A stretch of 64,000 nucleotides of DNA, taken from NCBI GenBank assembly GCA_013178015.1, contig JABLXR010000027.1, positions 1-64,000 of the forward strand, read 5' to 3'. Under the pieces are notes generated by a model that saw only the letters and a program-made list of their open reading frames with translations, did no database searches and was not told the DNA's origin. Shown here one piece after another: positions 1 through 64,000 of this stretch. Made by a program: the position numbers and the translations under genes. Positions within the stretch are counted from its first letter, which is position 1; each line of letters begins with the position of its first letter. Origin of the DNA: Anaerolineae bacterium (lineage in GTDB: Bacteria > Chloroflexota > Anaerolineae > DRVO01).

Positions 1-80
1 GGAGAGGCCCGTCAGAAGAGGACCTACGGCGTAGCTGCGCTTGAGAAGGTGTGGCGGGGACTGGGGGTGGTGGGGTGAGG
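1..80 (+). other. 3' tail of an upstream reading frame, partial
   Basis: One frame is open from the left edge of the window to a TGA at 78-80 and ends in a basic stretch (RQKRTYGVAALEKVW). The codon series around it recurs at about 1489-1525 as RRKRAYGVVALE, again just upstream of a nucleotidyltransferase gene. It may be the C-terminus of a gene that starts outside the window or a relic of a duplicated module. No family can be assigned. Confidence 0.3.
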
Positions 81-326
81 ATCACGTTCGACAGTGAAGT
101 GGATGCCCTGTACATTGGTTTCATCGAGACCACCGTAACCGCAGTGCCTGTGGCCGAGGACATCGCCGTGGACTACGCCGCGGACGGGCGAATCGCCGGT
201 ATAGAGACTTCCGATGCGCCCCAGCGCTTCGGCGACCCGGGCGTGTTCCGGCGCGTGGCCCTGGCACTGCCTGTCGGGATCCAAGAGCCGAGTGGGGCGC
301 GCCTACCGGAGGGCGTTGAGCCATGA
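75..326 (+). CDS. DUF2283 family protein
   Basis: This 83-residue protein matches the DUF2283 pattern: an opening strand (RITFDSEVDALYIGF), an acidic central segment (VAEDIAVDYAADGRIAGIE) and a short C-terminal helix. DUF2283 proteins are small, of unknown biochemical role, and are often encoded beside toxin-antitoxin genes. The GTG at 75 is preferred because a purine-rich G tract precedes it; an in-frame GTG at 51 is also possible. Its TGA overlaps the next ATG (ATGA, 323-326), so translation is probably coupled to the nucleotidyltransferase gene. The family call is fairly safe; the function is unknown. Confidence 0.75.
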   Translation: MRITFDSEVDALYIGFIETTVTAVPVAEDIAVDYAADGRIAGIETSDAPQRFGDPGVFRRVALALPVGIQEPSGARLPEGVEP

Positions 327-676
327 GCACTGATCTCGAGATTCTGCGCCAGGGCCTGCGTCGCCGCGAGGAAGAGCAGAAGCAAGCCCTGACCGGGCGC
401 CGCGAGCGCGCCTGGCAGCTCGCCCGGCAAGCCGCCTGTCTCCTCAGAGACGAGTTCGGCGCGTCCCGTGTGGTTCTCTACGGCTCCCTGGTGCGTCCTG
501 AGGAGTTTCATCTCCGCTCCGACGTTGACCTGGCTGCCTGGGGAGTGCGCGACTACCTGAGTGCCGTGTGCCGCTTGCTAGACCTCGATCCGGAGATAGA
601 AGTCAACCTGGTCGAGTACGAAGCAGCTTCGCCCGGGTTGCGTGAGTGCATCCGCCGCGAGGGGGTGGAGCTTTGA
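323..676 (+). CDS. MNT-type nucleotidyltransferase (MntA-like antitoxin candidate)
   Basis: This 117-residue minimal nucleotidyltransferase has the signature GS followed by a DxD-type pair: LYGSLVRPEEFHLRSDVDLAAW at about residues 50-71, plus a third acidic position in EVNLVEYE. In MNT/HEPN systems such proteins AMPylate, and so neutralise, the partner HEPN RNase. Here the partner is the next gene, which starts on a TTG overlapping this stop codon (TTGA, 673-676). The N-terminal 40 residues form a basic helix (RRREEEQKQ) that is longer than in the smallest family members. The antitoxin role is inferred from the pairing. Confidence 0.8.
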   Translation: MSTDLEILRQGLRRREEEQKQALTGRRERAWQLARQAACLLRDEFGASRVVLYGSLVRPEEFHLRSDVDLAAWGVRDYLSAVCRLLDLDPEIEVNLVEYEAASPGLRECIRREGVEL

Positions 677-1158
677 GCGAAGGTGATGCTCTGGCAGGGC
701 GCATCCGCGAAGCCCTGGCCGAGGTTGAGCAGGTGGTGCAGCGAGCTGTTTCCCTGGGAGACAGGGCGGTAGCCAGCGGTGACACAGGCTACTGGGACGG
801 CGTCGCCCTGAATCTCCACGGTTACTACACAGCTGTGGACAGGATCTTCGAGGACATCGCCCGCACGCTCGACGGCGGCCTGCCCTCCGGGCCAGAGTGG
901 CACCAGAGGCTCCTGCTGCAGATGTCCTCCGAAGTCGCGGGACGTCGGCCACCGGTCATCTCGCGGGAGACCCGGCATCTTCTGGACCAGTACCGTGGCT
1001 TCAGGCATCTGGTACGGAACCTCTACGCATCCTCCCTGCGCCCCAGCAGGGTGAGCGAGCTGCTGAGCGACTTGGGCCCAAGCTTCGAGTCGCTGAAGGC
1101 CGACTTGTTCGCCTTCGCCGCTCTGTTGGAGGAGGCAGGTCAGCGGAAGCTTACGTAG
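673..1158 (+). CDS. HEPN-domain protein (HepT-like toxin candidate)
   Basis: A mostly helical protein of 161 residues, read from a TTG at 673 that overlaps the preceding stop codon. Near residues 110-125 it carries YRGFRHLVRNLY, matching the R-x(4-6)-H type active site of HEPN ribonucleases, although the His-Tyr order is not the canonical RxxxxHxY. The central region (LNLHGYYTAVDRIFEDIA) resembles the DUF86/HepT helix that packs in the dimer. Tight translational coupling with the nucleotidyltransferase supports a toxin-antitoxin pair. An in-frame ATG at 646 would lie inside the previous gene and is less likely. Confidence 0.7.
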   Translation: MSEGDALAGRIREALAEVEQVVQRAVSLGDRAVASGDTGYWDGVALNLHGYYTAVDRIFEDIARTLDGGLPSGPEWHQRLLLQMSSEVAGRRPPVISRETRHLLDQYRGFRHLVRNLYASSLRPSRVSELLSDLGPSFESLKADLFAFAALLEEAGQRKLT

Positions 1159-1623
1159 CACGCCCGCACCGGGTGCCACCCGAGCCGCGGCCGGACCACT
1201 CTGAAGGACGCGAGGTGAGGAGAAGAGAGCCGGGCTCGAAGGAGCTCCGCACAGGCGAGGCTGGCCTGGTCTTCTCGCTAATCCCGGTGGCAGAGGACGA
1301 ACTGGGCCCGCTCTCGGAGTCTCCTTTCATGCGGTCCGTCCAACGGGAAGACATCCCACTGTGAGGCAGGAGCACGGAGATCGTGCAGTGGGCGGAGGCG
1401 TCCGTGCGAGAGGCAGCACGGTTCCTATCCCCGAGCTCGCCTGGGTAGAAGCCGACGCTGGCTGACACTCTCGCACCGATCTCGTCCCGTCGGAAGAGGG
1501 CCTACGGCGTGGTTGCGCTGGAGGGGGCGATAGAACGCTTATGCCGCCGACAAGCGGCGCCCTCACCTGCCATAGTGCTAGACGCGGATGAGGGCACGAC
1601 GAGGGCCAACTACAGGAGGTTGC
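1159..1623. other. intergenic region with a repeated coding-like segment
   Basis: No complete gene is convincing here. The stretch 1486-1525 matches bases 9-46 of the window with only a handful of mismatches, mostly at synonymous or conservative codon positions. An open frame ending at the TGA at about 1362 (tail FMRSVQREDIPL) has no recognisable domain. The region reads as decayed sequence between two toxin-antitoxin-like modules. A good Shine-Dalgarno (AGGAGG, about 1614) belongs to the next gene. Confidence 0.4.
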
Positions 1624-1959
1624 ATGGCCGAAGCACTAAGCGTTGTGGGATCGCGGGCCATGGATCGGATTGTCCGGCAGATCGTTGAGGGTTTCCACCC
1701 ACAGAGTGTGATCCTGTTTGGCTCGCATGCCTACGGCACTCCCGATGCCGACAGCGACGTGGACTTGCTCGTGATAATGGATACTGATGATCCGCTCCAT
1801 ACCGCTGGTCTCATCTCGGCGTCCATTGATCACCCGTTTCCCCTGGATATCGTGGTCTTGCCGCCCTCAGAGCTAAGGCAGCACCGCGAGGAGCGACGCA
1901 TCTTCGCTGAGAAAGTAGTGGCGGAAGGCAAGGTCTTGTATGAAGCCGGCGAGGATTGA
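1624..1959 (+). CDS. nucleotidyltransferase domain protein (MNT)
   Basis: A 111-residue protein with the nucleotidyltransferase core ILFGSHAYGTPDADSDVDLLV at about residues 31-51 and a later acidic strand (FPLDIVVL) giving the third carboxylate. The ATG at 1624 lies 7 bases after an AGGAGG box; an upstream in-frame ATG at 1588 has no such site. It overlaps the next HEPN gene by 20 bases. Such pairs are usually classed as MNT/HEPN toxin-antitoxin modules, with this protein as the modifying antitoxin. Its sequence is clearly different from the MNT at 323-676, so the two modules are not recent copies. Confidence 0.85.
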   Translation: MAEALSVVGSRAMDRIVRQIVEGFHPQSVILFGSHAYGTPDADSDVDLLVIMDTDDPLHTAGLISASIDHPFPLDIVVLPPSELRQHREERRIFAEKVVAEGKVLYEAGED

Positions 1960-2317
1960 GTGGCTCAGGCCGGCCGAGGGAGACTGGAAGGTAGCCCAGC
2001 GCGAGATCCAGGCGCCTGACCCAGTCTACAACGTGGTTTGCTTCCTTAGTCAGCAGTGTGCCGAGAAGTCCCTGAAGGCATTGCTTGAGGAGACGGAGAT
2101 CGCCTTCGGCAAGGCGCACGATCTCGTGGTCCTCCTCGATCTCACCTCAGGGCGGTTCCCGGTGCTCGAGGAACTGAGGCAGCCATTAGGGTACCTCACG
2201 CCCTTCGCCATCGCCGGCCGCTACCCGGGTGTGGAGGCAGGTCCCGAGACGGCCGCGACCGCCTTGCGCATTGCCAGCCAGGTACGGCAAGCAGTACAAG
2301 AACTCCTAGCAGAGTGA
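1940..2317 (+). CDS. HEPN domain-containing protein
   Basis: This 125-residue protein belongs to the classical HEPN family: an N-terminal WLRPAEGDWKVAQRE helix, then FLSQQCAEKSLKALL and the KAHDLVVLL segment that forms the conserved core. Members are predicted nucleases or nucleotide-binding proteins that pair with minimal nucleotidyltransferases. It starts inside the preceding gene (20-base overlap), implying coupled translation. It lacks an obvious RxxxxH catalytic motif, so whether it is an active RNase is open. Confidence 0.85.
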   Translation: MKPARIEWLRPAEGDWKVAQREIQAPDPVYNVVCFLSQQCAEKSLKALLEETEIAFGKAHDLVVLLDLTSGRFPVLEELRQPLGYLTPFAIAGRYPGVEAGPETAATALRIASQVRQAVQELLAE

Positions 2318-2558
2318 AGACAGGGGCGGGCGGTGATTGAGCGCTAACTGGTCGCTGGCCCACGCTGATCGAAGCCGTACGACCTATGGGCGGCAATGCC
2401 GAAGGACGCAGCAGCCGCTCCGGCCCCCCGCTCTTGAGCGCAAGACGCGGGACAGCACCTGACCACTGGAACCCGCGACTGCGTACCGGCGTCTTGACTC
2501 CAGGCACTAGCTCGGGCGCAGACAGAGACGACCAACTGACCTCAGAAGGAATGGGAAC

Positions 2559-3716
2559 ATGACACGTACCAGACGACGCGCGACGCCAGAACTGCTCGCC
2601 ATCCTATCCTTGGCGGCTATCGGGCTCCTGCTGGCGGCCTGCGGGAGCACCCCTGTGCCACCCACCCTGCCCCCACCGGCCCCTACCGCCGCACCGTCGC
2701 CGACCTCCGCCCCTGAGGCGCCAACTGCTACCGTAGCTGCGGCCGAGGTTCCCACCGAGCCCTCCGCGACGGCCACTACCAAGGCTCTGGATACCCCGAC
2801 GCCGCAGGCGGCCCCCACCCTGCCCGCCCAGGCCCTGGAGCCCGCCGAGCACTGGGTCGTGCGCAACCTCATGGTCGGTCCCGGCCGCACGTACGTCTTC
2901 CTGGCGGACCTGAGCGGCCGGTACCAACTGCTCTACAGCGATGACGATGGCCAGACATGGGCGCCCTTCCCCGGCGAGTTGCCCCTCGGCCATTGCCTCA
3001 ACAACGTCAACATTGACTACGCCGCCATCGATTCGCTCTACGCTGGGGCCTGCGAGGGAGGCCTCTATCACTGGAATGGCTCAGAGTGGGAACGCATCTC
3101 GGATCAGCGCGTGGGCACCCTCGAGGTCGTCTACCTGGAACCCCAGCTGATGTGGTCCACCGACCCGGCGGCCGGGCCCGGTGACCCCAAGATCAGCCGC
3201 AGCGAGGACGGCGGTCGCACGTGGGTGGCGGCCGACAGCGGCATCGACAGCTCCGAAACCATAGCCTACCTCGGCATGGACCCGCGGGACAGCAACACCT
3301 TCTACGCCATGGGCCGAGAGACGCTATATCGAGGCACGGCCGACGGTCAGTGGAAAGCCATTCCGACCGCCCGCTTCCCTTCTACGTTCACCGGCATGGC
3401 CATCGAGGGCGGGAATGGCGCCCTCTACGTCAGCCTGAGCGCCCCCAACAACCAGATCTGGCGCTCCCAGAACCCCAACATGGCGGATGTCACGGGCGTG
3501 CGCTGGGGTCTTCTCCACGACTTCGGCGAGCGCCAGGCGGTACACCTGATGGCTACCGGCCCTAGCTCTCACCCGGTGGGCGTGGCTCTCTATGCCAACC
3601 TCGCCGAGATTCAGCGGGGAGACAGCGGGGACCGGCCGGGCAACTACCTCCCCTACCGCTCCCCCGACGGCGGCATCACTTGGGAGCGGATCGTCATACC
3701 CGGCTGGATCGAGTGA
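2559..3716 (+). CDS. secreted lipoprotein with Asp-box (BNR-like) repeats
   Basis: The protein (385 aa) begins with a lipoprotein signal: basic start, hydrophobic core and the lipobox LLAAC with Cys28. A Pro/Thr/Ala-rich linker follows (about residues 30-100). The folded part carries three Asp-box motifs (SDDDGQTW near 130, SEDGGRTW near 217, SPDGGITW near 370), typical of sialidase-like or Vps10-like beta-propellers. Too few repeats are visible to define a complete catalytic propeller, and sialidase Arg residues are not evident, so binding rather than hydrolysis is likely. AAGGAA precedes the ATG. It stands alone as a single gene. Confidence 0.8.
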   Translation: MTRTRRRATPELLAILSLAAIGLLLAACGSTPVPPTLPPPAPTAAPSPTSAPEAPTATVAAAEVPTEPSATATTKALDTPTPQAAPTLPAQALEPAEHWVVRNLMVGPGRTYVFLADLSGRYQLLYSDDDGQTWAPFPGELPLGHCLNNVNIDYAAIDSLYAGACEGGLYHWNGSEWERISDQRVGTLEVVYLEPQLMWSTDPAAGPGDPKISRSEDGGRTWVAADSGIDSSETIAYLGMDPRDSNTFYAMGRETLYRGTADGQWKAIPTARFPSTFTGMAIEGGNGALYVSLSAPNNQIWRSQNPNMADVTGVRWGLLHDFGERQAVHLMATGPSSHPVGVALYANLAEIQRGDSGDRPGNYLPYRSPDGGITWERIVIPGWIE

Positions 3717-3757
3717 CGCACGGGGGCCAGAGCCACCTCGCGACAGGCCGCCCCGCT

Positions 3758-3798
3758 GAGGCACAGATGATCCCGGATCGCGGGATCGCCTGTGCCTC
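3758..3798. terminator. bidirectional hairpin between convergent genes
   Basis: Nine-base arms gaggcacag and ctgtgcctc enclose a second nested stem (gatcccg/cgggatc), giving a long hairpin between the stops of the lipoprotein gene (plus) and the metal transporter gene (minus). No pronounced T tract follows on either side, as is common in high-GC genomes. The position between convergent genes supports a terminator. Confidence 0.65.
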
Positions 3799-3833
3799 CG
3801 TGGAGCCTTCCCCCGGCCGACACCGCCCCGGTG

Positions 3834-5072
3834 TCAGATAGTGAGAAGCAGGCTGAAGGTGGCGAGAGTCACCAGCACTGCCAGCACTCCCGCCATCCAG
3901 TTGCTGAAGCGCGGGTTGCGCCAGGTCTTCATCAGGCTGCCGTCGTTGGCCAGGCGCAGCATGAGCACCAGGATGGCGGGCAGAAGCACAGCATTGGCCA
4001 CCTGAGAGAGCCACATCAGGGGAAAGAGCCTCAACCCCGGGATGAGCACGATCAGGCTGCTCAGGACGATGAGGAAGGTATATATCCCGTAGAAGGCCGG
4101 CGCCTCTTCGAAGGTCCGGTTGATGCCGCGTTCCCAGCCAAAGGCCTCGCAAGTGGCGTAGGTGGTCGCCAGGGGAAGCACCGACGCCGCCAAGAGTGAC
4201 GCCCCCAGCAACCCGACGCCAAAGAGAGTCTCGGCCCAGGGCCCGGCGATGGGCGCCAGCGCCAGGGCGGCCTCCTCCGCCGACTCCACCCGAATGCCCT
4301 GGGCGAAGAGGGTGGCGGCGGTGGCGATAATGATGAACCCGGAGACCACATTCCCCACCGCAGCCCCGAAGATCACGTCCAGTCGAGCGAGAGGAAACTC
4401 CCTCATCGTGATGCCCTTGTCGGCAATGGAGGCCTGCATGTACACCGCCGCCCAGGGTGTGATCGTCGTGCCCACGGTAGCCAGCACAGCCAGGATGTAC
4501 TCCGTGTCCATCTCGAAAGTGGGTACCACTGCGTGGACCAGTACCTCGTCCCAAGGGGGATGCACGGCGATGGCGGAGATGACATAAGCGATGGCGTACA
4601 ATGACAACAGCAGCAGTACCTTCTCCACACGCCGGTAAGAGCCACGCAGCACCACGAACCAGACACTGAAAGCGCCCAGAGGTACCGCTAGGTAGCGGCT
4701 CACACCGAAGAGCTCGGCGCTGGAGCCGATGCCGGCGAACTGAGCCGCGGTAGTGCCCAGGTTGGCCAGGAATAGCCCCAGGATCACGAAAAACGTGGCT
4801 CTGACGCCAAACCTCTCTCGAATCAGATCCGTGAGGCCCTTGCCCGTGGCCGCCCCCATGCGGGCCGCCATCTCTTGCACTGTGCTCTCCCCCACGGTGA
4901 CCCAGACCAGGATCCAGAGGAAGCTGTAGCCGAAGGCGGCCCCGGCCACCGAATAGGTGGCAATGCCGGGAGCATCGTTGTCGGCGCTGGCGGTTATGAG
5001 GCCGGGCCCCAGTACGCTCAAGAAGAGCAGGACTCGGGCGAAGGGCGCAGCGAGGCGATCCCTGACCCGCAT
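3834..5072 (-). CDS. Nramp (SLC11)-fold divalent metal transporter, non-canonical metal site
   Basis: This 412-residue membrane protein has about 11 hydrophobic segments and the Nramp core repeat. The usual TM1 DPGN motif reads DAPG here (ASADNDAPGIATY, near residues 29-41). The TM6 Met-Pro-His motif reads Thr-Pro-Trp (TTITPWAAVYMQAS, near 206-219). Loss of the metal-selecting Met and of the Asn is known for NRAMP-related transporters that carry Mg2+ or other hard cations rather than Mn2+/Fe2+. It lies 21 bases downstream of a soluble MgtE_N-CBS gene and is almost certainly co-transcribed with it. Substrate Mg2+ is inferred; Mn2+ remains possible. Confidence 0.85.
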   Translation of the reverse strand: MRVRDRLAAPFARVLLFLSVLGPGLITASADNDAPGIATYSVAGAAFGYSFLWILVWVTVGESTVQEMAARMGAATGKGLTDLIRERFGVRATFFVILGLFLANLGTTAAQFAGIGSSAELFGVSRYLAVPLGAFSVWFVVLRGSYRRVEKVLLLLSLYAIAYVISAIAVHPPWDEVLVHAVVPTFEMDTEYILAVLATVGTTITPWAAVYMQASIADKGITMREFPLARLDVIFGAAVGNVVSGFIIIATAATLFAQGIRVESAEEAALALAPIAGPWAETLFGVGLLGASLLAASVLPLATTYATCEAFGWERGINRTFEEAPAFYGIYTFLIVLSSLIVLIPGLRLFPLMWLSQVANAVLLPAILVLMLRLANDGSLMKTWRNPRFSNWMAGVLAVLVTLATFSLLLTI

Positions 5073-5093
5073 GGGAGACTCCGTCGAGTTGGG

Positions 5094-6353
5094 CTAGAAG
5101 AAGCGAGGAAGGCGCTTCTTCCAGGCAGTGGGCAGCACGGCGTCGAGGGCGTCGTCCACAGTCACGATCCCTTTGAGCACCCCCTCTTCATCTACCACAG
5201 GTACGGATAGCAGATCATACTTGGCCACCAAGCGGGCGACCTCTTCCTGGGACTCCTCCGGCCTTACTGTCACCGGCCGCTTGACCATCACTTCGCTCAC
5301 GGGCGTGTCCGGCTCAGCGAGCACCAGATCGCGCAACGAGACCACACCCCGCAGCCGGCCCGCCTCATCCACCACGTGTACGTAGTACATGGCTTCGTCC
5401 TCGCGGGCCTCCCGGGAGCGACGCAGGTGTGCCAGTGCCTCGCCTACAGTGAGCCCGGTGGGGATGGTAGCAAACTCGGTGGTCATGATCCCACCGGCCG
5501 AGTCCTCCGGGTAGCCCAGGAGCATCCCGACCTCGTCCGCCTCTTCCTTCTCCATGAGGCCAAGCAGGCTCTCTCGGTCCTCCTCTTTCAGAGTGGCCAG
5601 AACGTCGGCCGCGTCATCGGGGTCCATTTCTTCCAGCAGGTCGGCGGCTCGCTCCGGGGGCAGGGAGGTGAGGATGGCCGCCTGCAGCTCGGGGTGCACC
5701 TCAGAGATGGTGTCGGCGGCGGTCTCATCGTCGAAGGTCTCGATGAGGGCCTGCCCGGAGGGCCGGTCCAGCTCGATGACGATGTCGGCGATGTCCACCG
5801 GGTCCATCTGGCTCAGCCTGTCGCGCGCCACTCTCAGACGGATGGGAGCGTCGGCCTGGACGGAGGCCACGTCCTGCCAGGAGATTACCTTCTCCGGCAG
5901 GGGGCGGCGCAGAGCGCTCAGCACTCGGCGCGCTGGTTCCTCCACTCCCAAACGGCGCAGCAGGCTGGAGGTGCCCACGTTGACCGCGCTGAGGTAGTAG
6001 CGGCCATTGTCGCCCACGCGGGTGAACTGAAGATCGTTGACACGCACCAGTCGTCGGTCCTCAGTGTCCACGATCTGGCGGTCGAGCACCTGCCGCTTGA
6101 GCCAGAGCTCATCGCCCCGAGGGGTGTACCGGGCCGGCTCAGTGCTCTTGAGGATGACAGATGGGCTCAGCCAGGCGATTTCGCCGGCAGGGATGAGGGT
6201 CTCCTGTCCGTCGTCGGGCCGGAGAGCAATGGCACGCAAGGGGGGGAACCCTCGCTCGGTCTCGGCCACCAGCACATCGCTGACGCGGCCCACGCGGCGA
6301 CCCTGGGCGTCCCATACAGCCCTTCCCAGTATCTGGCTGAGGTAGATGGCCAC
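5094..6353 (-). CDS. PRC-barrel / MgtE_N / CBS-pair regulatory protein
   Basis: The protein (419 aa) has no transmembrane segment. Residues 1-160 hold two PRC-barrel-like repeats. Residues about 180-290 form the MgtE N superhelix (DPVDIADIVIELD, PERAADLLEEMDPDDAADVL). Residues about 295-405 are a CBS pair (GIMTTEFATIP, VMVKRPVTVRPEE). In MgtE channels the N and CBS domains sense cytosolic Mg2+; here the channel is missing and an Nramp-fold transporter follows in the same operon. The GTG at 6353 is chosen because AGGAGG lies 8 bases upstream; an in-frame ATG at 6413 has no such site. A gating or sensing role for its neighbour is inferred. Confidence 0.85.
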   Translation of the reverse strand: MAIYLSQILGRAVWDAQGRRVGRVSDVLVAETERGFPPLRAIALRPDDGQETLIPAGEIAWLSPSVILKSTEPARYTPRGDELWLKRQVLDRQIVDTEDRRLVRVNDLQFTRVGDNGRYYLSAVNVGTSSLLRRLGVEEPARRVLSALRRPLPEKVISWQDVASVQADAPIRLRVARDRLSQMDPVDIADIVIELDRPSGQALIETFDDETAADTISEVHPELQAAILTSLPPERAADLLEEMDPDDAADVLATLKEEDRESLLGLMEKEEADEVGMLLGYPEDSAGGIMTTEFATIPTGLTVGEALAHLRRSREAREDEAMYYVHVVDEAGRLRGVVSLRDLVLAEPDTPVSEVMVKRPVTVRPEESQEEVARLVAKYDLLSVPVVDEEGVLKGIVTVDDALDAVLPTAWKKRLPRFF

Positions 6354-6442
6354 GGCACAACCTCCTGCGGACACGGCACCACCGTGCCTAGCGCGGACAC
6401 GGTAATGGTGCACCTGGCGCTAAGGATACGCTGACCTGGTCA

Positions 6443-6542
6443 GAGCCTCCTTAAGCGCCAAGCCGCGGCGCCAAAGCCGCGGCTGGATCATGCCAAGGCA
6501 GGAACCCTGGCCACCAGGATGGGCTTGCCGCTAAGGAGGCTC
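6443..6542 (-). ncRNA. structured leader candidate upstream of the MgtE_N/Nramp operon
   Basis: Arms of about 20 bases (6443-6462 and 6524-6542; perfect over the outer 11, GAGCCTCCTTA) close a domain with an internal perfect 9-bp hairpin (6461-6469/6476-6484) and a short CCTGG/CCAGG hairpin (6506-6518). It lies 90-190 bases upstream of the GTG at 6353, in the expected 5' UTR. It does not show the M-box or yybP-ykoY core sequences that I know, so it may be a new cation-responsive leader or a plain structured repeat. The strand is assigned from the operon; the reverse strand would fold too. Confidence 0.45.
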
Positions 6543-6626
6543 GGTATTGAGTTGAGCTTCGCCGCAACCGTCTCCGAGGGCTAGTTGCGGCTCGCTACTA
6601 CTACTACCTGCGTCCATTTCTCCTGT

Positions 6627-6668
6627 GTTTGCCCGGCCTTGTGCGCGACGGTAAGGACCGGGCCAAAC
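6627..6668. repeat. inverted repeat in the 6.35-7.06 kb intergenic region
   Basis: Arms gtttgcccggcctt and aaggaccgggccaaac pair with one bulged base on the right arm and one extra C, around a 12-base loop. It sits upstream of the structured leader and could be part of the same 5' UTR or an operator. The rest of 6354-7060 holds no gene that I can support. Confidence 0.4.
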
Positions 6669-7014
6669 GTGCGACATTGTAGACCTGCGCCCAGTAGGAG
6701 TCAAACTGCCTTGACGGCGGAAGAGCGGGCGGTTCAGGCAAGCCCTTAGCCGGAGCCGTGAGCCACAGACCCAAGACCTCTTGGTCGTGAGTTCTCCGCT
6801 GCGGGTGGCCCGACGCGTTTGCCCACCTCGTCCAAGGTGTGCAAGGGACGCCCCGCGCAGGGCCTCCCTATGCCCCCGATGAGCACGCCGCCCCTGCTGT
6901 ATGCCTTACCGCCGCCCACCCGGGAGAACGGGACTCACCGCGGGGGACAACTAGCCACAAGTCCACAATCCATTCGAGGGAACGTTCCACCAGGCAAGAT
7001 CGCCGCTTTCCTTC

Positions 7015-7060
7015 CTTCTGTGCGCTCTCTATGGTCTCTGTGGTCTCGGCGGTGGAATCC
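7015..7060 (-). repeat. half element of the stop-codon-adjacent word repeats
   Basis: The words ctctatggtctctgtggtctcggcggtg lie directly beside the stop codon of the GH4 gene at 7061. They match the right arm of the larger element at 47320-47503 (ctctgcggcctctgcggtg). I do not see a clear left arm, so it appears to be a truncated copy. Confidence 0.45.
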
Positions 7061-8383
7061 CTACGCGAACATGGGCAGGTAGGGGCGATGAGCCTCGATC
7101 ATGCGATCGGCGATCTCCACTGCATGTTCCACCCGTTGCAGCGACGGATCTAGCAACAGGGCCTGCACCACGGCGCTGCGGCCGCCCTCCAGAGCCGCCT
7201 TCACGATCAACTCCTGCTGGGCGAACACCCGGCTCAGCACCCCCAGCACCCCGGCGGGCAGGGCCGGCACCGCCTGGGGATGCAGTCCATCGTCGCGGAC
7301 GGTGGTAGGCACCTCGACGAAAGCATCCAGGGGTAAGCCGGCGATGGAGTCGCCGTTGCGGGTGTTGGTCTGGAGGGTACGGCCATGCCCAAAGAGGAGG
7401 TTCTCGATCACCTCGGCAATCATGAAGCCCCCCATGGCCTCTCCACCCAGGTTCTGGTAGAGCTCGCCCAGATTGCGCTCGTCCACGCGGCGCGTCAGGT
7501 CGGCCCAGCCCCGCTGGCGAGAGGCGATCATGGCATCCACGTCCCGCAGCGCCAGCCCGTAGTCGGCGCCCCGGTTGGTATCCTCGCGGACAAAGAAGGG
7601 AAAGAACTCAGCCACGTGCCGGTCGGCCGGCGAGGGGTAGAGGCCAAAGTGGCGGAAGAGCAGGAAGCTCACCGGCTGGCCCTGGGGGCCGCGCTCCTCG
7701 TATCTCTGCCTCAGCAAGCCATAGGCGTCCTCGCCGTCTACCTCCAGCCGGGTGACCCAGGTGAGGTGGTTGAAGCCAGCTATGTCCACCGCCAGGCGCG
7801 TCTCATCCACTCCCAAGAAGCGGGCCAGGAAGCTCTTGAGCCCATAGATGCCGGGGCACAGGCCCACCACGGGCACCCCATTGCCCTCGTGGACCATGCG
7901 GCAGATGCTGCCTTCGGGGTTGGACATATTGACTATCCAGGCGCCCTCGCTGCTATAGCGCTTCATGTCCTCGGCGATGGCCCCGATCACCCCGTAGTTG
8001 CGCAGCCCAGCGAAGATGCCGCCCGGGTTGATGGTGTCGCCCACGATCTGATAGATACCGTAGTCTTTGGGCAGCTCGATGTCTATCCGGTGCGCCTTCA
8101 GCCGACCGGCGCGCAGAGCGGTCACCACGAAATCTGCGCCCTCCAGAGCCTGCCGCCGGTCTACAGTGCTCTCTACCTGCAACTCACTCCCCACGCCCTC
8201 GGCCATCAGGCTCACAGCGCGGGCCATCACGGCCAGGTCGGCCTCCTCCTCCGGCGGAGCAAAGAGGGTCAGGGTGGACTCGGCCGCCACTTCCGGTCGC
8301 CGGATCAAGTGGGCGGCGGCGCCCAGGGTGAAGCCGCTGGTGGCGCTGATGAAGGCGATCTTGATCGGTTGCGTCTTAGCCAT
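7061..8383 (-). CDS. glycoside hydrolase family 4 enzyme, divergent
   Basis: A 440-residue GH4 protein. GH4 enzymes use NAD+ and a divalent metal and cleave alpha- or beta-glycosides by a redox-elimination mechanism in the cytosol. The metal ligands appear as Cys176 (GLCPG) and His206 (GFNHLTW), with NMSNPEGS at about 152-159. The N-terminal nucleotide loop reads FISATSGF instead of the usual GGGS, so the cofactor pocket differs from its two paralogues. The ATG at 8383 starts right at the Rossmann strand. It is the last gene of a minus-strand cluster with two more GH4 genes and a sugar-type importer. Confidence 0.88.
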   Translation of the reverse strand: MAKTQPIKIAFISATSGFTLGAAAHLIRRPEVAAESTLTLFAPPEEEADLAVMARAVSLMAEGVGSELQVESTVDRRQALEGADFVVTALRAGRLKAHRIDIELPKDYGIYQIVGDTINPGGIFAGLRNYGVIGAIAEDMKRYSSEGAWIVNMSNPEGSICRMVHEGNGVPVVGLCPGIYGLKSFLARFLGVDETRLAVDIAGFNHLTWVTRLEVDGEDAYGLLRQRYEERGPQGQPVSFLLFRHFGLYPSPADRHVAEFFPFFVREDTNRGADYGLALRDVDAMIASRQRGWADLTRRVDERNLGELYQNLGGEAMGGFMIAEVIENLLFGHGRTLQTNTRNGDSIAGLPLDAFVEVPTTVRDDGLHPQAVPALPAGVLGVLSRVFAQQELIVKAALEGGRSAVVQALLLDPSLQRVEHAVEIADRMIEAHRPYLPMFA

Positions 8384-8513
8384 AAGCTCAGCCTCTGTTG
8401 GTGACGTTGGGGAGAGCCCTCGCCCACGCCATCTGGCGGCACCCCTCTCCCACGCCTGGGACAGGAAAGGGCGGGCTCCCCTTCCTTCGCAGCGAAGGGC
8501 GCTGGGGGGTACG

Positions 8514-9863
8514 TCAGTCGGCGAAGAACCGCGGCAGCACCGGGCGGGAGGCCTCAAGCATCTCGTCCAGCATCTGCTCGGCTTCCTCCACGTCGAAGGA
8601 GTACATGAGCGGGTCCATGAGCAGGGCCTGTAGGGCAAGCTTGCGATCGCCCTTCATGGCCGCCTCCACCGTCAGGCTCTGCACCGTGCCGTAGAGGTTG
8701 GTCCAGCCAGCGGCTGCCTCCGGCAACTCCCCGAAATGCACGGGGTGGAAACCGTAGGCATCGCAGGAGACGTCAATCTCCACCACCACCTCGGGGCCGA
8801 CGTTGGAGATGGCCCCCCGGTTCATGACGTTCAGGGTGAAGGTGTCACCTCGATCGTAGACTATGGAGCCGATCATCTGCTCCGCCTTCTCCACCGACTG
8901 GTAGCCGCCGGTCAGGAGTGGCCCCTCTCCTGCGGCCGCCTTCTCGATATTGGCCCACACGACCTTGCGCTTCTCCACCCGCTCCTCAATATAGTCGTGC
9001 TTGAGGCCGTACTTGCCGATGTCCACTCCCTTGCGGATGAAGTGGGGCACGAACTCGGAGGTGTGCCCATCGCCGGGGATGGGCCAGGCGCCGTAGACCT
9101 CGTAGAGGGTGCGGCTGACCATGTCCATGCCCTGGGCGAAGCTAGCAGCGTACTTGGACTCGTAGCTGTCGGAGGCTCGGCGGCTGTGGGTGCGGGTGTA
9201 GTCGCGCCACTCGGCCAGCAGGTCCCGCCCGTCGGCCTCCAGGGTGGTGATCCAGTTCATGTGATTGACGCCCGCCGCCCGATAGCGCATGGACGCCGGA
9301 TCCACCCCCAGGGCCTCGCCGATCCGGCCCAGGTAGCCGTATATGCCCGGGCAGACCCCGGCGCAGGGGATGGAAGTGTGACGCAAGACGCCCAGGGTGA
9401 TGCTGGACATGGGATTGGTGTAGTTGAGGAGCATGGCATCCGGGCAGAGCCGCTCCATGTCCTGGGCCACCTCGACGATCATGGGCACGGCCTTGAGCCC
9501 CTGCATCAGGCCGCCAGGCCCCACGCTCATTCCTGCTGGCTCCATGAGGCCGTGTTCCAGGGCGATGCTCACGTCCTTCGACCAGTACTGATGTCCGCCC
9601 GCCATGAAGGTGGTGATGACGAAGTCGGCCCCTTCCAGCGCTTGCTGGCGGTCGGTGGTGGACACGAAGTCTATGTCGCCGCCGCTCTCCCGTCTCATCC
9701 GCTGGACGTAGCGCATCATGGTGTCCAGGTGGTCGCGGTCGGTGTCCATCAGGACGAGGGTGCTGCCCCGCAGGGGCTCGTACATGAGAAAGTCGTGGGC
9801 GAAGGACGGCATCCAGGTCATGCTGGCCCCGCCGATGAAGGCAACTCGAACCGCTCTCGACAT
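8514..9863 (-). CDS. glycoside hydrolase family 4 (alpha-glucosidase/galactosidase-type)
   Basis: A full-length GH4 enzyme (449 aa). The Rossmann loop is GGASMTW (11-17), the substrate loop NYTNPMSS (147-154), and the metal ligands Cys171 (GVCPG) and His201 (GVNHMNW). It is close to the GH4 at 10485-11783 in motif spelling and length, so the two look like paralogues with different substrates. GH4 substrate (alpha-glucosides, alpha-galactosides, glucuronides) cannot be set from sequence alone. The ABC importer upstream suggests the substrate is taken up whole and split inside the cell. Confidence 0.93.
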   Translation of the reverse strand: MSRAVRVAFIGGASMTWMPSFAHDFLMYEPLRGSTLVLMDTDRDHLDTMMRYVQRMRRESGGDIDFVSTTDRQQALEGADFVITTFMAGGHQYWSKDVSIALEHGLMEPAGMSVGPGGLMQGLKAVPMIVEVAQDMERLCPDAMLLNYTNPMSSITLGVLRHTSIPCAGVCPGIYGYLGRIGEALGVDPASMRYRAAGVNHMNWITTLEADGRDLLAEWRDYTRTHSRRASDSYESKYAASFAQGMDMVSRTLYEVYGAWPIPGDGHTSEFVPHFIRKGVDIGKYGLKHDYIEERVEKRKVVWANIEKAAAGEGPLLTGGYQSVEKAEQMIGSIVYDRGDTFTLNVMNRGAISNVGPEVVVEIDVSCDAYGFHPVHFGELPEAAAGWTNLYGTVQSLTVEAAMKGDRKLALQALLMDPLMYSFDVEEAEQMLDEMLEASRPVLPRFFAD

Positions 9864-9907
9864 TGTTAGCCTCCGCTATAGTGGCCCCGACGTCAGCCCC
9901 GGCGTGT

Positions 9908-10132
9908 CTAGAGAGCAAACCACTCCTCTACCGTGAGGCCGACAATCCGGACGATTGCCCGAACGGTACCCACGGGTAGATCACGGGACTGGTGCATGGG
10001 GATAGGTATCTTCAATCGGCTGTCAGGATGGCGCATGAACAGGTGCTTGCCACCGCCGTACGGCCCCTCGAAGCCCAGTGCACGCAGCTTACGGATTACC
10101 TCGCGGGGTGGCTCCGGGCTGAGCTTGGGCAT
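9908..10132 (-). CDS. hicA: HicA-type mRNA interferase toxin
   Basis: A 74-residue protein with the double-stranded-RNA-binding-like HicA fold: an N-terminal helix (PPREVIRKLRALGFE), the GGKHLFMRHP strand with the catalytic His, and a C-terminal TVRAIVRIVGLTVEEW helix. HicA cleaves mRNA and is held inactive by HicB. It follows the HicB-like gene by 7 bases on the same strand. The pair lies between two GH4 genes in an otherwise metabolic cluster. Confidence 0.88.
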   Translation of the reverse strand: MPKLSPEPPREVIRKLRALGFEGPYGGGKHLFMRHPDSRLKIPIPMHQSRDLPVGTVRAIVRIVGLTVEEWFAL

Positions 10133-10139
10133 TGGGGCC

Positions 10140-10433
10140 TCAGGCGGCGGAGCAGTCGGTAGCGTAGGCTAGGCCGAACCCGCCGATGACCGGCACTTCA
10201 TCACCGAACCGCAGGGCCATCACAAGCCAACCCTGCACGGCGTCCTCCGCCATGATGGCGGCCTCGGCACGAGTGGCTCCCGAGGTCACGCATCCCGGCA
10301 ACACCGGCACCTCAACGGTCCACTGGCCATCCTCATCCTCAGAGAAGACGGCGTAGCTTAGCGCCAGACGGACGTACTCATTCCAGGTCAGGGGCACCAT
10401 TTCAGCCTCGCCTTTCATACTGTTAGGCGACAT
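10140..10433 (-). CDS. hicB: HicB-type antitoxin
   Basis: This 97-residue protein has the HicB pseudo-RNase-H fold: YAVFSEDEDGQWTVEVPVLPGCVTSGATRAEA at about 27-58, then AEDAVQGWLVMALRFGDEVP. In this family the antitoxin gene can precede the toxin gene, as here. No C-terminal ribbon-helix-helix DNA-binding domain is visible, so autoregulation may be weak or absent. Several in-frame starts exist (10433, 10418, 10398); the last has a better-placed GGCGAGG, so the true protein may be up to 12 residues shorter. Confidence 0.85.
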   Translation of the reverse strand: MSPNSMKGEAEMVPLTWNEYVRLALSYAVFSEDEDGQWTVEVPVLPGCVTSGATRAEAAIMAEDAVQGWLVMALRFGDEVPVIGGFGLAYATDCSAA

Positions 10434-10484
10434 TGTACCGCCGATTGCTGTGTCTGAGCAGCTGGACTGAGCCGAAAGCGACGA

Positions 10485-11783
10485 CTACCGGCTGGCGTAG
10501 AACGCCGGCAGCCACTCCTTGTTGGCCTCTAGCATCTCATCCATCATGGACCGGACCTGTTGCACCTCCAGGCTGTAGCACATGGGGTCCAGCAGCAAGG
10601 CCTGGAGGGCCAGCTTGCGGTCGCCCTCTACAGCGGCGCGCACGGTCAGGTCCTGCACCGTGCCCAGCAGGTTCACCCAACCGGCCACCGCCGGCGGCAA
10701 CTCCCCGAAGTGCAGGGGATGGAACCCGTGGGCACCGATCTGCACCGGCGCCTCCACCACCACCTCCGGCATCACGTTCTCGATGGCACCCCGATTCATG
10801 AAGTTCAGGTCATAGATACGCTTCTCGTCGAAGAGGATGCTGGTGATCATGTGATCCAGCTTCTCCAGCGACTCCCCCCGAGGCCCAGGGACGGGTGCCT
10901 GGCCGGCCAGCGCGGCCTCGATCTCCTGGCGGTACCGGGCCCGTTGCGCCATGCGGTTCTCTACGAAGTTGTGCCGCAGCCGGTAGCGGGATAGGTCCAC
11001 CCCCGGCCGAAGGTAGTAAGGCCAGCACTCCGAAGTGTGGTCGTCGCCGGGGGTGGGGAAGGCCCCGAACAGGTCGTAGAGCTCGGCGCTGATGGCCAGC
11101 GGGTTGTCGCTCACCCTCGCCTTCTCCACGATCTGTGGCAGTAGGTCCTCGCCCGACTCTCTGTGCCTGACCTCCAGCACCCAGTTGAGGTGATTCACGC
11201 CGGCGGCCCGGTAGGCCAGATCGTCTCTCTCCATCCCTAGGAAGTCGGCGAACCACTGCATGGCGATGGTGATGCCGGGGCACACCCCGATGGCCTTGAT
11301 CCGGCTGTGCCGCTGCAGGGCCAGCGTGATGCTCGACATGGGGTTGGTGTAGTTGAACAGGGGCGCGTCGGGGCAGAGCCTCTCCATGGCGTGGGCCAGG
11401 CTGAGGAGCTGGGGGATGGCCTTGAGCCCCTGGATGAAGCCACCGGGGCCGACGCTCATGCCCTTAGGGTGCTGGACGCCGTACCTGTGGGCAATGTTCA
11501 GGTCGGTGGCCCAGGCGTTGTGGCCGCCGGCCATGAAAGTGGAGACCACGAAGTCGGCGCCGTCGATGGCCTCGTCCCGGTCCAGGCTGGTGAGCACCTC
11601 CAGGTCGCCACCCTGCTCCGCGATCATGCGCCGCACATAAGGGGCCATCAGGTCTAGGGCCTTCTGGTCCACGTCCATGAGGACGACGGTGCTGCCGGCC
11701 AACTCCGGAGTGCGCAGCAGGTCGTGAGTGAAGCGCGGTATCCAGGTGAGGCTTCCGCCTCCGATGAAGACGATACGTGGCAT
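10485..11783 (-). CDS. glycoside hydrolase family 4 (alpha-glucosidase/galactosidase-type)
   Basis: A GH4 enzyme of 432 residues. The nucleotide loop is canonical (GGGSLTW, 8-14); the substrate loop is NYTNPMSS (144-151); Cys168 (GVCPG) and His198 (GVNHLNW) supply the metal site. The C-terminal third includes FNRGAIENVMPE-like spacing shared with the paralogue at 8514-9863. It is the first GH4 gene after the methyltransferase gene and is separated from it by a long inverted-repeat element. Intracellular glycoside cleavage is the expected role. Confidence 0.93.
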   Translation of the reverse strand: MPRIVFIGGGSLTWIPRFTHDLLRTPELAGSTVVLMDVDQKALDLMAPYVRRMIAEQGGDLEVLTSLDRDEAIDGADFVVSTFMAGGHNAWATDLNIAHRYGVQHPKGMSVGPGGFIQGLKAIPQLLSLAHAMERLCPDAPLFNYTNPMSSITLALQRHSRIKAIGVCPGITIAMQWFADFLGMERDDLAYRAAGVNHLNWVLEVRHRESGEDLLPQIVEKARVSDNPLAISAELYDLFGAFPTPGDDHTSECWPYYLRPGVDLSRYRLRHNFVENRMAQRARYRQEIEAALAGQAPVPGPRGESLEKLDHMITSILFDEKRIYDLNFMNRGAIENVMPEVVVEAPVQIGAHGFHPLHFGELPPAVAGWVNLLGTVQDLTVRAAVEGDRKLALQALLLDPMCYSLEVQQVRSMMDEMLEANKEWLPAFYASR

Positions 11784-11818
11784 GGTCTATCTCTCCATAG
11801 CTTCAGATGGCCGGTGGG

Positions 11819-11958
11819 ACGGGGAGAGGGGGAGACAGGGAGAGGGGGAGAGGGGGAGACACGGAGACGGAGACGTTCCTCCTCCATTCGCGTCGCCGCC
11901 TCACCCCCTCTCCCTGTCTCCGCGTCTCCGCGTCTCCCCGTCTCCCTGTCTCCCCGTC
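11819..11958 (-). repeat. word-type inverted repeat abutting a stop codon (GGGAGA/TCTCCC words)
   Basis: The left half is a run of ggggagaggg and ggagacacggagacgg words (11819-11876). The right half is their complement, ctccctgtctccgcgtctcc (11904-11958). It ends one base from the stop codon of the methyltransferase gene at 11960. The predicted fold is a very long imperfect hairpin with alternative registers. See the elements at 13431, 15447, 39024, 40784, 45251, 46140, 47320, 57658 and 62693. Confidence 0.85.
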
Positions 11959-11959
11959 G

Positions 11960-13399
11960 TCATGGCTCGCTGCGTCCTTCAGGGAGGCCGGTGCCCCCCA
12001 CGATCTGCTGGGCCGCCTCTCGGTACAGGTGCCGTAGGGCGCGGGCCTGCTCGGCCGGGAGCTCGAACTCGCATGCGTCCAGCAGCCGGCGCATCTCCTC
12101 TCGGGCGCGGTGGCGCAGGTCGGGGGCGCCAGCGGCGAGCCAGCCGTTGAGCATGCGCCGCTCGGAGAGCTTCGGGAGCCAGTACGCTTGGCGGAAGTGC
12201 TGCAGGGTCGAGTCCAGGCCCATGAAGCTGCCGGCCAGGGCTCCTTCCTCGGCCACCGCCGGGTCCAGGGCCTCCGGGCCCAGCTCGATGCCGCGGGCGA
12301 AGCGCTCGGCATAGTCGGCGATCTCCCGGTCCATCACCAGCATCTCGGGGCTCCACACCTCGTCCACCGAGAGCATGCCCGCCCCGAAGAAGGCACGCGA
12401 TCCCATCAGAACGCCCGCCACCGCCGAGCCGGCCCTTTCCAGCGCCGCCTGGAAGTCCGGCCGCTTGGACATGCTGCGGATGGAGCGGGTGGCGCCGTTC
12501 TCCCGGCCGTAGAAGGCGGCCATTTCCATGCGGAACATGTCGCAGAGGTTCATCTCCGGCGCTCCGTAGACCATGGTCCCGAACTTCATGTCCATGGGGA
12601 AAGCCATGAAGCCGAAACTGACCCGAGCGTCCGGCCGAAGCAGCTTGATGACCACCAGCCCGCCGAAGGACTCGGCCAGGGCCAGCATGAAGGCCGAGGG
12701 CATGTGTATGGGCGCCGTGGCCCCCATGACCGGCATGGAGCCCACGCTGAACCGGTCCACGCGGTTCAAGAAGCGCTCGACGACCTGGAAGGAGTCGCCC
12801 ATGAGCTTGAGCGGGCTAATGACATAGAGGGGGAGCGACGTCTCTCGCCCCAGCACCTCGTCCATGCGCAGGAGGTACTCGTAGGCCTCCAGCGGGCAGG
12901 GGGCGGTGAAGCTGGGACCGCCCCGGCCGTAGAGGGCTCCGATCACGTACTCGCCCAGGGCTTGCATATCCGGGGGCACGTCCTGAGGGAAGCCGGGGGC
13001 GTGCCCGCTCACGTCCACATCGTGCATGGCGTCGAAGAGCCGGACGCCTTCGACCAGGTCGTCCCAAGTGACGGGGCGAATCCGGTCGGTGTCTGGGTCC
13101 ACAATGTGATGGGCACAGCAGCCGCCACTCAGGTGAATGCGGTCACCCTGAGCGGGCTGCCAGGGGCGCGGCTCCGGCCGCTGCAGCAAGTCCTCGACCA
13201 GCTGGGACTCGAAGCGGGCCCGGCCCTCGACCACCGAAACACCTCGATGGCGCGCCAGCGTCTCCCGAAGGGAGGCCGACTCCACCTCCAGCCCGGTCCG
13301 CTCCAGGATGGTCAGAGCGCCGTCGTGCACCGCCTGGCGCTGCTCATCGGTGAGGAGCGGCCCCCTCACCGGCACCGCTCGGGTTGTGGGTTCTACCAT
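11960..13399 (-). CDS. MttB-superfamily (trimethylamine methyltransferase family) protein, pyrrolysine-free
   Basis: A protein of about 479 aa matching the MttB/MtgB superfamily TIM barrel: TDEQRQAVHDGALTILERTG near the N-terminus, the GGCCAHHIVDPDTDRIRPVT strand-turn, and DSTLQHFRQAYWLPKLSERR toward the end. No in-frame TAG interrupts it, so it lacks pyrrolysine, as in MtgB-like enzymes acting on glycine betaine or related quaternary amines. Such enzymes transfer a methyl group to a corrinoid protein; no corrinoid protein gene is in this window. The start is uncertain: GTG 13429, GTG 13402 (after GAGGAG) or ATG 13399. It is clustered with an ABC importer and a URO-D-family gene. Confidence 0.88.
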   Translation of the reverse strand: MVEPTTRAVPVRGPLLTDEQRQAVHDGALTILERTGLEVESASLRETLARHRGVSVVEGRARFESQLVEDLLQRPEPRPWQPAQGDRIHLSGGCCAHHIVDPDTDRIRPVTWDDLVEGVRLFDAMHDVDVSGHAPGFPQDVPPDMQALGEYVIGALYGRGGPSFTAPCPLEAYEYLLRMDEVLGRETSLPLYVISPLKLMGDSFQVVERFLNRVDRFSVGSMPVMGATAPIHMPSAFMLALAESFGGLVVIKLLRPDARVSFGFMAFPMDMKFGTMVYGAPEMNLCDMFRMEMAAFYGRENGATRSIRSMSKRPDFQAALERAGSAVAGVLMGSRAFFGAGMLSVDEVWSPEMLVMDREIADYAERFARGIELGPEALDPAVAEEGALAGSFMGLDSTLQHFRQAYWLPKLSERRMLNGWLAAGAPDLRHRAREEMRRLLDACEFELPAEQARALRHLYREAAQQIVGGTGLPEGRSEP

Positions 13400-13430
13400 C
13401 ACGTAATCGAACTCCTCGGATTCTGCCACA

Positions 13431-13603
13431 GGGACGGGGAGAGGGGGAGACGCGGGGACGGGGAGACAGGGGGACCGGGCGACGCCGAGACGAGAGGTAC
13501 GATCCCTCTCCCATGTCTCCCGCTCTCTACGTCTTCACATCTCCGCTTCACACCCTCTCCGTGTCTCCCCTCTCCCCCTCTCCGCGTCGCCCCTTCTCCC
13601 TGT
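13431..13603 (-). repeat. word-type inverted repeat abutting a stop codon (GGGAGA/TCTCCC words)
   Basis: Same word family as the element at 11819-11958: purine-rich words on the left (ggacggggagagggggagac) and pyrimidine words on the right (ccgtgtctcccctctccc). It touches the stop codon of the permease gene at 13604. The central part has diverged from the other copy, so only the word grammar and not the exact sequence is conserved. Confidence 0.85.
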
Positions 13604-14506
13604 CTACCTCCCCGCCAGGCCGGTGACGCTGATGCCCCGGATGAAGTACCTCTGGGCGATGAAGAACAGGATGATGACTGGCAGCACCTGGATCATGGAG
13701 GCCGCCATCAGGTAGTTCACCCGCTGGCTGCGGGTATTCTGGAAAGTGCGCAGGGCCAGGGCCAGGGTGTACTTGTGCATCGAGTTGAGGTAGATGAGCG
13801 GGCCCATGAAAGCGTTCCAGTGGTCCAGCACCTGGAAGATGAGCACGCTGGCCAGGGCCGGCCCCGACAGCGGTATGGCGATGCGGTAGTAGATCCAGAA
13901 GTTGCTGGCCCCGTCCATCCGGGCCGCCTCGTCCAGCTCGTAGGGCAGGGAAAGGAAGAACTGCCGCAAGAGGAAGACGCTGAAAGCCGTCCCCCCCAGC
14001 CAGTACGGCACCGTCAGGGGCAGGAAGGTGTTCAGCCAGCCGAGGTAGCGAAAGATGAGGAAGGTTGGGACGAGCGTGACCACGCCAGGCAGCATCATGG
14101 TGGAGATCACCAGGAAGAAGACCCGCTCCCGGCCCCAGAAGCGCAGCCGGGCGAAGGCGAACGCCGCCAGGCTGGAGGTCAGGAGGGTGCCCAGGGTGGC
14201 GAACACGGTGATGGTCAGGGTGTTGATGACGTAGCGGTAGAAGGGGACCGCCAGGACTTCCATGAACTCCACGTAGTTGCGCCAGGCTACCGGGTTGGGA
14301 ATCCACTTGGGCGGAAACACCCATTCCTGGCCCGAGACCTTGAGCGAAGTGGAAGTCATCCACAGCATGGGCAGCATCATGGCAACGGAGGCGACGATGA
14401 GCACCAGGTGGAGAATGGCGCGTCCGACCAGGCTGCGGGCCCGTGCCACGGTCCTGGTCCTGGCTTGGGCCCGCGCTCGGATGGCCTCAGTAGTGATGAC
14501 GCTCAT
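13604..14506 (-). CDS. ABC sugar-type permease, MalG/CUT1-like
   Basis: A 300-residue inner-membrane permease with six predicted helices. It carries the ATPase-coupling EAA loop ELDEAARMDGASNFWIYYRI at about 196-215, the hallmark of binding-protein-dependent permeases; its spelling matches the CUT1 (oligosaccharide/glycerol-phosphate) class. The stop of the partner permease directly abuts this start (14507/14506). No ABC ATPase gene is in the cluster, as is usual when a shared MsmK-type ATPase is encoded elsewhere. Confidence 0.95.
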   Translation of the reverse strand: MSVITTEAIRARAQARTRTVARARSLVGRAILHLVLIVASVAMMLPMLWMTSTSLKVSGQEWVFPPKWIPNPVAWRNYVEFMEVLAVPFYRYVINTLTITVFATLGTLLTSSLAAFAFARLRFWGRERVFFLVISTMMLPGVVTLVPTFLIFRYLGWLNTFLPLTVPYWLGGTAFSVFLLRQFFLSLPYELDEAARMDGASNFWIYYRIAIPLSGPALASVLIFQVLDHWNAFMGPLIYLNSMHKYTLALALRTFQNTRSQRVNYLMAASMIQVLPVIILFFIAQRYFIRGISVTGLAGR

Positions 14507-15433
14507 CTAGCGCGCCTCCTCGACTTCGTAGTACACCCAGGCTCGGGCGCCCCAGAACTGAATGAGGGTGAAGAAGAGCACGATGAGGAACAGCACCCAG
14601 GCCAGCGACGAGGCGTAGCCCATCTTGAAGTAGTCGAAGGCGTTGCGGTACAGGTAGAGCACGTAGAACAGGGTAGCGTTCTGAGGTCCGCCTCCAGTGG
14701 CGATGTAGGCGGTGGTGAAGACCTGGAATGATCCGATGATGCCGATGACCAGGTTGAAGAAGACGGTGGGAGAGAGCATGGGCAGGGTGACGGAGACGAA
14801 CCGACGCCAGGCGTTGGCACCGTCAATGCTGGCCGCTTCGTACAATTGGTCCGGTATGCCCTGCAGCCCTGCCAAGAAGATAATCATCTGGCTGCCGATG
14901 TGCCACACTCCCATGATGATGAAAGACGGCTTGGCTAGGTTCACGTCGAAGAGCCACTTCTGGGGAGGCAGGCCTAGCTGGTAGAGCAGAGCGTTGGCCA
15001 GCCCGAAGTCGGGGTTGAAGATCCAGATCCACAGCAAGGCGTTGGCCACCGCGGGCGTGAGGCTGGGGAGGAAGAAGAAAGTGCGGTAGACGTTCATCCC
15101 TCGCAGGCCGGTGTTGAGCAACACTGCCGCCAGCAGCGACAGGACCAGGTACAACGGCACCCCCAGGAAGGTGTAGAAGGCGGTGTTGTACAGGGACTTG
15201 GTGAAGAGCGGGTCCTGGGCCATCCGGGCGAAGTTGGCCATCCCGCTCAACTTGGGCGGGGTGAGGATGTCCCAGTCCATGAAGGCCATGACGGCGGACG
15301 CGATCATGGGCCCCAGGGTGAACCCCAAAAAGCCAACCACCCAAGGAGCTATGAACAGCCAGCCGTCTACGTTCTCCCGCCAATGCAGGCCCCGATATCG
15401 AGGCCGACGGCGCGTCTGCGCTAGAGTCGCCAT
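14507..15433 (-). CDS. ABC sugar-type permease, MalF/UgpA-like
   Basis: A 308-residue permease with six hydrophobic segments and the EAA motif QLYEAASIDGANAWRRFVSV near 205-224. It forms a heterodimer with the downstream MalG-like subunit in CUT1 importers. It is the second gene after the substrate-binding protein in this operon, separated by a word-type inverted-repeat element that may adjust relative expression of binding protein and permeases. Confidence 0.95.
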   Translation of the reverse strand: MATLAQTRRRPRYRGLHWRENVDGWLFIAPWVVGFLGFTLGPMIASAVMAFMDWDILTPPKLSGMANFARMAQDPLFTKSLYNTAFYTFLGVPLYLVLSLLAAVLLNTGLRGMNVYRTFFFLPSLTPAVANALLWIWIFNPDFGLANALLYQLGLPPQKWLFDVNLAKPSFIIMGVWHIGSQMIIFLAGLQGIPDQLYEAASIDGANAWRRFVSVTLPMLSPTVFFNLVIGIIGSFQVFTTAYIATGGGPQNATLFYVLYLYRNAFDYFKMGYASSLAWVLFLIVLFFTLIQFWGARAWVYYEVEEAR

Positions 15434-15446
15434 GGCACTCCCTCAT

Positions 15447-15575
15447 AGGGGATAGGTTACAGGGGTTAGGGAACAGGGAATATGGTTGGGGGAGTTAGCC
15501 TGGCGGCATCCCCCTCAACTCCCTGTCCCCGATAGCCTGTTCCCTGTAACCTGTCCCCTGTGACCTGTAACCTAT
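15447..15575 (-). repeat. word-type inverted repeat abutting a stop codon (GGGATAGGTTACAGGG words)
   Basis: The left arm (ataggttacaggggttaggg) pairs with the right arm (ccctgtaacctgtcccctgt), with reiterated cctgtaacct words. The right end is directly next to the stop codon of the binding-protein gene at 15576. Downstream permease genes are needed at lower level than the binding protein in CUT1 systems, which fits an mRNA-stabilising or attenuating hairpin here. Confidence 0.85.
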
Positions 15576-16991
15576 CTAGTCGCAGTTTCCTTCGGCGCGG
15601 CACTGATCCAGCAGGGCGTTGATCTCGGCCGCCACACCGGGCATGGACTCGGCGGGAGTGGTGTCGCCGGCAATGATGGCGTCCCACACAGGGTTGAAGA
15701 TGTCCATCATGGGGGCGAAGATGGCCGTGTCTGGATGCCGCCGCACGTGGCCCTCCAGCGCGTCAATGAACAGCTGCCAGTTGACGTGAGTGGGCTCTTG
15801 CTTAACGAAGACGTCGTAGAGGACGTTCCGCTTACTCGTAGAAAGCCCAGCCTTGGTCAGTTTGGTCAGGGACTCGTCGCTGTTGAGGAACTCGATGAAC
15901 TCCCAGGCAGCGCTTCGGTTGGGGCTGCCGATCCAGATGCCCCAGGCGTCATTGGGGTTGCGCACCCAGGAGCCGCCCGCACCGGTGGGCTGAGGAGCCG
16001 TCTGCCAGTTAAGTCCCTCCTGCGCCTTGAGGTCTATCGCCCACCAAGTGCCCTTTTGAGCCATGGCCCCCCGCTTGGCATAGAACATGCCGCTATTGCC
16101 GCCCTGGGGGATGTTTTCCGGCAGCGGCTGCACTTGGTACTTGAGGACGAGATCGGCCGCCCATTGAAGCCCGGCGATGGCCTCGGGCGAATCCACAACG
16201 CACCTGGTCTTGTCCTCCGTCAGGAACCAACCACCGGCGCCCCAGATCCAGTTGAGCAGGTAGTACCCTCGCTCGCCCAGCCAGCCGAATTGCCTTTCGG
16301 CTCCTTCGCCTGAGGTCAGGGCCTGAGCGGTGGCCAGGAAGTCCTCCCAGTTCCACTCGTCGTAGCGCGTAGGCGGATAGGCCACCCCGGCGGCGTCGAA
16401 CAGGTCGGGGTTGTACCAGATCATAGCCGGGGAGTTGTCGAACGGCACCAGGTACTGCTTGCCGCGGAAGAAGCACTCGCCCCAGTCGGCAGCGATGTAC
16501 ATGTCTTCCTGTACGCCCGAAGACGCCGCCACCATCTCGTCCAGAGGCAGGAAGAACCCACGAGCGGCGAAGCCGAACATGTACTTGTTCTCGAACATGT
16601 ACACATCGGCAGCCACGTTGCCAGCGGCGGCCGCCATCACCTTCTGATAGCCCTCGGCCACGTCCTCGTACTCAGGAACGGTGATCCGATCCTGGGAGGC
16701 GTTGAAGTCCTGAACGATGGACTGCCAGGGTTCGGAGAGCCACCCGCCCCAGCCCACGCTGGAGAAACGCACTGTCACCTTCTCCGCCGGTGCGGCGGTG
16801 GCCTCCACCACCTTCTCCACCACCACGGTTTCCTTCACTACCTGCGGGGTGCCCTCGACAATCCTGGTGACCTCCCTTTCCACCACCTGGGGCGTAGGCG
16901 TGGCCCCGCAGGCGGCCACGGTACTCGCCGCGGCACTGATACCCGCCACCTTCAGAAGTCCGCGCCTGGTCAACATCCTCTTGCTGGACAT
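15576..16991 (-). CDS. extracellular sugar-type solute-binding lipoprotein (Tat-exported)
   Basis: This 471-residue family 1 solute-binding protein has a twin-arginine signal (LTRRGLLK, Arg9-Arg10) combined with a lipobox ending at Cys28 (STVAAC), so it is probably folded before export and then lipid-anchored. A Val/Glu/Lys-rich linker follows (about 35-70), a style common in Chloroflexota. The folded part has the usual WYNPDLFDAAGV and GQWAVD-like signatures (here GTWWAIDL). It should deliver the substrate to the two permeases encoded next. Confidence 0.94.
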   Translation of the reverse strand: MSSKRMLTRRGLLKVAGISAAASTVAACGATPTPQVVEREVTRIVEGTPQVVKETVVVEKVVEATAAPAEKVTVRFSSVGWGGWLSEPWQSIVQDFNASQDRITVPEYEDVAEGYQKVMAAAAGNVAADVYMFENKYMFGFAARGFFLPLDEMVAASSGVQEDMYIAADWGECFFRGKQYLVPFDNSPAMIWYNPDLFDAAGVAYPPTRYDEWNWEDFLATAQALTSGEGAERQFGWLGERGYYLLNWIWGAGGWFLTEDKTRCVVDSPEAIAGLQWAADLVLKYQVQPLPENIPQGGNSGMFYAKRGAMAQKGTWWAIDLKAQEGLNWQTAPQPTGAGGSWVRNPNDAWGIWIGSPNRSAAWEFIEFLNSDESLTKLTKAGLSTSKRNVLYDVFVKQEPTHVNWQLFIDALEGHVRRHPDTAIFAPMMDIFNPVWDAIIAGDTTPAESMPGVAAEINALLDQCRAEGNCD

Positions 16992-17083
16992 CGCCTAACC
17001 TCCTCCTCTAGCGCCCCTCAGGGCTTCGTCTGATGGGAGACGCCGGTCTCCCCGTCCACAGACCGACCTGGCTGCCGAGGCCG

Positions 17084-18193
17084 CTAGCCCAGCTCTCTAC
17101 CGGCTGTGGCCATCCTTCTCCGGCCCTCCTCCGGGCCGCTGACGATCGCTTCCAGGATGAGTCCTGTATCTGCCCGTTCTCGCCAGCCCTCGGGCAGGGG
17201 GCCGTTCCAGATCAGGCACACGCCGCGCTCCTGAGCCAGAGGCCAGACCACATCGAACTCCTCTGCCTTCTCCGTCCACCGGTACAGCCCGGTGATGCCG
17301 GGCGTGTCCAGCACGTCCCGGATGGCAGGGAGCCCCTCATCGGCGTGTAGCAGGTAGCCTCCCCCGAAGGCCTCGTACACGCGGGCGTTGTAGGGCACAG
17401 CGAATTCCGCGTAGTGCCGGGGAGAAAGGCTGAGGGCGAAATCCTCGGAGATGCGCACCCCGCCCACCACCCGAAAGTGCCAATGGTAGGCCCGGTTTCG
17501 CTCCTCCCCGATGATCTCTTTCTGCCGCAGCGTACCGGCGATGATGCTCTCCGTGACCACGCCGAGCAACTCGTGTAGCAGAATGGGGTCGTCGTAGACG
17601 GCGGTGTAGACGTCGGGGCCCATCACCTCCGCGGCCACGTTCATGGGGCCCTGCAGATCGGCCTGACCGACGCGGACGGCGGCGCTAAGGCGGGGGTAGG
17701 GAGCCAGGGCCTCTATGAAGAACTGCTCCGTCTCCAGCGCCCGGGCGAACAGGCCCCGATCCAGGTCAGGAGGGCCGGAAGACGCCACCCGGCGAACCTC
17801 ATCAGGACTCAGGGGCTCCACCCACGGCAGGTCGTTCCCGGCGGGGGCGTGTATCTCACACCCGAAGACAGACGGCAGAATCCCCACCCCATAGTTCGCG
17901 CGGACGGTGTAGACCTTGTCGTCTCCCAGCAGCGCCCCGACGTACACGTCCTCCAGCTCGTCCAGCAGCATCTTCTCGGGCGAGCGGAAGATCTCTGCAT
18001 AGGGAAAGACGGGCCAGTCGGCGGGGGCCTTGCGCTCCTTACTCACCTTGTCGCGATAGTTGAGGACGCAGGGAATGCGAGGCACCGGCCGGAAGGCCCA
18101 GGCGTCTTCCTGCAAGCGCTCATTGGCCCGGGCGCGCTCGGGGTCCACCAGGTGCTCCAGTCGTTCCAGATGGATCGCGAGGTCTGCGCTCAA
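17084..18193 (-). CDS. uroporphyrinogen decarboxylase (URO-D)-family protein, likely methyltransferase-type
   Basis: A 369-residue URO-D superfamily protein. Besides haem-pathway HemE, this superfamily contains corrinoid:CoM and corrinoid:H4folate methyltransferase homologues (MtaA/MtbA-type) that neighbour MttB-like genes. The HemE N-terminal signature RQAGRY is absent, which argues against a haem role. A late region with HADEGLPAIRDVLDTPG matches the zinc-site-bearing half of the methyltransferase members, though a clear His-x-Cys pair is not obvious. The TTG at 18193 is preferred: GAGGAGAG lies 6-8 bases upstream. It leads the binding-protein/permease operon. Confidence 0.75.
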   Translation of the reverse strand: MSADLAIHLERLEHLVDPERARANERLQEDAWAFRPVPRIPCVLNYRDKVSKERKAPADWPVFPYAEIFRSPEKMLLDELEDVYVGALLGDDKVYTVRANYGVGILPSVFGCEIHAPAGNDLPWVEPLSPDEVRRVASSGPPDLDRGLFARALETEQFFIEALAPYPRLSAAVRVGQADLQGPMNVAAEVMGPDVYTAVYDDPILLHELLGVVTESIIAGTLRQKEIIGEERNRAYHWHFRVVGGVRISEDFALSLSPRHYAEFAVPYNARVYEAFGGGYLLHADEGLPAIRDVLDTPGITGLYRWTEKAEEFDVVWPLAQERGVCLIWNGPLPEGWRERADTGLILEAIVSGPEEGRRRMATAGRELG

Positions 18194-18375
18194 AGGCTCT
18201 CCTCTGGCTGCCGAGCCATGCTCGCTTCGGCGGGCCTGACGGGACGGACATACGGCTCGTGATGTGGACCAGCGAGCTACTACACAATGATAGCGCAAGC
18301 CGAAGCCGTACGGCGCCAGCGGGCTGTGTCGCCGACATGACATGTCTGTGACATGGGCCCTGGCGGGGCAGCAGA

Positions 18376-18405
18376 GAGGCCGGGAGCAGGGCTGCTCCCG
18401 GCCTC
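18376..18405 (-). terminator. perfect 13-bp hairpin downstream of the amidohydrolase operon
   Basis: The arms gaggccgggagca and tgctcccggcctc are exactly complementary around a 4-base loop. It lies 72 bases beyond the stop of the last amidohydrolase gene (minus strand) and upstream of the next cluster, so it most likely ends the DegT-amidohydrolase transcript. No T run follows on the minus strand. Confidence 0.75.
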
Positions 18406-18476
18406 GACCAAGGCGTGGGATACACCGAACTGGCGTCGGCGGCTGCCAGGGGCCGCCACTCCGGAGGCAGGCCGGA

Positions 18477-19247
18477 CTACCCTCCCGCCCTGTCGAGCAG
18501 GCGCCGCAGGTTACCTCCCCCCACGGACTCCTTTTCCGCCCGGCTCAGCCCGCTGTAGGTCAGGAGGGTGATGGCCGGGCCGGGGGCGTACATGGGCATG
18601 CCAGTGCCGAACAGCAGCCGCTCCGCCCCTACCCGCGCCGCCGTCCGCTCCAGGGCGTTGGAGCCGATGTAGTAGGAGATCTCCAGGTGCAAGTTGCCGT
18701 ACAGGTCCATCAGGGGCAGCAACAGCCGATCCACCGCATACCCGATGCGCACCAGCACCACAGGCAGCTGGGGATACTCCCCCAGCAGCCACTGGAGTCC
18801 GTCCCAGTCCACCGTCTGCAGATGGCTGCCCCAGTGGCCCAGCTCGAAGTCCACCAGAAGCGGCACCCTCCGCTCCTGAAGGGCGCCCAGCAACTCGCCA
18901 TACAGATAGGCTCGCAGGGGCCCCACCCGCCTGGGACATACTCGCGCCGCCCGGGCCCCGCTGGCGAGCAACCGCTCCACCAGCTCCCTCGGTCCCGGCA
19001 CCTCCCCCGTGTGCGATGGCATCACCACCCAGCAGGCATGCAGGCGCTCCCTCCCCGCCAGCTCCTTTCCCAGCAACTGGTTGCCATAGGCGGGATCGTA
19101 CGCCACAGCGGAAGAATGGGTCACCAGCGCCTCGGCAATCCCCACCCGGTCCAGCACCTGCACCAGTTCGTCCGCGCTCGCGGGCCCGGTCAGCGCGCCC
19201 GTGTGCCCCAGGTGGCAGTTGGCGTCGAAGAGGGCGATCTCACTCAT
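18477..19247 (-). CDS. amidohydrolase-2 family protein
   Basis: A 256-residue TIM-barrel protein of the amidohydrolase-related type. It starts with a degenerate metal motif (FDANCHLGH in place of D-x-H-x-H), includes ERLLFGTGMPM near 215-225 (family signature R-x-L-F-G-S-D), and ends with a GGNLRRLL helix like the NaxrL-type tail of the family. The altered N-terminal motif and missing signature Asp suggest a changed or lost metal site. It overlaps the upstream amidohydrolase gene by 8 bases, so the two are probably co-translated and may act as a pair. Confidence 0.85.
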   Translation of the reverse strand: MSEIALFDANCHLGHTGALTGPASADELVQVLDRVGIAEALVTHSSAVAYDPAYGNQLLGKELAGRERLHACWVVMPSHTGEVPGPRELVERLLASGARAARVCPRRVGPLRAYLYGELLGALQERRVPLLVDFELGHWGSHLQTVDWDGLQWLLGEYPQLPVVLVRIGYAVDRLLLPLMDLYGNLHLEISYYIGSNALERTAARVGAERLLFGTGMPMYAPGPAITLLTYSGLSRAEKESVGGGNLRRLLDRAGG

Positions 19248-20070
19248 GGCCCCCTCCTCGGGCTGATAGGCCGAACAGCCGGGCAGCGTTGCCTCCGATG
19301 ATGGCCCACTTGTCTTGCTCGGTCAGATCCGCCAGTAGCACCCGGCCAATCTGGTGGGTGAGGTGCTGCCAGGTGAAGTCGGACCCGAACAGGACCTTCC
19401 CCGCCCCCACCCGCTCCACCAGCGCCTCTATTCCCCCGTAGGGGACTAGAGAGCTGCACACGTCCGTGTAGAGGTTGTCCCGCTCCGCCACCAGGTCGAT
19501 GATGGCCTCGGGCCGGCCCCGGTACCCACCCCCGGAGTGGGCCACGATGAAAGGCACGGTGGGGAAGAGAGCAGACAGCTTCTCCATGGCCCGTGCGTCG
19601 TTGAAGCCATGCCCCAGCACCGGCAATCCTCCCTTCTCCGCCGCATACTCGTAGACGGCTATCATCGCCGGCCCATCCACCGGATACTCATGCAGCCCGG
19701 CATGCACCTTGATGCCCTTCATCCCCAGCTGCTCCACACAGCGGTCTAGCTCGGCGCGAATGGTGCCGGGGTGGTTGGGGTTGACTACAGCGTAGCCCAC
19801 GAGGCGGCCGGGGAACTCCTGCATGGCCTGGGCTACCAGGTCGTTGCCCCGCGCCCAGTCGCCCACCAGGGACAAGACGTGGCTCACGCACAGGACGTCC
19901 ACTCCCACCCGATCCATCACCGCTACCGCCTCAGCCGCCGTGGAGGCGGTGATGTCGAACACGCCGTAGCGGCCCAGGTGCCCGTGGGCGTCCACTACCA
20001 GCCCACCCTCCAGGGGCAACCCGGCGAGCGCCCTCTCTCTCAGTGTCATCTCCGCCGCCTCTCCGCTCAC
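19240..20070 (-). CDS. amidohydrolase-2 family metal-dependent hydrolase/decarboxylase
   Basis: A 276-residue TIM barrel with a conserved start (VVDAHGHLGRYG, D-x-H-x-H metal motif at about 27-31), GLHEYPVD, VLGHGFND, FIVAHSGGG and the terminal KVLFGSDFTW (signature Asp). Family members are hydrolases or non-oxidative decarboxylases. Unlike its neighbour at 18477, the active-site set is intact. The GTG at 20070 follows AAGGAG, which overlaps the DegT stop; an ATG at 20049 is an alternative. The operon order is DegT aminotransferase, this gene, then the degenerate paralogue. Confidence 0.88.
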   Translation of the reverse strand: MSGEAAEMTLRERALAGLPLEGGLVVDAHGHLGRYGVFDITASTAAEAVAVMDRVGVDVLCVSHVLSLVGDWARGNDLVAQAMQEFPGRLVGYAVVNPNHPGTIRAELDRCVEQLGMKGIKVHAGLHEYPVDGPAMIAVYEYAAEKGGLPVLGHGFNDARAMEKLSALFPTVPFIVAHSGGGYRGRPEAIIDLVAERDNLYTDVCSSLVPYGGIEALVERVGAGKVLFGSDFTWQHLTHQIGRVLLADLTEQDKWAIIGGNAARLFGLSARGGGHE

Positions 20071-20073
20071 CGA

Positions 20074-21348
20074 TTACTCCTTCGCCAGCTCCGCCAGCCT
20101 CTCCCCCTGCTCCGCTACCTTGCGGAAAGCATAGGCCGTCTGCTCCACCCACTCCTCCGGCGGGTCCACCGGAGTGGTCAGCCAGAAGGCGGTATCATGT
20201 ATGGCCTCACTCACCGGCAGGTCCCCCCGCTTCATCGGCCGCCTCGCCCCCACAGGCAGGTCCCCCCACGGACCACCCAAACCCTCAAACGAGAAGTGGT
20301 TGAACAAAGGCTCCAGGTGCATCACCCCATACCCAAAGGGCGTGATCCCAGGGGTGGTCCTCACCCCCTCCGCCACCAACGCCCTAAGCACTATGTCCAC
20401 CGGCGCCCCCACCACCTCCGGGTCTATCCGGCCGGTGTAAAGCAGCATCCCTCCCCTCTTGCCCTTGGCGTAGGTCTTCTGCACGCTCACCCCAGGGATG
20501 CCCACCATCAACTGGTCAAGCTTGCCAAACCACGCCCCCCGCTTCTGGTTCAGCTCCGGCAGCCGCTCTAACTGCGCCCTCGCCATGGCTACCGCCAAAG
20601 GATTGGCCCGGTACTTGATGCCCAACCCCATGTTGCGCAACTCCTTGAACCGCTCGGTCACAAACAACCGCTCACACCGCCCATAGTGCCCCAACGCTAC
20701 CATGGCATCATACAGCTCATCATCGTCGGTGGTGGCTACCCCCGCCTCAATCCCCGTCACCGCCTTGGAAGCCTGCAGACTGAAACACCCCACATCCCCC
20801 ACGCTCCCCACCTGCTCGCCCGCCCAGGTGGCCCCATGGGCGTGAGAAGCATCCTCGATCAGCTTGATGCTCGTCCCCTGCACTAGGTCACGGAAACGGT
20901 CCATATCCGCCGGATTGCCATACACATGCGTCACCACGATGGCCACCGTCCGCCCAGTGATCCGCCGGGCCACGTCCTCCGGATCGGCACAGTAGGTCTC
21001 CGGGTCGGCATCGCAAAACACCGGCGTGGCCCCACAGTGCAAAATGGGGGTGATGGAGGCGTGCCAGGTCACCGAGGGCACGATCACCTCCCTGCCCTGA
21101 CGGGCCCCAGCCGCAAAGATGGCCGAGTGCAGGGTGGCAGTGCCGTTGCACATCACCAGAGCGTGCTTGGTGCCCACAAACCGGCGAAACTCCTCCTCAA
21201 AGAGCTCCAACTGGGAGTAGGCCGTGCTCAAATCCTCCAGCACCGCATTCACGTAGCCCCTCTCCCGCTCCCCCGCCACCTGCCAGCGGTCCTCCAGCCC
21301 TACCCTGACCGCCTTCGGCCCTCCCTCTATCGCCAGCTTCTCCGCCAT
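20074..21348 (-). CDS. DegT/DnrJ/EryC1/StrS family PLP aminotransferase
   Basis: A 424-residue fold-type I enzyme. The PLP-binding Asp is in LIEDASHAHGA (Asp166), and the Schiff-base Lys is in SLQASKAVTGIEAG (Lys195), both canonical for sugar aminotransferases/dehydratases of this family. Substrates are usually nucleotide-linked keto sugars, but members next to amidohydrolases and sugar catabolism genes may act on free keto-inositols or keto-sugars. The ATG at 21348 has GGGAGG 5 bases upstream; the open frame extends further without support. The next gene begins 3 bases after its stop. Confidence 0.93.
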   Translation of the reverse strand: MAEKLAIEGGPKAVRVGLEDRWQVAGERERGYVNAVLEDLSTAYSQLELFEEEFRRFVGTKHALVMCNGTATLHSAIFAAGARQGREVIVPSVTWHASITPILHCGATPVFCDADPETYCADPEDVARRITGRTVAIVVTHVYGNPADMDRFRDLVQGTSIKLIEDASHAHGATWAGEQVGSVGDVGCFSLQASKAVTGIEAGVATTDDDELYDAMVALGHYGRCERLFVTERFKELRNMGLGIKYRANPLAVAMARAQLERLPELNQKRGAWFGKLDQLMVGIPGVSVQKTYAKGKRGGMLLYTGRIDPEVVGAPVDIVLRALVAEGVRTTPGITPFGYGVMHLEPLFNHFSFEGLGGPWGDLPVGARRPMKRGDLPVSEAIHDTAFWLTTPVDPPEEWVEQTAYAFRKVAEQGERLAELAKE

Positions 21349-21792
21349 CGTTCCTCCCTTGACCTGATCCCGTGCCACGGTATGCGGGTGTTCCCTCCCG
21401 CGCTGCCGGATAGTACACCATATGCACCCCGCTGTAGAAGCCAGGCGAGCAGGACCACTCCCGGACCGCCGTCGCCTCCTCCCGTTTGGCGCCACTGCAC
21501 GTGATGCCCGCCACGAGCCATGGCATGGGGGTCGGTCAGCACCGCCTTCGACCGGGCTGCCGCCTCCGGCAGCGGCGAGCCCGGCTTGCACCGGCCTCGA
21601 ATTGGGGCAGAATGGTGGTTCAGGAGCAGCTTTCCGATGGTGCGGGGCGAAGATGGTCCTCTTGGCGATCAGATGCCGGAAGCCAACGCGATCCCGACTC
21701 CGGATGCGGGGCCAGGAGCCCGGGCCAAGCGCTTGAACGTCGCATGACCGGTTGGCGGCCAGCCACACGTGGGCTCGGCCAAGGAGAGAGGT
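21349..21792. other. divergent intergenic region
   Basis: This 444-base stretch separates the minus-strand DegT operon from the plus-strand ADP-ribosylglycohydrolase genes and must hold both promoters. I see no convincing gene or RNA in it. An AAGGAGAG box at its right end serves the GTG at 21793. Confidence 0.5.
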
Positions 21793-22752
21793 GTGAGCGG
21801 ATCGCTTATCTCACGCTACCGAGGGGCCATGTTAGGCCTGGCCGTGGGCGACGCTGTGGGAACCACGCTGGAGTTCTGCCCTCCTGGCAGCTTCATCCCC
21901 ATCGAGGACATGCTGGGCGGTGGCCCGTTCCGCCTCAGGCCGGGCGAATGGACCGACGACACCTCCATGGCCCTGTGCCTGGCCGAGAGCCTGGTGGCCA
22001 AGAGAGGCTTTGACCCAGTGGACCAGCTCGAGCGCTACTGCCTCTGGTACCGGACCGGGCACCTGGCCTGCACCGGTCGTTGCTTCGACATCGGCAACAC
22101 CACTCGGGCGGCCCTGGAACGGTTCGAGCGCACCGGCGACCCCTACTGCGGCCCTTTGGGTCCGCGCACCGCCGGCAATGGTTCCCTGATGCGCCTGGCT
22201 CCGGTGCCGCTGGCCTACGCCCGACACCCCCGCCAGGCGATGGACTACTCCGGAGAAAGCTCCCGCGCCACCCACCAGGCGCGGACGGCGGTGGATGCCT
22301 GCCGCTACTTCGGGGGACTGATCGTCGGCGCCCTGGCTGGCGTCAGCAAGGCCGAACTGCTGAGCGAGTGCTACTCCCCGCTAGCCGGGTACTGGCAGGA
22401 GCGGCCCCTAACCCCGGAGATCGACGAGGTGGCCCGCGGCTCGTTCAAAGTGCGGAGGCCGCCCGAGATCCAGGGAGCGGGATACGTGGTGCGGTCGCTG
22501 GAGGCAGCCCTGTGGGCTTTCCACCACACCGACGACTTCCGGGCCGGCTGCCTGGCGGCCGCCAACCTGGGAGACGACGCCGACACTACGGCCGCCGTCT
22601 ACGGGCAGTTGGCCGGGGCCTTCTACGGCGAGGAGGGCATTCCTGCTGCCTGGCGGGCCCGCCTGGCACACCGGGATTGGATTGATCCCCTGGTCGAAGG
22701 GTTGTTCGAGCTGGCCCAGGCCCTGCCGGGAGAGCACGATGGGCAACCGTGA
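21793..22752 (+). CDS. ADP-ribosylglycohydrolase (DraG) family protein
   Basis: A 319-residue all-helical DraG-type protein. Motifs are canonical: RYRGAMLGLAVGDAVG at the start, WTDDTSMALCLAESL (first Mg ligands, about 56-70), PRTAGNGSLMRLAP, SSRATHQ, and AANLGDDADTTAAVYGQLAGA (second Asp cluster, near 263-283). DraG enzymes remove ADP-ribose from Arg, from other protein sites or from nucleic acids. The GTG at 21793 follows AAGGAGAG. It overlaps the next DraG-family gene by 14 bases, so the two are a translational unit. Confidence 0.94.
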   Translation: MSGSLISRYRGAMLGLAVGDAVGTTLEFCPPGSFIPIEDMLGGGPFRLRPGEWTDDTSMALCLAESLVAKRGFDPVDQLERYCLWYRTGHLACTGRCFDIGNTTRAALERFERTGDPYCGPLGPRTAGNGSLMRLAPVPLAYARHPRQAMDYSGESSRATHQARTAVDACRYFGGLIVGALAGVSKAELLSECYSPLAGYWQERPLTPEIDEVARGSFKVRRPPEIQGAGYVVRSLEAALWAFHHTDDFRAGCLAAANLGDDADTTAAVYGQLAGAFYGEEGIPAAWRARLAHRDWIDPLVEGLFELAQALPGEHDGQP

Positions 22753-23836
22753 GGTGCTGGAAAGCCTGCTCGCCGGCCGGAGCATTGATCTGTCCCGAGG
22801 AGCCTTGCTCGACTATGCCCCCGGGCCCATGCGGAAGGATCTGAGCTTCGAACGGGTGGAGGGCATGCTGCTCGGCCTGGCGGTGGGCGACGCCTTGGGC
22901 AACACCTCCGAGGGCCAGCTTCCTGATCGCCGTCGGGCTCGGTACGGCGAGATCCGCCACTACCTTCCCAACCGTCACGCCGCATATCGAGCCGTCGGCC
23001 TGCCCTCCGATGACACCCAACTGGCCTTCTGGACCCTCGAGCAAATGCTGCGGGATGGTGGCCTCGATGTCGAGCACCTGGCTCGTCGCTTCTGCCAGGA
23101 GCCCATCTTCGGGGTTGGCTCCGCTGTGAGCCAGTTCGTCACCAACTGGAAGGCCGGCCAGCCCTGGTACCAGTGCGGCGTCCGATCCGCTGGCAACGGC
23201 GCTCTCATGCGCATCGCCCCCGTGCTGATTCCCCATCTCCAGACAGGTGGCCGCGAGCTATGGGCAGACGTCGCCCTGGCTGCCATGGTCACCCACAACG
23301 ACGCGGCGTCCATCTCGGCTTGCCTGTCCTTCACCCACCTTCTGTGGCAGGCACTCCAGCTCCCGCAGCCTCCGTCGCCGGAGTGGTGGCTCGAGGAGTA
23401 CGTACAGGTCGCCAGGGATCTGGAAAGGGGGGATTACGCCTCCAACGCCCCTGCGCATGCCGGCTACCGCGGTCCGGTGTGGCGCTTTGCCGAGGAGCGG
23501 GTCGCCCTGGCCTGGCGTAAGGGTCTCTCCGTTTTGGAGGCATGCAACTGGTGGTACTCCGGTGCCTACCTGCTAGAGACGGTGCCGAGCGTGCTCTACA
23601 TCCTGATGAATCACGGGCACAACCTGGAGGAGGGAATCATCCGGGCCGTCAACGACACCCTGGATAACGATACCATAGGCGCCATTGTGGGAGCGGCTCT
23701 GGGTGCGCTTCACGGGAAGCGGGCCATACCGGGCCACTGGTTGGGAGGACTCCTCGGCCGGACGGGAGCCGAGGATGATGGCCAGGTGTTCGCCTTGCTG
23801 ACGGAAGCGCGCTACGCCTGGTGGGGCGGTCATTGA
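22739..23836 (+). CDS. ADP-ribosylglycohydrolase family protein, second paralogue
   Basis: A 365-residue DraG-family protein, distant from its upstream neighbour. It has VEGMLLGLAVGDALGNT, PSDDTQLAFWTLEQML (metal ligands), RSAGNGALMRIAPV, VTHNDAASI and VNDTLDNDTIGAIVGAALGAL. The last motif reads DNDTIG in place of DxDTxx, but the acidic residues are kept. Compared with the first paralogue it has an N-terminal extension of about 40 residues and a large insertion near 205-260. The ATG at 22739 lies inside the previous gene. Two different ADP-ribose hydrolases in one operon suggest two substrates or a heteromer. Confidence 0.9.
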   Translation: MGNREVLESLLAGRSIDLSRGALLDYAPGPMRKDLSFERVEGMLLGLAVGDALGNTSEGQLPDRRRARYGEIRHYLPNRHAAYRAVGLPSDDTQLAFWTLEQMLRDGGLDVEHLARRFCQEPIFGVGSAVSQFVTNWKAGQPWYQCGVRSAGNGALMRIAPVLIPHLQTGGRELWADVALAAMVTHNDAASISACLSFTHLLWQALQLPQPPSPEWWLEEYVQVARDLERGDYASNAPAHAGYRGPVWRFAEERVALAWRKGLSVLEACNWWYSGAYLLETVPSVLYILMNHGHNLEEGIIRAVNDTLDNDTIGAIVGAALGALHGKRAIPGHWLGGLLGRTGAEDDGQVFALLTEARYAWWGGH

Positions 23837-23936
23837 CGCCAGGCTCCGAAGCAGGTGGAGACGACCTCAACAAATCGCGCACGGTGCCGCGCTTCCGCCT
23901 CGCGCCCGGAGGTCGCCAGTATCCCGAAGCAGAGGT

Positions 23937-23966
23937 GTGGGGAGCCCTTGGGGTAGGGCTCCCCAC
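23937..23966 (+). terminator. 11-bp perfect hairpin after the DraG operon
   Basis: The arms gtggggagccc and gggctccccac enclose an 8-base loop, 100 bases downstream of the second DraG stop. A second, weaker hairpin lies at 24001-24034 (ttgcagtg/cactgcagt type). Together they probably end the transcript. Confidence 0.65.
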
Positions 23967-24484
23967 AAGTTCTGAGGTAGTGAGAGGAGTAGAGAGGGGG
24001 ACACTTTGCAGTGGGGGGATCACTGCAGTAGTGTAACTGGGCTATTGGCTTGTTACGGAAGCGAGTATGCCTCGGATGCCTCAAAGCACCATAAAGTGTA
24101 TGTATTAGATTCATTAAGGAAGGAGACAGACCGTCGGCAGTGAGAGGCGCGATGCTGGGACGGCGACAGTCCGCCTACCCCCGGCGTCTTTGCTGCCCGA
24201 AGCTTCCCTCCGTCATCCCGCTCGTCCTCGGTTGGCAGCGCCATCGTCCTGACGGCCATGCGTTGGGGAACCCTCTGCCCCGCTCAAGATCTCCGGTAGC
24301 CGCCCGCCTCCGTTCCCTCCTCCGACCGCAGTCCAGGCGGTCTTTCGCCGACCCGTGGTAAGATTAGGTGCAGGATAGATGCGGGCAGACGATGCCGGAG
24401 CGTGTCCGGCGGGGCTTGGCCCGTTCAGCGAATGAGCATTACCGTCTCCACCCGCTCCGGTGGAGGGACAGCGAGGGGTGGCGT
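23967..24484 (+). other. intergenic region with an AT-rich promoter-like segment
   Basis: After the hairpins, 24075-24120 is unusually AT-rich for this genome (caccataaagtgtatgtatt), followed by a purine-rich GGAAGGAGA box. It could drive the histidine kinase gene or a short leader frame starting GTG 24140, which has no recognisable domain. I do not support a gene here. Confidence 0.4.
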
Positions 24485-26707
24485 ATGGAAGCTCCGGAGT
24501 CCATCGAACGGCTCAGTCTCTCCCGCGTGAGCGCCCTCAACGAGGACGAGATCAGGCGTTCGACGCTGCACGGGCTACTGGCGCTCTCGGGCGCCTCGGT
24601 GCTCGCTTCCTGGTGGGTGCTGGCCAACGCCGACCGGCTCGATCTTCCTCACTTGCTGACCAGCATTGCCCTGGCGTTGTGCCTCGTTCCCCTGGCCTTC
24701 CTCGCCCCCCGGCGGCCTCGGCTCACGGCGCTGCTCTTCCTGGCTGCCCTGAACCTGGCCTGCCTGGCGCTGGTCGGGCCGGCCGGCGTGGTCGAAGTGG
24801 GGTACCTCCTTGCCCTCTCGCCCGTGGCGGCGGGAGCCCTGCTGCGCCCCGGGGCTGCCCCGCCCGTGGCACTGATGGACGCGGCCCTCTTCCACCTCCT
24901 GGCTCCTTCGGGGACGGCTCTGCCCGTTGCCCTGATCTTGCTGAATGGCCTGGCGGCCTGGGTGGTGCTGCGCCCCCTCCACCACCTGCTGGAGTGGGCC
25001 TGGCGTCAGAGCGTGGAGTCCGTGTCCCTGGCGGAGCAGCTACGGGACCAACGAGGCAAGCTCAACCGCACCATCAAGGACCTGGACGTCTCCTATCAGC
25101 TCCTGCAGGAGACCAACCGTGAACTGGCTCAGGCTCGCCACGAGGCCGAGATGCTCCGCGACCTGCGCACCCGCTTCGCCACCAACCTCAGCCACGAGTT
25201 GCGCACCCCCCTGAACATAATCCTGGGTTTCAGCGACCTGATCTACCGCAAGCCTCAGCTCTATGGCTACCCGGGCTGGAAGGAGGCTCTACGACGGGAC
25301 CTGGCCGAGCTGCAGCGAAACGCGGGTTACCTGTCGGAACTGGTCAACGACGTGGTGGATCTGGCCCGAGTGGACGCGCTCACCATGCCCGTCCGGCGAG
25401 AGGAGTGCGACCTAGGCCGCCTCATCGGGGACGTCGTCGCCACCGTGGGCAGTCTGGCTCGCGATCGTCATCTCCAACTGGAAGCCTTCTGTGCGCCCGA
25501 CGTGCCCGACGTCTACGTGGACCCTGTCCGCATCCGTCAGGTAGTCTTCAACCTGCTCACCAACGCCATCCGCTTCACCAGACGAGGGTCAGTAGCGATC
25601 AGGGCGGAGGTCAGCGGCGCGGAAGTGGTGGTTTCGGTCACCGACTCTGGGCGCGGCATACCCCAGGATGAGCTCCAGACGATCTTCGACGAGTTCTACC
25701 AGGTGGGCCGCTCGCGCAGCGATCCAGACGTGGGCAAGGGGTTGGGGCTGGCCATCGCCAAGAGGTTCGTCCAGCTCCATGGCGGTCGCATCTGGGCGGA
25801 GAGCGAGCTAGGCAAGGGTTCCAGATTCTGCTTCACCTTGCCGCTGGAAGAGCGCAGCTACGCCCGTTCCCGGCTCGGGCCAGTGCCCTACCTGCCCCGG
25901 CCCCGCCACAAGCCTAGGGTAGCGGTGGTCGATGCGGACGGCTCCATCACTCCCTACCTGAGCCGCCGCCTCAGCGACTACGAACTGCTGCGGGTATCCT
26001 GTCCGGACGAGGTAGTGGCGCCCGGCGGCCTGGTCGCGGTGGTGGCCAGCCATACCTCCAACGGCGGCCTGGGGGAAGGCCTGGCGGAGCGACTGGCCGA
26101 CTCCGTCGCGCTGATCGAGTGTACCCTGCCCAGTACGGACTGGATCTTCCACGGTCAGGAGTTGGCGGGGGTCCTCACCAAACCTGTCTCAGCAGAGACC
26201 CTGGGCGAGGCCGTGGCTCGAGCTCTGGGGCCAAGGGACACCACCGCCCGCATCGTGGTGGTGGATGATGACCGGGGGTTCGCGCAGTTGGTGGCTCGCA
26301 TGTTGCAGTCCACCTGGGCAGGGACCGTCGAGGTAATTCCGGCCTACAACGGGCGAGATGGCTTGGCTCGCATCTCCCGAGAGAAGCCGGACCTGGTGTT
26401 GCTGGACCTAGTCATCCCGGAGTTGACAGGCTTCGAGGTGCTGGCTGCCATGCGCAGCGATCCCGAACTGGAGGCCATCCCCGTGTTGGCGGTCACAGCA
26501 GCCACCCCGGGCGAGGACGAGGTCTCCGTTGAAGGGGCGTGGTTCTCGGTGCGGCGGCGCGGCGGATTCCGGCCTGGGGAGATGCTGGCCCTGCTGGAGA
26601 GCGCCCTCAGCGTGACCGCGCACGGTGCGGTGGAGTCCCTCAAGCCGGACGCGCCAGGCAGCGCCGCAAGGCGGCCAGGAACTCCCCCTGGGAGACCGGC
26701 TTGGTGA
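24485..26707 (+). CDS. membrane-bound hybrid histidine kinase with two receiver-like domains
   Basis: A 740-residue sensor kinase. Residues about 25-165 form five or six hydrophobic segments without a large extracellular domain; a coiled coil follows (about 175-225). HisKA carries the phospho-His in [12 protein letters not shown] (His237). The ATPase domain has [16 protein letters not shown] and GKGLGLAI. A degenerate receiver (about 480-580, [12 protein letters not shown]) precedes a complete one ([10 protein letters not shown] and [13 protein letters not shown]). The ATG at 24485 has a GAGGGG nearby; longer forms from 24368 are possible. Its 3' end overlaps the convergent response-regulator gene by 68 bases. 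Confidence 0.9.
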
Positions 26708-27827
26708 GGTAGGCCTTGGCGCCCAGAGCCTCGGCCAGCTCCGGGTCTTCCACAATGGAACAGATGAGTACCGGGATATGCCGGGTCCGGTCGTCGGCGT
26801 GCAGGCTCTGGAGTAGGCTCCAGCCATCCAGCTTGGGCATCATTACGTCCAGCACGATAACGTCGGGCCGAGCCCTTCGGGCAACCTCACAGGCCACTCG
26901 CGGATCGCTGACGCTCTGGAGCTGCCAGCTGCGGGAAGAAAGGTAGCGCCGATAGAGCTCTACCGCGCCCGGGTTGTCCTCCACCACCAGAACCGACACC
27001 GGGGTACCCGTCTCCAGCGACAGGGTCACGTGGACGTGGCCGTCGCTCTCGGACCAGTCACAGAGCATGCCCTGAGAAGCGGCGATGCGCTGAGCATCCA
27101 GCAGACGTCGCTCCTGGGAGCCTTTGAGGCTTCCGGCGAATCGCACCCGCACCTGCACTCTGGATTCCTCGCCAGCATCGACCGACATCTCCACCCGGGA
27201 TCCGGCGGCCTGCACTGCCGAGCTGAGCAACTGCACCAGCACCTGCCGCAGTATGGAGCGGTCGGCCAGGGCCAGGACCGGTTCCCCGCCCGGAAGCTCC
27301 TGCAAGCTAACGCCGGTTCGCACCGCCAAGGGCCGTACCACTGAAGCCGCCTCCGCCAGCAATTCCCGTAGGTCCACGAGGACAGGATCGCTGGCCAGGG
27401 CGGTCAGCTCGTCGCTGAGGAAGTCGTGCCTGCCGGGCTCTGCAGGCGTCTCCAGCCCTGCCCGGGCCCAGGAGGAGAGCAGCTCCGCCAGGTCTGCCTC
27501 TGCTTCCTCCAGGTCACGATATATCTGCCGGCGGCCGATGGAGAGCTCGCCCTCCATGCGCTCGATGCTCATGCCTTCCACGTAGCGCAGGGTGAGTACG
27601 TCGTAACTGCGGGACTCAAGCGCGCCGAAGGGGACCCGTCGCGGGGGACGAAGGGCCTCGATCGCCTCCAGCAGCGTTGAGCGAGCGGTCTCGGCGCGCT
27701 CGTCCACCGGCTGGATGGCCGCCACGCTGGGGAACCGGGCCACCAGGCCCGCCTGGGCCAGCCGAACGTTGTCGTACAGGCACTCCAGGGCCTCGTGAAC
27801 GGCCTCCCGGTCCAGAAGCAACCCCAA
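26640..27827 (-). CDS. atypical response regulator: HTH + ATPase-like region + C-terminal receiver
   Basis: A 395-residue protein with an unusual order. Residues about 60-130 resemble a sigma-70 region 4-type helix-turn-helix ([31 protein letters not shown]). Residues about 150-265 look like a degenerate histidine-kinase ATPase domain ([15 protein letters not shown]). Residues about 275-395 are an intact receiver ([27 protein letters not shown]). Receivers normally come first in transcription factors, so this may be a kinase relic fused to a DNA-binding module. It faces the hybrid kinase with overlapping 3' ends, suggesting a shared signalling pathway. Confidence 0.8.
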
Positions 27828-28408
27828 TGCCCCCTATCCGTGCATCGCTACGTCCATTGTGACGAGCGACGCTCCCATCCGCAACCCCGGGCCCAAGGCG
27901 CAGAGAAGCCCGCCGGTGGCCAAGACCCGGCCTTTAGGGATGGCAATTGGGCCGGCAACTCCCGAGGAGTTCGCGCCCCCACGCGCAGAAGAGCCCCGAC
28001 AGCACAAGCGCCCGTGCGGGAGTCACCGTGCCTGGAGGCGCGGACGGCTCAAGCAAGGAGCCAATCACCCCCGGGGAGTTCGCGCGCCTACGCACGAAGG
28101 GGTCCTGAGCGGAGCCACCGGCCAACACTCATCCCCTCCATCGTGAGCCCGTACAGCGCCGCGCTACCATGGGAGGCGCCGACCCGGTGTGCTATGCTTG
28201 GCCCACTTCAGACCCGCGCTCGGGGAGAGACGATCGTCCCGCGTTCTGCCGGCCAGGACATCGCCTGTCTCATCGCCTCGTCGCCCCTGGGCGATCTCGT
28301 GCGCGGGCGCATCCAGGTGCATCAGCGGATGCTGTTCACTTACGCGCGCTACCACAACCGACGCCGAGGGTGAGCAGGTCCCCGGCGCACTAACCCATGG
28401 AGGAAGGC
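27828..28408. other. intergenic region with a diverged short repeat
   Basis: Two related segments, 27960-27990 and 28070-28100, share the words ggagttcgcgc, cacgc and gaag in the same order, 110 bases apart. Open frames through the region have atypical composition and no domain. The right end must contain the promoter of the hydrolase gene. Confidence 0.35.
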
Positions 28409-29320
28409 ATGACTGCGAACACCCAATCCCGAAGAGAGCACCTCTATTCCCTCCTAGGGCCCCTGCCCGAGCGGGACCGTCCGGTGGCGGCGGATATCGT
28501 ACGGGTGGAGGAGCGGGACGGCTACCGCCTGGAAACCCTAGTGCTCGACCTCAACGGGCTCGAGCCGGTGCCCGCCTACTTCGTGAGGCCCCTGGAGAGG
28601 CAAGGTGGGGTGCCGGTCGTCCTGTACAACCACGCCCACGGCGGTGACTACGTCCTAGGCAAGGACGAGCTGCTACGGGGCCGGCCCAGCCTGCAGGACC
28701 CTCCCTATGGCGTCGCCCTGACCGAGGGGGGCTACGCTGCCCTGTGCATCGACGCCTGGAACTTCGGGGAGCGACGAGGTCGCACCGAATCGGAGCTGTT
28801 CAAGGAGATGCTCTGGCACGGCCGAGTCCTCTGGGGACACATGGTGTACGATAGCCTCAAGGCTCTGGACTACCTGGAGACGCGCGATGACGTGGACCGA
28901 TCGCGCATCGCCACGCTGGGGCTGTCCATGGGCAGCACCATGGCCTGGTGGGTAGCGGCCCTGGACGAGCGGGTGAAAGTGTGCGTGGACCTCTGCTGCC
29001 TGACCGACTTCCACGCCCTGATCCAGAACCGTGGACTCGACGGCCACGGCATCTACTACTATGTGCCCGGGCTCTTGGAGCACTTCGACACGGCGGCCAT
29101 CAACGAGCTGATCGTCCCCCGGGCCCACCTGGCCCTGGCAGGTGTATTCGATCGGCTGACGCCACCGGAGGGCCTGGACCGGGTGGATGCCCACCTGCAG
29201 AGAGCCTACGCCGAGGCAAGCGTTCCCGAGCGGTGGAAGCTCCGGCGATACAACACCGGGCACTTCGAGACGGCACACGGCCGGCGGGAAGTCTTGGCGT
29301 TCCTGCAGCATTGGCTGTAG
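28409..29320 (+). CDS. alpha/beta-hydrolase, acetyl-esterase/dienelactone-hydrolase-like
   Basis: A 303-residue serine hydrolase. The nucleophile elbow is GLSMGS (near 173-178), preceded by the oxyanion-type NHAHGG (near 74-79). The late Asp is probably in [11 protein letters not shown] and the His in NTGHFET. The layout matches bacterial esterases acting on acylated sugars or small esters. It has no signal peptide, so it is cytosolic. The ATG at 28409 has GGAGGAAG directly before it; an ATG at 28397 would add four residues. It appears to be monocistronic. Confidence 0.87.
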
Positions 29321-29372
29321 GCCGTGGGGCGGGCTCAGTGCTGAGATCCCAGAAAGGGAAAGAGGGGCACGC

Positions 29373-30028
29373 CTAGCCAAGAGTCGAGCGGCGGGCCAGC
29401 ACGGCGTCCACGGGCAGGCCGTAGAAAGACGTCTCCTGCACCGACTCAACCGCGAACCCTGCCCGCTGCAGCCATGTAGCCATGCCAACGGGGCGGCAAT
29501 CCAGGTAGCGGGGAGACGGCGGCGCCGGCCGGTGTAGAGGCGCTGAACCCTGCCAGCAGGCGAGCGCTCGGGCAGCGACACACCACGCAGGCGCCCCTCC
29601 GGCCGCAACACTCTTCGGCAGGCTGCCAGCACGGCTGGAATCTCTCCCTGCGTGAAGAGCTCGAGGACGAAGCTCATGAGGACCGCGTCGAAGGAGCTCC
29701 CCGAAAGCGGTGACTTCAGGACGTCGCCGCACAGATGAAGGGCGCTCAGCTCAGGCTCGCGGCCTCTGAGTCGCGTGTGGGCGCGGGAGCACATGCGATA
29801 GAAGACATCCAGGCCATAGACAGACCTGCCCTGCCCCGACCTGCGCATTGGCTCCGCCAGAGCCCGTCCTGCGCCCACCCGCAGTTCCAGCACCCGCTCT
29901 CCCAGCCGCGGAGGGAACTCGTCCAGGCCAGCCGAGATAGCGCTCCACTCCCAGAGAGCGGTCATGAGGCCGTACCAAGGGCTTAGCCGGTCGTAAGTGC
30001 GACTGGCGGTGTCTGTGGCGAGGAGCAC
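29373..30028 (-). pseudogene. class I SAM-dependent methyltransferase, frameshifted
   Basis: The 5' part (30028 to about 29520) encodes YDRLSPWYG, a motif I-like VLELRVGAGR, GLDVFYRMCSRA, and DAVLMSFVLELF with CRRVLRPEGR, a clear small-molecule methyltransferase of the UbiE/Pmt type. The remaining family C-terminus (PRYLDCRPVGMATWLQRAGF through VLARRSTLG) is in another frame and ends at 29373. The shift lies near 29505-29525, in a GC-rich run. In its own frame the 5' part runs on as an unrelated tail far into the hydrolase gene. Either a real pseudogene or an assembly indel; motif I is also off-consensus (Arg for Gly). Confidence 0.8.
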
Positions 30029-30054
30029 GACGCCGTAGGGCGAGCGCGGCTAGC

Positions 30055-32490
30055 TCACGCGGTAGCCGAGCCCAGCGCGTGGCCCGCTTGGGCGACTCCG
30101 TCGGCCTTACCGCGCAAGCGCAGGGAGTTTCCCACCACCAAGAGGCTGCTGGTAGCCATGGCCGCAGCGGCGATCACCGGGCTGATGAGGCCCAGCGCCG
30201 CTAGGGGCACCGCGAACACATTGTAGGCGAAGGCCCATCCCAGGTTCTGCTGGATTACCGCGCGGGTCTGGCGAGACACTTCAACGAACCATGGCACCAC
30301 GGCCAGGTTCGGTCGGGTGAGGACCAGGTCTGAGGTCTCGCCGGCAACGTCGGTTCCGCCGGCAGTGGTGATGCTGAGGTCGGCCTGCGCTAGCGCGGGG
30401 GCATCGTTCACGCCGTCGCCCACCATGGCCACCGTCTGGCCGGATCGCTGCCATTCGGCGATTCGGGCCGCCTTCTCCGTGGGCGAGCAACCCCCCTCGT
30501 AATCCTCCAGGCCCAGATCCTTGGCGATAGCCCTAGTTGTCCCGGGGCTGTCGCCGGAGAGCATCACCGGCTGGACCCCATGCGCGCGCAGGGACGCGAG
30601 GGCAGCCGGCGCCGTGGGGTTAGGTTGGTCGCGCAAGGCTATGAAGCCCTTCAGGCCATCACCGGAGCCAACCCACACCACCGTCTCTCCGCGCAACTTC
30701 CGTCCTTCCGCCTCCTGGGCCAAGTCGGAGCTAGAGTCGACACCAAGGAATCGGTCTGAGCCCACCAGCACTCTCCAGCCGGCTTCGGCACCGTTCGTCC
30801 GCACGCTCACTCCCATGCCCCTCACGATCCGCGGGTCCTCCGCCGACGGTGGGGGCGAAGGGGCGGCAGCCACGATCGCTCTTGCCACCGGATGCTCCGA
30901 GTACTGCTCCGCCGCTGCCGCCAGCGACAGCAACTCACTGCGGTCGATCCGGGCGGCCGGGACCACTGCCACGTCTGTGACCGACAGCCGGCCTTCGGTC
31001 AGGGTGCCCGTCTTGTCAAACACGATGCGCTGAACCCTTGCAGCCGTCTCGAGGGCCACCGGGTTGCGAACCAGGACTCCCGCTCGAGTGGTGCGGCCGA
31101 GGACGACCGCGAGAGCCAGTGGCGTAGCCAGGCCCAGAGCGCATGGGCAGGCCACCACGAGCACCGACACGGCTGCCAGGAGCGACCGGGCAGGCGCGTG
31201 CCCGGTGAGCCACCAGCCCACGAAGGTGAGCGCAGCCGCCCCCATGATCCCGAAGGCGAAGTAAGCGGAAGCTCGGTCCGCCAAGCGCTGGATGGGCGGC
31301 TTGATGGCCAGGGTTCTCTGCACAAGCTGCGCGATCTGAGCCAGGCGGCTCTCTGCCGGTGGCCTGATCACCCGACCGATGATGGCGGCATCAGTGACGA
31401 CGGTGCCCGCAAGCACCGAATCGCCGGGGCCACGTTCCACCGGGGCGGACTCGCCCGTTACCAGAGACTCGTCCAACGTGGCGTGGCCCTCCTCGATTGC
31501 GGTGTCAGCAGGCACACGCTCCCCCGGTTTGACCAGGATCCTGTCCCCGGGGGCAAGGGCGCTGGCACTGACCTGGTGCCACTCATTGTTCCAGGGGCGC
31601 CAGGCCTTCGCGGGCTGGAGGGACAGCAGCTCGCGGATGCCCTTGCGGGCCTCGGAGCCACCCACGGCCTCCAGGTAGCGGCCTAACATGACGAAAGTGG
31701 TGATCATGACCACGGAATCGAAATAGGCCTCGCCGCTGCCGGTCAGCGTGACGTAGACGCTGTAGGCGTACGCTGACAGCGTGCCCAGACTGACCAGGGT
31801 GTCCATGTTGGCGGTGTGGGCGCTGCGCAACATACCCCAGGCACCGCGCAGGAAGCTGCTCCCGCCGTAGAAGAGCGCCGGGGTGGCGAGCGCCCAGACC
31901 AGGTACTGCAGCGTCCGCACTTCAGGGTCGCTGAACCTGCCGGCGGCGTACAGGGGGTAGAGCTGCACCAGGTAGAGCAGCATCACCTGCATGCCGAAAG
32001 CGGCGGCAGTGATCAGTTGGAGAAGAGTGCGCTCCTGGGACATGGCAACGTGGTGCGACTGGGCGCTCGCCATCGGGGAGGCGTGGTAGCCCAGCCGCTC
32101 CAGGCTCTGCAGAACAGAAGCCAGATCTGCCCGGTCCGGGTCATAGTCGATGCGGCCTTGCTGACCGGAGAAGCTGATCTCAGCGCTTCTCACCCCTGGC
32201 TGGTGCCGGAGGACGCGCTCGGCCGCGACGGCGCACCCGGGACAGTGCATCCCCTGCACAGTGAAGTGAGCGGACCGCTCGTGCCCCTGGAGGGGTGCCG
32301 GCCGCAGCGCAGGCTCAGATGTGGGGTCTGCCAGCACCTGGTCCAGCATGTCGTTCGCCTGGGCCACTTCGTAGACCCGAGCGCAGCCCTGGCTATCGAA
32401 GTGCTCTTCCACCCCATTCAGTTCTCTGACGACAGGGCTACCCTCAATCACGCGGCCGCATAGGGCGCACCGCTCGTGCTCATTCGCCAC
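30055..32490 (-). CDS. ccoI: copper-translocating P1B-type ATPase (CcoI/FixI-like)
   Basis: An 811-residue heavy-metal P-type ATPase. It starts with a small Cys motif (CALCGRV, 8-11), then an HMA domain (GMHCPGCA, 80-87). Membrane helices follow, with the ion-site CPC (VACPCALGLATP), the phosphorylation site DKTGTLTEG, and GDGVNDAPAL. The CPC type transports Cu+. Being the last gene of a cbb3-type oxidase operon and carrying an extra N-terminal Cys cluster, it fits CcoI/FixI, which supplies copper for oxidase assembly rather than for detoxification. The symbol reflects context; CopA is the alternative. Confidence 0.88.
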   Translation of the reverse strand: MANEHERCALCGRVIEGSPVVRELNGVEEHFDSQGCARVYEVAQANDMLDQVLADPTSEPALRPAPLQGHERSAHFTVQGMHCPGCAVAAERVLRHQPGVRSAEISFSGQQGRIDYDPDRADLASVLQSLERLGYHASPMASAQSHHVAMSQERTLLQLITAAAFGMQVMLLYLVQLYPLYAAGRFSDPEVRTLQYLVWALATPALFYGGSSFLRGAWGMLRSAHTANMDTLVSLGTLSAYAYSVYVTLTGSGEAYFDSVVMITTFVMLGRYLEAVGGSEARKGIRELLSLQPAKAWRPWNNEWHQVSASALAPGDRILVKPGERVPADTAIEEGHATLDESLVTGESAPVERGPGDSVLAGTVVTDAAIIGRVIRPPAESRLAQIAQLVQRTLAIKPPIQRLADRASAYFAFGIMGAAALTFVGWWLTGHAPARSLLAAVSVLVVACPCALGLATPLALAVVLGRTTRAGVLVRNPVALETAARVQRIVFDKTGTLTEGRLSVTDVAVVPAARIDRSELLSLAAAAEQYSEHPVARAIVAAAPSPPPSAEDPRIVRGMGVSVRTNGAEAGWRVLVGSDRFLGVDSSSDLAQEAEGRKLRGETVVWVGSGDGLKGFIALRDQPNPTAPAALASLRAHGVQPVMLSGDSPGTTRAIAKDLGLEDYEGGCSPTEKAARIAEWQRSGQTVAMVGDGVNDAPALAQADLSITTAGGTDVAGETSDLVLTRPNLAVVPWFVEVSRQTRAVIQQNLGWAFAYNVFAVPLAALGLISPVIAAAAMATSSLLVVGNSLRLRGKADGVAQAGHALGSATA

Positions 32491-32527
32491 GTGAGATCAC
32501 CTCCGATGAACCCGCGTTCGCGGACCG

Positions 32528-32848
32528 TCAGCCCACCTCGGAGTAATCGTGGACAACCAGGTCCCCTTGAGAGAGGTGGGGCCCGAACTCCACGAGCACC
32601 TTGCCCTCGGCCAGGCCCGACTCCGCGTGAGCCAGCAGGTCCTCCCAGAGCTCCCACTGGCTCTGGAAGATCAGATGCTGGCGGTCGGGGATATCCACCG
32701 AGTAGAGGGCTCGAGCGGTGATAAAACCCGGCTGGCTGGGGAGAAGAGAACGAAGATAGGCTAGCACGCGCTCGAGTGCGGCGCCGATCTGCAACTCACT
32801 CATCTGCTCAGGCCCGATGTAGAAGCTCACTTGGTGAACGTAGGCCAT
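32528..32848 (-). CDS. small ABM-type (dimeric alpha-beta barrel) protein
   Basis: A 106-residue soluble protein with ferredoxin-like strand/helix spacing: HQVSFYIG, then PGFITARALYSVDIPDR, then LIFQSQWELWEDLLAHAES. This fits antibiotic biosynthesis monooxygenase-like domains, which include haem-binding and haem-degrading members. Function is not known. Its place inside a cytochrome oxidase assembly operon, 12 bases after the CcoP-N-like gene, hints at a link to haem or copper insertion. Confidence 0.65.
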   Translation of the reverse strand: MAYVHQVSFYIGPEQMSELQIGAALERVLAYLRSLLPSQPGFITARALYSVDIPDRQHLIFQSQWELWEDLLAHAESGLAEGKVLVEFGPHLSQGDLVVHDYSEVG

Positions 32849-32860
32849 GTCCTATCATCC

Positions 32861-33163
32861 TCATCTTGGCGTCCAATAGATCACAAGATAGGCCAACCAC
32901 CAGAGAATGATGCCGGGTAGAGCGATTCGCACTATCAGCGGCAACCCGCCTCCTGCCTCTTCAATCTCCCCGGCGAAGCTGTCGATGTAGCTGTCCGGCC
33001 GTACCTCTTCCGATTCGTCTTCGATGTCGCGATGGCCCCTGCTCCCCGGGAGGGCGCCTATCCGGTGCGGGATAGCCACGGCCACCGCGAAGATGATGAG
33101 AATGAGCGCTCCTCCGAAGGTGTAGGCCAGCTCCAGAGGCACGCGAAGCACATTCTGTGTCAC
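32861..33163 (-). CDS. small two-helix membrane protein, CcoP N-terminus-like
   Basis: A 100-residue protein with one helix near the N-terminus (LAYTFGGALILIIFAVAVAI) and one at the C-terminus (IVRIALPGIILWWLAYLVIYW), joined by an acidic segment (DIEDESEEVRPDSYIDSFAGEIEEAGG). The second half resembles the FixP/CcoP N-terminal region, a D-G-I-E-E-like stretch followed by a Trp-rich helix, but no cytochrome domain follows. A split CcoP, with its haem domains moved to the CcoO fusion upstream, is an attractive reading. CcoQ is an alternative. Confidence 0.6.
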   Translation of the reverse strand: MTQNVLRVPLELAYTFGGALILIIFAVAVAIPHRIGALPGSRGHRDIEDESEEVRPDSYIDSFAGEIEEAGGGLPLIVRIALPGIILWWLAYLVIYWTPR

Positions 33164-33233
33164 TGCTCACCTCCAAAAGAGACTGTCCAGGGTAGGGTGT
33201 AAGAGGCGGCGAGAGGATGCAGCACGCCACAGC

Positions 33234-33419
33234 CTACCCTCGATTCTCTGCAGTCTGTTTCTCGTCCCAGGGCTCTGGTTCCCTGTCTTCCAGCATCCGG
33301 TACTTGGGCTCCTCAATGTTCTTGAACTGACCTGTACGCCAGCCCCAGATGATGGAGGCGATCGCCGTGAGGATAACGAATGCCATCCAGGCGACGACAG
33401 TCCACAGACCGATGGGCAT
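33234..33419 (-). CDS. ccoS: CcoS-like cbb3 oxidase assembly protein
   Basis: A 61-residue protein with one N-terminal helix (WTVVAWMAFVILTAIASII) followed by WGWRTGQFKNIEEPKYRML. CcoS proteins have the same plan, a helix and then W-x(4)-GQF-D-D-L-E-x-P-x-x-R-I-L, and are needed for haem and copper insertion into cbb3 oxidases. It starts 2 bases after the CcoO-fusion stop. The family call depends on this single motif but is strongly supported by position. Confidence 0.75.
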   Translation of the reverse strand: MPIGLWTVVAWMAFVILTAIASIIWGWRTGQFKNIEEPKYRMLEDREPEPWDEKQTAENRG

Positions 33420-33421
33420 GG

Positions 33422-35374
33422 CTAGCCTCCTTGGCCCTGGTTCGGCAAGGTCTGGACGTGGGCTACCAGGTCCCAGATGTCCGCTTCACTCAGGAAGCCG
33501 TAGAAGCCGTACATCATAGTGCCTGGGACCCCGTCCCAAGTTCGCCAGAAGATGTAAGCCTGACTCATGTTGGGGGCGAAGGCCGCCGGCCCGGGGATGC
33601 CGTGCCCGGCCGTGTCGGGACCGTTGCCCTGCCCCTGGTTGCTGTGGCAGGGGCCGCAGTAGCTGTCAAACAACTGGGCGCCGTGGTCAGCTGAGATGGT
33701 ATGGCCCAGGTCCTGAGTCCACATGTCTGTGGAGACGGTCATAAAGTCGGTGGCCACGGAGCCGTCGCCATACACGCTGTCCACGGGCGCGGGTGGAACT
33801 GGCCCGCCGGCAGGCACGTTCATGACTATCGCCTGCTGGATGTACTTGATAACGTGCCAGCGGTTCTGGATGGGCATCCATTCGCCCCAGCTGGGCATGG
33901 CCGAGTTCTGCAGGCCATAGGTGACCCGGGCAAAGAAGTCACCGTCACTCAATCCGCGCACGTCCGGGTCGGTGAAGTTGGCCGGCGACACGTCCAGATA
34001 CTGGCCGTCCCAACCGTTTCCCAATCCGGCCAGGCCGTGGCAGTGAGCGCACATCAGGAGGAACATCTGCCGGCCCGGGTCGTAGGCGGCGGAGTCGGGC
34101 ATCGTCTGCGCCATGGCGATCTCAGGGTACGTCTGCTTGGCGGCGCTCTCCGGACGGGGTTCAGTCTGGGTGAAGTTGGTCCGGATGTAGTGCACGACGT
34201 TCCAGCGATCCTCGTCTGAGTACTCTAGTTTCCACGCAGGCATGGCCGTCCAGGGCACGCCCTCGCTGATGCGCCAGAAGTAGTCGGCATCGGTGAAGGT
34301 GGGGTTATCCATGGTGCCATAGCTGCCGTCGCCAAAGTCTGGGGGCGGTGGCTCTAGGCCCTGCCGGTAGATGCCGTGGCCACGACCGGCGTCGCCGTGG
34401 CAGACCCAGCACTCGCGGATGAAGATGTGCTTGCCCGCCTCCAGAGTCTCGATACCGGCCGGCACAGGGTTAGTGAGGCCAGCGTAGGGCTCCGGCGGGT
34501 CGCCCTCATCCGGGTCGCGAGCCATGGGCGCGGCGAACACCTGCTGCACGTACCGGATGACGCTCCAGCGCTGTTGCTCAGTGAGGCTGGCCTTCCAGAC
34601 AGGCATCACCGTTCCCGGGACACCCTCGGAAACGTGCCAGAACCACTGATCATCTGGCATGCTCCTGACGGGTTCCTGCTTGAAGTCCGCCGGAGTGACG
34701 ATCTTGGTACCGGCGTAGTGGCCCAGCCCGTTGCCAGCGCATCCGTGACAGGTCAGGCAGTACTTGACGTAGATCTCCTTGCCCTCCTGAAGCCCAGCTG
34801 CAGTCCACGTGGCCCAGCCCTGTGACTGGTCACCGGGCACCGGAGTCGCGGTCGGGTAGGGAACGGGGTCCACAGAACCGGCATACTCCGCCGGCGGCAA
34901 AACCATGTGTTGGGCTGAGGTACGATCGCCCAAGCGCGACAGGTAGGCGGCAATGTCCTGCAGCTCCTGCTCCGGGAGGAAGTACCAGTTGGGCATGATG
35001 GAGAGGGGCGACAGGTCTCGCGGGCGCCTCAGATGCTCGATCTCCCAGGCCACGCTGCGTTTGCGGCCGATGTAGGACAAGTCTGGCCCAGTCCTCTCCG
35101 ACCCCAGGATCATGGGGTTGTCGAACACGTAGTCCCCGCCATCGGAGACGGAGCCCATGCCTGTGTCCTCGTCGCGGACGTACTGGGTGTGGCAGTAGTT
35201 GCAGCCGTTGCTGTAGTAGGCGACCCGGCCACGTTCTTCGGCCTCAGTGTAGGGGAGAGCGATGAAGGTTTGGCTGGGGTTCCACACCAGACCGGGAATG
35301 AAGACGGCGGCCGCTGCCACGGCGAGGAACACGATCATGGCGCCGAACACCACCACTCTGAAGGTCATTCTCAT
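33422..35374 (-). CDS. ccoO: pentaheme cytochrome c: CcoO fused to four cytochrome c domains
   Basis: A 650-residue protein anchored by one N-terminal helix (about 5-30). Residues 40-150 are CcoO: CNYCH (58-62), HTQYVR, GSERTGPDLSYIGRK and the distal Met in SIMPNW. Four class I cytochrome c domains follow with CLTCH (206-210), CWVCH (322-326), CAHCH (442-446) and CGPCH (573-577). Each has a downstream Met ligand candidate (TVMPVW, TAMPAW, SAMPSW, TMMYGF). Normal CcoO is about 200 residues with one haem, and the dihaem CcoP is separate. Here the extra haems are carried on CcoO itself. The protein lies 11 bases after ccoN. Confidence 0.93.
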   Translation of the reverse strand: MRMTFRVVVFGAMIVFLAVAAAAVFIPGLVWNPSQTFIALPYTEAEERGRVAYYSNGCNYCHTQYVRDEDTGMGSVSDGGDYVFDNPMILGSERTGPDLSYIGRKRSVAWEIEHLRRPRDLSPLSIMPNWYFLPEQELQDIAAYLSRLGDRTSAQHMVLPPAEYAGSVDPVPYPTATPVPGDQSQGWATWTAAGLQEGKEIYVKYCLTCHGCAGNGLGHYAGTKIVTPADFKQEPVRSMPDDQWFWHVSEGVPGTVMPVWKASLTEQQRWSVIRYVQQVFAAPMARDPDEGDPPEPYAGLTNPVPAGIETLEAGKHIFIRECWVCHGDAGRGHGIYRQGLEPPPPDFGDGSYGTMDNPTFTDADYFWRISEGVPWTAMPAWKLEYSDEDRWNVVHYIRTNFTQTEPRPESAAKQTYPEIAMAQTMPDSAAYDPGRQMFLLMCAHCHGLAGLGNGWDGQYLDVSPANFTDPDVRGLSDGDFFARVTYGLQNSAMPSWGEWMPIQNRWHVIKYIQQAIVMNVPAGGPVPPAPVDSVYGDGSVATDFMTVSTDMWTQDLGHTISADHGAQLFDSYCGPCHSNQGQGNGPDTAGHGIPGPAAFAPNMSQAYIFWRTWDGVPGTMMYGFYGFLSEADIWDLVAHVQTLPNQGQGG

Positions 35375-35385
35375 GCGGGCACCCC

Positions 35386-36789
35386 CTAATAGGCCGGCGC
35401 CGAGTAGGCAGTGGTCTCGCCCGGCTCTACGGTCGGGTGGCGGGCCGGTCTGCCTGCCAAGGCCGTGGCGAAGAGGTTGTAGGTGAAGATCATGAAGCTA
35501 AGGACCAGTAGGACGCCTCCCGTGGCCCGCAGAGCCATGTAGGGCCGCAGGCCAGGCAGGACGCTCCACACCGGAAGACCCTGGTGCACCCAGTTGGTTC
35601 CCTGGGTCAGGCCGGTGAGCAGGAAGCCTCCAAAGAAGAAGGTGAACCCCACGACGTAGAGGCTGTACTGAACATTGGCCAGCGTGCGGCTGAAGAGCAC
35701 CCGTCTGTAGATCCTTGGAATGACATAGTAGGCCCCGCCGACCACGGTGGAGGCGGCGAAGAAGAGCAGAGACAAGTGTGCATGTCCGGGAACGTACTGA
35801 GAGAAGTGCGTCAGCAGGTTGATGTGGCGCAGCGCTTGATGCGAGCCCTGATAGGAGACGAGAACGTAAGCCGCCCAGCCGGTGACGATGAAGCGCAGAG
35901 GTAGGCTCGTAAGAACACGGTTCCAGTTGCCTCTCATGGTGAGGAAGATGTTCATCATGAAGGCGACCACCGGTAGGACCATGCCGATGCTCTCGGCGAC
36001 AGCTATGGTCTTGAGCCAATAGGGGATCGGCGCCCACAGAAGGTGGTGCGCGCCCACACCGGTGTAGAAGAAGGCGATACCCCAGAATGCTATCAGGGAA
36101 AGGAAGTGGCTGTAGAGTGGGGTATTGGTCTCCTTGGGCACCACGTAGTACATCACCGGCAGCAGCCCGGTAGTGAACCAGAGGCCAAGGACGTTGTGGC
36201 CGTAGAACCAGTTGAAGATGGTGTCGTCGATACCGGTGAGGGCCCCGGTCCAGGGATGCCACATAACGTTTCCGATGAAGTAGAGCATGGGCATCCAGAC
36301 CAAGGTGCCGGCAATGTACCATAAGCTAACGTAGAGCTTGGGCTCTATCCGGTGGCGAATGGTCATGTAGAGGTTCGCCAGGTTGAGCACGAGCACCACC
36401 ATGACGGCGACATCAACTCCCCAGGTGAGCTCGGCGTACTCCCGGCTCTGAGTGTGCTGGTTGACCAGGCCCCAGATGCCAACGATGAGAGCGACGTTCC
36501 ATAGAATGACCGTGAGGTTGCCCAGGGACTCACTCCAGAGGCGGCGGCCCGTGAGCCTCGGCACTATGTAGAGCCACATACCCATCATGCCACCAGAGAG
36601 GAAGGCGAACATGACGGTGTTGGTGTGTGCCTGGCGCAAGCGGCTGAAGACCAGTTGGGGTATCCCTTCGAGGAAGTCAGGGAACACGAACTGAGTCGCC
36701 AGGATCAGGCCCATCAGGACTCCGATGACGATCCAGATCGAGGCAGCTAGGATGAAGTTACGGCTAGCACTATCCGGTTTGGTGAACAT
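35386..36789 (-). CDS. ccoN: cbb3-type cytochrome c oxidase catalytic subunit I
   Basis: A 467-residue polytopic subunit of a C-family haem-copper oxidase, which reduces O2 at high affinity. Ligands are recognisable: His55 and His338 for haem b, His336 for haem b3, His198, His248 and His249 for CuB. Tyr242 sits six residues before the HH pair, the spacing typical of the cbb3 cross-linked Tyr. The ATG at 36789 has AGGAG 8 bases upstream; an in-frame extension to 36885 is unlikely. It leads the operon ccoN, pentaheme ccoO, ccoS-like, CcoP-N-like, ABM-type protein, ccoI-like. Confidence 0.95.
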   Translation of the reverse strand: MFTKPDSASRNFILAASIWIVIGVLMGLILATQFVFPDFLEGIPQLVFSRLRQAHTNTVMFAFLSGGMMGMWLYIVPRLTGRRLWSESLGNLTVILWNVALIVGIWGLVNQHTQSREYAELTWGVDVAVMVVLVLNLANLYMTIRHRIEPKLYVSLWYIAGTLVWMPMLYFIGNVMWHPWTGALTGIDDTIFNWFYGHNVLGLWFTTGLLPVMYYVVPKETNTPLYSHFLSLIAFWGIAFFYTGVGAHHLLWAPIPYWLKTIAVAESIGMVLPVVAFMMNIFLTMRGNWNRVLTSLPLRFIVTGWAAYVLVSYQGSHQALRHINLLTHFSQYVPGHAHLSLLFFAASTVVGGAYYVIPRIYRRVLFSRTLANVQYSLYVVGFTFFFGGFLLTGLTQGTNWVHQGLPVWSVLPGLRPYMALRATGGVLLVLSFMIFTYNLFATALAGRPARHPTVEPGETTAYSAPAY

Positions 36790-37277
36790 TGACCGACTCC
36801 TGTCGCGATCGAAGCTCAGGCCAACTCGGTGCTGGAGGGGACGGTACTGCATGTGAGGACAGCAGCAGCTCACGGAGAGTGGCAATAGGTGGCCGATCCA
36901 GCGGCACTAGCCGAAAGGGAGGCGTTCGACAGGAGAGGGTGCATACGCATCGCAGACCACCCTGGCAACAGACCATGCCAACACTGAATCAGGCGCCTTA
37001 CCAGTCCGCGGTTGGCGACCGGGCGCCCGACACGCTCCGCCAACCGACTCGATTCTGCTCCCGGTGCCCTGCCTCTGTCAAGCCAGCTGCAGACAACTGC
37101 ATCAGAGCGGATACCGGCTTGCTACGGGTGAGATGAGGCGCCGCGCGCAGGTCACTCGTGTCGATACGCCGTGTCAGCGAGCTTGTTCGCAGCGCCTTCC
37201 CGCTCTATCCTGTGCCCTCGACCCACCTCAGAACCCAGTGGCGCCGGCGCCGGCGCCTACCGCTTTCAGGAGAGCCT
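36790..37277. other. divergent promoter region between ccoN and transketolase genes
   Basis: This 488-base stretch separates the oxidase operon (minus) from the transketolase genes (plus). I looked for an FNR-type TTGAT-N4-ATCAA site and do not see one. A GGCGCCGGCGCCGGCGCC-like run at 37241-37258, just upstream of the transketolase ribosome-binding site, is strongly self-complementary. No gene is supported. Confidence 0.45.
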
Positions 37278-38102
37278 ATGTACTCGGAGAGCTTGATCGC
37301 CCAACTGGAGGAGCGCGCCCGGCAACTGCGCTGCGATGTGCTCCAGATGGTCTACGACGCCGGATCGGGGCACCCGGGAGGGTCGCTCTCGGCCGCCGAG
37401 ATCATCGCTGCCCTCTACTTCCAGCGCCTGCGCCTGGACCCCAACAGGCCGGACTGCCCCGAGCGCGACCGCTTCATCCTCTCCAAGGGCCACGCCGCCC
37501 CCACCCTCTACGCTGCCCTGGCCCGGCGCGGCTTCTTCCCGGTGGAGGAGCTGTGCACCCTGCGCCAGCTGGACTCCCGGCTGCAGGGGCACCCCGACCG
37601 GCTCAAGACTCCGGGGGTGGAGATGACCTCCGGGGCCTTGGGCCACGGCGTCGCCATCGGCGCCGGGCTGGCGCTGGCCGCGCGGCGTGCCGGCCAGACC
37701 TGGCGCACCTACGTGCTACTGGGCGACGGCGAGGTGCAGGCGGGCGTCGTCTGGGAGGGGGCCCTCATCGCCGCTAAGTACGGCCTGAGCCACCTCACCT
37801 GCATCCTAGACCAGAACGACGTTCAGCTGGACGGGCCAGTGCACGAGATCCTGCCCCTCGAGCCCCTGGTGGACAAGTGGCGCGCCTTCGGCTGGGCCAC
37901 GGTGGAGATTGACGGCCACAACGTCCGCCAGATCCTGGAGGCGCTGGACCTGGCCGCCAACATCCACGACCGCCCCACCATGATCGTCGCTCACACCACT
38001 AAGGGCAGGGGATGCAGCTTCATGGAGGGCAAGTCGGCCTGGCACGGGCGGGTGCCCAGCGCGGAAGAGCTGGCCTGCGCTTTGGAGGAACTCAATGCCT
38101 GA
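37278..38102 (+). CDS. transketolase, N-terminal (TPP-binding) subunit
   Basis: A 274-residue half transketolase. It has GHPGGSLSAAEIIAALYF (32-49), SKGHAAPTLYAALA, LQGHPD, MTSGALGHGVAIGAGLA, and the thiamine-diphosphate/Mg motif GDGEVQAGVVWEG followed by DQNDVQLDG. The pyrimidine-binding half is encoded by the next gene (8-base overlap). Split transketolases act in the pentose phosphate pathway or in specialised ketose metabolism. The ATG at 37278 follows AGGAGAG. Confidence 0.95.
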   Translation: MYSESLIAQLEERARQLRCDVLQMVYDAGSGHPGGSLSAAEIIAALYFQRLRLDPNRPDCPERDRFILSKGHAAPTLYAALARRGFFPVEELCTLRQLDSRLQGHPDRLKTPGVEMTSGALGHGVAIGAGLALAARRAGQTWRTYVLLGDGEVQAGVVWEGALIAAKYGLSHLTCILDQNDVQLDGPVHEILPLEPLVDKWRAFGWATVEIDGHNVRQILEALDLAANIHDRPTMIVAHTTKGRGCSFMEGKSAWHGRVPSAEELACALEELNA

Positions 38103-39024
38103 GATGCGCGACACCTACGGCCGAGCCCTGGCCGAGTACGGAGCCCAGAACGAGCGAGTGGTGGCGCTGGACGCCGACGTGTCCGCCTCCACCCGCAGCC
38201 GCTACTTCGGGGATCGCTTCCCCGACCGCTTCTACAACGTGGGCATCACTGAGGCGGCCATGGTGGACGTGGCCGCTGGCCTGGCCCTCGGGGGCATGAT
38301 CCCCTTCGCTCACACCTTCGCCTTCCTGCTGGCTCTGCGGGCCGCCGAACAAGTCCGCACCTGCGTGGCCTACGCCCGCACCAACGTCAAGCTGGTGGGA
38401 GCCTACGGCGGGCTGTCCGACAGCAAAGATGGCCCCACCCATCACTCCATCTGCGACCTGGCGGTCATGCGAGCCCTGCCCAACCTGACAGTGATCGTTC
38501 CCGCCGACGGCATCGAGGCCGCCGCCTGCGTGCCGGTGGTGGCCGAGCTGGACGGGCCGGTGTACCTGCGCCTTAGCCGGGCCGACGTGCCCGACCTCAT
38601 GCCGGAGGGCTACCGGTTCCAGGTGGGCAAGGGCGCGGTTCTGCGGGAGGGCAGGGACGTGGCCATCGTCAACTGCGGGGTGCTCCTGTCCCGCTGCCTG
38701 CGGGCGGCAGAGGAGCTGGCGTCGCGGGGGATCTCGGCTACGGTGGTGAACCTTCCCACGCTCAAGCCACTAGACGAAGAGCTGCTGCTCCAGGTGGCCG
38801 AGGCGGGGGCGGTGGTCACGGTGGAGGAGCATACCGTGATCGGGGGGCTGGGCGGCGCGGTGGCCGAGTTCCTATCAGCGCACCGGCCCACGCCGCTGCA
38901 GATGGTGGGCATCCACGACACGTTCACCGAGACCGGCCCCTACGAAGGACTGCTGGACCGCTGGGGCATGAGCGTGGCCGACATAGTGGCCGCCTGCCAG
39001 CGGGCGCTCGCCGCGGTGGGATAG
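38095..39024 (+). CDS. transketolase, C-terminal subunit
   Basis: A 309-residue partner of the preceding gene. The catalytic Glu of the pyrimidine domain is in FYNVGITEAAMVDVAAGLAL (near 46-65), with FAFLLALRAAEQVRTCVAY, GPTHHSICD and the C-terminal transketolase_C region (VTVEEHTVIGGLGGAVAEFL). The 8-base overlap implies coupled translation to a 1:1 complex. Such split pairs also occur in DXP-synthase-like and apulose/sugar catabolic enzymes, so the precise substrate is uncertain. Confidence 0.95.
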   Translation: MPEMRDTYGRALAEYGAQNERVVALDADVSASTRSRYFGDRFPDRFYNVGITEAAMVDVAAGLALGGMIPFAHTFAFLLALRAAEQVRTCVAYARTNVKLVGAYGGLSDSKDGPTHHSICDLAVMRALPNLTVIVPADGIEAAACVPVVAELDGPVYLRLSRADVPDLMPEGYRFQVGKGAVLREGRDVAIVNCGVLLSRCLRAAEELASRGISATVVNLPTLKPLDEELLLQVAEAGAVVTVEEHTVIGGLGGAVAEFLSAHRPTPLQMVGIHDTFTETGPYEGLLDRWGMSVADIVAACQRALAAVG

Positions 39025-39123
39025 GAGACAGAACGGAGACGCTTCGGGGAGAGGAGAGGGTGGCAGCCGGGTGCAACTAGTAGAGCGCTGCCTTCAGGCT
39101 CTTGGCCCCCGGTTCCTGTCTCC
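39024..39123 (+). repeat. nested inverted repeat starting at a stop codon
   Basis: The words ggagacagaacgg on the left and ccggttcctgtctcc on the right pair imperfectly, with an inner GGCAGC/GCTGCC stem (39062-39067/39087-39092). The first G is the last base of the transketolase TAG. This is a plus-strand member of the stop-adjacent inverted repeats seen elsewhere in this window and probably a 3'-end hairpin. Confidence 0.65.
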
Positions 39124-39165
39124 ACCCCCTTGGCCGATATTCCAGAGGTCTCTGCAGGAGAGTGA

Positions 39166-39894
39166 ATGCCCTTCCACTTCGGCGCCTGGGACGCCGTGCT
39201 GATCGTCGCTGTGTCGGTACAGGCGACGGCGCTGGCATACCTCCCCCAGCCACGGCTCAAGGCCCTGGCCTACGTGTTGCCCTTTCCCTTCACCATCGCC
39301 ACCCTGGCTCTGGGCCGCCCCGTGGACGCCACCAACGTGCTGGGACTGTTACTCCTCTTCGGCTACATCCAGGGAGTGCGACTGCTGCACGATCGCCTGC
39401 GGCTGCCTATCGTGGCCGCCATCCTCCTCTCCGCCCTGAGCTACACCGCCGCCGGCTGGTTAATGGCGCCGATCGTCCCGGCCAGCGACGGTGCGTTCTG
39501 GGCCGCCGTGGCGCTGAGCCTGGCTCTTGCCGCGACGCTCTACCTGCGCATCAGCCACCGCGACGAGAGAGCCCACCGCACTACGCTGCCGGTGTGGATC
39601 AAGCTGCCCGTGGTGGCTTCCGTGATCGTGGCCCTGGTGATCGTCAAGGAGTACCTCCAGGGGTTCATGACCCTCTTCCCTATGGTGGGGGTGGTGGGCG
39701 CCTACGAGGCGCGCCACTCGCTCTGGACCATGGGACGACAGATCCCCACCTGGATGCTGGCGATGATCCCCATGCTGGTGGTGATCCGGCTGACCCAATA
39801 CGGCCTGGGCCTGCCCGGCGCTCTGGCGCTGGGGTGGGTGGTCTTCCTGGCCGTGCTGCTGCCCCTGACCCGCAGGCAGTGGCGCCGCGGTTAA
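39166..39894 (+). CDS. polytopic membrane protein, unknown function
   Basis: A 242-residue protein with about seven hydrophobic segments spread over its length and short basic loops (LLHDRLRLP, LRISHRDERAHR, LTRRQWRRG). A charged segment KEYLQGFMTLFP near 165-176 lies between helices. I do not recognise the family. It lies 142 bases after the transketolase genes, beyond an inverted repeat, and is probably a separate transcript. Confidence 0.7.
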   Translation: MPFHFGAWDAVLIVAVSVQATALAYLPQPRLKALAYVLPFPFTIATLALGRPVDATNVLGLLLLFGYIQGVRLLHDRLRLPIVAAILLSALSYTAAGWLMAPIVPASDGAFWAAVALSLALAATLYLRISHRDERAHRTTLPVWIKLPVVASVIVALVIVKEYLQGFMTLFPMVGVVGAYEARHSLWTMGRQIPTWMLAMIPMLVVIRLTQYGLGLPGALALGWVVFLAVLLPLTRRQWRRG

Positions 39895-40025
39895 GGCGAG
39901 GCTGGAGCCGGGGCCGGGAACCTTTGGCGAGGCCGATGCGTCTAAGTGGTGCAGCTCGCCCGTGGGGGCAGACGCCGACCCCGGGATAGCTCCCTGGTCG
40001 AGACTACACAAGCATGGAGGCAACC

Positions 40026-40781
40026 ATGAGCAAAGGACGAGCGTTCGCGGCCACCGCCATCACCAGCCTGCTAGTGATCGCACTGGTGCTGGCCGGCAGC
40101 AGCCTGAGTGTGGGCACCGCGGCCCAGGCCCAGGACACCGCAGCTCCCAGCGCAACCCGGTTCATTACCGTGGTGGGGCAAGGCAAGACGAACGTCGAGC
40201 CCGACATCGCCACCCTGAATTTGGGGGTGCAGACCAAGGCGGCCAAGGTGGACGAGGCCATGTCCGAGAACACCGCGATCATGGACGCCATCATGGAGGC
40301 GCTCCTGGCGGCCGGCATCGAGGAGAAGGACATCCAGACTACCAGCTACAACATCTACCTCGATGAAGGGTATCGGGCACCGGACGTGGAGCCGGAGCCG
40401 GTCTACCGGGTGTCGAACATGGTTCTGGTGAAGGTACGCGATCTGGAGGCAGTGGGCGAAGTCCTGGACGCAGCGGTAGCGGCGGGCGCCAACCAGATCT
40501 ACGGCATCAGTTTCACCCTCGAGGACTGGAGCGAGGCTGAGGCCGAAGCTCGAGCGGAGGCGATGGCCGACGCACGGGCCCGGGCTGAGGAGTTGGCCGG
40601 CCTGGCCGAGGTGGAGGTCGGCGAGGTGCTGAGCATCAGCGAGGTAGTAGGTGGCACCGCTCCTTACGCTGCCAGCTACGGCGTCGCCTTGGAAAGAGCA
40701 GCTATGGGTGGCGGCGGCGCCATTGCTCCCGGCGAACTGGAGTACAGCACCAGGATTCAGGTCACCTACGCACTGCGGTAG
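40026..40781 (+). CDS. SIMPL-domain (DUF541) secreted protein
   Basis: A 251-residue exported protein. A signal peptide occupies residues 1-36 (cleavage near AAQAQ-D). The rest matches SIMPL/DUF541: ITVVGQGKTNVEPDIATLNLGVQTKA, the KDIQTTSYNIYL strand, VYRVSNMVLVKVRDLEAVGEVLDAAVAAGANQI and the helix AEARAEAMADARARAEELAGLAEV. Members form oligomeric periplasmic or surface assemblies of unclear role, some stress-linked. The ATG at 40026 has GGAGG 8 bases before it. Confidence 0.92.
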   Translation: MSKGRAFAATAITSLLVIALVLAGSSLSVGTAAQAQDTAAPSATRFITVVGQGKTNVEPDIATLNLGVQTKAAKVDEAMSENTAIMDAIMEALLAAGIEEKDIQTTSYNIYLDEGYRAPDVEPEPVYRVSNMVLVKVRDLEAVGEVLDAAVAAGANQIYGISFTLEDWSEAEAEARAEAMADARARAEELAGLAEVEVGEVLSISEVVGGTAPYAASYGVALERAAMGGGGAIAPGELEYSTRIQVTYALR

Positions 40782-40783
40782 TA

Positions 40784-40911
40784 CGTGATTCGTGATGCGT
40801 GATACGTGACGCGTGATTCGTGATACGTGACGCGAGCGGGGCGTGATGTGGCACACACATCACGCCCCGCTCCTCGTTCCTCACCTATCACGCATCCCGC
40901 GTCACGCATCA
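40784..40911. repeat. word-type inverted repeat between convergent genes (CGTGATGCGTGATACGTGA words)
   Basis: The left arm is reiterated cgtgat(g/t)cgtgatacgtga words; the right arm is the complement (tatcacgcatcccgcgtcacgcatca). An inner perfect stem, gagcggggcgtgatgtg/cacatcacgccccgctc, sits at the centre. The last three bases are the stop codon (TCA read as TGA) of the Hsp20 gene at 40909. Likely a bidirectional 3'-end structure. Confidence 0.88.
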
Positions 40912-41358
40912 CTTTCCGCCACTCTGCACCTTGATGCTACGTGGCTTGATCTCCGCCGCCTTGGGCAGGGTGAGGGTGAGGACCCCGTCCTTGAAGGAGG
41001 CCTCTGCCTTGTCCGCCTCCACCGGCACGTTCAGGGTGACTACCCGGCGGAAGGGGCCGGTAGCCCGCTCCTGCACCACGTAATCCACGTTCTCGATGGG
41101 GGGCTTGATCTCGCCCCGGATGGTGACGGTGTCGCCCTCCACGGTGACATCTACATCCTCGGGCTTGACGCCGGGCACGCTCATGAGGATGACGATGTCC
41201 TCATCGGTGCTGTAGATGTCCAGAGGGGGACGCAGAGCCCTACCGGTGTCCCCTCTCCAGGTGGAGGGGCGCACGAAGCTGTCTTCGAAGAGGCGGTCCA
41301 TCATCTGCCGCAGGCTCACCGCCTCCGCTAGCGGATCCCATCGCGTTAGCGATCTCAT
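40909..41358 (-). CDS. Hsp20/alpha-crystallin family small heat-shock protein
   Basis: A 149-residue holdase chaperone. The alpha-crystallin domain runs about 46-140: IYSTDEDIVILMSVPGVKPEDVDVTVEGDTVTIRGE, the conserved FRRVVTLNVPVEADKAEASFKDGVLTLTLPK, and a C-terminal I-x-V-like tail (RSIKVQ) used for oligomer assembly. A second Hsp20 gene lies 48 bases upstream on the same strand. The stop codon is contributed by the adjacent inverted-repeat element. Confidence 0.96.
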   Translation of the reverse strand: MRSLTRWDPLAEAVSLRQMMDRLFEDSFVRPSTWRGDTGRALRPPLDIYSTDEDIVILMSVPGVKPEDVDVTVEGDTVTIRGEIKPPIENVDYVVQERATGPFRRVVTLNVPVEADKAEASFKDGVLTLTLPKAAEIKPRSIKVQSGGK

Positions 41359-41406
41359 CGTCCTAACTCCTAGCAGCTAATGATCTCGGGGAACCAGACG
41401 AGCTCT

Positions 41407-41856
41407 CTAGCTCGCGGCCTTTACCTGAATGCGGCGCGCCCGTGCCTCCTCGGCCTTGGGCAGGCTGAGCTTGAGCTCGCCGTTCTCCATCTTCGCTTCG
41501 GCGCCTTCAGCCTTCACGGCGCTGGGGAGGATGAGGCTGCGCTGCATCATGCCATAGGACCGCTCTCTGTAGGTGTAACGGTCCTCGGAGATGTCTTTCT
41601 CCTGCTTTTTCTCCGCCTTGATGGTGAGCATGTTGCCCTCGACCCGGATGTCCACGTCCTCCGGCTTCACGCCGGGCAGGGTGGCCTCTACCATGATGTG
41701 GTCGTCCTGGTCATACACGTCCACCGACATGCCACGGCCCATGCCGGTCAGGCTGGCCCAGGGCCTCACGATGCTCTCTTCGAAGAGACGGTCAATGGCG
41801 TCGCGCAGTGTCATCTCCCGGCCTTCGTCTTCTCTGCGGGGAACCAATTCAGCCAT
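41407..41856 (-). CDS. Hsp20/alpha-crystallin family small heat-shock protein
   Basis: A 149-residue paralogue of the downstream Hsp20. The domain includes DQDDHIMVEATLPGVKPEDVDIRVEGNMLTIKAEKKQEKD, GMMQRSLILPSAVKAEGAEAKMENGELKLSLPKAEE and the ARRIQVKA tail with the assembly motif. The two proteins share the VPGVKPEDVD-type core but differ in the N-terminal arm, so they may form mixed oligomers. I do not see a CIRCE (TTAGCACTC-type) operator upstream (41857-41968). Confidence 0.96.
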   Translation of the reverse strand: MAELVPRREDEGREMTLRDAIDRLFEESIVRPWASLTGMGRGMSVDVYDQDDHIMVEATLPGVKPEDVDIRVEGNMLTIKAEKKQEKDISEDRYTYRERSYGMMQRSLILPSAVKAEGAEAKMENGELKLSLPKAEEARARRIQVKAAS

Positions 41857-41968
41857 GACTAACCTCCTAACGCTGACTGCTGATGCCTGCTAACACAGGG
41901 CCCAGGTTACTCCAAGACCCCGATCTTCGTCAAGAGGGCTGCAAGACGCGCTGCCGGCCCCTCGTCGC

Positions 41969-42766
41969 CTAGCGCGCCCCCACCGCCTGCAGACAGGCTT
42001 GCATGTGACCGCGCGACTCGGCAGCGATGATGATGCACCGGTCCAGCGGGTAATCCTTTGCCCCAATGATCTCTAAGTCGAGCGGGCCGTTATAGCCGTT
42101 CTCGTGCAGGACCCGGATGTAACCTACCAGGTCTATGTCCCCCCGGCCGTTCGTCTGCATCTCGGGCTTGCCCGGGCTCTGCTGGCGGCCCTTGCAGTCC
42201 CGGATGTGAACGTGCTTCACCCGCGAGATCACCGCAGCGATGGCCTCCACCGGATTCTCGCCGGCGCGGTAGATATGCGAGGGGTCCATGTCTATGCCGA
42301 AGGCGGGGGAGTCAATGACCTGCATGGCACGAAGCGTGCTGGGAGTGTCATGGATGGCGGCGCCCACGTGGGCCTTGACGCAGAGAGTGACGCCGTACCT
42401 CTCGGCCATGCGGGAGAGCATGTTCAGGGACTCGATTACCTCCTTGACGCTCTCCTCATCGCCGGCCCTGCCCCCGGGGCCACAGTTGACGATGGGGATG
42501 CCCAACTCAACCGCCGCCTGGAAGGCGGTCTCCATCCGCTGGGGGTCCCGGGAGGGTTGCTCCATGGCGAGCAGTTCCAGGCCGTACTCCTGTGACAGGC
42601 GCCTGATCTCGGGGGCGATCTCCCGCCAGTGGTCCAGCACCAGGTGTTGGCTCATACCCTCGATGGCGGAGATCTCGATGCCGTCGTAGCCGCACAAGGC
42701 GACGTACTTGAAGGCGGTCTCCATGTCGTAGCCGCCGAAGAGGACCGAGTTGGCTCCCAGTTTCAT
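41969..42766 (-). CDS. sugar phosphate isomerase/epimerase (xylose isomerase-like TIM barrel)
   Basis: A 265-residue AP endonuclease-2/xylose isomerase-like barrel. Metal-site segments are visible: LELLAMEQ, IVNCGPGG, LCVKAHVGA, FGIDMDPSH, VKHVHIRDCKG and LDLEIIGA. This matches the inosose/hydroxypyruvate/ketohexose epimerase group. Several Gfo/Idh/MocA dehydrogenases lie within a few kilobases, the usual partners in inositol or keto-sugar catabolism, although they are not in one operon here. Confidence 0.9.
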   Translation of the reverse strand: MKLGANSVLFGGYDMETAFKYVALCGYDGIEISAIEGMSQHLVLDHWREIAPEIRRLSQEYGLELLAMEQPSRDPQRMETAFQAAVELGIPIVNCGPGGRAGDEESVKEVIESLNMLSRMAERYGVTLCVKAHVGAAIHDTPSTLRAMQVIDSPAFGIDMDPSHIYRAGENPVEAIAAVISRVKHVHIRDCKGRQQSPGKPEMQTNGRGDIDLVGYIRVLHENGYNGPLDLEIIGAKDYPLDRCIIIAAESRGHMQACLQAVGAR

Positions 42767-42883
42767 GCTATGCTCCTACGTTGCAGGTTGAGGCGCACCG
42801 ATGAGACCCCAGAGAGCGCCGAGACACCAGAGAAGGCTCACCCAGAGGATGGCTCTGTGCGGCGGAGTGCGCGGCCCGGCTGG

Positions 42884-43288
42884 TCACTCCGGCTCCACTG
42901 CAGCGACCACCCGCTGAGCCCGTTCCCGTAGCTCCTCGTCCCAAGTTACCAAGGGTAGGTCCAGCGTCTGCGCCACGGCGACGTAGCAGGCGTCGGCGCC
43001 GCGCAGCCTGAGATCGGCAGCCAGACGGGCGGCGATGTCGCCGAGCTCGCGGTCTACCGGCAGTAGGCTCAAGGTGCTGAGGCGAGACATTGCCTGGACT
43101 AAGGCCTGGGCCCCGGGACTGTCACCTGTCCGACGGCTGACGGCCCCAGAGACCTCCGCCAGCAGGATCACCGGCGCGACCATTGGCGTCCGCTGACGTT
43201 CCACGCGGCGGAACCACCGGTCGGTCGCCTGATGATACCTATCGTGGGCCAGGTGAAGGCTGATCCAGACGCATGCGTCCACCACCAT
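42884..43288 (-). CDS. vapC: PIN-domain RNase toxin, VapC-like
   Basis: A 134-residue PIN-domain protein. Acidic residues occur at the canonical places: VVDACVWIS (Asp4), LLAEVSGAV (Glu near 46), RGADACYVAVA (Asp near 97) and LVTWDEELRERA (Asp near 114). The ATG at 43288 overlaps the antitoxin stop (ATGA), so the longer in-frame ATG at 43345 is unlikely. VapC toxins cleave tRNA or rRNA and are neutralised by the co-encoded antitoxin. Confidence 0.92.
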   Translation of the reverse strand: MVVDACVWISLHLAHDRYHQATDRWFRRVERQRTPMVAPVILLAEVSGAVSRRTGDSPGAQALVQAMSRLSTLSLLPVDRELGDIAARLAADLRLRGADACYVAVAQTLDLPLVTWDEELRERAQRVVAAVEPE

Positions 43289-43548
43289 CAGAGCGCACCG
43301 CGGTCCTCGCGGATAGCCTCGACAGCCGACACGCCCTTTGGCCACTGCCGGCTGATCTCCTTCCCGATCCGGCGTAGCTCCTCCCAGGCGTCCCGGTCCC
43401 GCTCTTCAGCGTCCCGGCCGAACACGGGAACGATTCGAGCCACCGTCTCTCCGCGATAGGTGATCTCGACCTCCTGCTTCTGTTCTCGCACAAGACGGAT
43501 GATCTCACTCGCCCGCTGCTTGAGCTCTCTGACGCCCACAGACTCCAC
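43288..43548 (-). CDS. vapB: Phd/YefM-type antitoxin (VapB-like)
   Basis: An 86-residue protein with the Phd/YefM start (SVGVRELKQRASEIIRLVREQKQEVEITYRGETVARIVPV), the DNA-binding and dimer part, and a charged C-terminal tail that would wrap the toxin. The GTG at 43548 has GGAGG 8 bases upstream. Translational coupling with the PIN-domain gene defines a type II toxin-antitoxin operon, probably autoregulated. Confidence 0.92.
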   Translation of the reverse strand: MESVGVRELKQRASEIIRLVREQKQEVEITYRGETVARIVPVFGRDAEERDRDAWEELRRIGKEISRQWPKGVSAVEAIREDRGAL

Positions 43549-43750
43549 CGTACAGCCTCCTCACAGATCGGCGATGCTGACGACTCGTATCGCCCGCCCT
43601 GTTGTGTGCTCATATGTGGGTACATTGTAGCATGGGCCAGGCCGGTGAGCCCAGGCAGCTCCTACACCCGCCAGCCTCAGGGCCGGTCCGTGTGGACGCA
43701 GTGGCGGCAATGACCTGCCGTGCCGCTTAGCCGTGCGTCACCTGGCGCCC

Positions 43751-44122
43751 TTAGGCCGCCGCCCTCCGGACGATGTCGGCGAGCTTGGCCTCGGTAGCCT
43801 CGTCGAGCGCGGTGAAGAACCAGGCAGATTCGATGAGAAGGTCCGACGCGCCTTCCTCGGGGGCGAGGTTCGCCTTCTCAGCGAGCCCGAACGTCATGTA
43901 GGTGTCGGCGCGGAAGAAGCAGATGACCCTTCCGTCCTTTGCGTACGCCGGCATGCCATACCACAACCTCGGCTCGAGCTCCGGCGCCGTCCGACGGATG
44001 AGAGCATGAAGGCGCTCTCCCATCTCGCGGTAGGGCGCCGGCATGGCGGCAATCTTCTCCAGAACTGCCGCCTCGCTGTCGGCTTTCGCCGCTCTCCTCC
44101 TATTGGCCTTCGTTTCAGACAT
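43751..44122 (-). CDS. DUF1801 (YdhG-like) family protein
   Basis: A 123-residue protein matching DUF1801: MGERLHALIRRTAPELEPRLWYGMPAYAKDGRVICFFRADTYMTFGL. The family has an iron-chaperone-like (frataxin-related) fold; the biochemical role is unsettled. The ATG at 44122 has GGAGGAAG upstream, preferable to the in-frame ATG at 44170. Confidence 0.9.
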   Translation of the reverse strand: MSETKANRRRAAKADSEAAVLEKIAAMPAPYREMGERLHALIRRTAPELEPRLWYGMPAYAKDGRVICFFRADTYMTFGLAEKANLAPEEGASDLLIESAWFFTALDEATEAKLADIVRRAAA

Positions 44123-44183
44123 GGCTGCTTCCTCCGTCAGAAAAGCCAACTTCTCCGGGCACCAGCGCAACGAACGAGGACCA

Positions 44184-44215
44184 CGCCGGGACCGCGCTGG
44201 CGCGGCCCCGCCGGA
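44184..44215 (-). terminator. GC-rich hairpin candidate after an oxidoreductase gene
   Basis: CCGCGC and GCGCGG (44192-44197/44200-44205) are extended by further pairing of the flanking cggga/ccccg bases, directly after the stop codon of the oxidoreductase gene at 44216. The loop is tight, so the exact pairing register is uncertain. Confidence 0.45.
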
Positions 44216-45208
44216 TTACTTCACGTAGACCACTGATTCTGTCTGGATAGACTCTATTGCCGCGGCCAACACCTTCTGCGCCGCCAGGCCGTCGGCACCA
44301 GAGCCGTCTATGTCCTCGGGGGCCACCCCCTCGGATACCTGTTCCAGGAAGCGGTGGATGCGGTTGATGAAGGTGTCCTCGAAGTCCCGCATGCCCCCGA
44401 AGATGGGGTTAGTGTAGACCCGCTTGACCAGGTCGCCCGCCGGGTACAGAGTCACCTCGTGGAACATGTCCTCGATAACGAAGCGACCCCTGGTGCCGGC
44501 TACCTCGCAGCGCTCCATGGGATGGCCGCGCTCGATGTCGTAGGAGCCAGTCAGGCCGCCGACTACGCCGTTCTTGAAGCGCAGGCTGAAGTGGGCCGTG
44601 GACCAGATCTGGCGTCCGGGAGCCTTGGTGGCGAAACACTGCACCGCCTCCACGTCGCCGCAGTAGTAGCGCATGATGTCCACCGTATGCGGGTGCAGGG
44701 CCTTGATCTGGAACCAGGGTGAGCTCTCCCGCGGGTTCATGATCCACATGCTCATGTTGACGAAGAGCAGGTGACCCAGCCGGCCCTCGTCCTGCCACTG
44801 CTTGGCCAGGAGGGCGGCCGGAGTGAAGCGGTGGTTAAGGTTCACGCCCAGGCACAGTCCCTTCTCCCTCGCCTTGGCCACCATCTCCTCGGCCGGCGGA
44901 ATCTCATTGCAGATGGGCTTCTCCACCAGCACGTGACATCCGGCGTCCAAAGCCTGCATGGTGGGCAGGTAGTGGTCGCTGCCGTACTCGTGGCCGCCGG
45001 TGGCGACACTCACCAAGTCAGGCTTGGCCTTGGCCAGCATGTCCTCGGCGTCGTAGTAGGCAGGCACGCCGTGGGTGACCGCGGCCTGGTCGGCGCGCTG
45101 GCGGTCTATGTCGCACACCGCCACCAGTTCGGCTAGCGGATCCTCTCGGTATATGCGGGCATGGCGGTTGCCGATGGGCCCCAGCCCGATGACGCCGACT
45201 CGCAGCAT
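44216..45208 (-). CDS. Gfo/Idh/MocA family NAD(P)-dependent oxidoreductase
   Basis: A 330-residue dehydrogenase. The N-terminal Rossmann domain has VGVIGLGPIGNRHARIY (4-20) and the catalytic-site motif VLVEKPICNE. The C-terminal domain includes LNHRFTPAALLAKQW, and HPHTVDIMRYY with the HxxD-type residues. Substrates are usually sugars, inositols or their lactones. It resembles the paralogue at 46278-47291 over its whole length (shared LNHRFTPAAL, ALHPH, LTGSYD), so the two are duplicates. The ATG at 45208 follows GGGAGAGA. Confidence 0.94.
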   Translation of the reverse strand: MLRVGVIGLGPIGNRHARIYREDPLAELVAVCDIDRQRADQAAVTHGVPAYYDAEDMLAKAKPDLVSVATGGHEYGSDHYLPTMQALDAGCHVLVEKPICNEIPPAEEMVAKAREKGLCLGVNLNHRFTPAALLAKQWQDEGRLGHLLFVNMSMWIMNPRESSPWFQIKALHPHTVDIMRYYCGDVEAVQCFATKAPGRQIWSTAHFSLRFKNGVVGGLTGSYDIERGHPMERCEVAGTRGRFVIEDMFHEVTLYPAGDLVKRVYTNPIFGGMRDFEDTFINRIHRFLEQVSEGVAPEDIDGSGADGLAAQKVLAAAIESIQTESVVYVK

Positions 45209-45250
45209 GGTTCTCTCTCCCAGCGAATCCGTAGTACGTGGGTTCAGTCT

Positions 45251-45379
45251 GCCACAGAGCCACGCAGACACGGAGTAGGGAATAGGGAACAGGTTGCCGG
45301 TCCCAGGGTGGAAACGCCAGGAGCGCGTTCCCTATCCCCTATAACCTATCACCTATCCCCTACTCCGTGGCTCTGTGGC
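45251..45379 (-). repeat. word-type inverted repeat, composite (CCACAGAG and AGTAGGGAATAGGG words)
   Basis: The left arm gccacagagccac...cacggagtagggaataggg pairs with the right arm ccctatcccc...ctactccgtggctctgtggc. Words from two families seen separately elsewhere are joined in one hairpin. It ends 12 bases from the stop codon of the sulfotransferase gene at 45391. Confidence 0.85.
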
Positions 45380-45390
45380 CGGTCCGGGTA

Positions 45391-46107
45391 TCAGACGTAG
45401 CCGTACTCCCTCATAGCCGGCTCCAAGAAGTCGAACCTGTGCACGCCCGTGCCCGAGCGCCACCGTCCTACGGCCTCCGGAAGCACCCGAATCTTGGCTA
45501 GCTTGATGCCCAGGTAGTCGCTCAGCCGCTGCAGGGTCTCGTCCTGCCGCAGTACGAAGTCCTCGAACCGCACGCTAAGCCAGTTCTCCGGCTTTGGCGT
45601 CGCCCTGACTAGATCGTCCTGATACTTCCAGGAGATGGCCCGGCGCCGGCGAATGTCATCCGTCTCCGGATACTCGACTCCAAAGCGGCGCAGATCGTCG
45701 GTGACGTGAGCACCCAGGATGCTGTCCCGCGGGTCGCGCACCCAGTGTATGTACTTGGCCTCCGGGAACATCCGCACGATCCACGGGAATACCAGGGTGG
45801 TCTCGGGGATCTTCCACCCCCTGTGCCGGGCATCGCTGGCCAGCACCGAACGCAGGTAGGACCGGATCAGGCCCGTGAACTCCTCCGGGATCTGCATCTC
45901 CGTCAGGGCGCTCCAGTCCCACTCCAAGCCGCCCTTCCACCGGACGTAGCGAGACATCACCCGGCAAGCCTCGTACATGTCCCAAGGGGGCAGAAGGTCT
46001 CCGGAGCGGTTCTGCGGCGTCCCCATGAAGACGCCGCTGGCGGCAAGCGTATGCGACATGGCCCGGGTCCCCCCGTGGCCACGACCGATGATGGTGATGA
46101 GGCTCAT
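45391..46107 (-). CDS. sulfotransferase family protein
   Basis: A 238-residue PAPS-dependent sulfotransferase-fold protein. The 5'-phosphosulfate loop is GRGHGGTRAMSHTL (7-20), and the 3'-phosphate site is YIHWVRDPRDSILGAHV (near 124-140), followed by VRFEDFVLRQDETLQRLSDYLGI, typical of the family C-terminal half. The acceptor is unknown. An upstream in-frame ATG at 46239 would lie inside the repeat element, so the ATG at 46107 is chosen. A sulfatase-fold gene lies two genes upstream. Confidence 0.85.
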   Translation of the reverse strand: MSLITIIGRGHGGTRAMSHTLAASGVFMGTPQNRSGDLLPPWDMYEACRVMSRYVRWKGGLEWDWSALTEMQIPEEFTGLIRSYLRSVLASDARHRGWKIPETTLVFPWIVRMFPEAKYIHWVRDPRDSILGAHVTDDLRRFGVEYPETDDIRRRRAISWKYQDDLVRATPKPENWLSVRFEDFVLRQDETLQRLSDYLGIKLAKIRVLPEAVGRWRSGTGVHRFDFLEPAMREYGYV

Positions 46108-46139
46108 GACGACATATCCATCGCAAGAATGTACCGGAC

Positions 46140-46280
46140 GAGTGGTGAGTGATACGTGATGCGTGATGCGTGATGCGTGATACGTGACGAGTGATGCGTG
46201 ACGAGTGACACTCAGATCCTGAGACTCATCACGTATCACGCATCACGTATCACGTATCACGTATCACTCGTCACGCATCA
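46140..46280 (-). repeat. word-type inverted repeat supplying a stop codon (TGATGCGTGATACG words)
   Basis: The left arm repeats gtgatgcgtgatgcgtgatacgtgacgagtga; the right arm repeats tcacgtatcacgcatcacgtatcac. The words match those at 40784 and 57658. The last bases (TCA, 46278-46280) are the TGA stop of the oxidoreductase gene. Confidence 0.88.
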
Positions 46281-47291
46281 CGCCAGTGTGACGACCGTCC
46301 CCTTCTCCCAGGACTCGATGATGGCCTCGATGATGGTCTGCACCTTGAGGGCGTCCTCGCCCGAAGCGTCTATCTCCTCCGGCCGAGCGCCTTCCAGGTT
46401 CTGCTCGATCCAGCGGCCGATGCGGCTGGCGAAGGTCTCACTGAAGCTCATCATGCCGCCCACGTAGTCGTAGGTGACCGTCTCCCGGGAGAAGCGGGGG
46501 TAGAAGGTTAGGTGCTCGCATGCGTCCAGAAGCACGAAGCGCGCCTCGGAACCCACCACCTCCAATGTCTCCAGCCCGTACGACCCCCCGGCGTCGTAGG
46601 AGCCAGTCAGGTGGCCGATGATGCCGTTTCGAAAAAGCAGGTTCACCTGCACGTTGGACCAGCAGACGCGGCGCCCATCCGGACCGTCCTGGCGCGGACC
46701 GCGCTTGAAGAAGGCCTGCACCCTCTCCACGTCGCCACCGAAGTAACGCATTACGTCCAGCGAATGCGGGTGCAGAGCGCGGATGTGGAACCAGGGCGAG
46801 GTCTCGTTCGGGTTGTTGATCCACATCTTCATGTTGATTATGTTGACTTCACCCAGCCGGCCCTCATCTACCCACTGCTTGGCCATGAGGGCGGCGGGAG
46901 TAAAGCGGTGGTTGAGGTTAATGCCGTAGCGCAAGCCTTTCTCCTTGGCCAAGGCCACCATCTGGCGGGCCTCGTCCAGGTCATTGGAGATAGGCTTCTC
47001 CCCCAGGACGGGGATGCCGGCGCCCAACAGCTGCATGGTGGGCCGGTAGTGATCGCCGCCGTTCTCCTTGCCCGCGGTGGTGACGCTAGCGATGTCTATC
47101 CTTAGCCCGCTGGCCAGCATGTCGTCCACGGAGTAGAAGGCGCGAGCGCCGTACTTCTCTGCGGCCCGATCGGCCCTGTCTTTGATGATGTCGCACACGG
47201 CGACGATATCGGTCTCGGGGTGCTTCTGGTACACTCCGGCATGGATGTTGCCGATGTTCCCCATGCCTACGATAGCCACGTTCAAAGCCAC
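46278..47291 (-). CDS. Gfo/Idh/MocA family oxidoreductase
   Basis: A 337-residue paralogue of the gene at 44216. It has VAIVGMGNIGNIHAGVY at the N-terminus, LGEKPISNDLDEA, LNHRFTPAALMAKQWVDEGRLGE, and HPHSLDVMRYFGGDVE. The GTG at 47291 has GGGAGGGAG before it; a TTG six bases further is possible. Substrate unknown; the pair probably acts on related sugars or cyclitols. Confidence 0.93.
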   Translation of the reverse strand: MALNVAIVGMGNIGNIHAGVYQKHPETDIVAVCDIIKDRADRAAEKYGARAFYSVDDMLASGLRIDIASVTTAGKENGGDHYRPTMQLLGAGIPVLGEKPISNDLDEARQMVALAKEKGLRYGINLNHRFTPAALMAKQWVDEGRLGEVNIINMKMWINNPNETSPWFHIRALHPHSLDVMRYFGGDVERVQAFFKRGPRQDGPDGRRVCWSNVQVNLLFRNGIIGHLTGSYDAGGSYGLETLEVVGSEARFVLLDACEHLTFYPRFSRETVTYDYVGGMMSFSETFASRIGRWIEQNLEGARPEEIDASGEDALKVQTIIEAIIESWEKGTVVTLA

Positions 47292-47319
47292 TTCTCCCTC
47301 CCAGATCGAACCAGATCTA

Positions 47320-47503
47320 ACCGCAGAGACCGCCGAGAGCGCAGGGAAGACAACAGGATGGAAGACGGCTGGACTGAACACAGTCCGAAGACCGGCACGG
47401 TATCTCACCTCTCCGGAGTCTGAGCCGTCGCCTTCTGCTCCTCCCCTCCTTCTCTCTCTGCGTCTTCTCGGCGTTCTCTGCGGCCTCTGCGGTGAATCCC
47501 TCC
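47320..47503 (-). repeat. word-type inverted repeat (ACCGCAGAGACCGCCGAGAG words)
   Basis: The left arm (accgcagagaccgccgagagcgcag) pairs with the right arm (ttctcggcgttctctgcggcctctgcggt). The right end is next to the stop codon of the gene at 47504. A single right-arm copy occurs at 7015-7060 and related words at 42805-42830. Confidence 0.8.
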
Positions 47504-48907
47504 CTACTTCCGAGCCTCGGCCTGGAGCTTGATCGCCTGGCGGACGCCGCCGATGTACAGCGTCTCGTAGGCCTGCTCCGACGTCTTGAAGGCTCCCACG
47601 CCCTCATGCCCATGCCAGTCGCCCTGGTGATGGATGGGATTAGGCAGTCCCGTTTCCTCCTCTCGCCGGGCGATATGCGCCTGCATGCGTGCGCGCAGGT
47701 ATTCCACCACCTCTGGCTCGCTGTCGGCCAGGTTCTCGTTCTCCTCGGGGTCCTGGATCAGGTTGTACAGCTCCACCGGTGGCTTGAAGTGGAAGTCCGG
47801 CTCCAGGGCCTCGATGAGCTTCCACTCCGGGGTGCGCCAACCGTGCTTGCGCATCCAGGTGCATTCGGTGAGGTAGATCTCGCTCTCGAAGGAGGGTTCC
47901 TCGCCGCGCACCAACTGCATCAGGCTTCGTCCGTCCATCTGGTAGTCGCCCGGGTCTATCTCGGCCAGCTCCAGTATGGTGGGCAGCAGGTCCTTGTGCT
48001 GGTTGTACCCTCCCACTCTCACGCCCGCCGGCACCTTGGCCGGGTAGCGGATGATGAGGGGTACGTGGAGAGTGGGATCGTAGAGCCCATGGTGATCGAA
48101 GTAGCACTCGTGGTCGTAGAGGGTCTCTCCGTGGTCGGAGTTGATGACCACGATGGTATCGTCCAGGATGCCCAGCGTCTCCAACTGGGTGAAGAGCGTC
48201 TGCATGCAGGCGTCCATGTAGGCCACGGCGCCGTCGTACTGGGCGATGACGTAGTCCTTGTCGGTGATGCCAGGCGGCATCCAGGAGGCGAAGAAGTCGC
48301 GGAAGGGCTTGAAGGACATCACCGGCTCCATGGACTTGTTGGCCGGGTCGGTCTCGTTGCCGTGGTAGAACATGCGCTCGTAGGGCTCGGGCGGCAGGTA
48401 GGGCGCGTGTGGATCCATGTGCCGCAGGAAGAGAAAGAAGGGCTTACGGGCCCGGGCCAGCCGTTCTAGCTCGGGCACGGTCACTTCGTTGAGGTTCTGA
48501 GCTTTGGGGCTGCGACCCTCCTCCCAACTCCCCCAACCGGCGAATTCGATGTACTTGTCGAAGTCGCGGGAGGCCGGGTTGCCCTTGAACCCGACCGAAG
48601 TGGTGTTGTAGCCGGCTTCCTTGCAGATCTGGGCCAGCGTCCTGGCCTCGGAACGCATAGCACCTTTGTGGCGCAGTGCTACCACCTGGGTGCCGAACGC
48701 GTCCCGTCCGGTGAACATATTGGCGTAGGCGCTGGTGGTGGGTATGTGGGCGCTGTAGGTGCGCTCGAAGAGGGCACCTCCCCGGGCGAACCGGTCAATG
48801 TGAGGAGTGGTGAGGCGGTGGTAGCCATAGCACGACATGTGATCGGCCCGGAGTGAGTCAATCCCGAATAGCACGATGTTGGGCTTGCGCCTGCGTCTGG
48901 TGGCCAT
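47504..48907 (-). CDS. sulfatase-fold (alkaline phosphatase superfamily) hydrolase lacking the Cys/Ser nucleophile motif
   Basis: A 467-residue enzyme of the sulfatase fold. Metal ligands are seen in FGIDSLRAD (Asp17) and INSDHGETLYDH, and the family tail includes HWR/EWK-type segments (RTPEWKLIEALEPD, LYNLIQDPEENENLAD). At the place of the C/S-x-P-S-R maturation motif the sequence is TTSAYANMFTG, so Thr57 (or Thr58) replaces the formylglycine precursor. Thr is the nucleophile in phosphoethanolamine and lipoteichoic-acid-type phosphotransferases. A phospho- rather than sulfo-ester role is therefore possible. No signal peptide is evident. Confidence 0.85.
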   Translation of the reverse strand: MATRRRRKPNIVLFGIDSLRADHMSCYGYHRLTTPHIDRFARGGALFERTYSAHIPTTSAYANMFTGRDAFGTQVVALRHKGAMRSEARTLAQICKEAGYNTTSVGFKGNPASRDFDKYIEFAGWGSWEEGRSPKAQNLNEVTVPELERLARARKPFFLFLRHMDPHAPYLPPEPYERMFYHGNETDPANKSMEPVMSFKPFRDFFASWMPPGITDKDYVIAQYDGAVAYMDACMQTLFTQLETLGILDDTIVVINSDHGETLYDHECYFDHHGLYDPTLHVPLIIRYPAKVPAGVRVGGYNQHKDLLPTILELAEIDPGDYQMDGRSLMQLVRGEEPSFESEIYLTECTWMRKHGWRTPEWKLIEALEPDFHFKPPVELYNLIQDPEENENLADSEPEVVEYLRARMQAHIARREEETGLPNPIHHQGDWHGHEGVGAFKTSEQAYETLYIGGVRQAIKLQAEARK

Positions 48908-49289
48908 GGTCTCCTCTTGCAGCTCTCTAGGCCGCGCGGACGTGGGTGGTCCAGGCAGGACCGTCGCCTCTGGCCGGCGCGGACACCTTTTGTGGCAGGT
49001 AGCGCGATTCTACCCCGCCAGGCCGCAGTTGCATAGTGTGAGCAGCGGCAGACGTTGCCGCAGAGTGCGTCACTGCTCAGCCGCGCGCTGAAGGGCGCTC
49101 TGGGACCATCCTTCGCGCCCAGCAGCCCAGCCGCAGTCCCTCAGGGCCAGGCACAGCCCGGCCGTGTCGGCGAGTGCCCTTTTGACAAGCTCAGAGCCTG
49201 GCGCAGGGGCAGGCTTCGCGCGCCCCGCGCTCCTCCACAGATTGACACTGCCACCTCGCCACCCTATAATCGGCCCCAGTTGAATACGC
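48908..49289. other. intergenic region upstream of the cobalamin riboswitch
   Basis: About 380 bases between the divergent sulfatase-fold gene and the riboswitch. A TTGACA-like box at 49240-49245 followed by TATAAT at 49265-49270 (17-19 base spacing) gives a clear sigma-70-type promoter for the B12 operon just upstream of the aptamer. No gene is supported. Confidence 0.6.
49240..49270 (+). promoter_or_regulatory. sigma-70-type promoter of the B12 operon
   Basis: A TTGACA box (49240-49245, in cagattgacactgcc) and a TATAAT box (49265-49270, in ccctataatcgg) are separated by 19 bases, about 20 bases upstream of the riboswitch P1 stem. Both hexamers match consensus exactly, rare in this high-GC sequence; the spacing is slightly long. 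Confidence 0.75.
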
Positions 49290-49411
49290 AGGCGATGGTG
49301 TCCTGAAGCCCGGACGCCAAGGCTTAATGGGGAAAGACCGGTGAAAGTCCGGCGCTGTCCCGCAACTGTAACCCCGATGTCGGGGGAGCCAGAACACCCG
49401 CCATCGCCCTG
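49290..49411 (+). ncRNA. cobalamin riboswitch (AdoCbl/B12 box)
   Basis: The core is unmistakable: GGGGAAAGACCGGTGAAAGT, then CCGGCGCTGTCCCGCAACTG and the downstream GGGGAGCCAGAACACCCGCC. P1 forms from caggcgatgg and ccatcgccctg. The riboswitch normally lowers expression of B12 synthesis or uptake genes when B12 is plentiful. It precedes a six-kilobase operon for two surface proteins and an ECF transporter. Confidence 0.97.
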
Positions 49412-49497
49412 CTTTCAGCACCTGCGTGGACAGGGGGCGGAAGCACGAGCAGGACGGCGACGCTCATCCAGCGCCTGAATCCTCCTCTCGATGCCCG

Positions 49498-49524
49498 CTG
49501 ACCCCGACCTCCCGTCGGGGTCAG
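49498..49524 (+). terminator. expression-platform hairpin of the cobalamin riboswitch
   Basis: An 11-bp perfect stem, ctgaccccgac/gtcggggtcag, with a 5-base loop lies about 90 bases after the aptamer and 65 bases before the first start codon. It could act as a regulated terminator or, paired alternatively, release the ribosome-binding site. The T-run expected of a classic terminator is weak. Confidence 0.6.
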
Positions 49525-49589
49525 GTGGTGTGTAGCCCCAACTTCGCGCCGATCGCGGAGCCGCAGGTATATCGCTGAGGAGGTACGCT

Positions 49590-50741
49590 GTGAGAGGTCG
49601 CCCTTTGCTGTCACTCGTGCTGCTCGTGTCCCTTCTCCTGTTCTCAGTCCTTCCGGCACACGCCAGTGCCCCTGAGGCCGTCAACTGGCTCAAAGCCCAG
49701 CAACGTCCGGACGGCGGCTTCGGCATGGAGCAGAGCACCCTTTCTGAGACCGCCGAGGTAGTCTACGCCCTGGCTGCTGCGGGCGAGGACCTGACTTCCG
49801 TGGCAGTTGGGGGCAACAGCCCGCTCGACTTCCTGGCCGCCAATGTGGACCAGGCCACTACCGTGGGCGCTCAGGCGAAGGTGGCTCTCGCCTTCACCGC
49901 CGCTGGCCGCGATGCCTCCGACGTGGATGGCGTCGATCTCATCGGCGTTATCGGGGACAGCCTGGACGCCGAGGGCAAGTTCGGCGGCCCGGAGGCCATC
50001 CTCACCGACCACCTCTACGCCATGCTGGCTCTGACTTCGGCCGGACAGGAGGTACCTTCTGCAGCGGTGGACTGGCTGGTCGCCCGGCAGGCCCCCAACG
50101 GCGGTTGGGCCTGGAACGCCTCCCCCGACGAGGCCGATACCGACAGCAACACCACCGCCCTGGCGCTGCAGGCGCTAGTGGCCGCCGGCGTCGCCTCCGA
50201 TGAACTGGCGGTCACCTCAGCTCTGGAGTACCTGCGCGGCCTCCAGAACGAGGATGGCGGCTTCTGCTATCAGAAGCCCTCGCCCTACGGCACCGACACC
50301 GACGCCAACTCCACCGCCGTCGTCCTACAGGCGCTGGTGGCGGTGGGCGAGGACCTGGCCGACTGGGTCAGCAGCGAGGGCAACGGGCCCCGGGACGCGC
50401 TGGCAGCGCTGCAGAACCAAAGCGGCGCCTTCGCTTGGCAGGCAGCCTTCCCGGACAACAACCTCCTGGCCACCGCTCAGGCCGTACCGGCGTTGCTCGG
50501 ACGGCCCTATCCCATCGCCGTGACCCCGGTCGGGGCGGAACCGCCCGTGGCCGCCATGGAAGCCACGCCCGTCCCCACCGAGACGGCGGCCCCTCTCGAG
50601 CCCGCTACCACCCCGGCTCCCGTCGTCCCCACCACGGGCGGCGTCCTGCCCTCCACCCCGTGGGGGCAGATCCTCATGGTCACCGGGGCGCTTCTCGCCG
50701 GCGGAGGCTACCTCCTGCGCCGGCGACTGGGCCAGCGCTGA
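49590..50741 (+). CDS. secreted squalene-cyclase-like repeat protein; putative cobalamin-binding alpha-type protein with C-terminal anchor
   Basis: A 383-residue exported protein. Signal peptide 1-25. Residues 25-315 hold alpha-toroid repeats with the motif LxxxQxxDGGFxx (WLKAQQRPDGGFG, WLVARQAPNGGWAW, YLRGLQNEDGGFCY, ALQNQSGAFAW). This is the fold of prenyltransferases and of the alpha domain of intrinsic factor/transcobalamin. A Pro/Thr-rich linker leads to LPSTPWGQ, a hydrophobic helix and RRR, an LPXTG-like anchor. The GTG at 49590 has GAGGAGG 8 bases upstream. The riboswitch upstream and ECF genes downstream make B12 capture the likely role; direct binding is inferred. Confidence 0.85.
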   Translation: MRGRPLLSLVLLVSLLLFSVLPAHASAPEAVNWLKAQQRPDGGFGMEQSTLSETAEVVYALAAAGEDLTSVAVGGNSPLDFLAANVDQATTVGAQAKVALAFTAAGRDASDVDGVDLIGVIGDSLDAEGKFGGPEAILTDHLYAMLALTSAGQEVPSAAVDWLVARQAPNGGWAWNASPDEADTDSNTTALALQALVAAGVASDELAVTSALEYLRGLQNEDGGFCYQKPSPYGTDTDANSTAVVLQALVAVGEDLADWVSSEGNGPRDALAALQNQSGAFAWQAAFPDNNLLATAQAVPALLGRPYPIAVTPVGAEPPVAAMEATPVPTETAAPLEPATTPAPVVPTTGGVLPSTPWGQILMVTGALLAGGGYLLRRRLGQR

Positions 50742-50787
50742 GGCTACCATCCATCCGGCCGAACGAGGGGAACCAGAGGACGGGACC

Positions 50788-51654
50788 ATGAGTCAGTCGA
50801 GCGCCCTGCCCAGGACGTGCTGGGCGCGCAACAATCGTAGGGGCGAACCTTGTGTTCGCCTGTGCACCGAGCGGATGAACACAGGGTTCGCCCCTACGGC
50901 AGCGGGCCTGGCTGGGACGAACTCGTGCAGCCAGGCAGGAGCACGCCGCGGGGCGGACGTGCTCCGCCTAATGTTGGTCGCGCTGCTGCTCGTCCTGGCG
51001 ACGCTCTCACCCGGCTCCCCGGCGCTAGCTCAGACGCCCTCGTTCGGCAGCGCCGGTCTGATCGTGGAGTACGGGGACGGGCGGGCCGACGTCTTCTGCC
51101 TCACCTTGCCTCGGGAGAGCGTCACCGGAACCGAGCTGCTTCAGCTCAGCGGGCTGCCGGTGGGCATGGCTACAGCAGGGATGGGCACTCAGATTTGCCA
51201 GATCGGGGAGGTCGGCTGCGAGCCCGGCCGCCAGCACTGCTTCTGCCAGTGCCTGGGCACTCCCTGCACCTATTGGACCTACTTCTACTGGAAAGACGCC
51301 GCCTGGATCTACTCCCCGCTGGGGCCCGGCCTGCGCCAGGTGAGCGATGGCGACGTGGACGCCTGGGTATGGGGCGACGGAACGACGCTCCCAGCCACCC
51401 CTGCCGATGCGGCCTGTGCTCCCTCTGCCAGTGCAGTTCCAACGGCGGCGGTGACCGCCACTGCCACGGCGGCACAGCCTAGCGAGGCCGCCACGGCCAC
51501 CGTCGCCCCGGCCCCTCCTTCCGAGGCCAGCCCGGAACGCACCGTCTCTCCTACCGCGGAGCCGGCCGTGGGTACCGGCCTGGCCTGCCCGTCGGCGGTT
51601 CTGCTGTTACTGCCCCTGGGGCTTCTGGGCGCCCTGGCCTGGGCGAGGAGATAG
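50788..51654 (+). CDS. secreted DUF4430-like protein; putative cobalamin-binding beta-type protein
   Basis: A 288-residue protein. Residues about 62-82 form the signal helix (LMLVALLLVLATLSPG), so the true start may be ATG 50971 or GTG 50959. The ATG at 50788 has GAGGA upstream but yields a 60-residue leader, part of which is an inserted inverted repeat. The folded part (about 85-200) resembles DUF4430, the transcobalamin beta-domain relative: GLIVEYGDGRADVFCLTL, ELLQLSGLPV and YWTYFYWKDAAWIYSPLGPG, with several Cys (CEPGRQHCFCQC). A Thr/Ala linker and a C-terminal helix with RR anchor it. Presumed partner of the alpha-type protein. Confidence 0.82.
   Translation: MSQSSALPRTCWARNNRRGEPCVRLCTERMNTGFAPTAAGLAGTNSCSQAGARRGADVLRLMLVALLLVLATLSPGSPALAQTPSFGSAGLIVEYGDGRADVFCLTLPRESVTGTELLQLSGLPVGMATAGMGTQICQIGEVGCEPGRQHCFCQCLGTPCTYWTYFYWKDAAWIYSPLGPGLRQVSDGDVDAWVWGDGTTLPATPADAACAPSASAVPTAAVTATATAAQPSEAATATVAPAPPSEASPERTVSPTAEPAVGTGLACPSAVLLLLPLGLLGALAWARR
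50836..50898 (+). repeat. inverted repeat (GTAGGGGCGAACC family) inside a coding 5' end
   Basis: The left arm cgtaggggcgaaccttgtgttc (50836-50857) pairs with the right arm gaacacagggttcgcccctacg (50877-50898) with one mismatch over 22 bp. A short spacer rich in cggatg separates them. It lies between the best ribosome-binding site and the signal-peptide helix of the beta-type protein gene and stays in frame. It looks like a small mobile palindromic element. Confidence 0.85.
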
Positions 51655-51658
51655 AGCC

Positions 51659-52717
51659 GTGTTCCATCCGGTGGCCTTGACCTTTTGGGTGGTGGCAGCG
51701 GCTGCCGCCGCTCTGGGGACGCGTAACCCCCTCTATCTGTCGCTACTACTACTGGTCGTCTGGCTCACTTACTCCGCCGCCCGACGCTACAACCCTCGCG
51801 CCCGCTGGGGCAGCATCCTCAAGCTGGGGCTGTGGGTGTGGGGCATCACCATACCCTTCAATGCCCTGTCCTCTCACATTGGACGCTACGTCCTCTTCAC
51901 CCTCCCCCGCAACTGGCCCGTCATCGGAGGGCCGGTGACCGCCGAGGGGGTGCTTTTCGGCTTCCTCAACGGGCTGGCGCTGGTGCTGTTACTCACCACC
52001 TTCGCCGCCTTCAACACTGCTGTGGAGCAGCACGAGCTTCTCCGGCTCGTCCCTTCCGCCTTCTACCACGCAGGCATGATCGCCTCCATCGCCGTCACCT
52101 TTGTCCCGGTGATGACCGCGACCTTCGAGGACATCCGCCAGGCCCAGACGCTGCGCGGGCACCGCTTTCGCGGCCTGCGCGACCTACTTCCTCTGATCGC
52201 GCCCCTGCTGGCCAGCGCCCTGGAGCGGTCCATCCAGCTGGCCGAGGCGATGGAGGCTCGAGGCTACGGTAGCGGCATTCGGCCCCTGGCCCCCGGACGT
52301 AACGCTCTTCTCCAGATCGGGCTTCTCATCGGGCTGCTGTCCCTCACTGGCGGGCTCTTCGTCCGGGCCTACTACCCCGACGCCCGCTCGCTGGGAGACG
52401 CGCTCTCGTTGGCAGCCGGAGGGGGCATCGCGGCTATCCTCTGGTACCAGGGGCGCAGGGTGCACCGCTCCTACTACCGGGTATGGCGCTGGGATTGGCC
52501 GAGCCGGATAGTGGCCCTTCTGGCAGCAGTCTCGTTCCTGGCTCTGCTCACGGCGAACCGCTGGAGTGCCACCGGGCTGGTCTACTACCCCTATCCCCCG
52601 GGCGACCTGCTGCCGTCGTTCGATCCGCTGCTCGGGATGGCACTGCTGCTGCTGGGGGCGCCGGCAGCGATGTCGGCCCGCTCGTCTGCGCCGGAGGTGG
52701 TGCGTGCCGAGTCGTGA
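51659..52717 (+). CDS. ecfT: ECF transporter transmembrane subunit EcfT (CbiQ-like)
   Basis: A 352-residue membrane protein with about six helices. It carries both EcfT coupling motifs: QAQTLRGHRFRG (near 160-171) and EAMEARGYGSG (near 196-206), the Ala-Arg-Gly signatures that bind the ATPases. The C-terminal 100 residues add two further helices and are longer than in typical CbiQ. The GTG at 51659 lies 4 bases after the preceding stop. It couples ATP hydrolysis to S-component toppling. Confidence 0.92.
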   Translation: MFHPVALTFWVVAAAAAALGTRNPLYLSLLLLVVWLTYSAARRYNPRARWGSILKLGLWVWGITIPFNALSSHIGRYVLFTLPRNWPVIGGPVTAEGVLFGFLNGLALVLLLTTFAAFNTAVEQHELLRLVPSAFYHAGMIASIAVTFVPVMTATFEDIRQAQTLRGHRFRGLRDLLPLIAPLLASALERSIQLAEAMEARGYGSGIRPLAPGRNALLQIGLLIGLLSLTGGLFVRAYYPDARSLGDALSLAAGGGIAAILWYQGRRVHRSYYRVWRWDWPSRIVALLAAVSFLALLTANRWSATGLVYYPYPPGDLLPSFDPLLGMALLLLGAPAAMSARSSAPEVVRAES

Positions 52718-52835
52718 CCGGGGGAAGGCGGCTACGCAGGGCCGCCCCTTCGACAGCCCGCCTGCCTGCGAACACGCAGTAGGGGCAGGGCTGCGAGACA
52801 CGGCTTCGCCGTGTGCGCTTGCGCCTGCTTCAGGA

Positions 52836-54443
52836 GTGGTGGGGCATAGCAGAGGCAGCCCCGTTAACCTGCGCCAGGTGACCTACCGCTATCCCGATGC
52901 CGACCGCTCGGCGTTGGAACGGGTGGACTTGGACCTGGGGGAGGGGGAGTTAGCGCTGGTGATGGGCCCCAGCGGCGGCGGCAAGTCCACCCTGCTACGT
53001 TGCCTCAACGGACTGGTCCCCCACTTCTATGGCGGCGTCTTCTCCGGAAGGGTGAGCGTCTTCGGGCGGGAGCCGGTGGTCCTCGGGCCGCGAGGTATGA
53101 GCGACCTGGTGGGGTTCGTCTTCCAGGACCCGGAGGCGCAGTTCATTGTGGATGACGTGGAGGGAGAGCTCGCCTTCTCCATGGAGGCCCGCGGATACCC
53201 CAGAGCCGAGATGGTGGAGCGAGTGCGAGAGGTCAGTCGCCAGCTGGGTATCGAGGCCCTCCTGGGGCGCCGGCTCAGCACTCTCTCCGGCGGGCAGCGG
53301 CAGAGGGTAGCGGTAGCCGCCGCCCTGGCCCTGCGCCCCCGGCTGCTGGTGCTGGACGAACCTACCTCTCAGCTGGATCCCATGGCAGCGGATGAGTTGC
53401 TGTCCACCCTGGTACGCCTGAACCGGGAACAGGGCCTTACAGTCCTCCTCTCCGAGCACCGGCTAGAGCGGGTGGTCCCCTACGCCGACCGCATCGTCTA
53501 CTGCTCCGGGCCCGGCGGCCCCCTCACCGTAGGCAGTCCACGCCAGGTGCTGCCCCAGGTGCCCCTGGCCCCGCCCGTCGCGGCGTTGGGGCGCCACCTT
53601 AGGTGGACTCCTCTCCCTCTCACGGTGGATGAGGCGCGGCCCTTCGCCCGCGACCTCCCTCCTTCGAACAACGGCCATCGCGCCCATCCGGCTCCCGGTG
53701 AGGTACGCTTGGCCATGCACGGCGTCTGGTACAGTTATCCCGAGGCCACTGCGCTCCGGGGCGTAGACCTAGAGCTGCGGCAGGGAGAGATCCTGGCCCT
53801 GCAAGGCCACAACGGCGCCGGCAAGACCACCCTGCTAAAGGTCCTGGTGGGGCTGCTCAAGCCCGAGAAGGGAGAAGCCCTGCTCGATGGCGCCAGCGTG
53901 GCCGGCCTGGGCCTGCACCAGGTCATCCGCCGAGTCGGGTTCGTGCCCCAGAGCCCCGGCAGCCTTCTCTTCCAGGACACGGTACGGGCGGAGCTGGAGT
54001 TCACCCGTCGCAGCCATGGCCTACCGGCGCGCGACCCCATGGCGCTGTTGGAGCGGCTCGGCCTGGCCGAATACGCCGACACCTACCCCCGCGACCTGAG
54101 CCAGGGGGAACGGCAGCGGGTCGCCCTGGCCGCCATCCTCGTCGCCGAGCCCGAGATCCTTCTCCTGGACGAGCCCACCTTGGGGCTGGACTACCTGCAG
54201 AAGGCGCGGCTGGTGCAGATACTGCGGGAACTCCGCGATGAGGGGAAGTCGGTCCTCATGGCTACCCACGACGTGGAGCTGGTGGCCGCCTGCGCCGACC
54301 GGACGGTCGTCTTGCAGGACGGCCGTGTCCTCGACTCCGGCCGCCCGGGCGAAGTGATGCTGCGCCACGAAGGGTACGCCTCCCAGATCAGTCGACTCTT
54401 CGGCGATGGAGAGCGCCTGACCGTCGAGGACGTGCTGGCATGA
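52836..54443 (+). CDS. ecfA: fused EcfA-EcfA' energy-coupling ATPase
   Basis: A 535-residue protein with two complete ABC domains. Domain 1: Walker A GPSGGGKST, signature LSGGQRQ, Walker B LLVLDEPTSQLDP, and a switch His in LSEHRLE. Domain 2 (from about 290): GHNGAGKTT, LSQGERQ, ILLLDEPTLGLD, MATHDVEL. The two are fused into one chain instead of being separate EcfA1/EcfA2. The start is uncertain because 52720-52835 contains repeat-like sequence and no good ribosome-binding site; GTG 52836 or 52839 begin just before the first beta strand. The gene overlaps the S-component by 4 bases. Confidence 0.93.
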   Translation: MVGHSRGSPVNLRQVTYRYPDADRSALERVDLDLGEGELALVMGPSGGGKSTLLRCLNGLVPHFYGGVFSGRVSVFGREPVVLGPRGMSDLVGFVFQDPEAQFIVDDVEGELAFSMEARGYPRAEMVERVREVSRQLGIEALLGRRLSTLSGGQRQRVAVAAALALRPRLLVLDEPTSQLDPMAADELLSTLVRLNREQGLTVLLSEHRLERVVPYADRIVYCSGPGGPLTVGSPRQVLPQVPLAPPVAALGRHLRWTPLPLTVDEARPFARDLPPSNNGHRAHPAPGEVRLAMHGVWYSYPEATALRGVDLELRQGEILALQGHNGAGKTTLLKVLVGLLKPEKGEALLDGASVAGLGLHQVIRRVGFVPQSPGSLLFQDTVRAELEFTRRSHGLPARDPMALLERLGLAEYADTYPRDLSQGERQRVALAAILVAEPEILLLDEPTLGLDYLQKARLVQILRELRDEGKSVLMATHDVELVAACADRTVVLQDGRVLDSGRPGEVMLRHEGYASQISRLFGDGERLTVEDVLA

Positions 54444-55213
54444 GGTACCTGAACCACGCCATCCTGCTGGCAGCCAGCCTGCTGGGCGCCGGGTCCCTGC
54501 TCCTGCCCTTCTTCGCTCCGCCAGCGGGCGCGGACCAGGCCGGGCCCATGGCCCACGCGGGGGACGCCCCGGTCATCTTCGTAGCCCTGGTGGTGCTCTG
54601 CCTGGGTGCCGTGGCCGCCAACCTGGCCGGTCGGCAGATGAACTCCAAGGTCATGGCGGTCCTAGGGGTCCTAACCGCCATGAATGCCGTGCTGCGGGCC
54701 ATCCCCGGCCCGGGCGGCTTCAGTGCCATCTTCGTGCTCCCCATCCTGACCGGCTACGTCTACGGGTCCACCTTCGGCTTCTTGCTGGGCTCCCTCAGCC
54801 TGCTGATCTCGGCCCTCATCGGTGCCGGCATTGGGCCCTGGTTGCCCTACCAGATGCTCTGTGCCGGGTGGGTGGGTATGATCAGCGGCTGGCTGCCCCA
54901 TCTGCGCCGGCCCCAGGCCGAGATGGCCGTATTGATAGGCTGGGGAGTCCTGTCCGGCCTCATCTTCGGCGCCGTCATGAACCTGTGGTTCTGGCCCTTC
55001 ATCAACGTTCCCGGCGAGGCGGACCTTTACTGGAGTCCAGGGGCCACCCTGGCCGAGGGACTCCGGCGTTACCTGGCCTTCTACCTGCTGACCTCGGCCT
55101 GGTGGGACGCCATGCGCGCCGCAGGCAACGCCGTGCTGCTGGCCCTGTTTGGCCGGGCCCTGGTGACCACCCTGCGCCGTTACCAGCGCCGCTTCCAGTT
55201 CTCCCTGGGCTGA
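54440..55213 (+). CDS. ECF transporter S component, likely cobalamin (CbrT-like)
   Basis: A 257-residue membrane protein with about six helices. It has the S-component feature of small residues in the first helices and PGPGGFSAIFVLPILTGYVYGSTFGFLLG (near 90-118), and an MLCAGWVGMISGWLP segment typical of the ECF-type S family that includes cobalamin- and vitamin-related proteins. Its ATGA overlap with the ATPase gene and the upstream B12 riboswitch point to cobalamin or a precursor as substrate. The N-terminal 40 residues (GADQAGPMAHAGD) form an unusual extracytoplasmic loop. Confidence 0.85.
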   Translation: MRYLNHAILLAASLLGAGSLLLPFFAPPAGADQAGPMAHAGDAPVIFVALVVLCLGAVAANLAGRQMNSKVMAVLGVLTAMNAVLRAIPGPGGFSAIFVLPILTGYVYGSTFGFLLGSLSLLISALIGAGIGPWLPYQMLCAGWVGMISGWLPHLRRPQAEMAVLIGWGVLSGLIFGAVMNLWFWPFINVPGEADLYWSPGATLAEGLRRYLAFYLLTSAWWDAMRAAGNAVLLALFGRALVTTLRRYQRRFQFSLG

Positions 55214-55292
55214 TACGGGAGAGCAAGAAACGGATTGAGTTGGTGCGGCCGCGTTAGTACAGTGTCGGTCAGCATGCCGTTTGGGAGGTATC

Positions 55293-56132
55293 GTGTCTCA
55301 AGTGGATGACTACCGGCTGGTGGAACGGGCCATCGGCTACCTGGAGGCCAACTTCATCCGGCAGCCGAGCCTGGCAGAGGTGGCAGCGGCCGTGAACCTG
55401 AGCGAGCACCACTTTCACAGGCTGTTCCGTCGTTGGGCCGGCATCAGCCCCAAGCGCTTCCTCCAGTTCCTCACCCTCGAGTACGCCAAGGAGCTGCTGC
55501 AGGAGTCGCGGGCGCTGCTTGAGGTGACCTACGAGGCCGGGCTATCCGGCCCGGGCCGACTCCACGACCTATTCGTCACGCTGGAGGCGGTGACCCCGGG
55601 CGAATATCGGCGGCGGGGCGATGGGCTGACGATCGAGTACGGGGTGCATCCTTCTCCCTTCGGCTACTGCCTCTTAGCCGCTACGGAGCGGGGCATCTGC
55701 GCCCTGCACTTCGTCGATGACGGCGACCCGTCCGCGGCTCTGGCAGAGCTCAGGCACACGTGGCCAGGAGCCCGGCTGGTGGAGAGCCCGGAAAGCACCG
55801 GGCGGCTGGCCGAGGCGGCCTTCTCCGGCGACGTGCCTCTGGCCTTGTTCGTCAAGGGCACCAACTTCCAGGTGCAGGTCTGGCGGGCGCTGCTAAGCAT
55901 CCCTCCCGGCCACGTGCTTTCCTACGAGGATGTGGCGGGCATGATCGGCCGCCCGACGGCATCTCGAGCGGTGGGCAACGCCGTGGGCAGCAACCCGGTG
56001 GGCTACCTTATCCCCTGCCACCGGGTGATCCGCAAGACGGGGCGCTTCGGGCACTACGGCGGCGGCCCGCTGCGCAAGCGGGCCATGCTGGGATGGGAGA
56101 TGGCAGCGCGCGAGCGCGAGGCCACGGAGTAG
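55293..56132 (+). CDS. AraC-type HTH fused to O6-alkylguanine-DNA methyltransferase (Ada-like)
   Basis: A 279-residue DNA repair/regulatory protein. Residues about 8-110 form an AraC-type double helix-turn-helix (PSLAEVAAAVNLSEHHFHRLFRRWAGISP). The rest is MGMT, with the active-site IPCHRVI near 245-251, the RPTASRAVGNAVGSNP helix-turn-helix, and GGGPLRKRAMLGWE. The N-terminal methylphosphotriester Cys domain of full Ada is absent. The GTG at 55293 has GGGAGG before it. It probably repairs alkylated bases and may regulate its own expression. Confidence 0.95.
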   Translation: MSQVDDYRLVERAIGYLEANFIRQPSLAEVAAAVNLSEHHFHRLFRRWAGISPKRFLQFLTLEYAKELLQESRALLEVTYEAGLSGPGRLHDLFVTLEAVTPGEYRRRGDGLTIEYGVHPSPFGYCLLAATERGICALHFVDDGDPSAALAELRHTWPGARLVESPESTGRLAEAAFSGDVPLALFVKGTNFQVQVWRALLSIPPGHVLSYEDVAGMIGRPTASRAVGNAVGSNPVGYLIPCHRVIRKTGRFGHYGGGPLRKRAMLGWEMAAREREATE

Positions 56133-56278
56133 CTCGGGCGGCACGCCCTCAGCGCCGCCCCGTTCCAGTCCATGGGAGCACTCGCCGGAGCTCGTCGGCG
56201 AGCGCAGGTGCGCCAGTCCGTCGGTTGGCGTGGGCAGGGCCAACCGGCGACAATGGGTCTGACCGATGGAGGAGGGCC

Positions 56279-56584
56279 ATGCTCGACTTTGACCGTATCC
56301 GGGACGAGGTGCTCGAACTGCTGGGCCCCTACGGGGTCAGGCGCATAGCAGTGTTCGGCTCCGTGGCCCGCGGCGAGGAAGAAGAGGGAAGCGACATTGA
56401 CATACTGGTCACGTTCGAGCGCCCATTGCGCAAGCCTCTGGGGTTTCGCCTAGCGGGGATAGAACAGGAACTGGGAGAGCGCCTCGGGCGTCGCGTGGAT
56501 CTCATATCTGAGGAGGCCCTCAGTCCCTACATACGCCCGTACGTTGAAGAGGAAGAAGTAGTGCTCTATGAAGAAGCGAGTTGA
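56279..56584 (+). CDS. mntA: MntA-like nucleotidyltransferase antitoxin
   Basis: A 101-residue MNT protein with VFGSVARGEEEEGSDIDILV (near 27-46) and a third acidic strand (LGRRVDLISEEAL). MntA homologues polyAMPylate and silence the HepT RNase. The ATG at 56279 lies after GGAGGAGGG and overlaps no upstream gene. The HepT-like gene begins within this gene (17-base overlap). Confidence 0.93.
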   Translation: MLDFDRIRDEVLELLGPYGVRRIAVFGSVARGEEEEGSDIDILVTFERPLRKPLGFRLAGIEQELGERLGRRVDLISEEALSPYIRPYVEEEEVVLYEEAS

Positions 56585-56930
56585 CGCCGTCTATCTGCAT
56601 CACATGCTCGACGCTGCCCGCGAGATAGACTCCTTCCTCGCCGGCGTATCTGAAGCGCTGTTCTACCAGAACAGGATGCTACAGAGCGCCGTTGCCCACC
56701 AGTTGCAGGTCATTGGTGAAGCCGCCCGGCAGGTGTCAAGGGAGTTCCAGGCTGAGCATCCAGAGGTGCCTTGGTCGGACATCATCGGTACCAGGCACCG
56801 CATCGTGCACGACTACCTCAATGTCGACTTGGCGGTAGTGTGGTCGGTGACACAGGAGGACCTGCCGGCGCTGAGAGGCCAGTTGGCCACTATCCTTTCG
56901 TCTTTGGAGTCCGACCCCGATGCGTCTTAG
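56568..56930 (+). CDS. hepT: HepT-like ribonuclease toxin (DUF86)
   Basis: A 120-residue HEPN RNase. The catalytic motif R-x(4)-H-x-Y is exact in GTRHRIVHDYLNVDL (near 78-92). The remainder fits the four-helix HEPN dimer (HHMLDAAREIDSFLAG, QSAVAHQLQVIGEAA). Together with the upstream nucleotidyltransferase it forms a standard MntA/HepT type VII toxin-antitoxin pair, the clearest of three such pairs in the window. The following DUF1638 gene overlaps its end by 11 bases. Confidence 0.95.
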   Translation: MKKRVDAVYLHHMLDAAREIDSFLAGVSEALFYQNRMLQSAVAHQLQVIGEAARQVSREFQAEHPEVPWSDIIGTRHRIVHDYLNVDLAVVWSVTQEDLPALRGQLATILSSLESDPDAS

Positions 56931-57666
56931 AGTCATAGCCTGTGAAGTCCTCGCCCGCCCCCTCTACCTGGCGGCCGCATACTCCCCCCACGTGGTGGAC
57001 TTCGACCTGGTGGACAAGGGACTGCACAACGAGCCGGACACGCTGCGGAGCGCGCTGCAGCAGCGCATAGACGCCGTGGACGAGTCCCGCTACGATGCCA
57101 TTGCTCTCGGCTACGCCCTGTGCAGCAATTCCACTGCCGGGCTGATGGCGCGGAGGCTGCCTCTGGTGCTACCTCGCGCCCACGACTGCATCACCCTCTA
57201 CCTGGGTTCCCGGGCCGCCTACGCCGCCGAGTTCGACGGCCACCCGGGCACTTACTACTACACCGCCGACTACTTCGAGCGGAACTCCGACGGCTCGGTG
57301 GCCCTGGGGGCCACCAGCGAGGCGGCCTGGCGCCGTTCCTATGAGGAGTACGTGGAGAAGTATGGCGAGGAGAACGCCGCCTATCTCATGGAGGTGTTGG
57401 GCGGCTGGCGCCAACACTACAATCGGGCCGCCTTCATCGCCATGGGCGTGGGCGGCGACCAGCGAGCCGCGGAGGCCGCTCGCCAAGAGGCAGAGAGGAA
57501 CGGCTGGGCCTTCGAGCAAGTGCAGGGAGACGACACGTTGCTGCGCAAGCTCATCCACGGCCGGTGGGATGCAGACTTCCTCCAGGTCCCGCCGGGGGAA
57601 GCGGTCGCTGTAACCTACGACGAAGACATCATCCGTGCCTGCCCGCTGATGACGCGTGATGCGTGA
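56920..57666 (+). CDS. DUF1638 family protein
   Basis: A 248-residue cytosolic protein matching DUF1638: VIACEVLARPLYLAAAYSPHVVDFDLVDKGLHNEP, YDAIALGYALCSNSTAGL, LVLPRAHDCITLYLGSR and GTYYYTADY. The family commonly neighbours corrinoid methyltransferase genes, but the function is not established. The Cys/His set (ACEV, ALCSNS, RAHDC) could bind a metal. Its last residues (MTRDA) and the TGA are encoded by the word-type repeat that follows, so the C-terminus may have been rewritten by insertion of that element. Confidence 0.88.
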   Translation: MRLRVIACEVLARPLYLAAAYSPHVVDFDLVDKGLHNEPDTLRSALQQRIDAVDESRYDAIALGYALCSNSTAGLMARRLPLVLPRAHDCITLYLGSRAAYAAEFDGHPGTYYYTADYFERNSDGSVALGATSEAAWRRSYEEYVEKYGEENAAYLMEVLGGWRQHYNRAAFIAMGVGGDQRAAEAARQEAERNGWAFEQVQGDDTLLRKLIHGRWDADFLQVPPGEAVAVTYDEDIIRACPLMTRDA

Positions 57667-57757
57667 CGCGTGATACGTGATGCGTGACACGTGATACGTG
57701 ACATGTAGCCGCAGTCTCCCCACATGCCGCTACTTACGCATCACGCATCACGCATCA
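57658..57757. repeat. word-type inverted repeat containing both flanking stop codons
   Basis: The left arm is gatgcgtgacgcgtgatacgtgatgcgtgacacg; the right arm is tacgcatcacgcatcacgcatcac. The TGA of the DUF1638 gene (57664-57666) and the TGA of the RNase H gene (TCA at 57755-57757) both lie inside it. The words are the same as at 40784 and 46140. Confidence 0.88.
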
Positions 57758-58402
57758 CTCCTCACCCCGGTACCCTTCGTCCGCCGGCAGGTCCGGCCGG
57801 CTAGCTGCCTGCATTGAGAGTCGGTCGGCGCGCTCGTTCTCGGGATGGCCGGCGTGGCCACGGATCCAGTGGAACCGGACCTCGTGCCGATCCACCAGCT
57901 CCAGAAGGCGCTCCCACAGGTCGGGGTTGAGGGCAGGCCGTCCCCGTCCCCGCATCCATCCCTGCGCCCGCCACTTGCGGGCCCAGTTCCTGGTCATGGC
58001 GTTGGCCAGGTATTGCGAGTCGGTGTGGATGGTCACCTTCGACGGCCGCTTCAGGGCCTCGAGGCCGACGATGGCCGCCATAAGCTCCATGCGGTTGTTG
58101 GTAGTGAGGCGGAATCCCCCGGAGATCTGGCGTTCCTTGCCTCTACACCTGAGGATGACGCCGTATCCACCCGGGCCCGGATTGCCGATGGCGCCACCGT
58201 CGGTGAAGATGTCCACGTGAGGCCGGTCATTCGACTCGGGATCCGGCTCCTCTCGTGGCGAACCCTGGGTAGACCCCTTGGCTGCCGAGCCGGCTACCTC
58301 GTCGGCGACAGGACAGCTGCGACGCCGCTCGCCGCGGTTCGGGCGGTTAGCGGCAGCGCTACGGGCGTTTGAGAGGGGCAACCGAGACGCTCCTTTCGCC
58401 AT
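57755..58402 (-). CDS. rnhA: ribonuclease HI
   Basis: A 215-residue protein whose C-terminal 150 residues are RNase HI: DIFTDGGAIGNPGPGGYG (first Asp), TTNNRMELMAAI (Glu), IHTDSQYL (Asp) and WIRGHAGHPENERADRL (His and last Asp). It removes RNA from RNA/DNA hybrids. An unusual N-terminal extension of about 60 residues (rich in Ala, Arg, Ser and Pro, not a hybrid-binding domain that I recognise) could be a tail or a wrong start; no strong Shine-Dalgarno supports 58402. Confidence 0.93.
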   Translation of the reverse strand: MAKGASRLPLSNARSAAANRPNRGERRRSCPVADEVAGSAAKGSTQGSPREEPDPESNDRPHVDIFTDGGAIGNPGPGGYGVILRCRGKERQISGGFRLTTNNRMELMAAIVGLEALKRPSKVTIHTDSQYLANAMTRNWARKWRAQGWMRGRGRPALNPDLWERLLELVDRHEVRFHWIRGHAGHPENERADRLSMQAASRPDLPADEGYRGEE

Positions 58403-58609
58403 TGGTTGTGCACCTTAGGTCGCGGGCGCCCCGGAGTATACACCACCCGCGTTGGCTCGCACCTCCGGAAGCGTGGCCGACGAGATGAGGGCATCGCCTC
58501 TTGCGCCGGCGGCGGCCGACCGCTACGCTTGGGCTAACATGCCGTTGCTTCCGACATCGGAGCGGCGTGGAGGTGACACAGCTTCCAGCGCCGCTCATGG
58601 AGTCTCCCT

Positions 58610-59932
58610 TTGCCCGTGAGCTATGTGGGTGCGCTCCGCGGCCTGAGCCGCAACGTCCGCCTGGTCTTGCTGGCCGTCGGCCTACAGGGGTTCAGCGTCG
58701 CCGGTATCTACGCCGTGCTGCTCAACCTCTTCCTGCTTCGCCTCGGCTACGGCCCCGAGTTTGTGGGCCTCGTCAATGGATCGGGGTTGGCGGCCAGCGC
58801 TCTCTTCTGCCTGCCAGCCAGCGCCATGGGACGGCGGTGGGGCAGCCGCCAGGCGATGATGATCGGGGTGCTTCTCACTGCTTTGGGCTACGCGGCGCTG
58901 CCCCTGACGCGGCTGCTGCCGCCCGCTGCCGTGCCCGCGGCGCTCATCTCCGCCTACCTCACCGCCAACCTGGGCGGAGCTCTGCGGGCCGTCAACGTGA
59001 TCCCCTACCTCATGGGTGCCGCGAGGCCCGAGGCGCGCAGCCACGCCTTCTCCCTGGATCACGCCATCACCCCAGGGTCGGCGTTCCTGGGGTCCCTTGT
59101 GGGCGGGCTGCTGCCTTCCCTCTTCGCCGCCCGACTGGGCCAAGACCTGTCGAGCCCGGCGCCCTACGGTGCTGCCCTGCTGGTAGGGGCGGTGTGCTTG
59201 CTGCCCGCGGCCATCGCCCTCACGGCTGCCCGCGACATTGAGGATGTGCGGCAACCCTCCACTGGCGGCCGCGCCCCCTCGTCCCCCGGCAGTCCCATGC
59301 CTCTGGGGCTCATGCTCATCATGGCCCTCGTTCTCATGATACGGGTGGCGGGCGACCGGTCGGTCAGCATCTACTTCAACGTCTACATGGATGACTTCCT
59401 GGGCCTGCCCACGCCTCTGATCGGCACCATCACCGCCGCCGGGCAACTGCTGGCCATTCCCGCCGCTCTGACCGCGCCCCTGCTGACCGGCCGACTGGGC
59501 AACGGCAAGACCTATGCCCTGGCCGCCCTGGGAATGTCCCTGAGCCTGCTGCCTCTGGCCCTGGTACCCACCTGGCAGGCGGCCGCCTTCAGCTACATCG
59601 GCCTGATGACCCTGATCTCGGTAGCCCGGCCGGCTGTCATCGTGCATCAGCAGTCCCTGGTCACACCGGAGTGGCGCAGCACCATGGCCGGGATCCAGCA
59701 GATGGGCGTGGCCATCGGGTCCTCCAGCGTGGCCTACGCCGGGGGCTACCTGGCCAGCGCCCATGGCTATCGGGCGGTGTTCCTCATGGGGGCAGCGCTG
59801 GTGGCAGCCGGCGCCGGCCTGTTCTGGGCCTACTTCCGCATCCCACGGGGCGAGCTGGCTAGAGAGCAGGCGGCGGAGCCGGCTCTGCCGGCCATGCCGG
59901 GTCCCATCGCCGCCGGGCGGGAGGGGTCGTAG
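58610..59932 (+). CDS. MFS transporter
   Basis: A 440-residue major facilitator with about 12 helices in two halves. It has the loop 2-3 basic motif (MGRRWGSRQAM) and a long central loop near 205-225 (EDVRQPSTGGRAPSSPG). The substrate is unknown. The TTG at 58610 follows GGAG; a GTG six bases on is an alternative. It converges with the creatininase gene, 15 bases apart. Confidence 0.9.
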   Translation: MPVSYVGALRGLSRNVRLVLLAVGLQGFSVAGIYAVLLNLFLLRLGYGPEFVGLVNGSGLAASALFCLPASAMGRRWGSRQAMMIGVLLTALGYAALPLTRLLPPAAVPAALISAYLTANLGGALRAVNVIPYLMGAARPEARSHAFSLDHAITPGSAFLGSLVGGLLPSLFAARLGQDLSSPAPYGAALLVGAVCLLPAAIALTAARDIEDVRQPSTGGRAPSSPGSPMPLGLMLIMALVLMIRVAGDRSVSIYFNVYMDDFLGLPTPLIGTITAAGQLLAIPAALTAPLLTGRLGNGKTYALAALGMSLSLLPLALVPTWQAAAFSYIGLMTLISVARPAVIVHQQSLVTPEWRSTMAGIQQMGVAIGSSSVAYAGGYLASAHGYRAVFLMGAALVAAGAGLFWAYFRIPRGELAREQAAEPALPAMPGPIAAGREGS

Positions 59933-59947
59933 GGCGACATCCGGCCT

Positions 59948-60754
59948 TCAGTGCCCCTCCGTGCGGGCGAAAGCCTCGAAGACGTCTGCCAGCGAGTGGA
60001 CGATGGCTTGCACCAGAGCTGGGCCCAGCTCCGGCCGCACCAGGGTCGGATCTCCCCACACGCCCGTCTCCGGCCGCTGCTCTCGGTGGGGCGCGGTCAT
60101 CACCCCCAGCGGCTTCACCGTGCTGCGAGCGTCGGTTGCGGTAGGCACCGACAGATCGGTGGTCGGCAGCCGGTCCAGGTGGACCAGGTCAGGCCGCAGG
60201 GCGAGCATACATGTGGTCTCGAAGCCGGCCGAGTGGCCGGGTACCAGCCCCACCTGGCCTGCTCCCGCTGCCTCCAGCGCCGGGCCGGCGACCTCCCAGT
60301 AGTCGGTCGCTCCGATCACCGCCCGGTGCTGCGACATCACCTGCCGCACCGCCACCTGCACCACCTCCCGGTTGCCGCCGTGGCCGTTGACCAGCAGGAC
60401 CCGGCGGAAGCCGTGGCGGATGAGGCTCTGGCACAGGTCGGTAAGCGCGGCCAGGAAGGCGGACACGCTCAGGCTCAGGGTGCCGGGGAAGGCCATGTGG
60501 TGCTCGGAGAAGCCGAAGGGCAGCGTCGGTGCCACCGCAATGGGGATGCGATGGCGCACGCGCTCGGCGGCTCTCCTGACGCACTCGCTGAGGATCACCG
60601 CGTCGGTGCTCAGGGGCAGATGGGGCCCGTGCTGCTCGGTCGAAGCCACAGGGAGCACCACCAGCGCCCCACGGCCCACCAACTCCCCCACCTCGGGCCA
60701 GGTCATCTCGGTCAGCATTACCTTGGCGCTGGAGTCCGCCGTGTTCTCACTCAC
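59948..60754 (-). CDS. creatininase family protein (creatinine amidohydrolase-like)
   Basis: A 268-residue metallohydrolase with all family motifs: PVASTEQHGPHLPLSTDA (metal His/Asp, near 36-53), PFGFSEHH, LLVNGHGGNREVV and GHSAGFETT (metal Glu). Homologues act on creatinine, on formamide-type ring intermediates, or in cofactor side-chain processing. It overlaps the upstream flavin reductase gene by 8 bases, so the two are an operon, perhaps for oxidative ring or amide breakdown. Confidence 0.94.
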   Translation of the reverse strand: MSENTADSSAKVMLTEMTWPEVGELVGRGALVVLPVASTEQHGPHLPLSTDAVILSECVRRAAERVRHRIPIAVAPTLPFGFSEHHMAFPGTLSLSVSAFLAALTDLCQSLIRHGFRRVLLVNGHGGNREVVQVAVRQVMSQHRAVIGATDYWEVAGPALEAAGAGQVGLVPGHSAGFETTCMLALRPDLVHLDRLPTTDLSVPTATDARSTVKPLGVMTAPHREQRPETGVWGDPTLVRPELGPALVQAIVHSLADVFEAFARTEGH

Positions 60755-61448
60755 TGGTCTCTCGCTCCTCGTGGGTCGGCCTGACCACCTGGCAGATCAC
60801 ACCGAAGGCATTGGGTCCGTACTGCTCCCCGGTCAGGGGATGAACGGTGCTGCGGATGTTGTACATGAGCTTCATGGCTCGCATGCGTTCTTCGGGGTCG
60901 GGTACCATGGCGCTCTCCTGCATGGCGATGTGGGTCACCCGGCCGGCAAAGAGGTGCCAGGTGCTGGCCTCGTAGAGCGAGTGCTCCCATTCCAGCCGGC
61001 ACTCTAGGCTCACCAGCGCCTCGGCGATGCGCGGGGCGTTCACCGTGCGGGCTGGCTCCAGGGTGAAGCCGGCGGTGGTGATCTCGTCGGCGGTCAGGGC
61101 ATTGCAGCGCACCGTCGCCAGGCACTGGCGGTAGTGATCCACGGAAGGGAAGTTGAGGCACCACTCCCCCGTGCGGACGATGTTGTCGTAAGTATGAATG
61201 TGACGGAGAAGGGCCAAGAGGGAGGAGTAGTTGCCCTGCTCCCCGATGAGCAAGCCCCAAGAGTGGAGGTTGGCATTGGGCAGTCCGTTGGCCTTCAGGG
61301 TGGTTACGATGAAGACGGGGTTGGGCACTGTGACCACGTACTCCAGCCAGGAGAAAACGCGGTACTTCCCGGGCCAGTCCTCGACCAGGTAGTCGGGCTG
61401 CTCGATGCCGATCTCGTGTTTCACTATAGCCTCCACTTCCCGCCCCAT
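60747..61448 (-). CDS. flavin reductase-like (FMN-binding split barrel) protein
   Basis: A 233-residue protein with the flavin reductase-like split barrel: VTVPNPVFIVTTLKANGLPNANLHSWGLLIGEQGNYSSLLALL and the GEWCLNFPS strand, then LECRLEWE and HLFAGRVTHI. The best known relatives supply reduced flavin to monooxygenases or bind FMN. The downstream creatininase is its only operon partner visible. Confidence 0.88.
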   Translation of the reverse strand: MGREVEAIVKHEIGIEQPDYLVEDWPGKYRVFSWLEYVVTVPNPVFIVTTLKANGLPNANLHSWGLLIGEQGNYSSLLALLRHIHTYDNIVRTGEWCLNFPSVDHYRQCLATVRCNALTADEITTAGFTLEPARTVNAPRIAEALVSLECRLEWEHSLYEASTWHLFAGRVTHIAMQESAMVPDPEERMRAMKLMYNIRSTVHPLTGEQYGPNAFGVICQVVRPTHEERETSE

Positions 61449-61652
61449 GGGAAGCGTCCTCTCATTTCGCCGCGCTCCCCCAGAGGCCGGCCTGCAGCGC
61501 CGTGCGCGCCGCTCCCCCGGGTCACTGCCTAGCCGCCACCGGATTGTACGCCGCGGCCAGGCGACAGCAAGGCAGCCGATGGGCTATACTGACTTAGTAC
61601 AGCCCACTGCGCATGTCGCTAACAGGTCAGGCTGCTTCTGGGAGGACGTGAC

Positions 61653-62687
61653 ATGGATAAGGTTCGGTTCGCCATTGTCGGTTGCGGCGAGATAGCCGTC
61701 CAGACTGCCAAGGGCATGGCCGAGGCGCCTCACGCCGAGATTGTGATGACCATGGACACTCAGCTCTCGCTGGCCCAGGACCTGGCCGAGGCCTACGGCG
61801 CCCAGGCCACCGACGATTTCGAGGCCGTGCTGGCCAGCCCTCAGGTAGACGCCGTGTACATCGCCGTCCCCCACGACCTGCATGCTCCCCTGGCCACAGC
61901 TGCCGCGCAGGCCAACAAGCATATTCTCCTGGAGAAGCCCATCGCTACCAACGTGGTAGACGCGAAGAAGATCATCCACAACTGCGAGCTGGACAACGTC
62001 ACCCTCGGCATCGCCTTCATCGCTCAGGTGGACGCCAACTGCGCTCGGGTGCGGCAGCTCATCGAGGAAGGAGTGATCGGGGAGGTGGCCGGAGTGCGCT
62101 ATGCCGCCCTGGCCGACAAGCCCGACTACTACTGGCACGGCGGCTACACCCGTCGCGTCTACACCGACTGGCGCACCCTGAAGGCCCGGTCGGGCGGCGG
62201 CATCCTCATCATGAACCTGATCCATGATTTCAATACCCTGCGCTACGTCACCGGCCTCGAAGTGACGAGGGCGTATGGGGAGTATGGCACCTACGCCACT
62301 CCGGTGGAGGTGGAGGACTTGGCCTTCGCTACCTTGCGCTACGACAACGGCGCCATTGGCTCGGTGGAGGCGGGCTCAGCTATCCGGGGAGGCGCGATGG
62401 GCGCCGAAAGCGACCGCGTCTTCGGCACCAAAGGGCAGGTCCTGATCGGGCAGCAGATCCAGGTCTACAGCGTGGACGGCAGCTCGGACGTGCCCGCCCG
62501 AGAGTGGACGACGATAGACATACCGCAACCATCGGCCCGTCATCGCATCGTGGAGGGCTTCGCCACCGCCCTCTTGGAGGGCAGGCGCCCGCCGGTGACC
62601 GGGTTCGACGGGCTCAAGGCGCTGGAGATCGTGGAAGCCATCTACCGCTCCGGCGAGACGGGCACACCGGTCCAGTTGCCGCTCTAG
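61653..62687 (+). CDS. Gfo/Idh/MocA family oxidoreductase
   Basis: A 344-residue dehydrogenase, different from the pair at 44-47 kb. It has VRFAIVGCGEIAVQTAKGM (4-22), AVYIAVPHDLHAPLA, ILLEKPIATNVVDAKK and GGGILIMNLIHDFNTLRYVTG (catalytic HxxD-like). The first gene after the divergent flavin-reductase promoter region (61449-61652), transcribed alone. Substrate unknown, probably a sugar or cyclitol. Confidence 0.94.
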   Translation: MDKVRFAIVGCGEIAVQTAKGMAEAPHAEIVMTMDTQLSLAQDLAEAYGAQATDDFEAVLASPQVDAVYIAVPHDLHAPLATAAAQANKHILLEKPIATNVVDAKKIIHNCELDNVTLGIAFIAQVDANCARVRQLIEEGVIGEVAGVRYAALADKPDYYWHGGYTRRVYTDWRTLKARSGGGILIMNLIHDFNTLRYVTGLEVTRAYGEYGTYATPVEVEDLAFATLRYDNGAIGSVEAGSAIRGGAMGAESDRVFGTKGQVLIGQQIQVYSVDGSSDVPAREWTTIDIPQPSARHRIVEGFATALLEGRRPPVTGFDGLKALEIVEAIYRSGETGTPVQLPL

Positions 62688-62692
62688 AGCAA

Positions 62693-62761
62693 GGAATGGA
62701 ACGCTGATCTACGCTGATCCTCATCTCCTTCTGATCAGTGTAGATCAGCGCCATCTGCGTC
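62693..62761. repeat. word-type inverted repeat between convergent genes (CGCTGATCTACGCTGAT words)
   Basis: The left arm ggaacgctgatctacgctgatc pairs with the right arm gatcagtgtagatcagcg. It ends at the stop codon of the slipin gene (62762) and starts within 6 bases of the oxidoreductase stop. It is a shorter, independent word family but has the same position rule. Confidence 0.85.
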
Positions 62762-63652
62762 CTATTCCCCCCGCTCGCTGTCTCCCCAGGTGCGCTGGAC
62801 GTACTCCTGCACCGGTCGAATCAGGTTGGTGAGCTCGACCGGCACGACGAACTTTGTGGCCGGGCTGTTGCCCAGCACCGTCAGCGCGTCCAGATACTGG
62901 AGGCTCATGGTCTTCTGATCCACCGTACGGGCTACGTTGAAGACCTTCTCCAGCGCCAGAGCGAACCCCTCCGCCTTCAGAATGGCCGCCTCGCGTTCGC
63001 CTTGAGCCCGTAGCACCGTAGCCTGCCGCTCGCCGTCGGCCACCTTGATGGCTGCCTCGCGCCGGCCGTCGGCCTCGGTGACCATGGCGCGCCGCTCGCG
63101 TTCCGCCGCCAGTTGCCGGTTCATCGCCGCCTGGACCTCCCGCGGCGGAGTGATCTCCCGGATCTCCACGCTGGTCACTTTGACCCCCCAGCGCTCGGTC
63201 ACCTCGTCCAGCTTGACCCGCAGCACCCGGTTAATGTCCTCCCGCTTGGCCAGCACGTCATCTAGCATGATGTCTCCGATGACGGCGCGCAGGGTGGTTA
63301 TGGCGATGCCTTGGGAGGCACCGGCAAAGTTGCCCACCTGGACCACGGTGGCCACCGGATCGGTCACTTTGTAGTAGATGAGGAAGTCTATGTCTATGGG
63401 CGCGTTGTCTTTGGTGATGCACGTCTGTTTCGGTATCTCCAAGTAGATCTCCCGGAGATCCACGCTCATAGCTCGATCAATGAAGGGGATGAGCAGGACT
63501 ACCCCGGGGCCGCGCTCCCCTACCACCCGGCCCAGGCGAAACACTACCAGCCTCTGGTACTCGCGCACGATGCGTACCGCCATATAGGCCAGCGGCACCA
63601 GCAGAATCAGGACAACGACGATCGCGAAGAGACTCCCCAGCGTTTCAGGCAT
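62762..63652 (-). CDS. SPFH/band 7 family protein (slipin-type)
   Basis: A 296-residue protein with an N-terminal membrane helix (8-30) and the band 7 domain: EYQRLVVFRLGRVVGERGPGVVLLIPFIDR, then LRAVIGDIMLDDVLAKREDINRVL, VEIREITPPREVQAAMNRQLAAERERRA, and an Ala/Glu-rich coiled coil. Slipins form membrane microdomain scaffolds and are commonly paired with NfeD, whose gene overlaps the start by 8 bases here. Confidence 0.95.
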   Translation of the reverse strand: MPETLGSLFAIVVVLILLVPLAYMAVRIVREYQRLVVFRLGRVVGERGPGVVLLIPFIDRAMSVDLREIYLEIPKQTCITKDNAPIDIDFLIYYKVTDPVATVVQVGNFAGASQGIAITTLRAVIGDIMLDDVLAKREDINRVLRVKLDEVTERWGVKVTSVEIREITPPREVQAAMNRQLAAERERRAMVTEADGRREAAIKVADGERQATVLRAQGEREAAILKAEGFALALEKVFNVARTVDQKTMSLQYLDALTVLGNSPATKFVVPVELTNLIRPVQEYVQRTWGDSERGE

Positions 63653-64000
63653 CGGTGCCTCCCTTGTGCTCCTGTTCCTGTACCCGCCGCACCCGCAGGC
63701 GCAGCCCCTCTACCGCGGTGACTTGGATCTTCGCACCCGCCTCCACGGGAGCATCCTCAGCCTCGGCGGTCCAGGTCTCGCTCAGCACCCTCACCACCCC
63801 GGTCGGATCGAGAGCAGACTCCGCCACCCCCAGCTTGCCCGTCAGCACCCCTTGCCCCACCAGAGCTTGCCGCCGCTGGGCCCTCACCCCCGCAGTCAGA
63901 GCCAGACCGAAGAAGCCCAACACCAGGGCGGTCATGCCCACCGTGAGCCAGGGACTCACCCGTACCTCAGGCATGGCTGGGACGGAAGGGGTGAAGGGAC
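63645..64000 (-). CDS. NfeD-like protein, 5' part beyond the window
   Basis: The visible part contains one hydrophobic segment (LTVGMTALVLGFFGLALTAGV) and the NfeD OB-fold: GVLTGKLGVAESALDPTGVVRVLSETWTAEAED, then GAKIQVTAVEGLRLRVRRV. The frame stays open past the ATG at 63974 to the window edge, so this is probably the C-terminal part of a long NfeD that begins with a ClpP-class serine protease domain. A stand-alone 109-residue form starting at 63974 cannot be excluded. NfeD and slipin act as a pair. Confidence 0.85.
   Translation of the reverse strand, partial: PFTPSVPAMPEVRVSPWLTVGMTALVLGFFGLALTAGVRAQRRQALVGQGVLTGKLGVAESALDPTGVVRVLSETWTAEAEDAPVEAGAKIQVTAVEGLRLRVRRVQEQEHKGGTDA

Follow-up and report, generated by a model that had tools for sequence, protein, structure and literature searches.

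A pentahaem CcoO with four fused cytochrome c domains in a predicted C-family oxygen reductase operon of an Anaerolineae bacterium

The window analysed here is a 64,000-nucleotide stretch of DNA (contig JABLXR010000027.1, positions 1 to 64,000) from the Anaerolineae bacterium assembly GCA_013178015.1, a genome of 4.57 Mb in 97 contigs that is 95% complete. On its reverse strand lies an operon for a haem-copper oxidase whose CcoO subunit carries five haem c-binding motifs. The genes are as follows:

35386 to 36789, minus strand: ccoN, catalytic subunit of a predicted C-family haem-copper O2 reductase (ATG at 36789 the likely start; reading frame open from TTG 36885)
33422 to 35374, minus strand: ccoO5, pentahaem CcoO, with a transmembrane (TM) anchor, the CcoO haem domain and four cytochrome c domains; 15 homologues
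33234 to 33419, minus strand: CcoS/FixS-like assembly protein, 61 residues (PF03597, E = 4e-7, above cut-off)
32861 to 33163, minus strand: haemless CcoP-like membrane anchor, 100 residues, with two TM segments and the motif IEEAGGGLP; family beside CcoO in 16 of 16 loci
32528 to 32848, minus strand: small ABM-like protein, 106 residues (Pfam ABM at E = 0.014 only)
30055 to 32490, minus strand: ccoI-like copper P-type ATPase (CcoI/CopA type; TIGR01511, 505 bits, above cut-off)

The order ccoN, ccoO5, ccoS, the gene for the haemless two-TM protein, the ABM-like gene and ccoI is conserved. Neighbourhood clustering of the pentahaem loci recovered the operon genes alone, with the copper P-type ATPase kept in 14 loci, and revealed neither a conserved donor gene nor a multihaem or surface cytochrome; some loci additionally contain a TauE/SafE-like gene. 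The ABM-like gene adjoins the oxidase genes in almost every complete locus, and we know of no role for its product in oxidase assembly.

The product of ccoO5 consists of 650 residues with CxxCH motifs at residues 58, 206, 322, 442 and 573, whereas in 20,000 shuffles of the protein's residues no trial had more than one CxxCH. Pfam assigns FixO to residues 12 to 139 (PF02433, 105 bits against a cut-off of 29.6; whole-protein E = 4e-30) and recognizes five Cytochrome_CBB3 stretches. The N-terminal domain matches the Protein Data Bank CcoO 6xkw_o (E = 8e-19); among solved structures, the best matches to the N-terminal part are CcoO chains, and that to part of the remainder is the Kuenenia dihaem cytochrome 6h5l. 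An AlphaFold model of mediocre to moderate confidence (pLDDT 71, pTM 0.63) has one N-terminal helix (residues 2 to 30), and its Foldseek matches are mostly individual c-type domains. The protein can be divided as follows:

34905 to 35374, minus strand: CcoO domain proper (residues ~1 to 157), with the anchor, CNYCH at residue 58, axial Met candidate M127 and FixO at 12 to 139
34505 to 34813, minus strand: cytochrome c domain c2 (residues ~188 to 290), conserved better than the other domains (71% mean identity) and bearing an additional invariant cysteine, Cys212
34130 to 34477, minus strand: cytochrome c domain c3 (residues ~300 to 415)
33800 to 34102, minus strand: cytochrome c domain c4 (residues ~425 to 525)
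33425 to 33715, minus strand: cytochrome c domain c5 (residues ~554 to 650)

Each haem domain contains an invariant Met in all 16 pentahaem proteins compared (M127; M257, together with M239; M378; M493; and M621, together with M603). The first-pass annotation of this DNA had described the gene in these terms, and its coordinates, length and motif sites proved exact. The Met-containing segment that it placed after each CxxCH, the single membrane anchor and the CcoO identity of the first ~150 residues agree with the invariant Met residues, the modelled helix and the FixO match, respectively, and its central claim, that the CcoO subunit of a cbb3 (C-family) enzyme carries four additional cytochrome c domains by fusion, is borne out by the Pfam and motif searches.

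Mean identity of the homologues to the window protein is 62% for the CcoO domain and 71, 60, 43 and 43% for c2 to c5, and thus drops outward from c2, as expected if the inner domains pack against the core and the outermost one encounters a variety of donors. Within the window protein, c2, c3 and c4 are mutually 33–38% identical, which indicates descent from related domains. In c2, a further cysteine, C212, directly follows the haem motif (CLTCHGC) and is invariant in 16 of 16 pentahaem proteins.

The homologues come from GTDB genomes scanned with CcoN and from a scan of the phylum. A survey of other genomes for the same fusion, which the first-pass annotation had proposed, yielded an uninterrupted pentahaem CcoO of 636–673 residues in 15 of them, within the same operon and with the same haem spacing (CxxCH at 58, 204–208, 320–324, 436–462 and 561–591). 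By record names, the carriers belong to Chloroflexota and Actinomycetota (Coriobacteriia, Thermoleophilia and others). A seventeenth case (L043) is truncated by its contig end and was left out of the 16. The gene is rare: any related CcoN occurs in 13 of 396 genomes in the class sample and 9 of 400 in the phylum sample, and the pentahaem form in only three genomes of the two samples (that of the window, G405 and G474).

CcoN matches the Protein Data Bank CcoN 3mk7_A with an E value of 4e-61, and NCBIfam cbb3 models are its top matches; its TIGR00780 (ccoN) score of 304 bits lies under the cut-off of 583, in line with a divergent CcoN lineage. In Pseudomonas stutzeri numbering, the His ligands H60, H207, H257, H258 and H345 and the cross-linked helix-VII tyrosine Y251 are kept in all 16 pentahaem loci, and the sixth His ligand, H347, in 15; Y223, T215 and H337 are likewise kept in all 16, and S240 in 14. 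By its active site, as read from the sequence, CcoN is predicted to be a C-family O2 reductase, not a nitric oxide reductase (NOR). The pentahaem CcoN proteins form one clade, with an SH-aLRT support of 100 in a larger quick tree and UFBoot/SH-aLRT supports of 100/100 in a careful tree. The neighbours of this clade are lineages whose CcoO is dihaem and one, mostly Methanoperedens, in which CcoN and a trihaem CcoO form a single chain; the trihaem group is sister to the pentahaem clade with a support of 90 in the quick tree, a relation that the careful tree does not resolve. The canonical Glu323 of CcoN is replaced by Gln in 16 of 16 pentahaem, 10 of 10 trihaem and 41 of 50 dihaem relatives.

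In canonical cbb3 oxidases, CcoP serves in electron input and supplies a proton-channel residue. The present operon encodes no dihaem CcoP, and a profile search found no FixP_N match above the cut-off in the genome, where the other Cytochrome_CBB3 genes encode a 176-residue lipoprotein-like cytochrome c and the trihaem subunit of a GMC dehydrogenase. The enzyme thus departs from the canonical CcoNOP composition on two counts, since it has no detectable dihaem CcoP and its CcoO, with five CxxCH motifs, is not monohaem. Instead, every pentahaem locus (16 of 16) encodes a haemless protein of ~100 residues beside CcoO, which the first-pass annotation had overlooked. The window copy has no Pfam match; archaeal members of its family match PF14715 (FixP_N; eight of the 26 family members, with a best E value of 7.5e-6), and a profile links the archaeal proteins to the anchors of the pentahaem loci (E = 2.7e-8). 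Moreover, a motif at the start of the second helix, I-x-E-x4-[LVM]-P, matches that of canonical CcoP examples and is present in the window copy; its Glu occurs in 15 of the 16 pentahaem anchors, all except L053. A direct hhalign comparison of the anchors with CcoP N termini gave only a weak match (probability 11%), equalled in score by a locally shuffled control. Because of the FixP_N matches of the archaeal homologues and the shared motif, the protein is likely to be a remnant of the CcoP membrane anchor. In cbb3 oxidases, a conserved Glu of subunit III (CcoP) forms the entrance of the single proton channel, a role that would explain why the anchor was retained after haem loss.

A tree of the individual cytochrome c domains, which rests on about 100 columns of short domains and serves as a guide of modest resolution only, places c2, c3, c4 and c5 each in a clade of its own across hosts (supports 96–99), indicating that the domain order is old and stable. 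In this tree, c2 groups with the c2 domain of the trihaem proteins (80) and c4 with their c3 domain (91), c5 falls tentatively among dihaem domains (82), and the haem domains of canonical CcoP form a separate group (97*). At this modest resolution, the extra domains appear similar to those c domains that are found in CcoO relatives of the dihaem (PRK14486-like) and trihaem (Methanoperedens) kinds. The first-pass suggestion that the electron-input chain had been moved onto CcoO and doubled is not upheld by this grouping. Relocation of the CcoP haem domains was also considered as an origin, and the domain tree speaks against a simple transfer.

A comparison with canonical cbb3 enzymes of the CcoNO(Q)P type (P. 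stutzeri, 3mk7 and 5djq; Rhodobacter capsulatus, 6xkw) reveals a common CcoN core with its ligands, a common CcoO haem domain, and CcoS and CcoI-like genes. However, the canonical enzymes have one haem in CcoO, a dihaem CcoP and E323 in CcoN, whereas the present system has five haems, a haemless anchor and Gln. The fusion of CcoO with a single cytochrome c is already known from the NCBIfam model PRK14486 (NF011054; ‘bifunctional cbb3 subunit II/cytochrome c’, 294 residues), which is the best NCBIfam match to CcoO5 (211 bits, under the cut-off of 447); its length fits one extra c domain, whereas CcoO5 has four. The trihaem oxidases of Methanoperedens likewise combine extra c domains on CcoO with an adjoining gene for a haemless FixP_N-like anchor, but their CcoN and CcoO form one chain of ~880 residues with two extra domains, whereas the pentahaem form has separate genes and four. 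Loci with this trihaem CcoN–CcoO chain (L054–L057, L060, L062, L065, L066, L068 and L110) contain, in most cases, the CcoP-like haemless anchor and a CcoS-like gene, and these anaerobic methane-oxidising archaea apparently possess a cbb3 O2 reductase. A seemingly parallel case is found on rhizobial plasmids (Sinorhizobium meliloti pSymA, L146; Phyllobacterium, L145; and L147): a CcoO of 554–561 residues with three CxxCH motifs, annotated only as cbb3 subunit II, next to a small haemless FixP_N-like protein and distant from the pentahaem clade in the CcoN tree. The CcoP of Neisseria is reportedly trihaem, so that the number of c domains changed on CcoP there and on CcoO here. An altered CcoP in the Neisseria cbb3 oxidase has been described (PMC2924362). 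A C1–C2–NirS fusion in Chloroflexi (PMC8756737) also joins donor cytochrome domains to a terminal reductase in Chloroflexota, but that enzyme is a nitrite reductase with an unrelated core. Searches of the open-access literature, outside which most subscription papers lie, turned up neither a pentahaem CcoO nor a CcoP devoid of haem.

Collectively, these observations probably describe an O2 reductase of the C family whose electron-input chain is covalently attached and in which the CcoP haems have been replaced and a separate haemless anchor has been kept. In the complex that we infer, electrons would enter at the outer domains and pass from c5, the outermost, through c4, c3 and c2 to the haem of the CcoO domain, which would hand them to CcoN for the reduction of O2. 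The four attached domains would stand in for the two haems of CcoP and perhaps also for a mobile cytochrome c carrier, and the anchor would hold the complex together and supply the Glu at the proton-channel entrance. The maturation functions at hand comprise FixS and the copper ATPase in the operon and cytochrome c assembly genes in the genome. An attached chain may be useful in cells that lack a typical outer membrane and would lose soluble carriers, although the rhizobial trihaem case indicates that the trend extends to other cells.

The first-pass annotation had also proposed a long haem wire that might reach a surface or extracellular donor, a possible arrangement for which the operon neighbourhoods contain no conserved donor gene. 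A bc-type cytochrome b (PF00033, Cytochrome_B) was not detected in the window's genome or in 11 of the 16 carriers, a result weakened by incomplete metagenome-assembled genomes, and the usual quinol:cytochrome c route is therefore not evident. The distribution of NrfD across the 16 carriers showed no common alternative complex III pattern and no shared donor complex. Within the window's genome, the lipoprotein-like monohaem cytochrome c and the GMC dehydrogenase with its trihaem subunit are candidate local donors. In the same genome (L142, contig C10, positions 4136 to 8748), genes for a GMC oxidoreductase, a gluconate-dehydrogenase-subunit-3-like protein and a trihaem cytochrome c stand in a row, a cluster that may be an electron source outside the membrane.

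The four domains could alternatively act as a wire that carries electrons to O2 from beyond the cell wall, be it from minerals, Fe(II) or partner cells. The hosts belong to cell types that do not have a typical outer membrane, the cytochrome b result is compatible with such a route, and Methanoperedens, an archaeal group with known extracellular electron transfer, has related trihaem forms. However, no conserved multihaem or surface cytochrome adjoins the operon, several carriers are metagenome-assembled genomes of uncertain completeness, and the lipoprotein-like cytochrome c and the GMC dehydrogenase offer other donors; we regard this alternative as improbable. An extension of the attached-chain reading, doubtful though conceivable, would have a cbb3 lineage in wall-bounded bacteria without an outer membrane that has dispensed with both the quinol:cytochrome c oxidoreductase and the CcoP haems: its pentahaem arm would take up electrons from outside the cell or, without an intermediary, from dehydrogenases on the outer face of the membrane, and the haemless CcoP remnant would keep the proton channel.

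It is highly unlikely that the extra haems serve mainly as an electron store, meeting bursts of O2 without waiting for a donor, in O2 detoxification. Some carriers belong to lineages usually regarded as anaerobic and the operon has no donor gene, but nothing specific favours storage, and five c haems hold five electrons, little above one O2 turnover.

An NO-reducing, NOR-like enzyme is suggested by the kinship of NOR and C-family enzymes (PMC3084760) and by the anoxic settings that record names imply for some hosts. Helix-VII Tyr251 and all the CuB His ligands are nonetheless kept in 16 of 16, the NCBIfam cbb3 models rank top and the tyrosine (Tyr-II) is a C-type feature (PMC3084760), which makes NO a very improbable substrate in place of O2. 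Membership in the cNOR and eNOR families was considered separately; in these families the active-site Tyr gives way to Glu-type NOR motifs or, in eNOR, to Gln (PMC8756737), and no such Tyr replacement occurs in any of the 16 proteins. Finally, an assembly chimera or a mis-called fusion of two genes, the danger named in the first-pass annotation together with homologues always split at the junction, is as good as excluded, since 15 independent genomes contain the same uninterrupted reading frame and the gene is never split in this clade, the contig-end truncation of L043 being the one exception.

As a predicted C-family enzyme with an attached input chain, the oxidase apparently splits the two tasks of CcoP onto separate chains, a natural experiment in which each role becomes testable. 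Mono-, di-, tri- and pentahaem forms of CcoO also make up a series from which the lengthening of a respiratory enzyme's input chain can be read. Surveys that score cbb3 oxidases by CcoP will overlook such enzymes, the archaeal ones included.

Elsewhere in the window, positions 49590 to 55213 encode two proteins, one with repeats that resemble prenyltransferase/intrinsic-factor folds and one DUF4430-like, immediately ahead of an ECF-type transporter set; together these look like a vitamin uptake locus. Three GH4-type glycosidase-like genes lie in tandem at 7061 to 11783, and two adjacent ADP-ribosylglycohydrolase-like genes at 21769 to 23836.

Follow-up and report, generated by a model that had tools for sequence, protein, structure and literature searches.

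A corrinoid-scavenging operon predicted in Chloroflexota, with transcobalamin-like surface proteins and a CbrT-related ECF transporter

Introduction

Surface capture ahead of B12 import is known from the BtuG-BtuB and BtuH systems of Bacteroidota, in which a surface capture protein feeds a B12 importer, there a TonB-dependent transporter of the outer membrane. Among the ECF transporters, CbrT is an S component of group II, in which several S components use one ECF module, and we know of no surface binder that serves CbrT. The closest description of the kind of locus treated here is a prediction: B12 scavenging was predicted for bacterial SLBB proteins of the transcobalamin-like type, which often come with toroids and have CbiO and CbiQ encoded alongside, and animals were proposed to have acquired their transcobalamin-type proteins from bacteria (Burroughs et al., 2007; PMC1796856). 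No experimental test of this prediction for the bacterial proteins was found in the open-access papers searched.

The locus described here lies in a window of 64,000 nucleotides (the whole stretch of DNA analyzed) from an Anaerolineae bacterium of the Chloroflexota. B12 scavenging by such proteins is not a new idea, and the window is a case of the 2007 prediction in another phylum: secreted or anchored SLBB proteins, toroids as partners or fused domains, EcfA- and EcfT-type genes and hosts short of B12 synthesis are common to both. The hosts named in the 2007 paper (PMC1796856) are mainly low-GC Gram-positive bacteria and planctomycetes, whereas ours are Chloroflexota and Actinomycetota; riboswitches are absent from that paper, by term search, and S components from the passages drawn on here; and the present family is set apart by the lack of a sequence match to DUF4430, a cysteine-rich SLBB domain, two SLBB classes, and fusions of SLBB to an S component and to BtuF. 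These fusions are the new part. In the open-access literature searched we found no B12 riboswitch survey, CbrT link, or S-component and BtuF fusions for SLBB proteins, nothing relevant on SCO2321/SCO2322 or cbrTUV, and no paper joining DUF4430 with a riboswitch.

Other known systems resemble the locus in part. The animal carriers transcobalamin, haptocorrin and intrinsic factor are built from the same two folds, but the window genes encode them as separate chains with about 10% sequence identity to the animal proteins; where bacterial chains are fused, SLBB comes first and the toroid second, the reverse of the order in transcobalamin, and in place of endocytosis there would be a direct hand-off to a transporter. 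The ECF-CbrT complex of Lactobacillus delbrueckii (6FNP; PMC5997447) likewise comprises a CbrT-related S component, EcfT and two EcfA, whereas here the ECF module is encoded with its own S component and surface binders. The likeness to BtuG-BtuB and BtuH is that of surface capture feeding a B12 importer; the folds differ, and no homology was seen here.

Results

Five genes follow one another on the + strand, encoding a toroid protein, an SLBB protein, EcfT, a fused EcfA-EcfA and an S component. A preliminary description, made from the sequence, had placed this set behind a consensus promoter and a cobalamin riboswitch on one strand, and promoter, Rfam and domain searches confirm that arrangement. 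The sigma-70 promoter (49,242-49,270, + strand) matches TTGACA and TATAAT at 12/12 positions with a 17-bp spacer; it is the sole such site between 48,900 and 55,500, where the shuffled region gives 0.2 sites even of the weaker 9/12 class. The transcript start expected from it coincides with the first position of the riboswitch aptamer (49,280-49,419, + strand), which matches RF00174 over the full length of the model (68.4 bits, E = 9.1e-15, above the Rfam gathering threshold of 31.5 bits) and is the only Rfam match in the window. A putative translational expression platform follows (49,481-49,583, + strand): in the predicted fold of the leader RNA (-102.5 kcal/mol, z -3.4), the Shine-Dalgarno sequence of the toroid gene (GAGGAGG, 49,577-49,583) pairs with CCUCCUC at 49,481-49,487. 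Downstream of the riboswitch we saw no T-run terminator, which, together with the predicted pairing, suggests that control is probably translational.

The three transporter genes are as the preliminary description had them. EcfT (51,659-52,717, + strand; CbiQ, PF02361, 4.7e-15; EcfT chains in PDB, 3e-6) and the fused EcfA-EcfA ATPases (about 52,836-54,443, the start codon being approximate, + strand; TIGR04520, E = 1e-98, and TIGR04521, E = 4e-97, two copies) are ordinary members of their families. With dedicated S, T and two A components inside one operon, an arrangement kept in relatives, the transporter is of the Group I kind. The S component (54,440-55,213, + strand) is of the PF07155/PF12822 type (PF07155, 9e-7), and the profile of its family (18 sequences), searched against the whole PDB, finds a single significant chain, 6fnp_A (E = 2.2e-7). 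This chain belongs to the crystal structure of ECF-CbrT, for which import of both cobalamin and cobinamide has been shown experimentally (PMC5997447).

The rest of the genome bears on the cargo. Neither CbiC nor CbiD was found in it (95% completeness), and it holds 14 matches to B12-binding domains. Three B12 riboswitches occur in its 4.57 Mb; the two outside the operon precede a cob(I)alamin adenosyltransferase gene and the genes cobT, cobS, cobC and cobU (names read from the sequence). The organism is apparently a salvager of corrinoids that cannot make B12 itself. A BtuF/BtuC-like pair is encoded on another contig, and B12 import may have a further route there besides this operon.

The CbiQ-like EcfT would also fit a B12-controlled importer of cobalt (or nickel), of the Cbi/NikMNQO kind, and cobalt importers are often regulated by B12 riboswitches (PMC3766115). 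CbiM (PF01891) finds weak matches in 2/18 of the relatives' S components, and none in that of the window. Against this, CbrT, and not CbiM or NikM, is the sole PDB relative found for the S component, whose type is PF07155/PF12822; cobalt for corrin synthesis would be of little use where CbiC and CbiD are absent; and transcobalamin-like domains and the fusions to BtuF described below would be senseless for a metal ion. We regard cobalt import as highly improbable and have rejected it on the CbrT relationship, the absence of CbiC and CbiD and the BtuF fusions.

The first gene encodes an alpha/alpha-toroid surface protein (P0001; 49,590-50,741, + strand) with a signal peptide, the toroid at about residues 25-310 and a C-terminal anchor. 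It matches the Prenyltrans and SQHop domains of Pfam (PF00432, 1e-10; PF13243, 1e-9), and the alpha/alpha toroid fold, which the alpha domain of transcobalamin also has, is indicated by these matches and by the model of a fused homologue. In a search with the toroid profile the squalene-hopene cyclases score best, and transcobalamin is absent among the 60 matches listed; by sequence and by Foldseek order, squalene cyclases stand closer to the toroid half than transcobalamin does. The LPXTG-like anchor proposed earlier for this squalene-cyclase-like repeat protein is credible, since the tail (50,625-50,738, + strand; VPTTGG, a transmembrane helix, RRR) aligns with the LPTTGG, LPVTGG and LPESGG tails of relatives and the genome encodes three sortases; the anchor would be of the sortase type.

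The best Pfam, sequence and Foldseek matches of the toroid being squalene and terpene cyclases, it could be read as a terpene cyclase-like enzyme, or as a generic cell-wall protein that stands in the operon by chance. The protein is secreted and anchored, however; the type II cyclase motif DxDD(T/S)A was found in 0/91 toroid ORFs; and toroids are conserved beside SLBB domains, or in one chain with them, at loci with B12 riboswitches. An enzymatic role and a chance neighborhood are both very unlikely, and were rejected on the missing motif and the conserved SLBB association under riboswitches.

The SLBB protein (P0002; 50,959-51,654, + strand) consists of a signal peptide, a transcobalamin-like beta-grasp domain, a P/T-rich linker and a C-terminal transmembrane helix. 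Its reading frame is open from 50,788 to 51,654, and the GTG at 50,959, which gives a clean signal peptide, is the probable true start because an inverted repeat (50,837-50,897, no strand assigned), probably non-coding, occupies the space between the toroid and SLBB genes. The domain (51,016-51,399, + strand) was modeled by AlphaFold with a pLDDT of 94.2 and a pTM of 0.85; the predicted elements are strands at 12-18 and 24-30, a helix at 38-44, a hairpin at 49-54/57-63, and further elements from 85-93 to 114-120. The top match of Foldseek against PDB is 3u7z, which comes from Ruminococcus and is annotated as a putative metal binding protein; we take it to be a DUF4430 protein. Next come the transcobalamin beta domain with and without cyanocobalamin, transcobalamin, haptocorrin and intrinsic factor, and the matches have a probability of 1.00, E-values from 1e-4 to 3e-2, TM-scores of 0.53-0.66 (query length) and 6-18% identity. 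In the model a beta-hairpin is inserted after the helix of the beta-grasp fold, the feature by which Burroughs et al. (2007; PMC1796856) delimit the transcobalamin-like SLBB clade.

At the level of sequence the relationship is far less visible. P0002 matches no Pfam family; DUF4430 (PF14478) matches neither P0002, nor any of 32 family members, nor anything else in the genome; and the SLBB profile, searched by sequence against PDB, returned nothing useful. The actinobacterial SCO2321 and SCO2322 families are the best NCBIfam matches for the two surface proteins, both of which score under the cut-offs: NF053823 (SCO2321_fam) gives 125.7 bits against 300 for the toroid, and NF040672 (SCO2322_fam), touched by 31/32 SLBB family members (E up to 1; best 1.3e-9), gives 17.4 bits against 85 for P0002. 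The earlier designation of the protein as DUF4430-like is not upheld by sequence and stands for the fold, through structure comparison; the transcobalamin beta-domain fold itself is confirmed by the AlphaFold model (pLDDT 94) and its Foldseek matches to the three animal carriers, a confirmation by modeled structure and not by sequence.

Relatives of P0002 were found in 120 of the 249 genomes sampled from the class. All 20 neighborhoods fetched from this class contain a B12 riboswitch, and nearly all contain the toroid and the ECF set; from three riboswitches per 4.57 Mb in the window's genome, about 0.01 would be expected by chance in 14 kb. A scan of named genomes with a narrower alignment gave 80 loci, nearly all from Chloroflexota and some from Actinomycetota; a toroid is present in 42/49 of those with enough upstream sequence, and toroid and EcfT together in 20/24 with both flanks. 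Riboswitches were called by Rfam, a simple B12-box pattern having been dropped as it recovered only about half of the known ones. Among 17 further loci, picked as distant or unusual, 13 have a riboswitch, making 33/37 neighborhoods scanned; none was found at L130, L111, L147 and L133, the latter two of which may be cut by contig ends. At three Actinomycetota loci (L140, L144, L145), genes for a toroid and an SLBB protein lie next to EcfT-EcfAA-S, with a B12 riboswitch. A co-occurrence survey, as suggested in the preliminary description, finds the gene pair mostly with a B12 riboswitch rather than without one, and the earlier proposal of B12 or corrinoid import is supported on three counts: nearly all relatives have a riboswitch, the S component has no PDB relative other than CbrT, and the genome is one of salvage only.

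Several relatives carry the parts of the system in single chains. SLBB is followed by one or two toroids in one polypeptide in at least a dozen genomes, and the model of one such natural fusion (L055; pLDDT 91, pTM 0.86) has transcobalamin and haptocorrin among its Foldseek matches. In five genomes of one family, an uninterrupted frame runs from SLBB through a P/T-rich linker, a transmembrane helix and a basic linker into the S component; these fusions form one clade with a support of 98 in a quick tree, and the frame is maintained across about 100 divergent junction residues. S components start on the inner side, and the topology fits because the transmembrane helix brings the chain inside. 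The link earlier drawn between the second surface protein and the S component is supported by these direct fusions. SLBB is also joined to a BtuF-like Peripla_BP_2 domain at three loci, with a riboswitch detected at 2/3; in one (L123) the SLBB-BtuF gene lies between BtuC-like and BtuD-like genes (read from the sequence). The same SLBB domain has thus been acquired by two unrelated importer receptors, and the fused parts suggest that toroid, SLBB and importer components work together.

A tree of 151 SLBB domains, made by a quick method and of limited resolution, separates two classes with moderate support (87): SLBB-1, in which the toroid-fused and PEP-CTERM-tailed domains mostly fall together, and SLBB-2, with the membrane-anchored and S-fused domains. 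SLBB-2 is also the class fused to BtuF. P0002 belongs to SLBB-2, the only class that accompanies the single toroid of the window. The two classes suggest a relay in which the toroid and SLBB-1 catch and SLBB-2 hands over; in the window, SLBB-2 may do both jobs, or the toroid may act alone.

Discussion

We interpret the locus as a B12-repressed operon that scavenges cobalamin or other corrinoids through a surface toroid and SLBB protein, a CbrT-like S component and a dedicated ECF module, and put the probability of this reading at about 0.85. At low intracellular adenosylcobalamin the riboswitch would permit translation to start, and two tethered surface proteins, the alpha/alpha toroid and the transcobalamin-beta-like SLBB domain, would be displayed. 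The two would jointly catch a corrinoid outside the membrane in the fashion of transcobalamin; the SLBB protein, held by its single transmembrane helix beside the transporter, would pass the load to the CbrT-like S component, and the EcfT-EcfA-EcfA module would pump it in. Capture and hand-off of B12 or a related corrinoid, the likely ligand, are well supported.

A clamp formed by these two particular chains is plausible in its presumed geometry, and stays tentative because the toroid fuses with SLBB-1 and the window has only SLBB-2. Import could proceed with SLBB-2 alone presenting the corrinoid to the S component, the toroid being an independent surface binder or spacer. SLBB-2 is indeed fused to S components and BtuF with no toroid in that chain, one locus (L040) has no detectable toroid nearby, and in many loci the toroids have an SLBB-1 partner of their own; yet the 42/49 loci in which toroid and SLBB genes stand together include loci with one toroid and only SLBB-2, and both folds are paired in the animal carriers as in the fused bacterial chains. 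Import without the clamp is a possibility to be taken seriously, though we lean against it.

Joint capture by toroid and SLBB can be placed in a wider scheme, in which SLBB-2 would be a portable corrinoid hand-over module, related to the transcobalamin beta domain, that takes the vitamin from a toroid catcher and docks onto an ECF S component or a BtuF receptor, a relay common to two unrelated transporter types; we consider the chances of this scheme evenly balanced.

B12, a scarce vitamin, limits many microbes, and surface capture by bacteria without an outer-membrane route of the BtuB type is little known. The 2007 prediction rested on sequence context; now that SLBB is seen in one chain with a toroid, an S component or BtuF, a single purified polypeptide of each kind is enough to test it, and such single-chain fusions bear on whether the B12 carriers of animals descend from bacterial uptake proteins.

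Fusions among SLBB proteins and importer components

Five genomes, all from a single family, encode the transcobalamin-beta-like SLBB domain, a linker, a transmembrane segment and the S component of an ECF importer as one polypeptide (neighbourhoods L044, L056, L057, L058 and L059). A fusion of SLBB-2, the class that includes the window protein, to a BtuF-like Peripla_BP_2 domain was found at L123 (8896-10263), L129 (2921-4294) and L133 (1890-3233); the first two of these loci carry a cobalamin riboswitch, and in L123 the fusion gene is flanked by a BtuC-like gene on one side and a BtuD-like gene on the other. Single open frames covering S, EcfT, EcfA and EcfA, apparently single-chain ECF transporters, are present in L060/L111 (1363 codons) and L062 (1436 codons), and one frame spans EcfT-EcfA-EcfA in L120 and L127.

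C-terminal tails

In Chloroflexota, the C termini of the SLBB-1 proteins of L038, L039, L041, L048, L051, L054, L064 and others look like PEP-CTERM sorting signals, with the form xPEPATxLLLGxGLxGLAGYxRRRR. LPxTG-like tails occur on the alpha/alpha-toroid proteins of loci other than these. Secreted toroids without a transmembrane anchor often end in a short VYLPLVxR-like motif (L071, L082, L136, L137, L139 and others), which may be a Chloroflexota sorting tail that has so far escaped recognition.

Other features of the window and host genome

The operon also contains an inverted repeat, GTAGGGGCGAACCTTGTGTTCGCC (window 50837-50897), which precedes the SLBB gene and resembles a mobile intergenic repeat. 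Reading the sequence by eye, we noted downstream of the operon an apparent AraC-MGMT (Ada-like) fusion (55281-56132) and an apparent MNT/HEPN-type toxin-antitoxin pair (about 56280-56930). Elsewhere in the same genome, contig C13 (L034) encodes a selenocysteine tRNA (13770-13864), and the host organism therefore probably makes selenoproteins.
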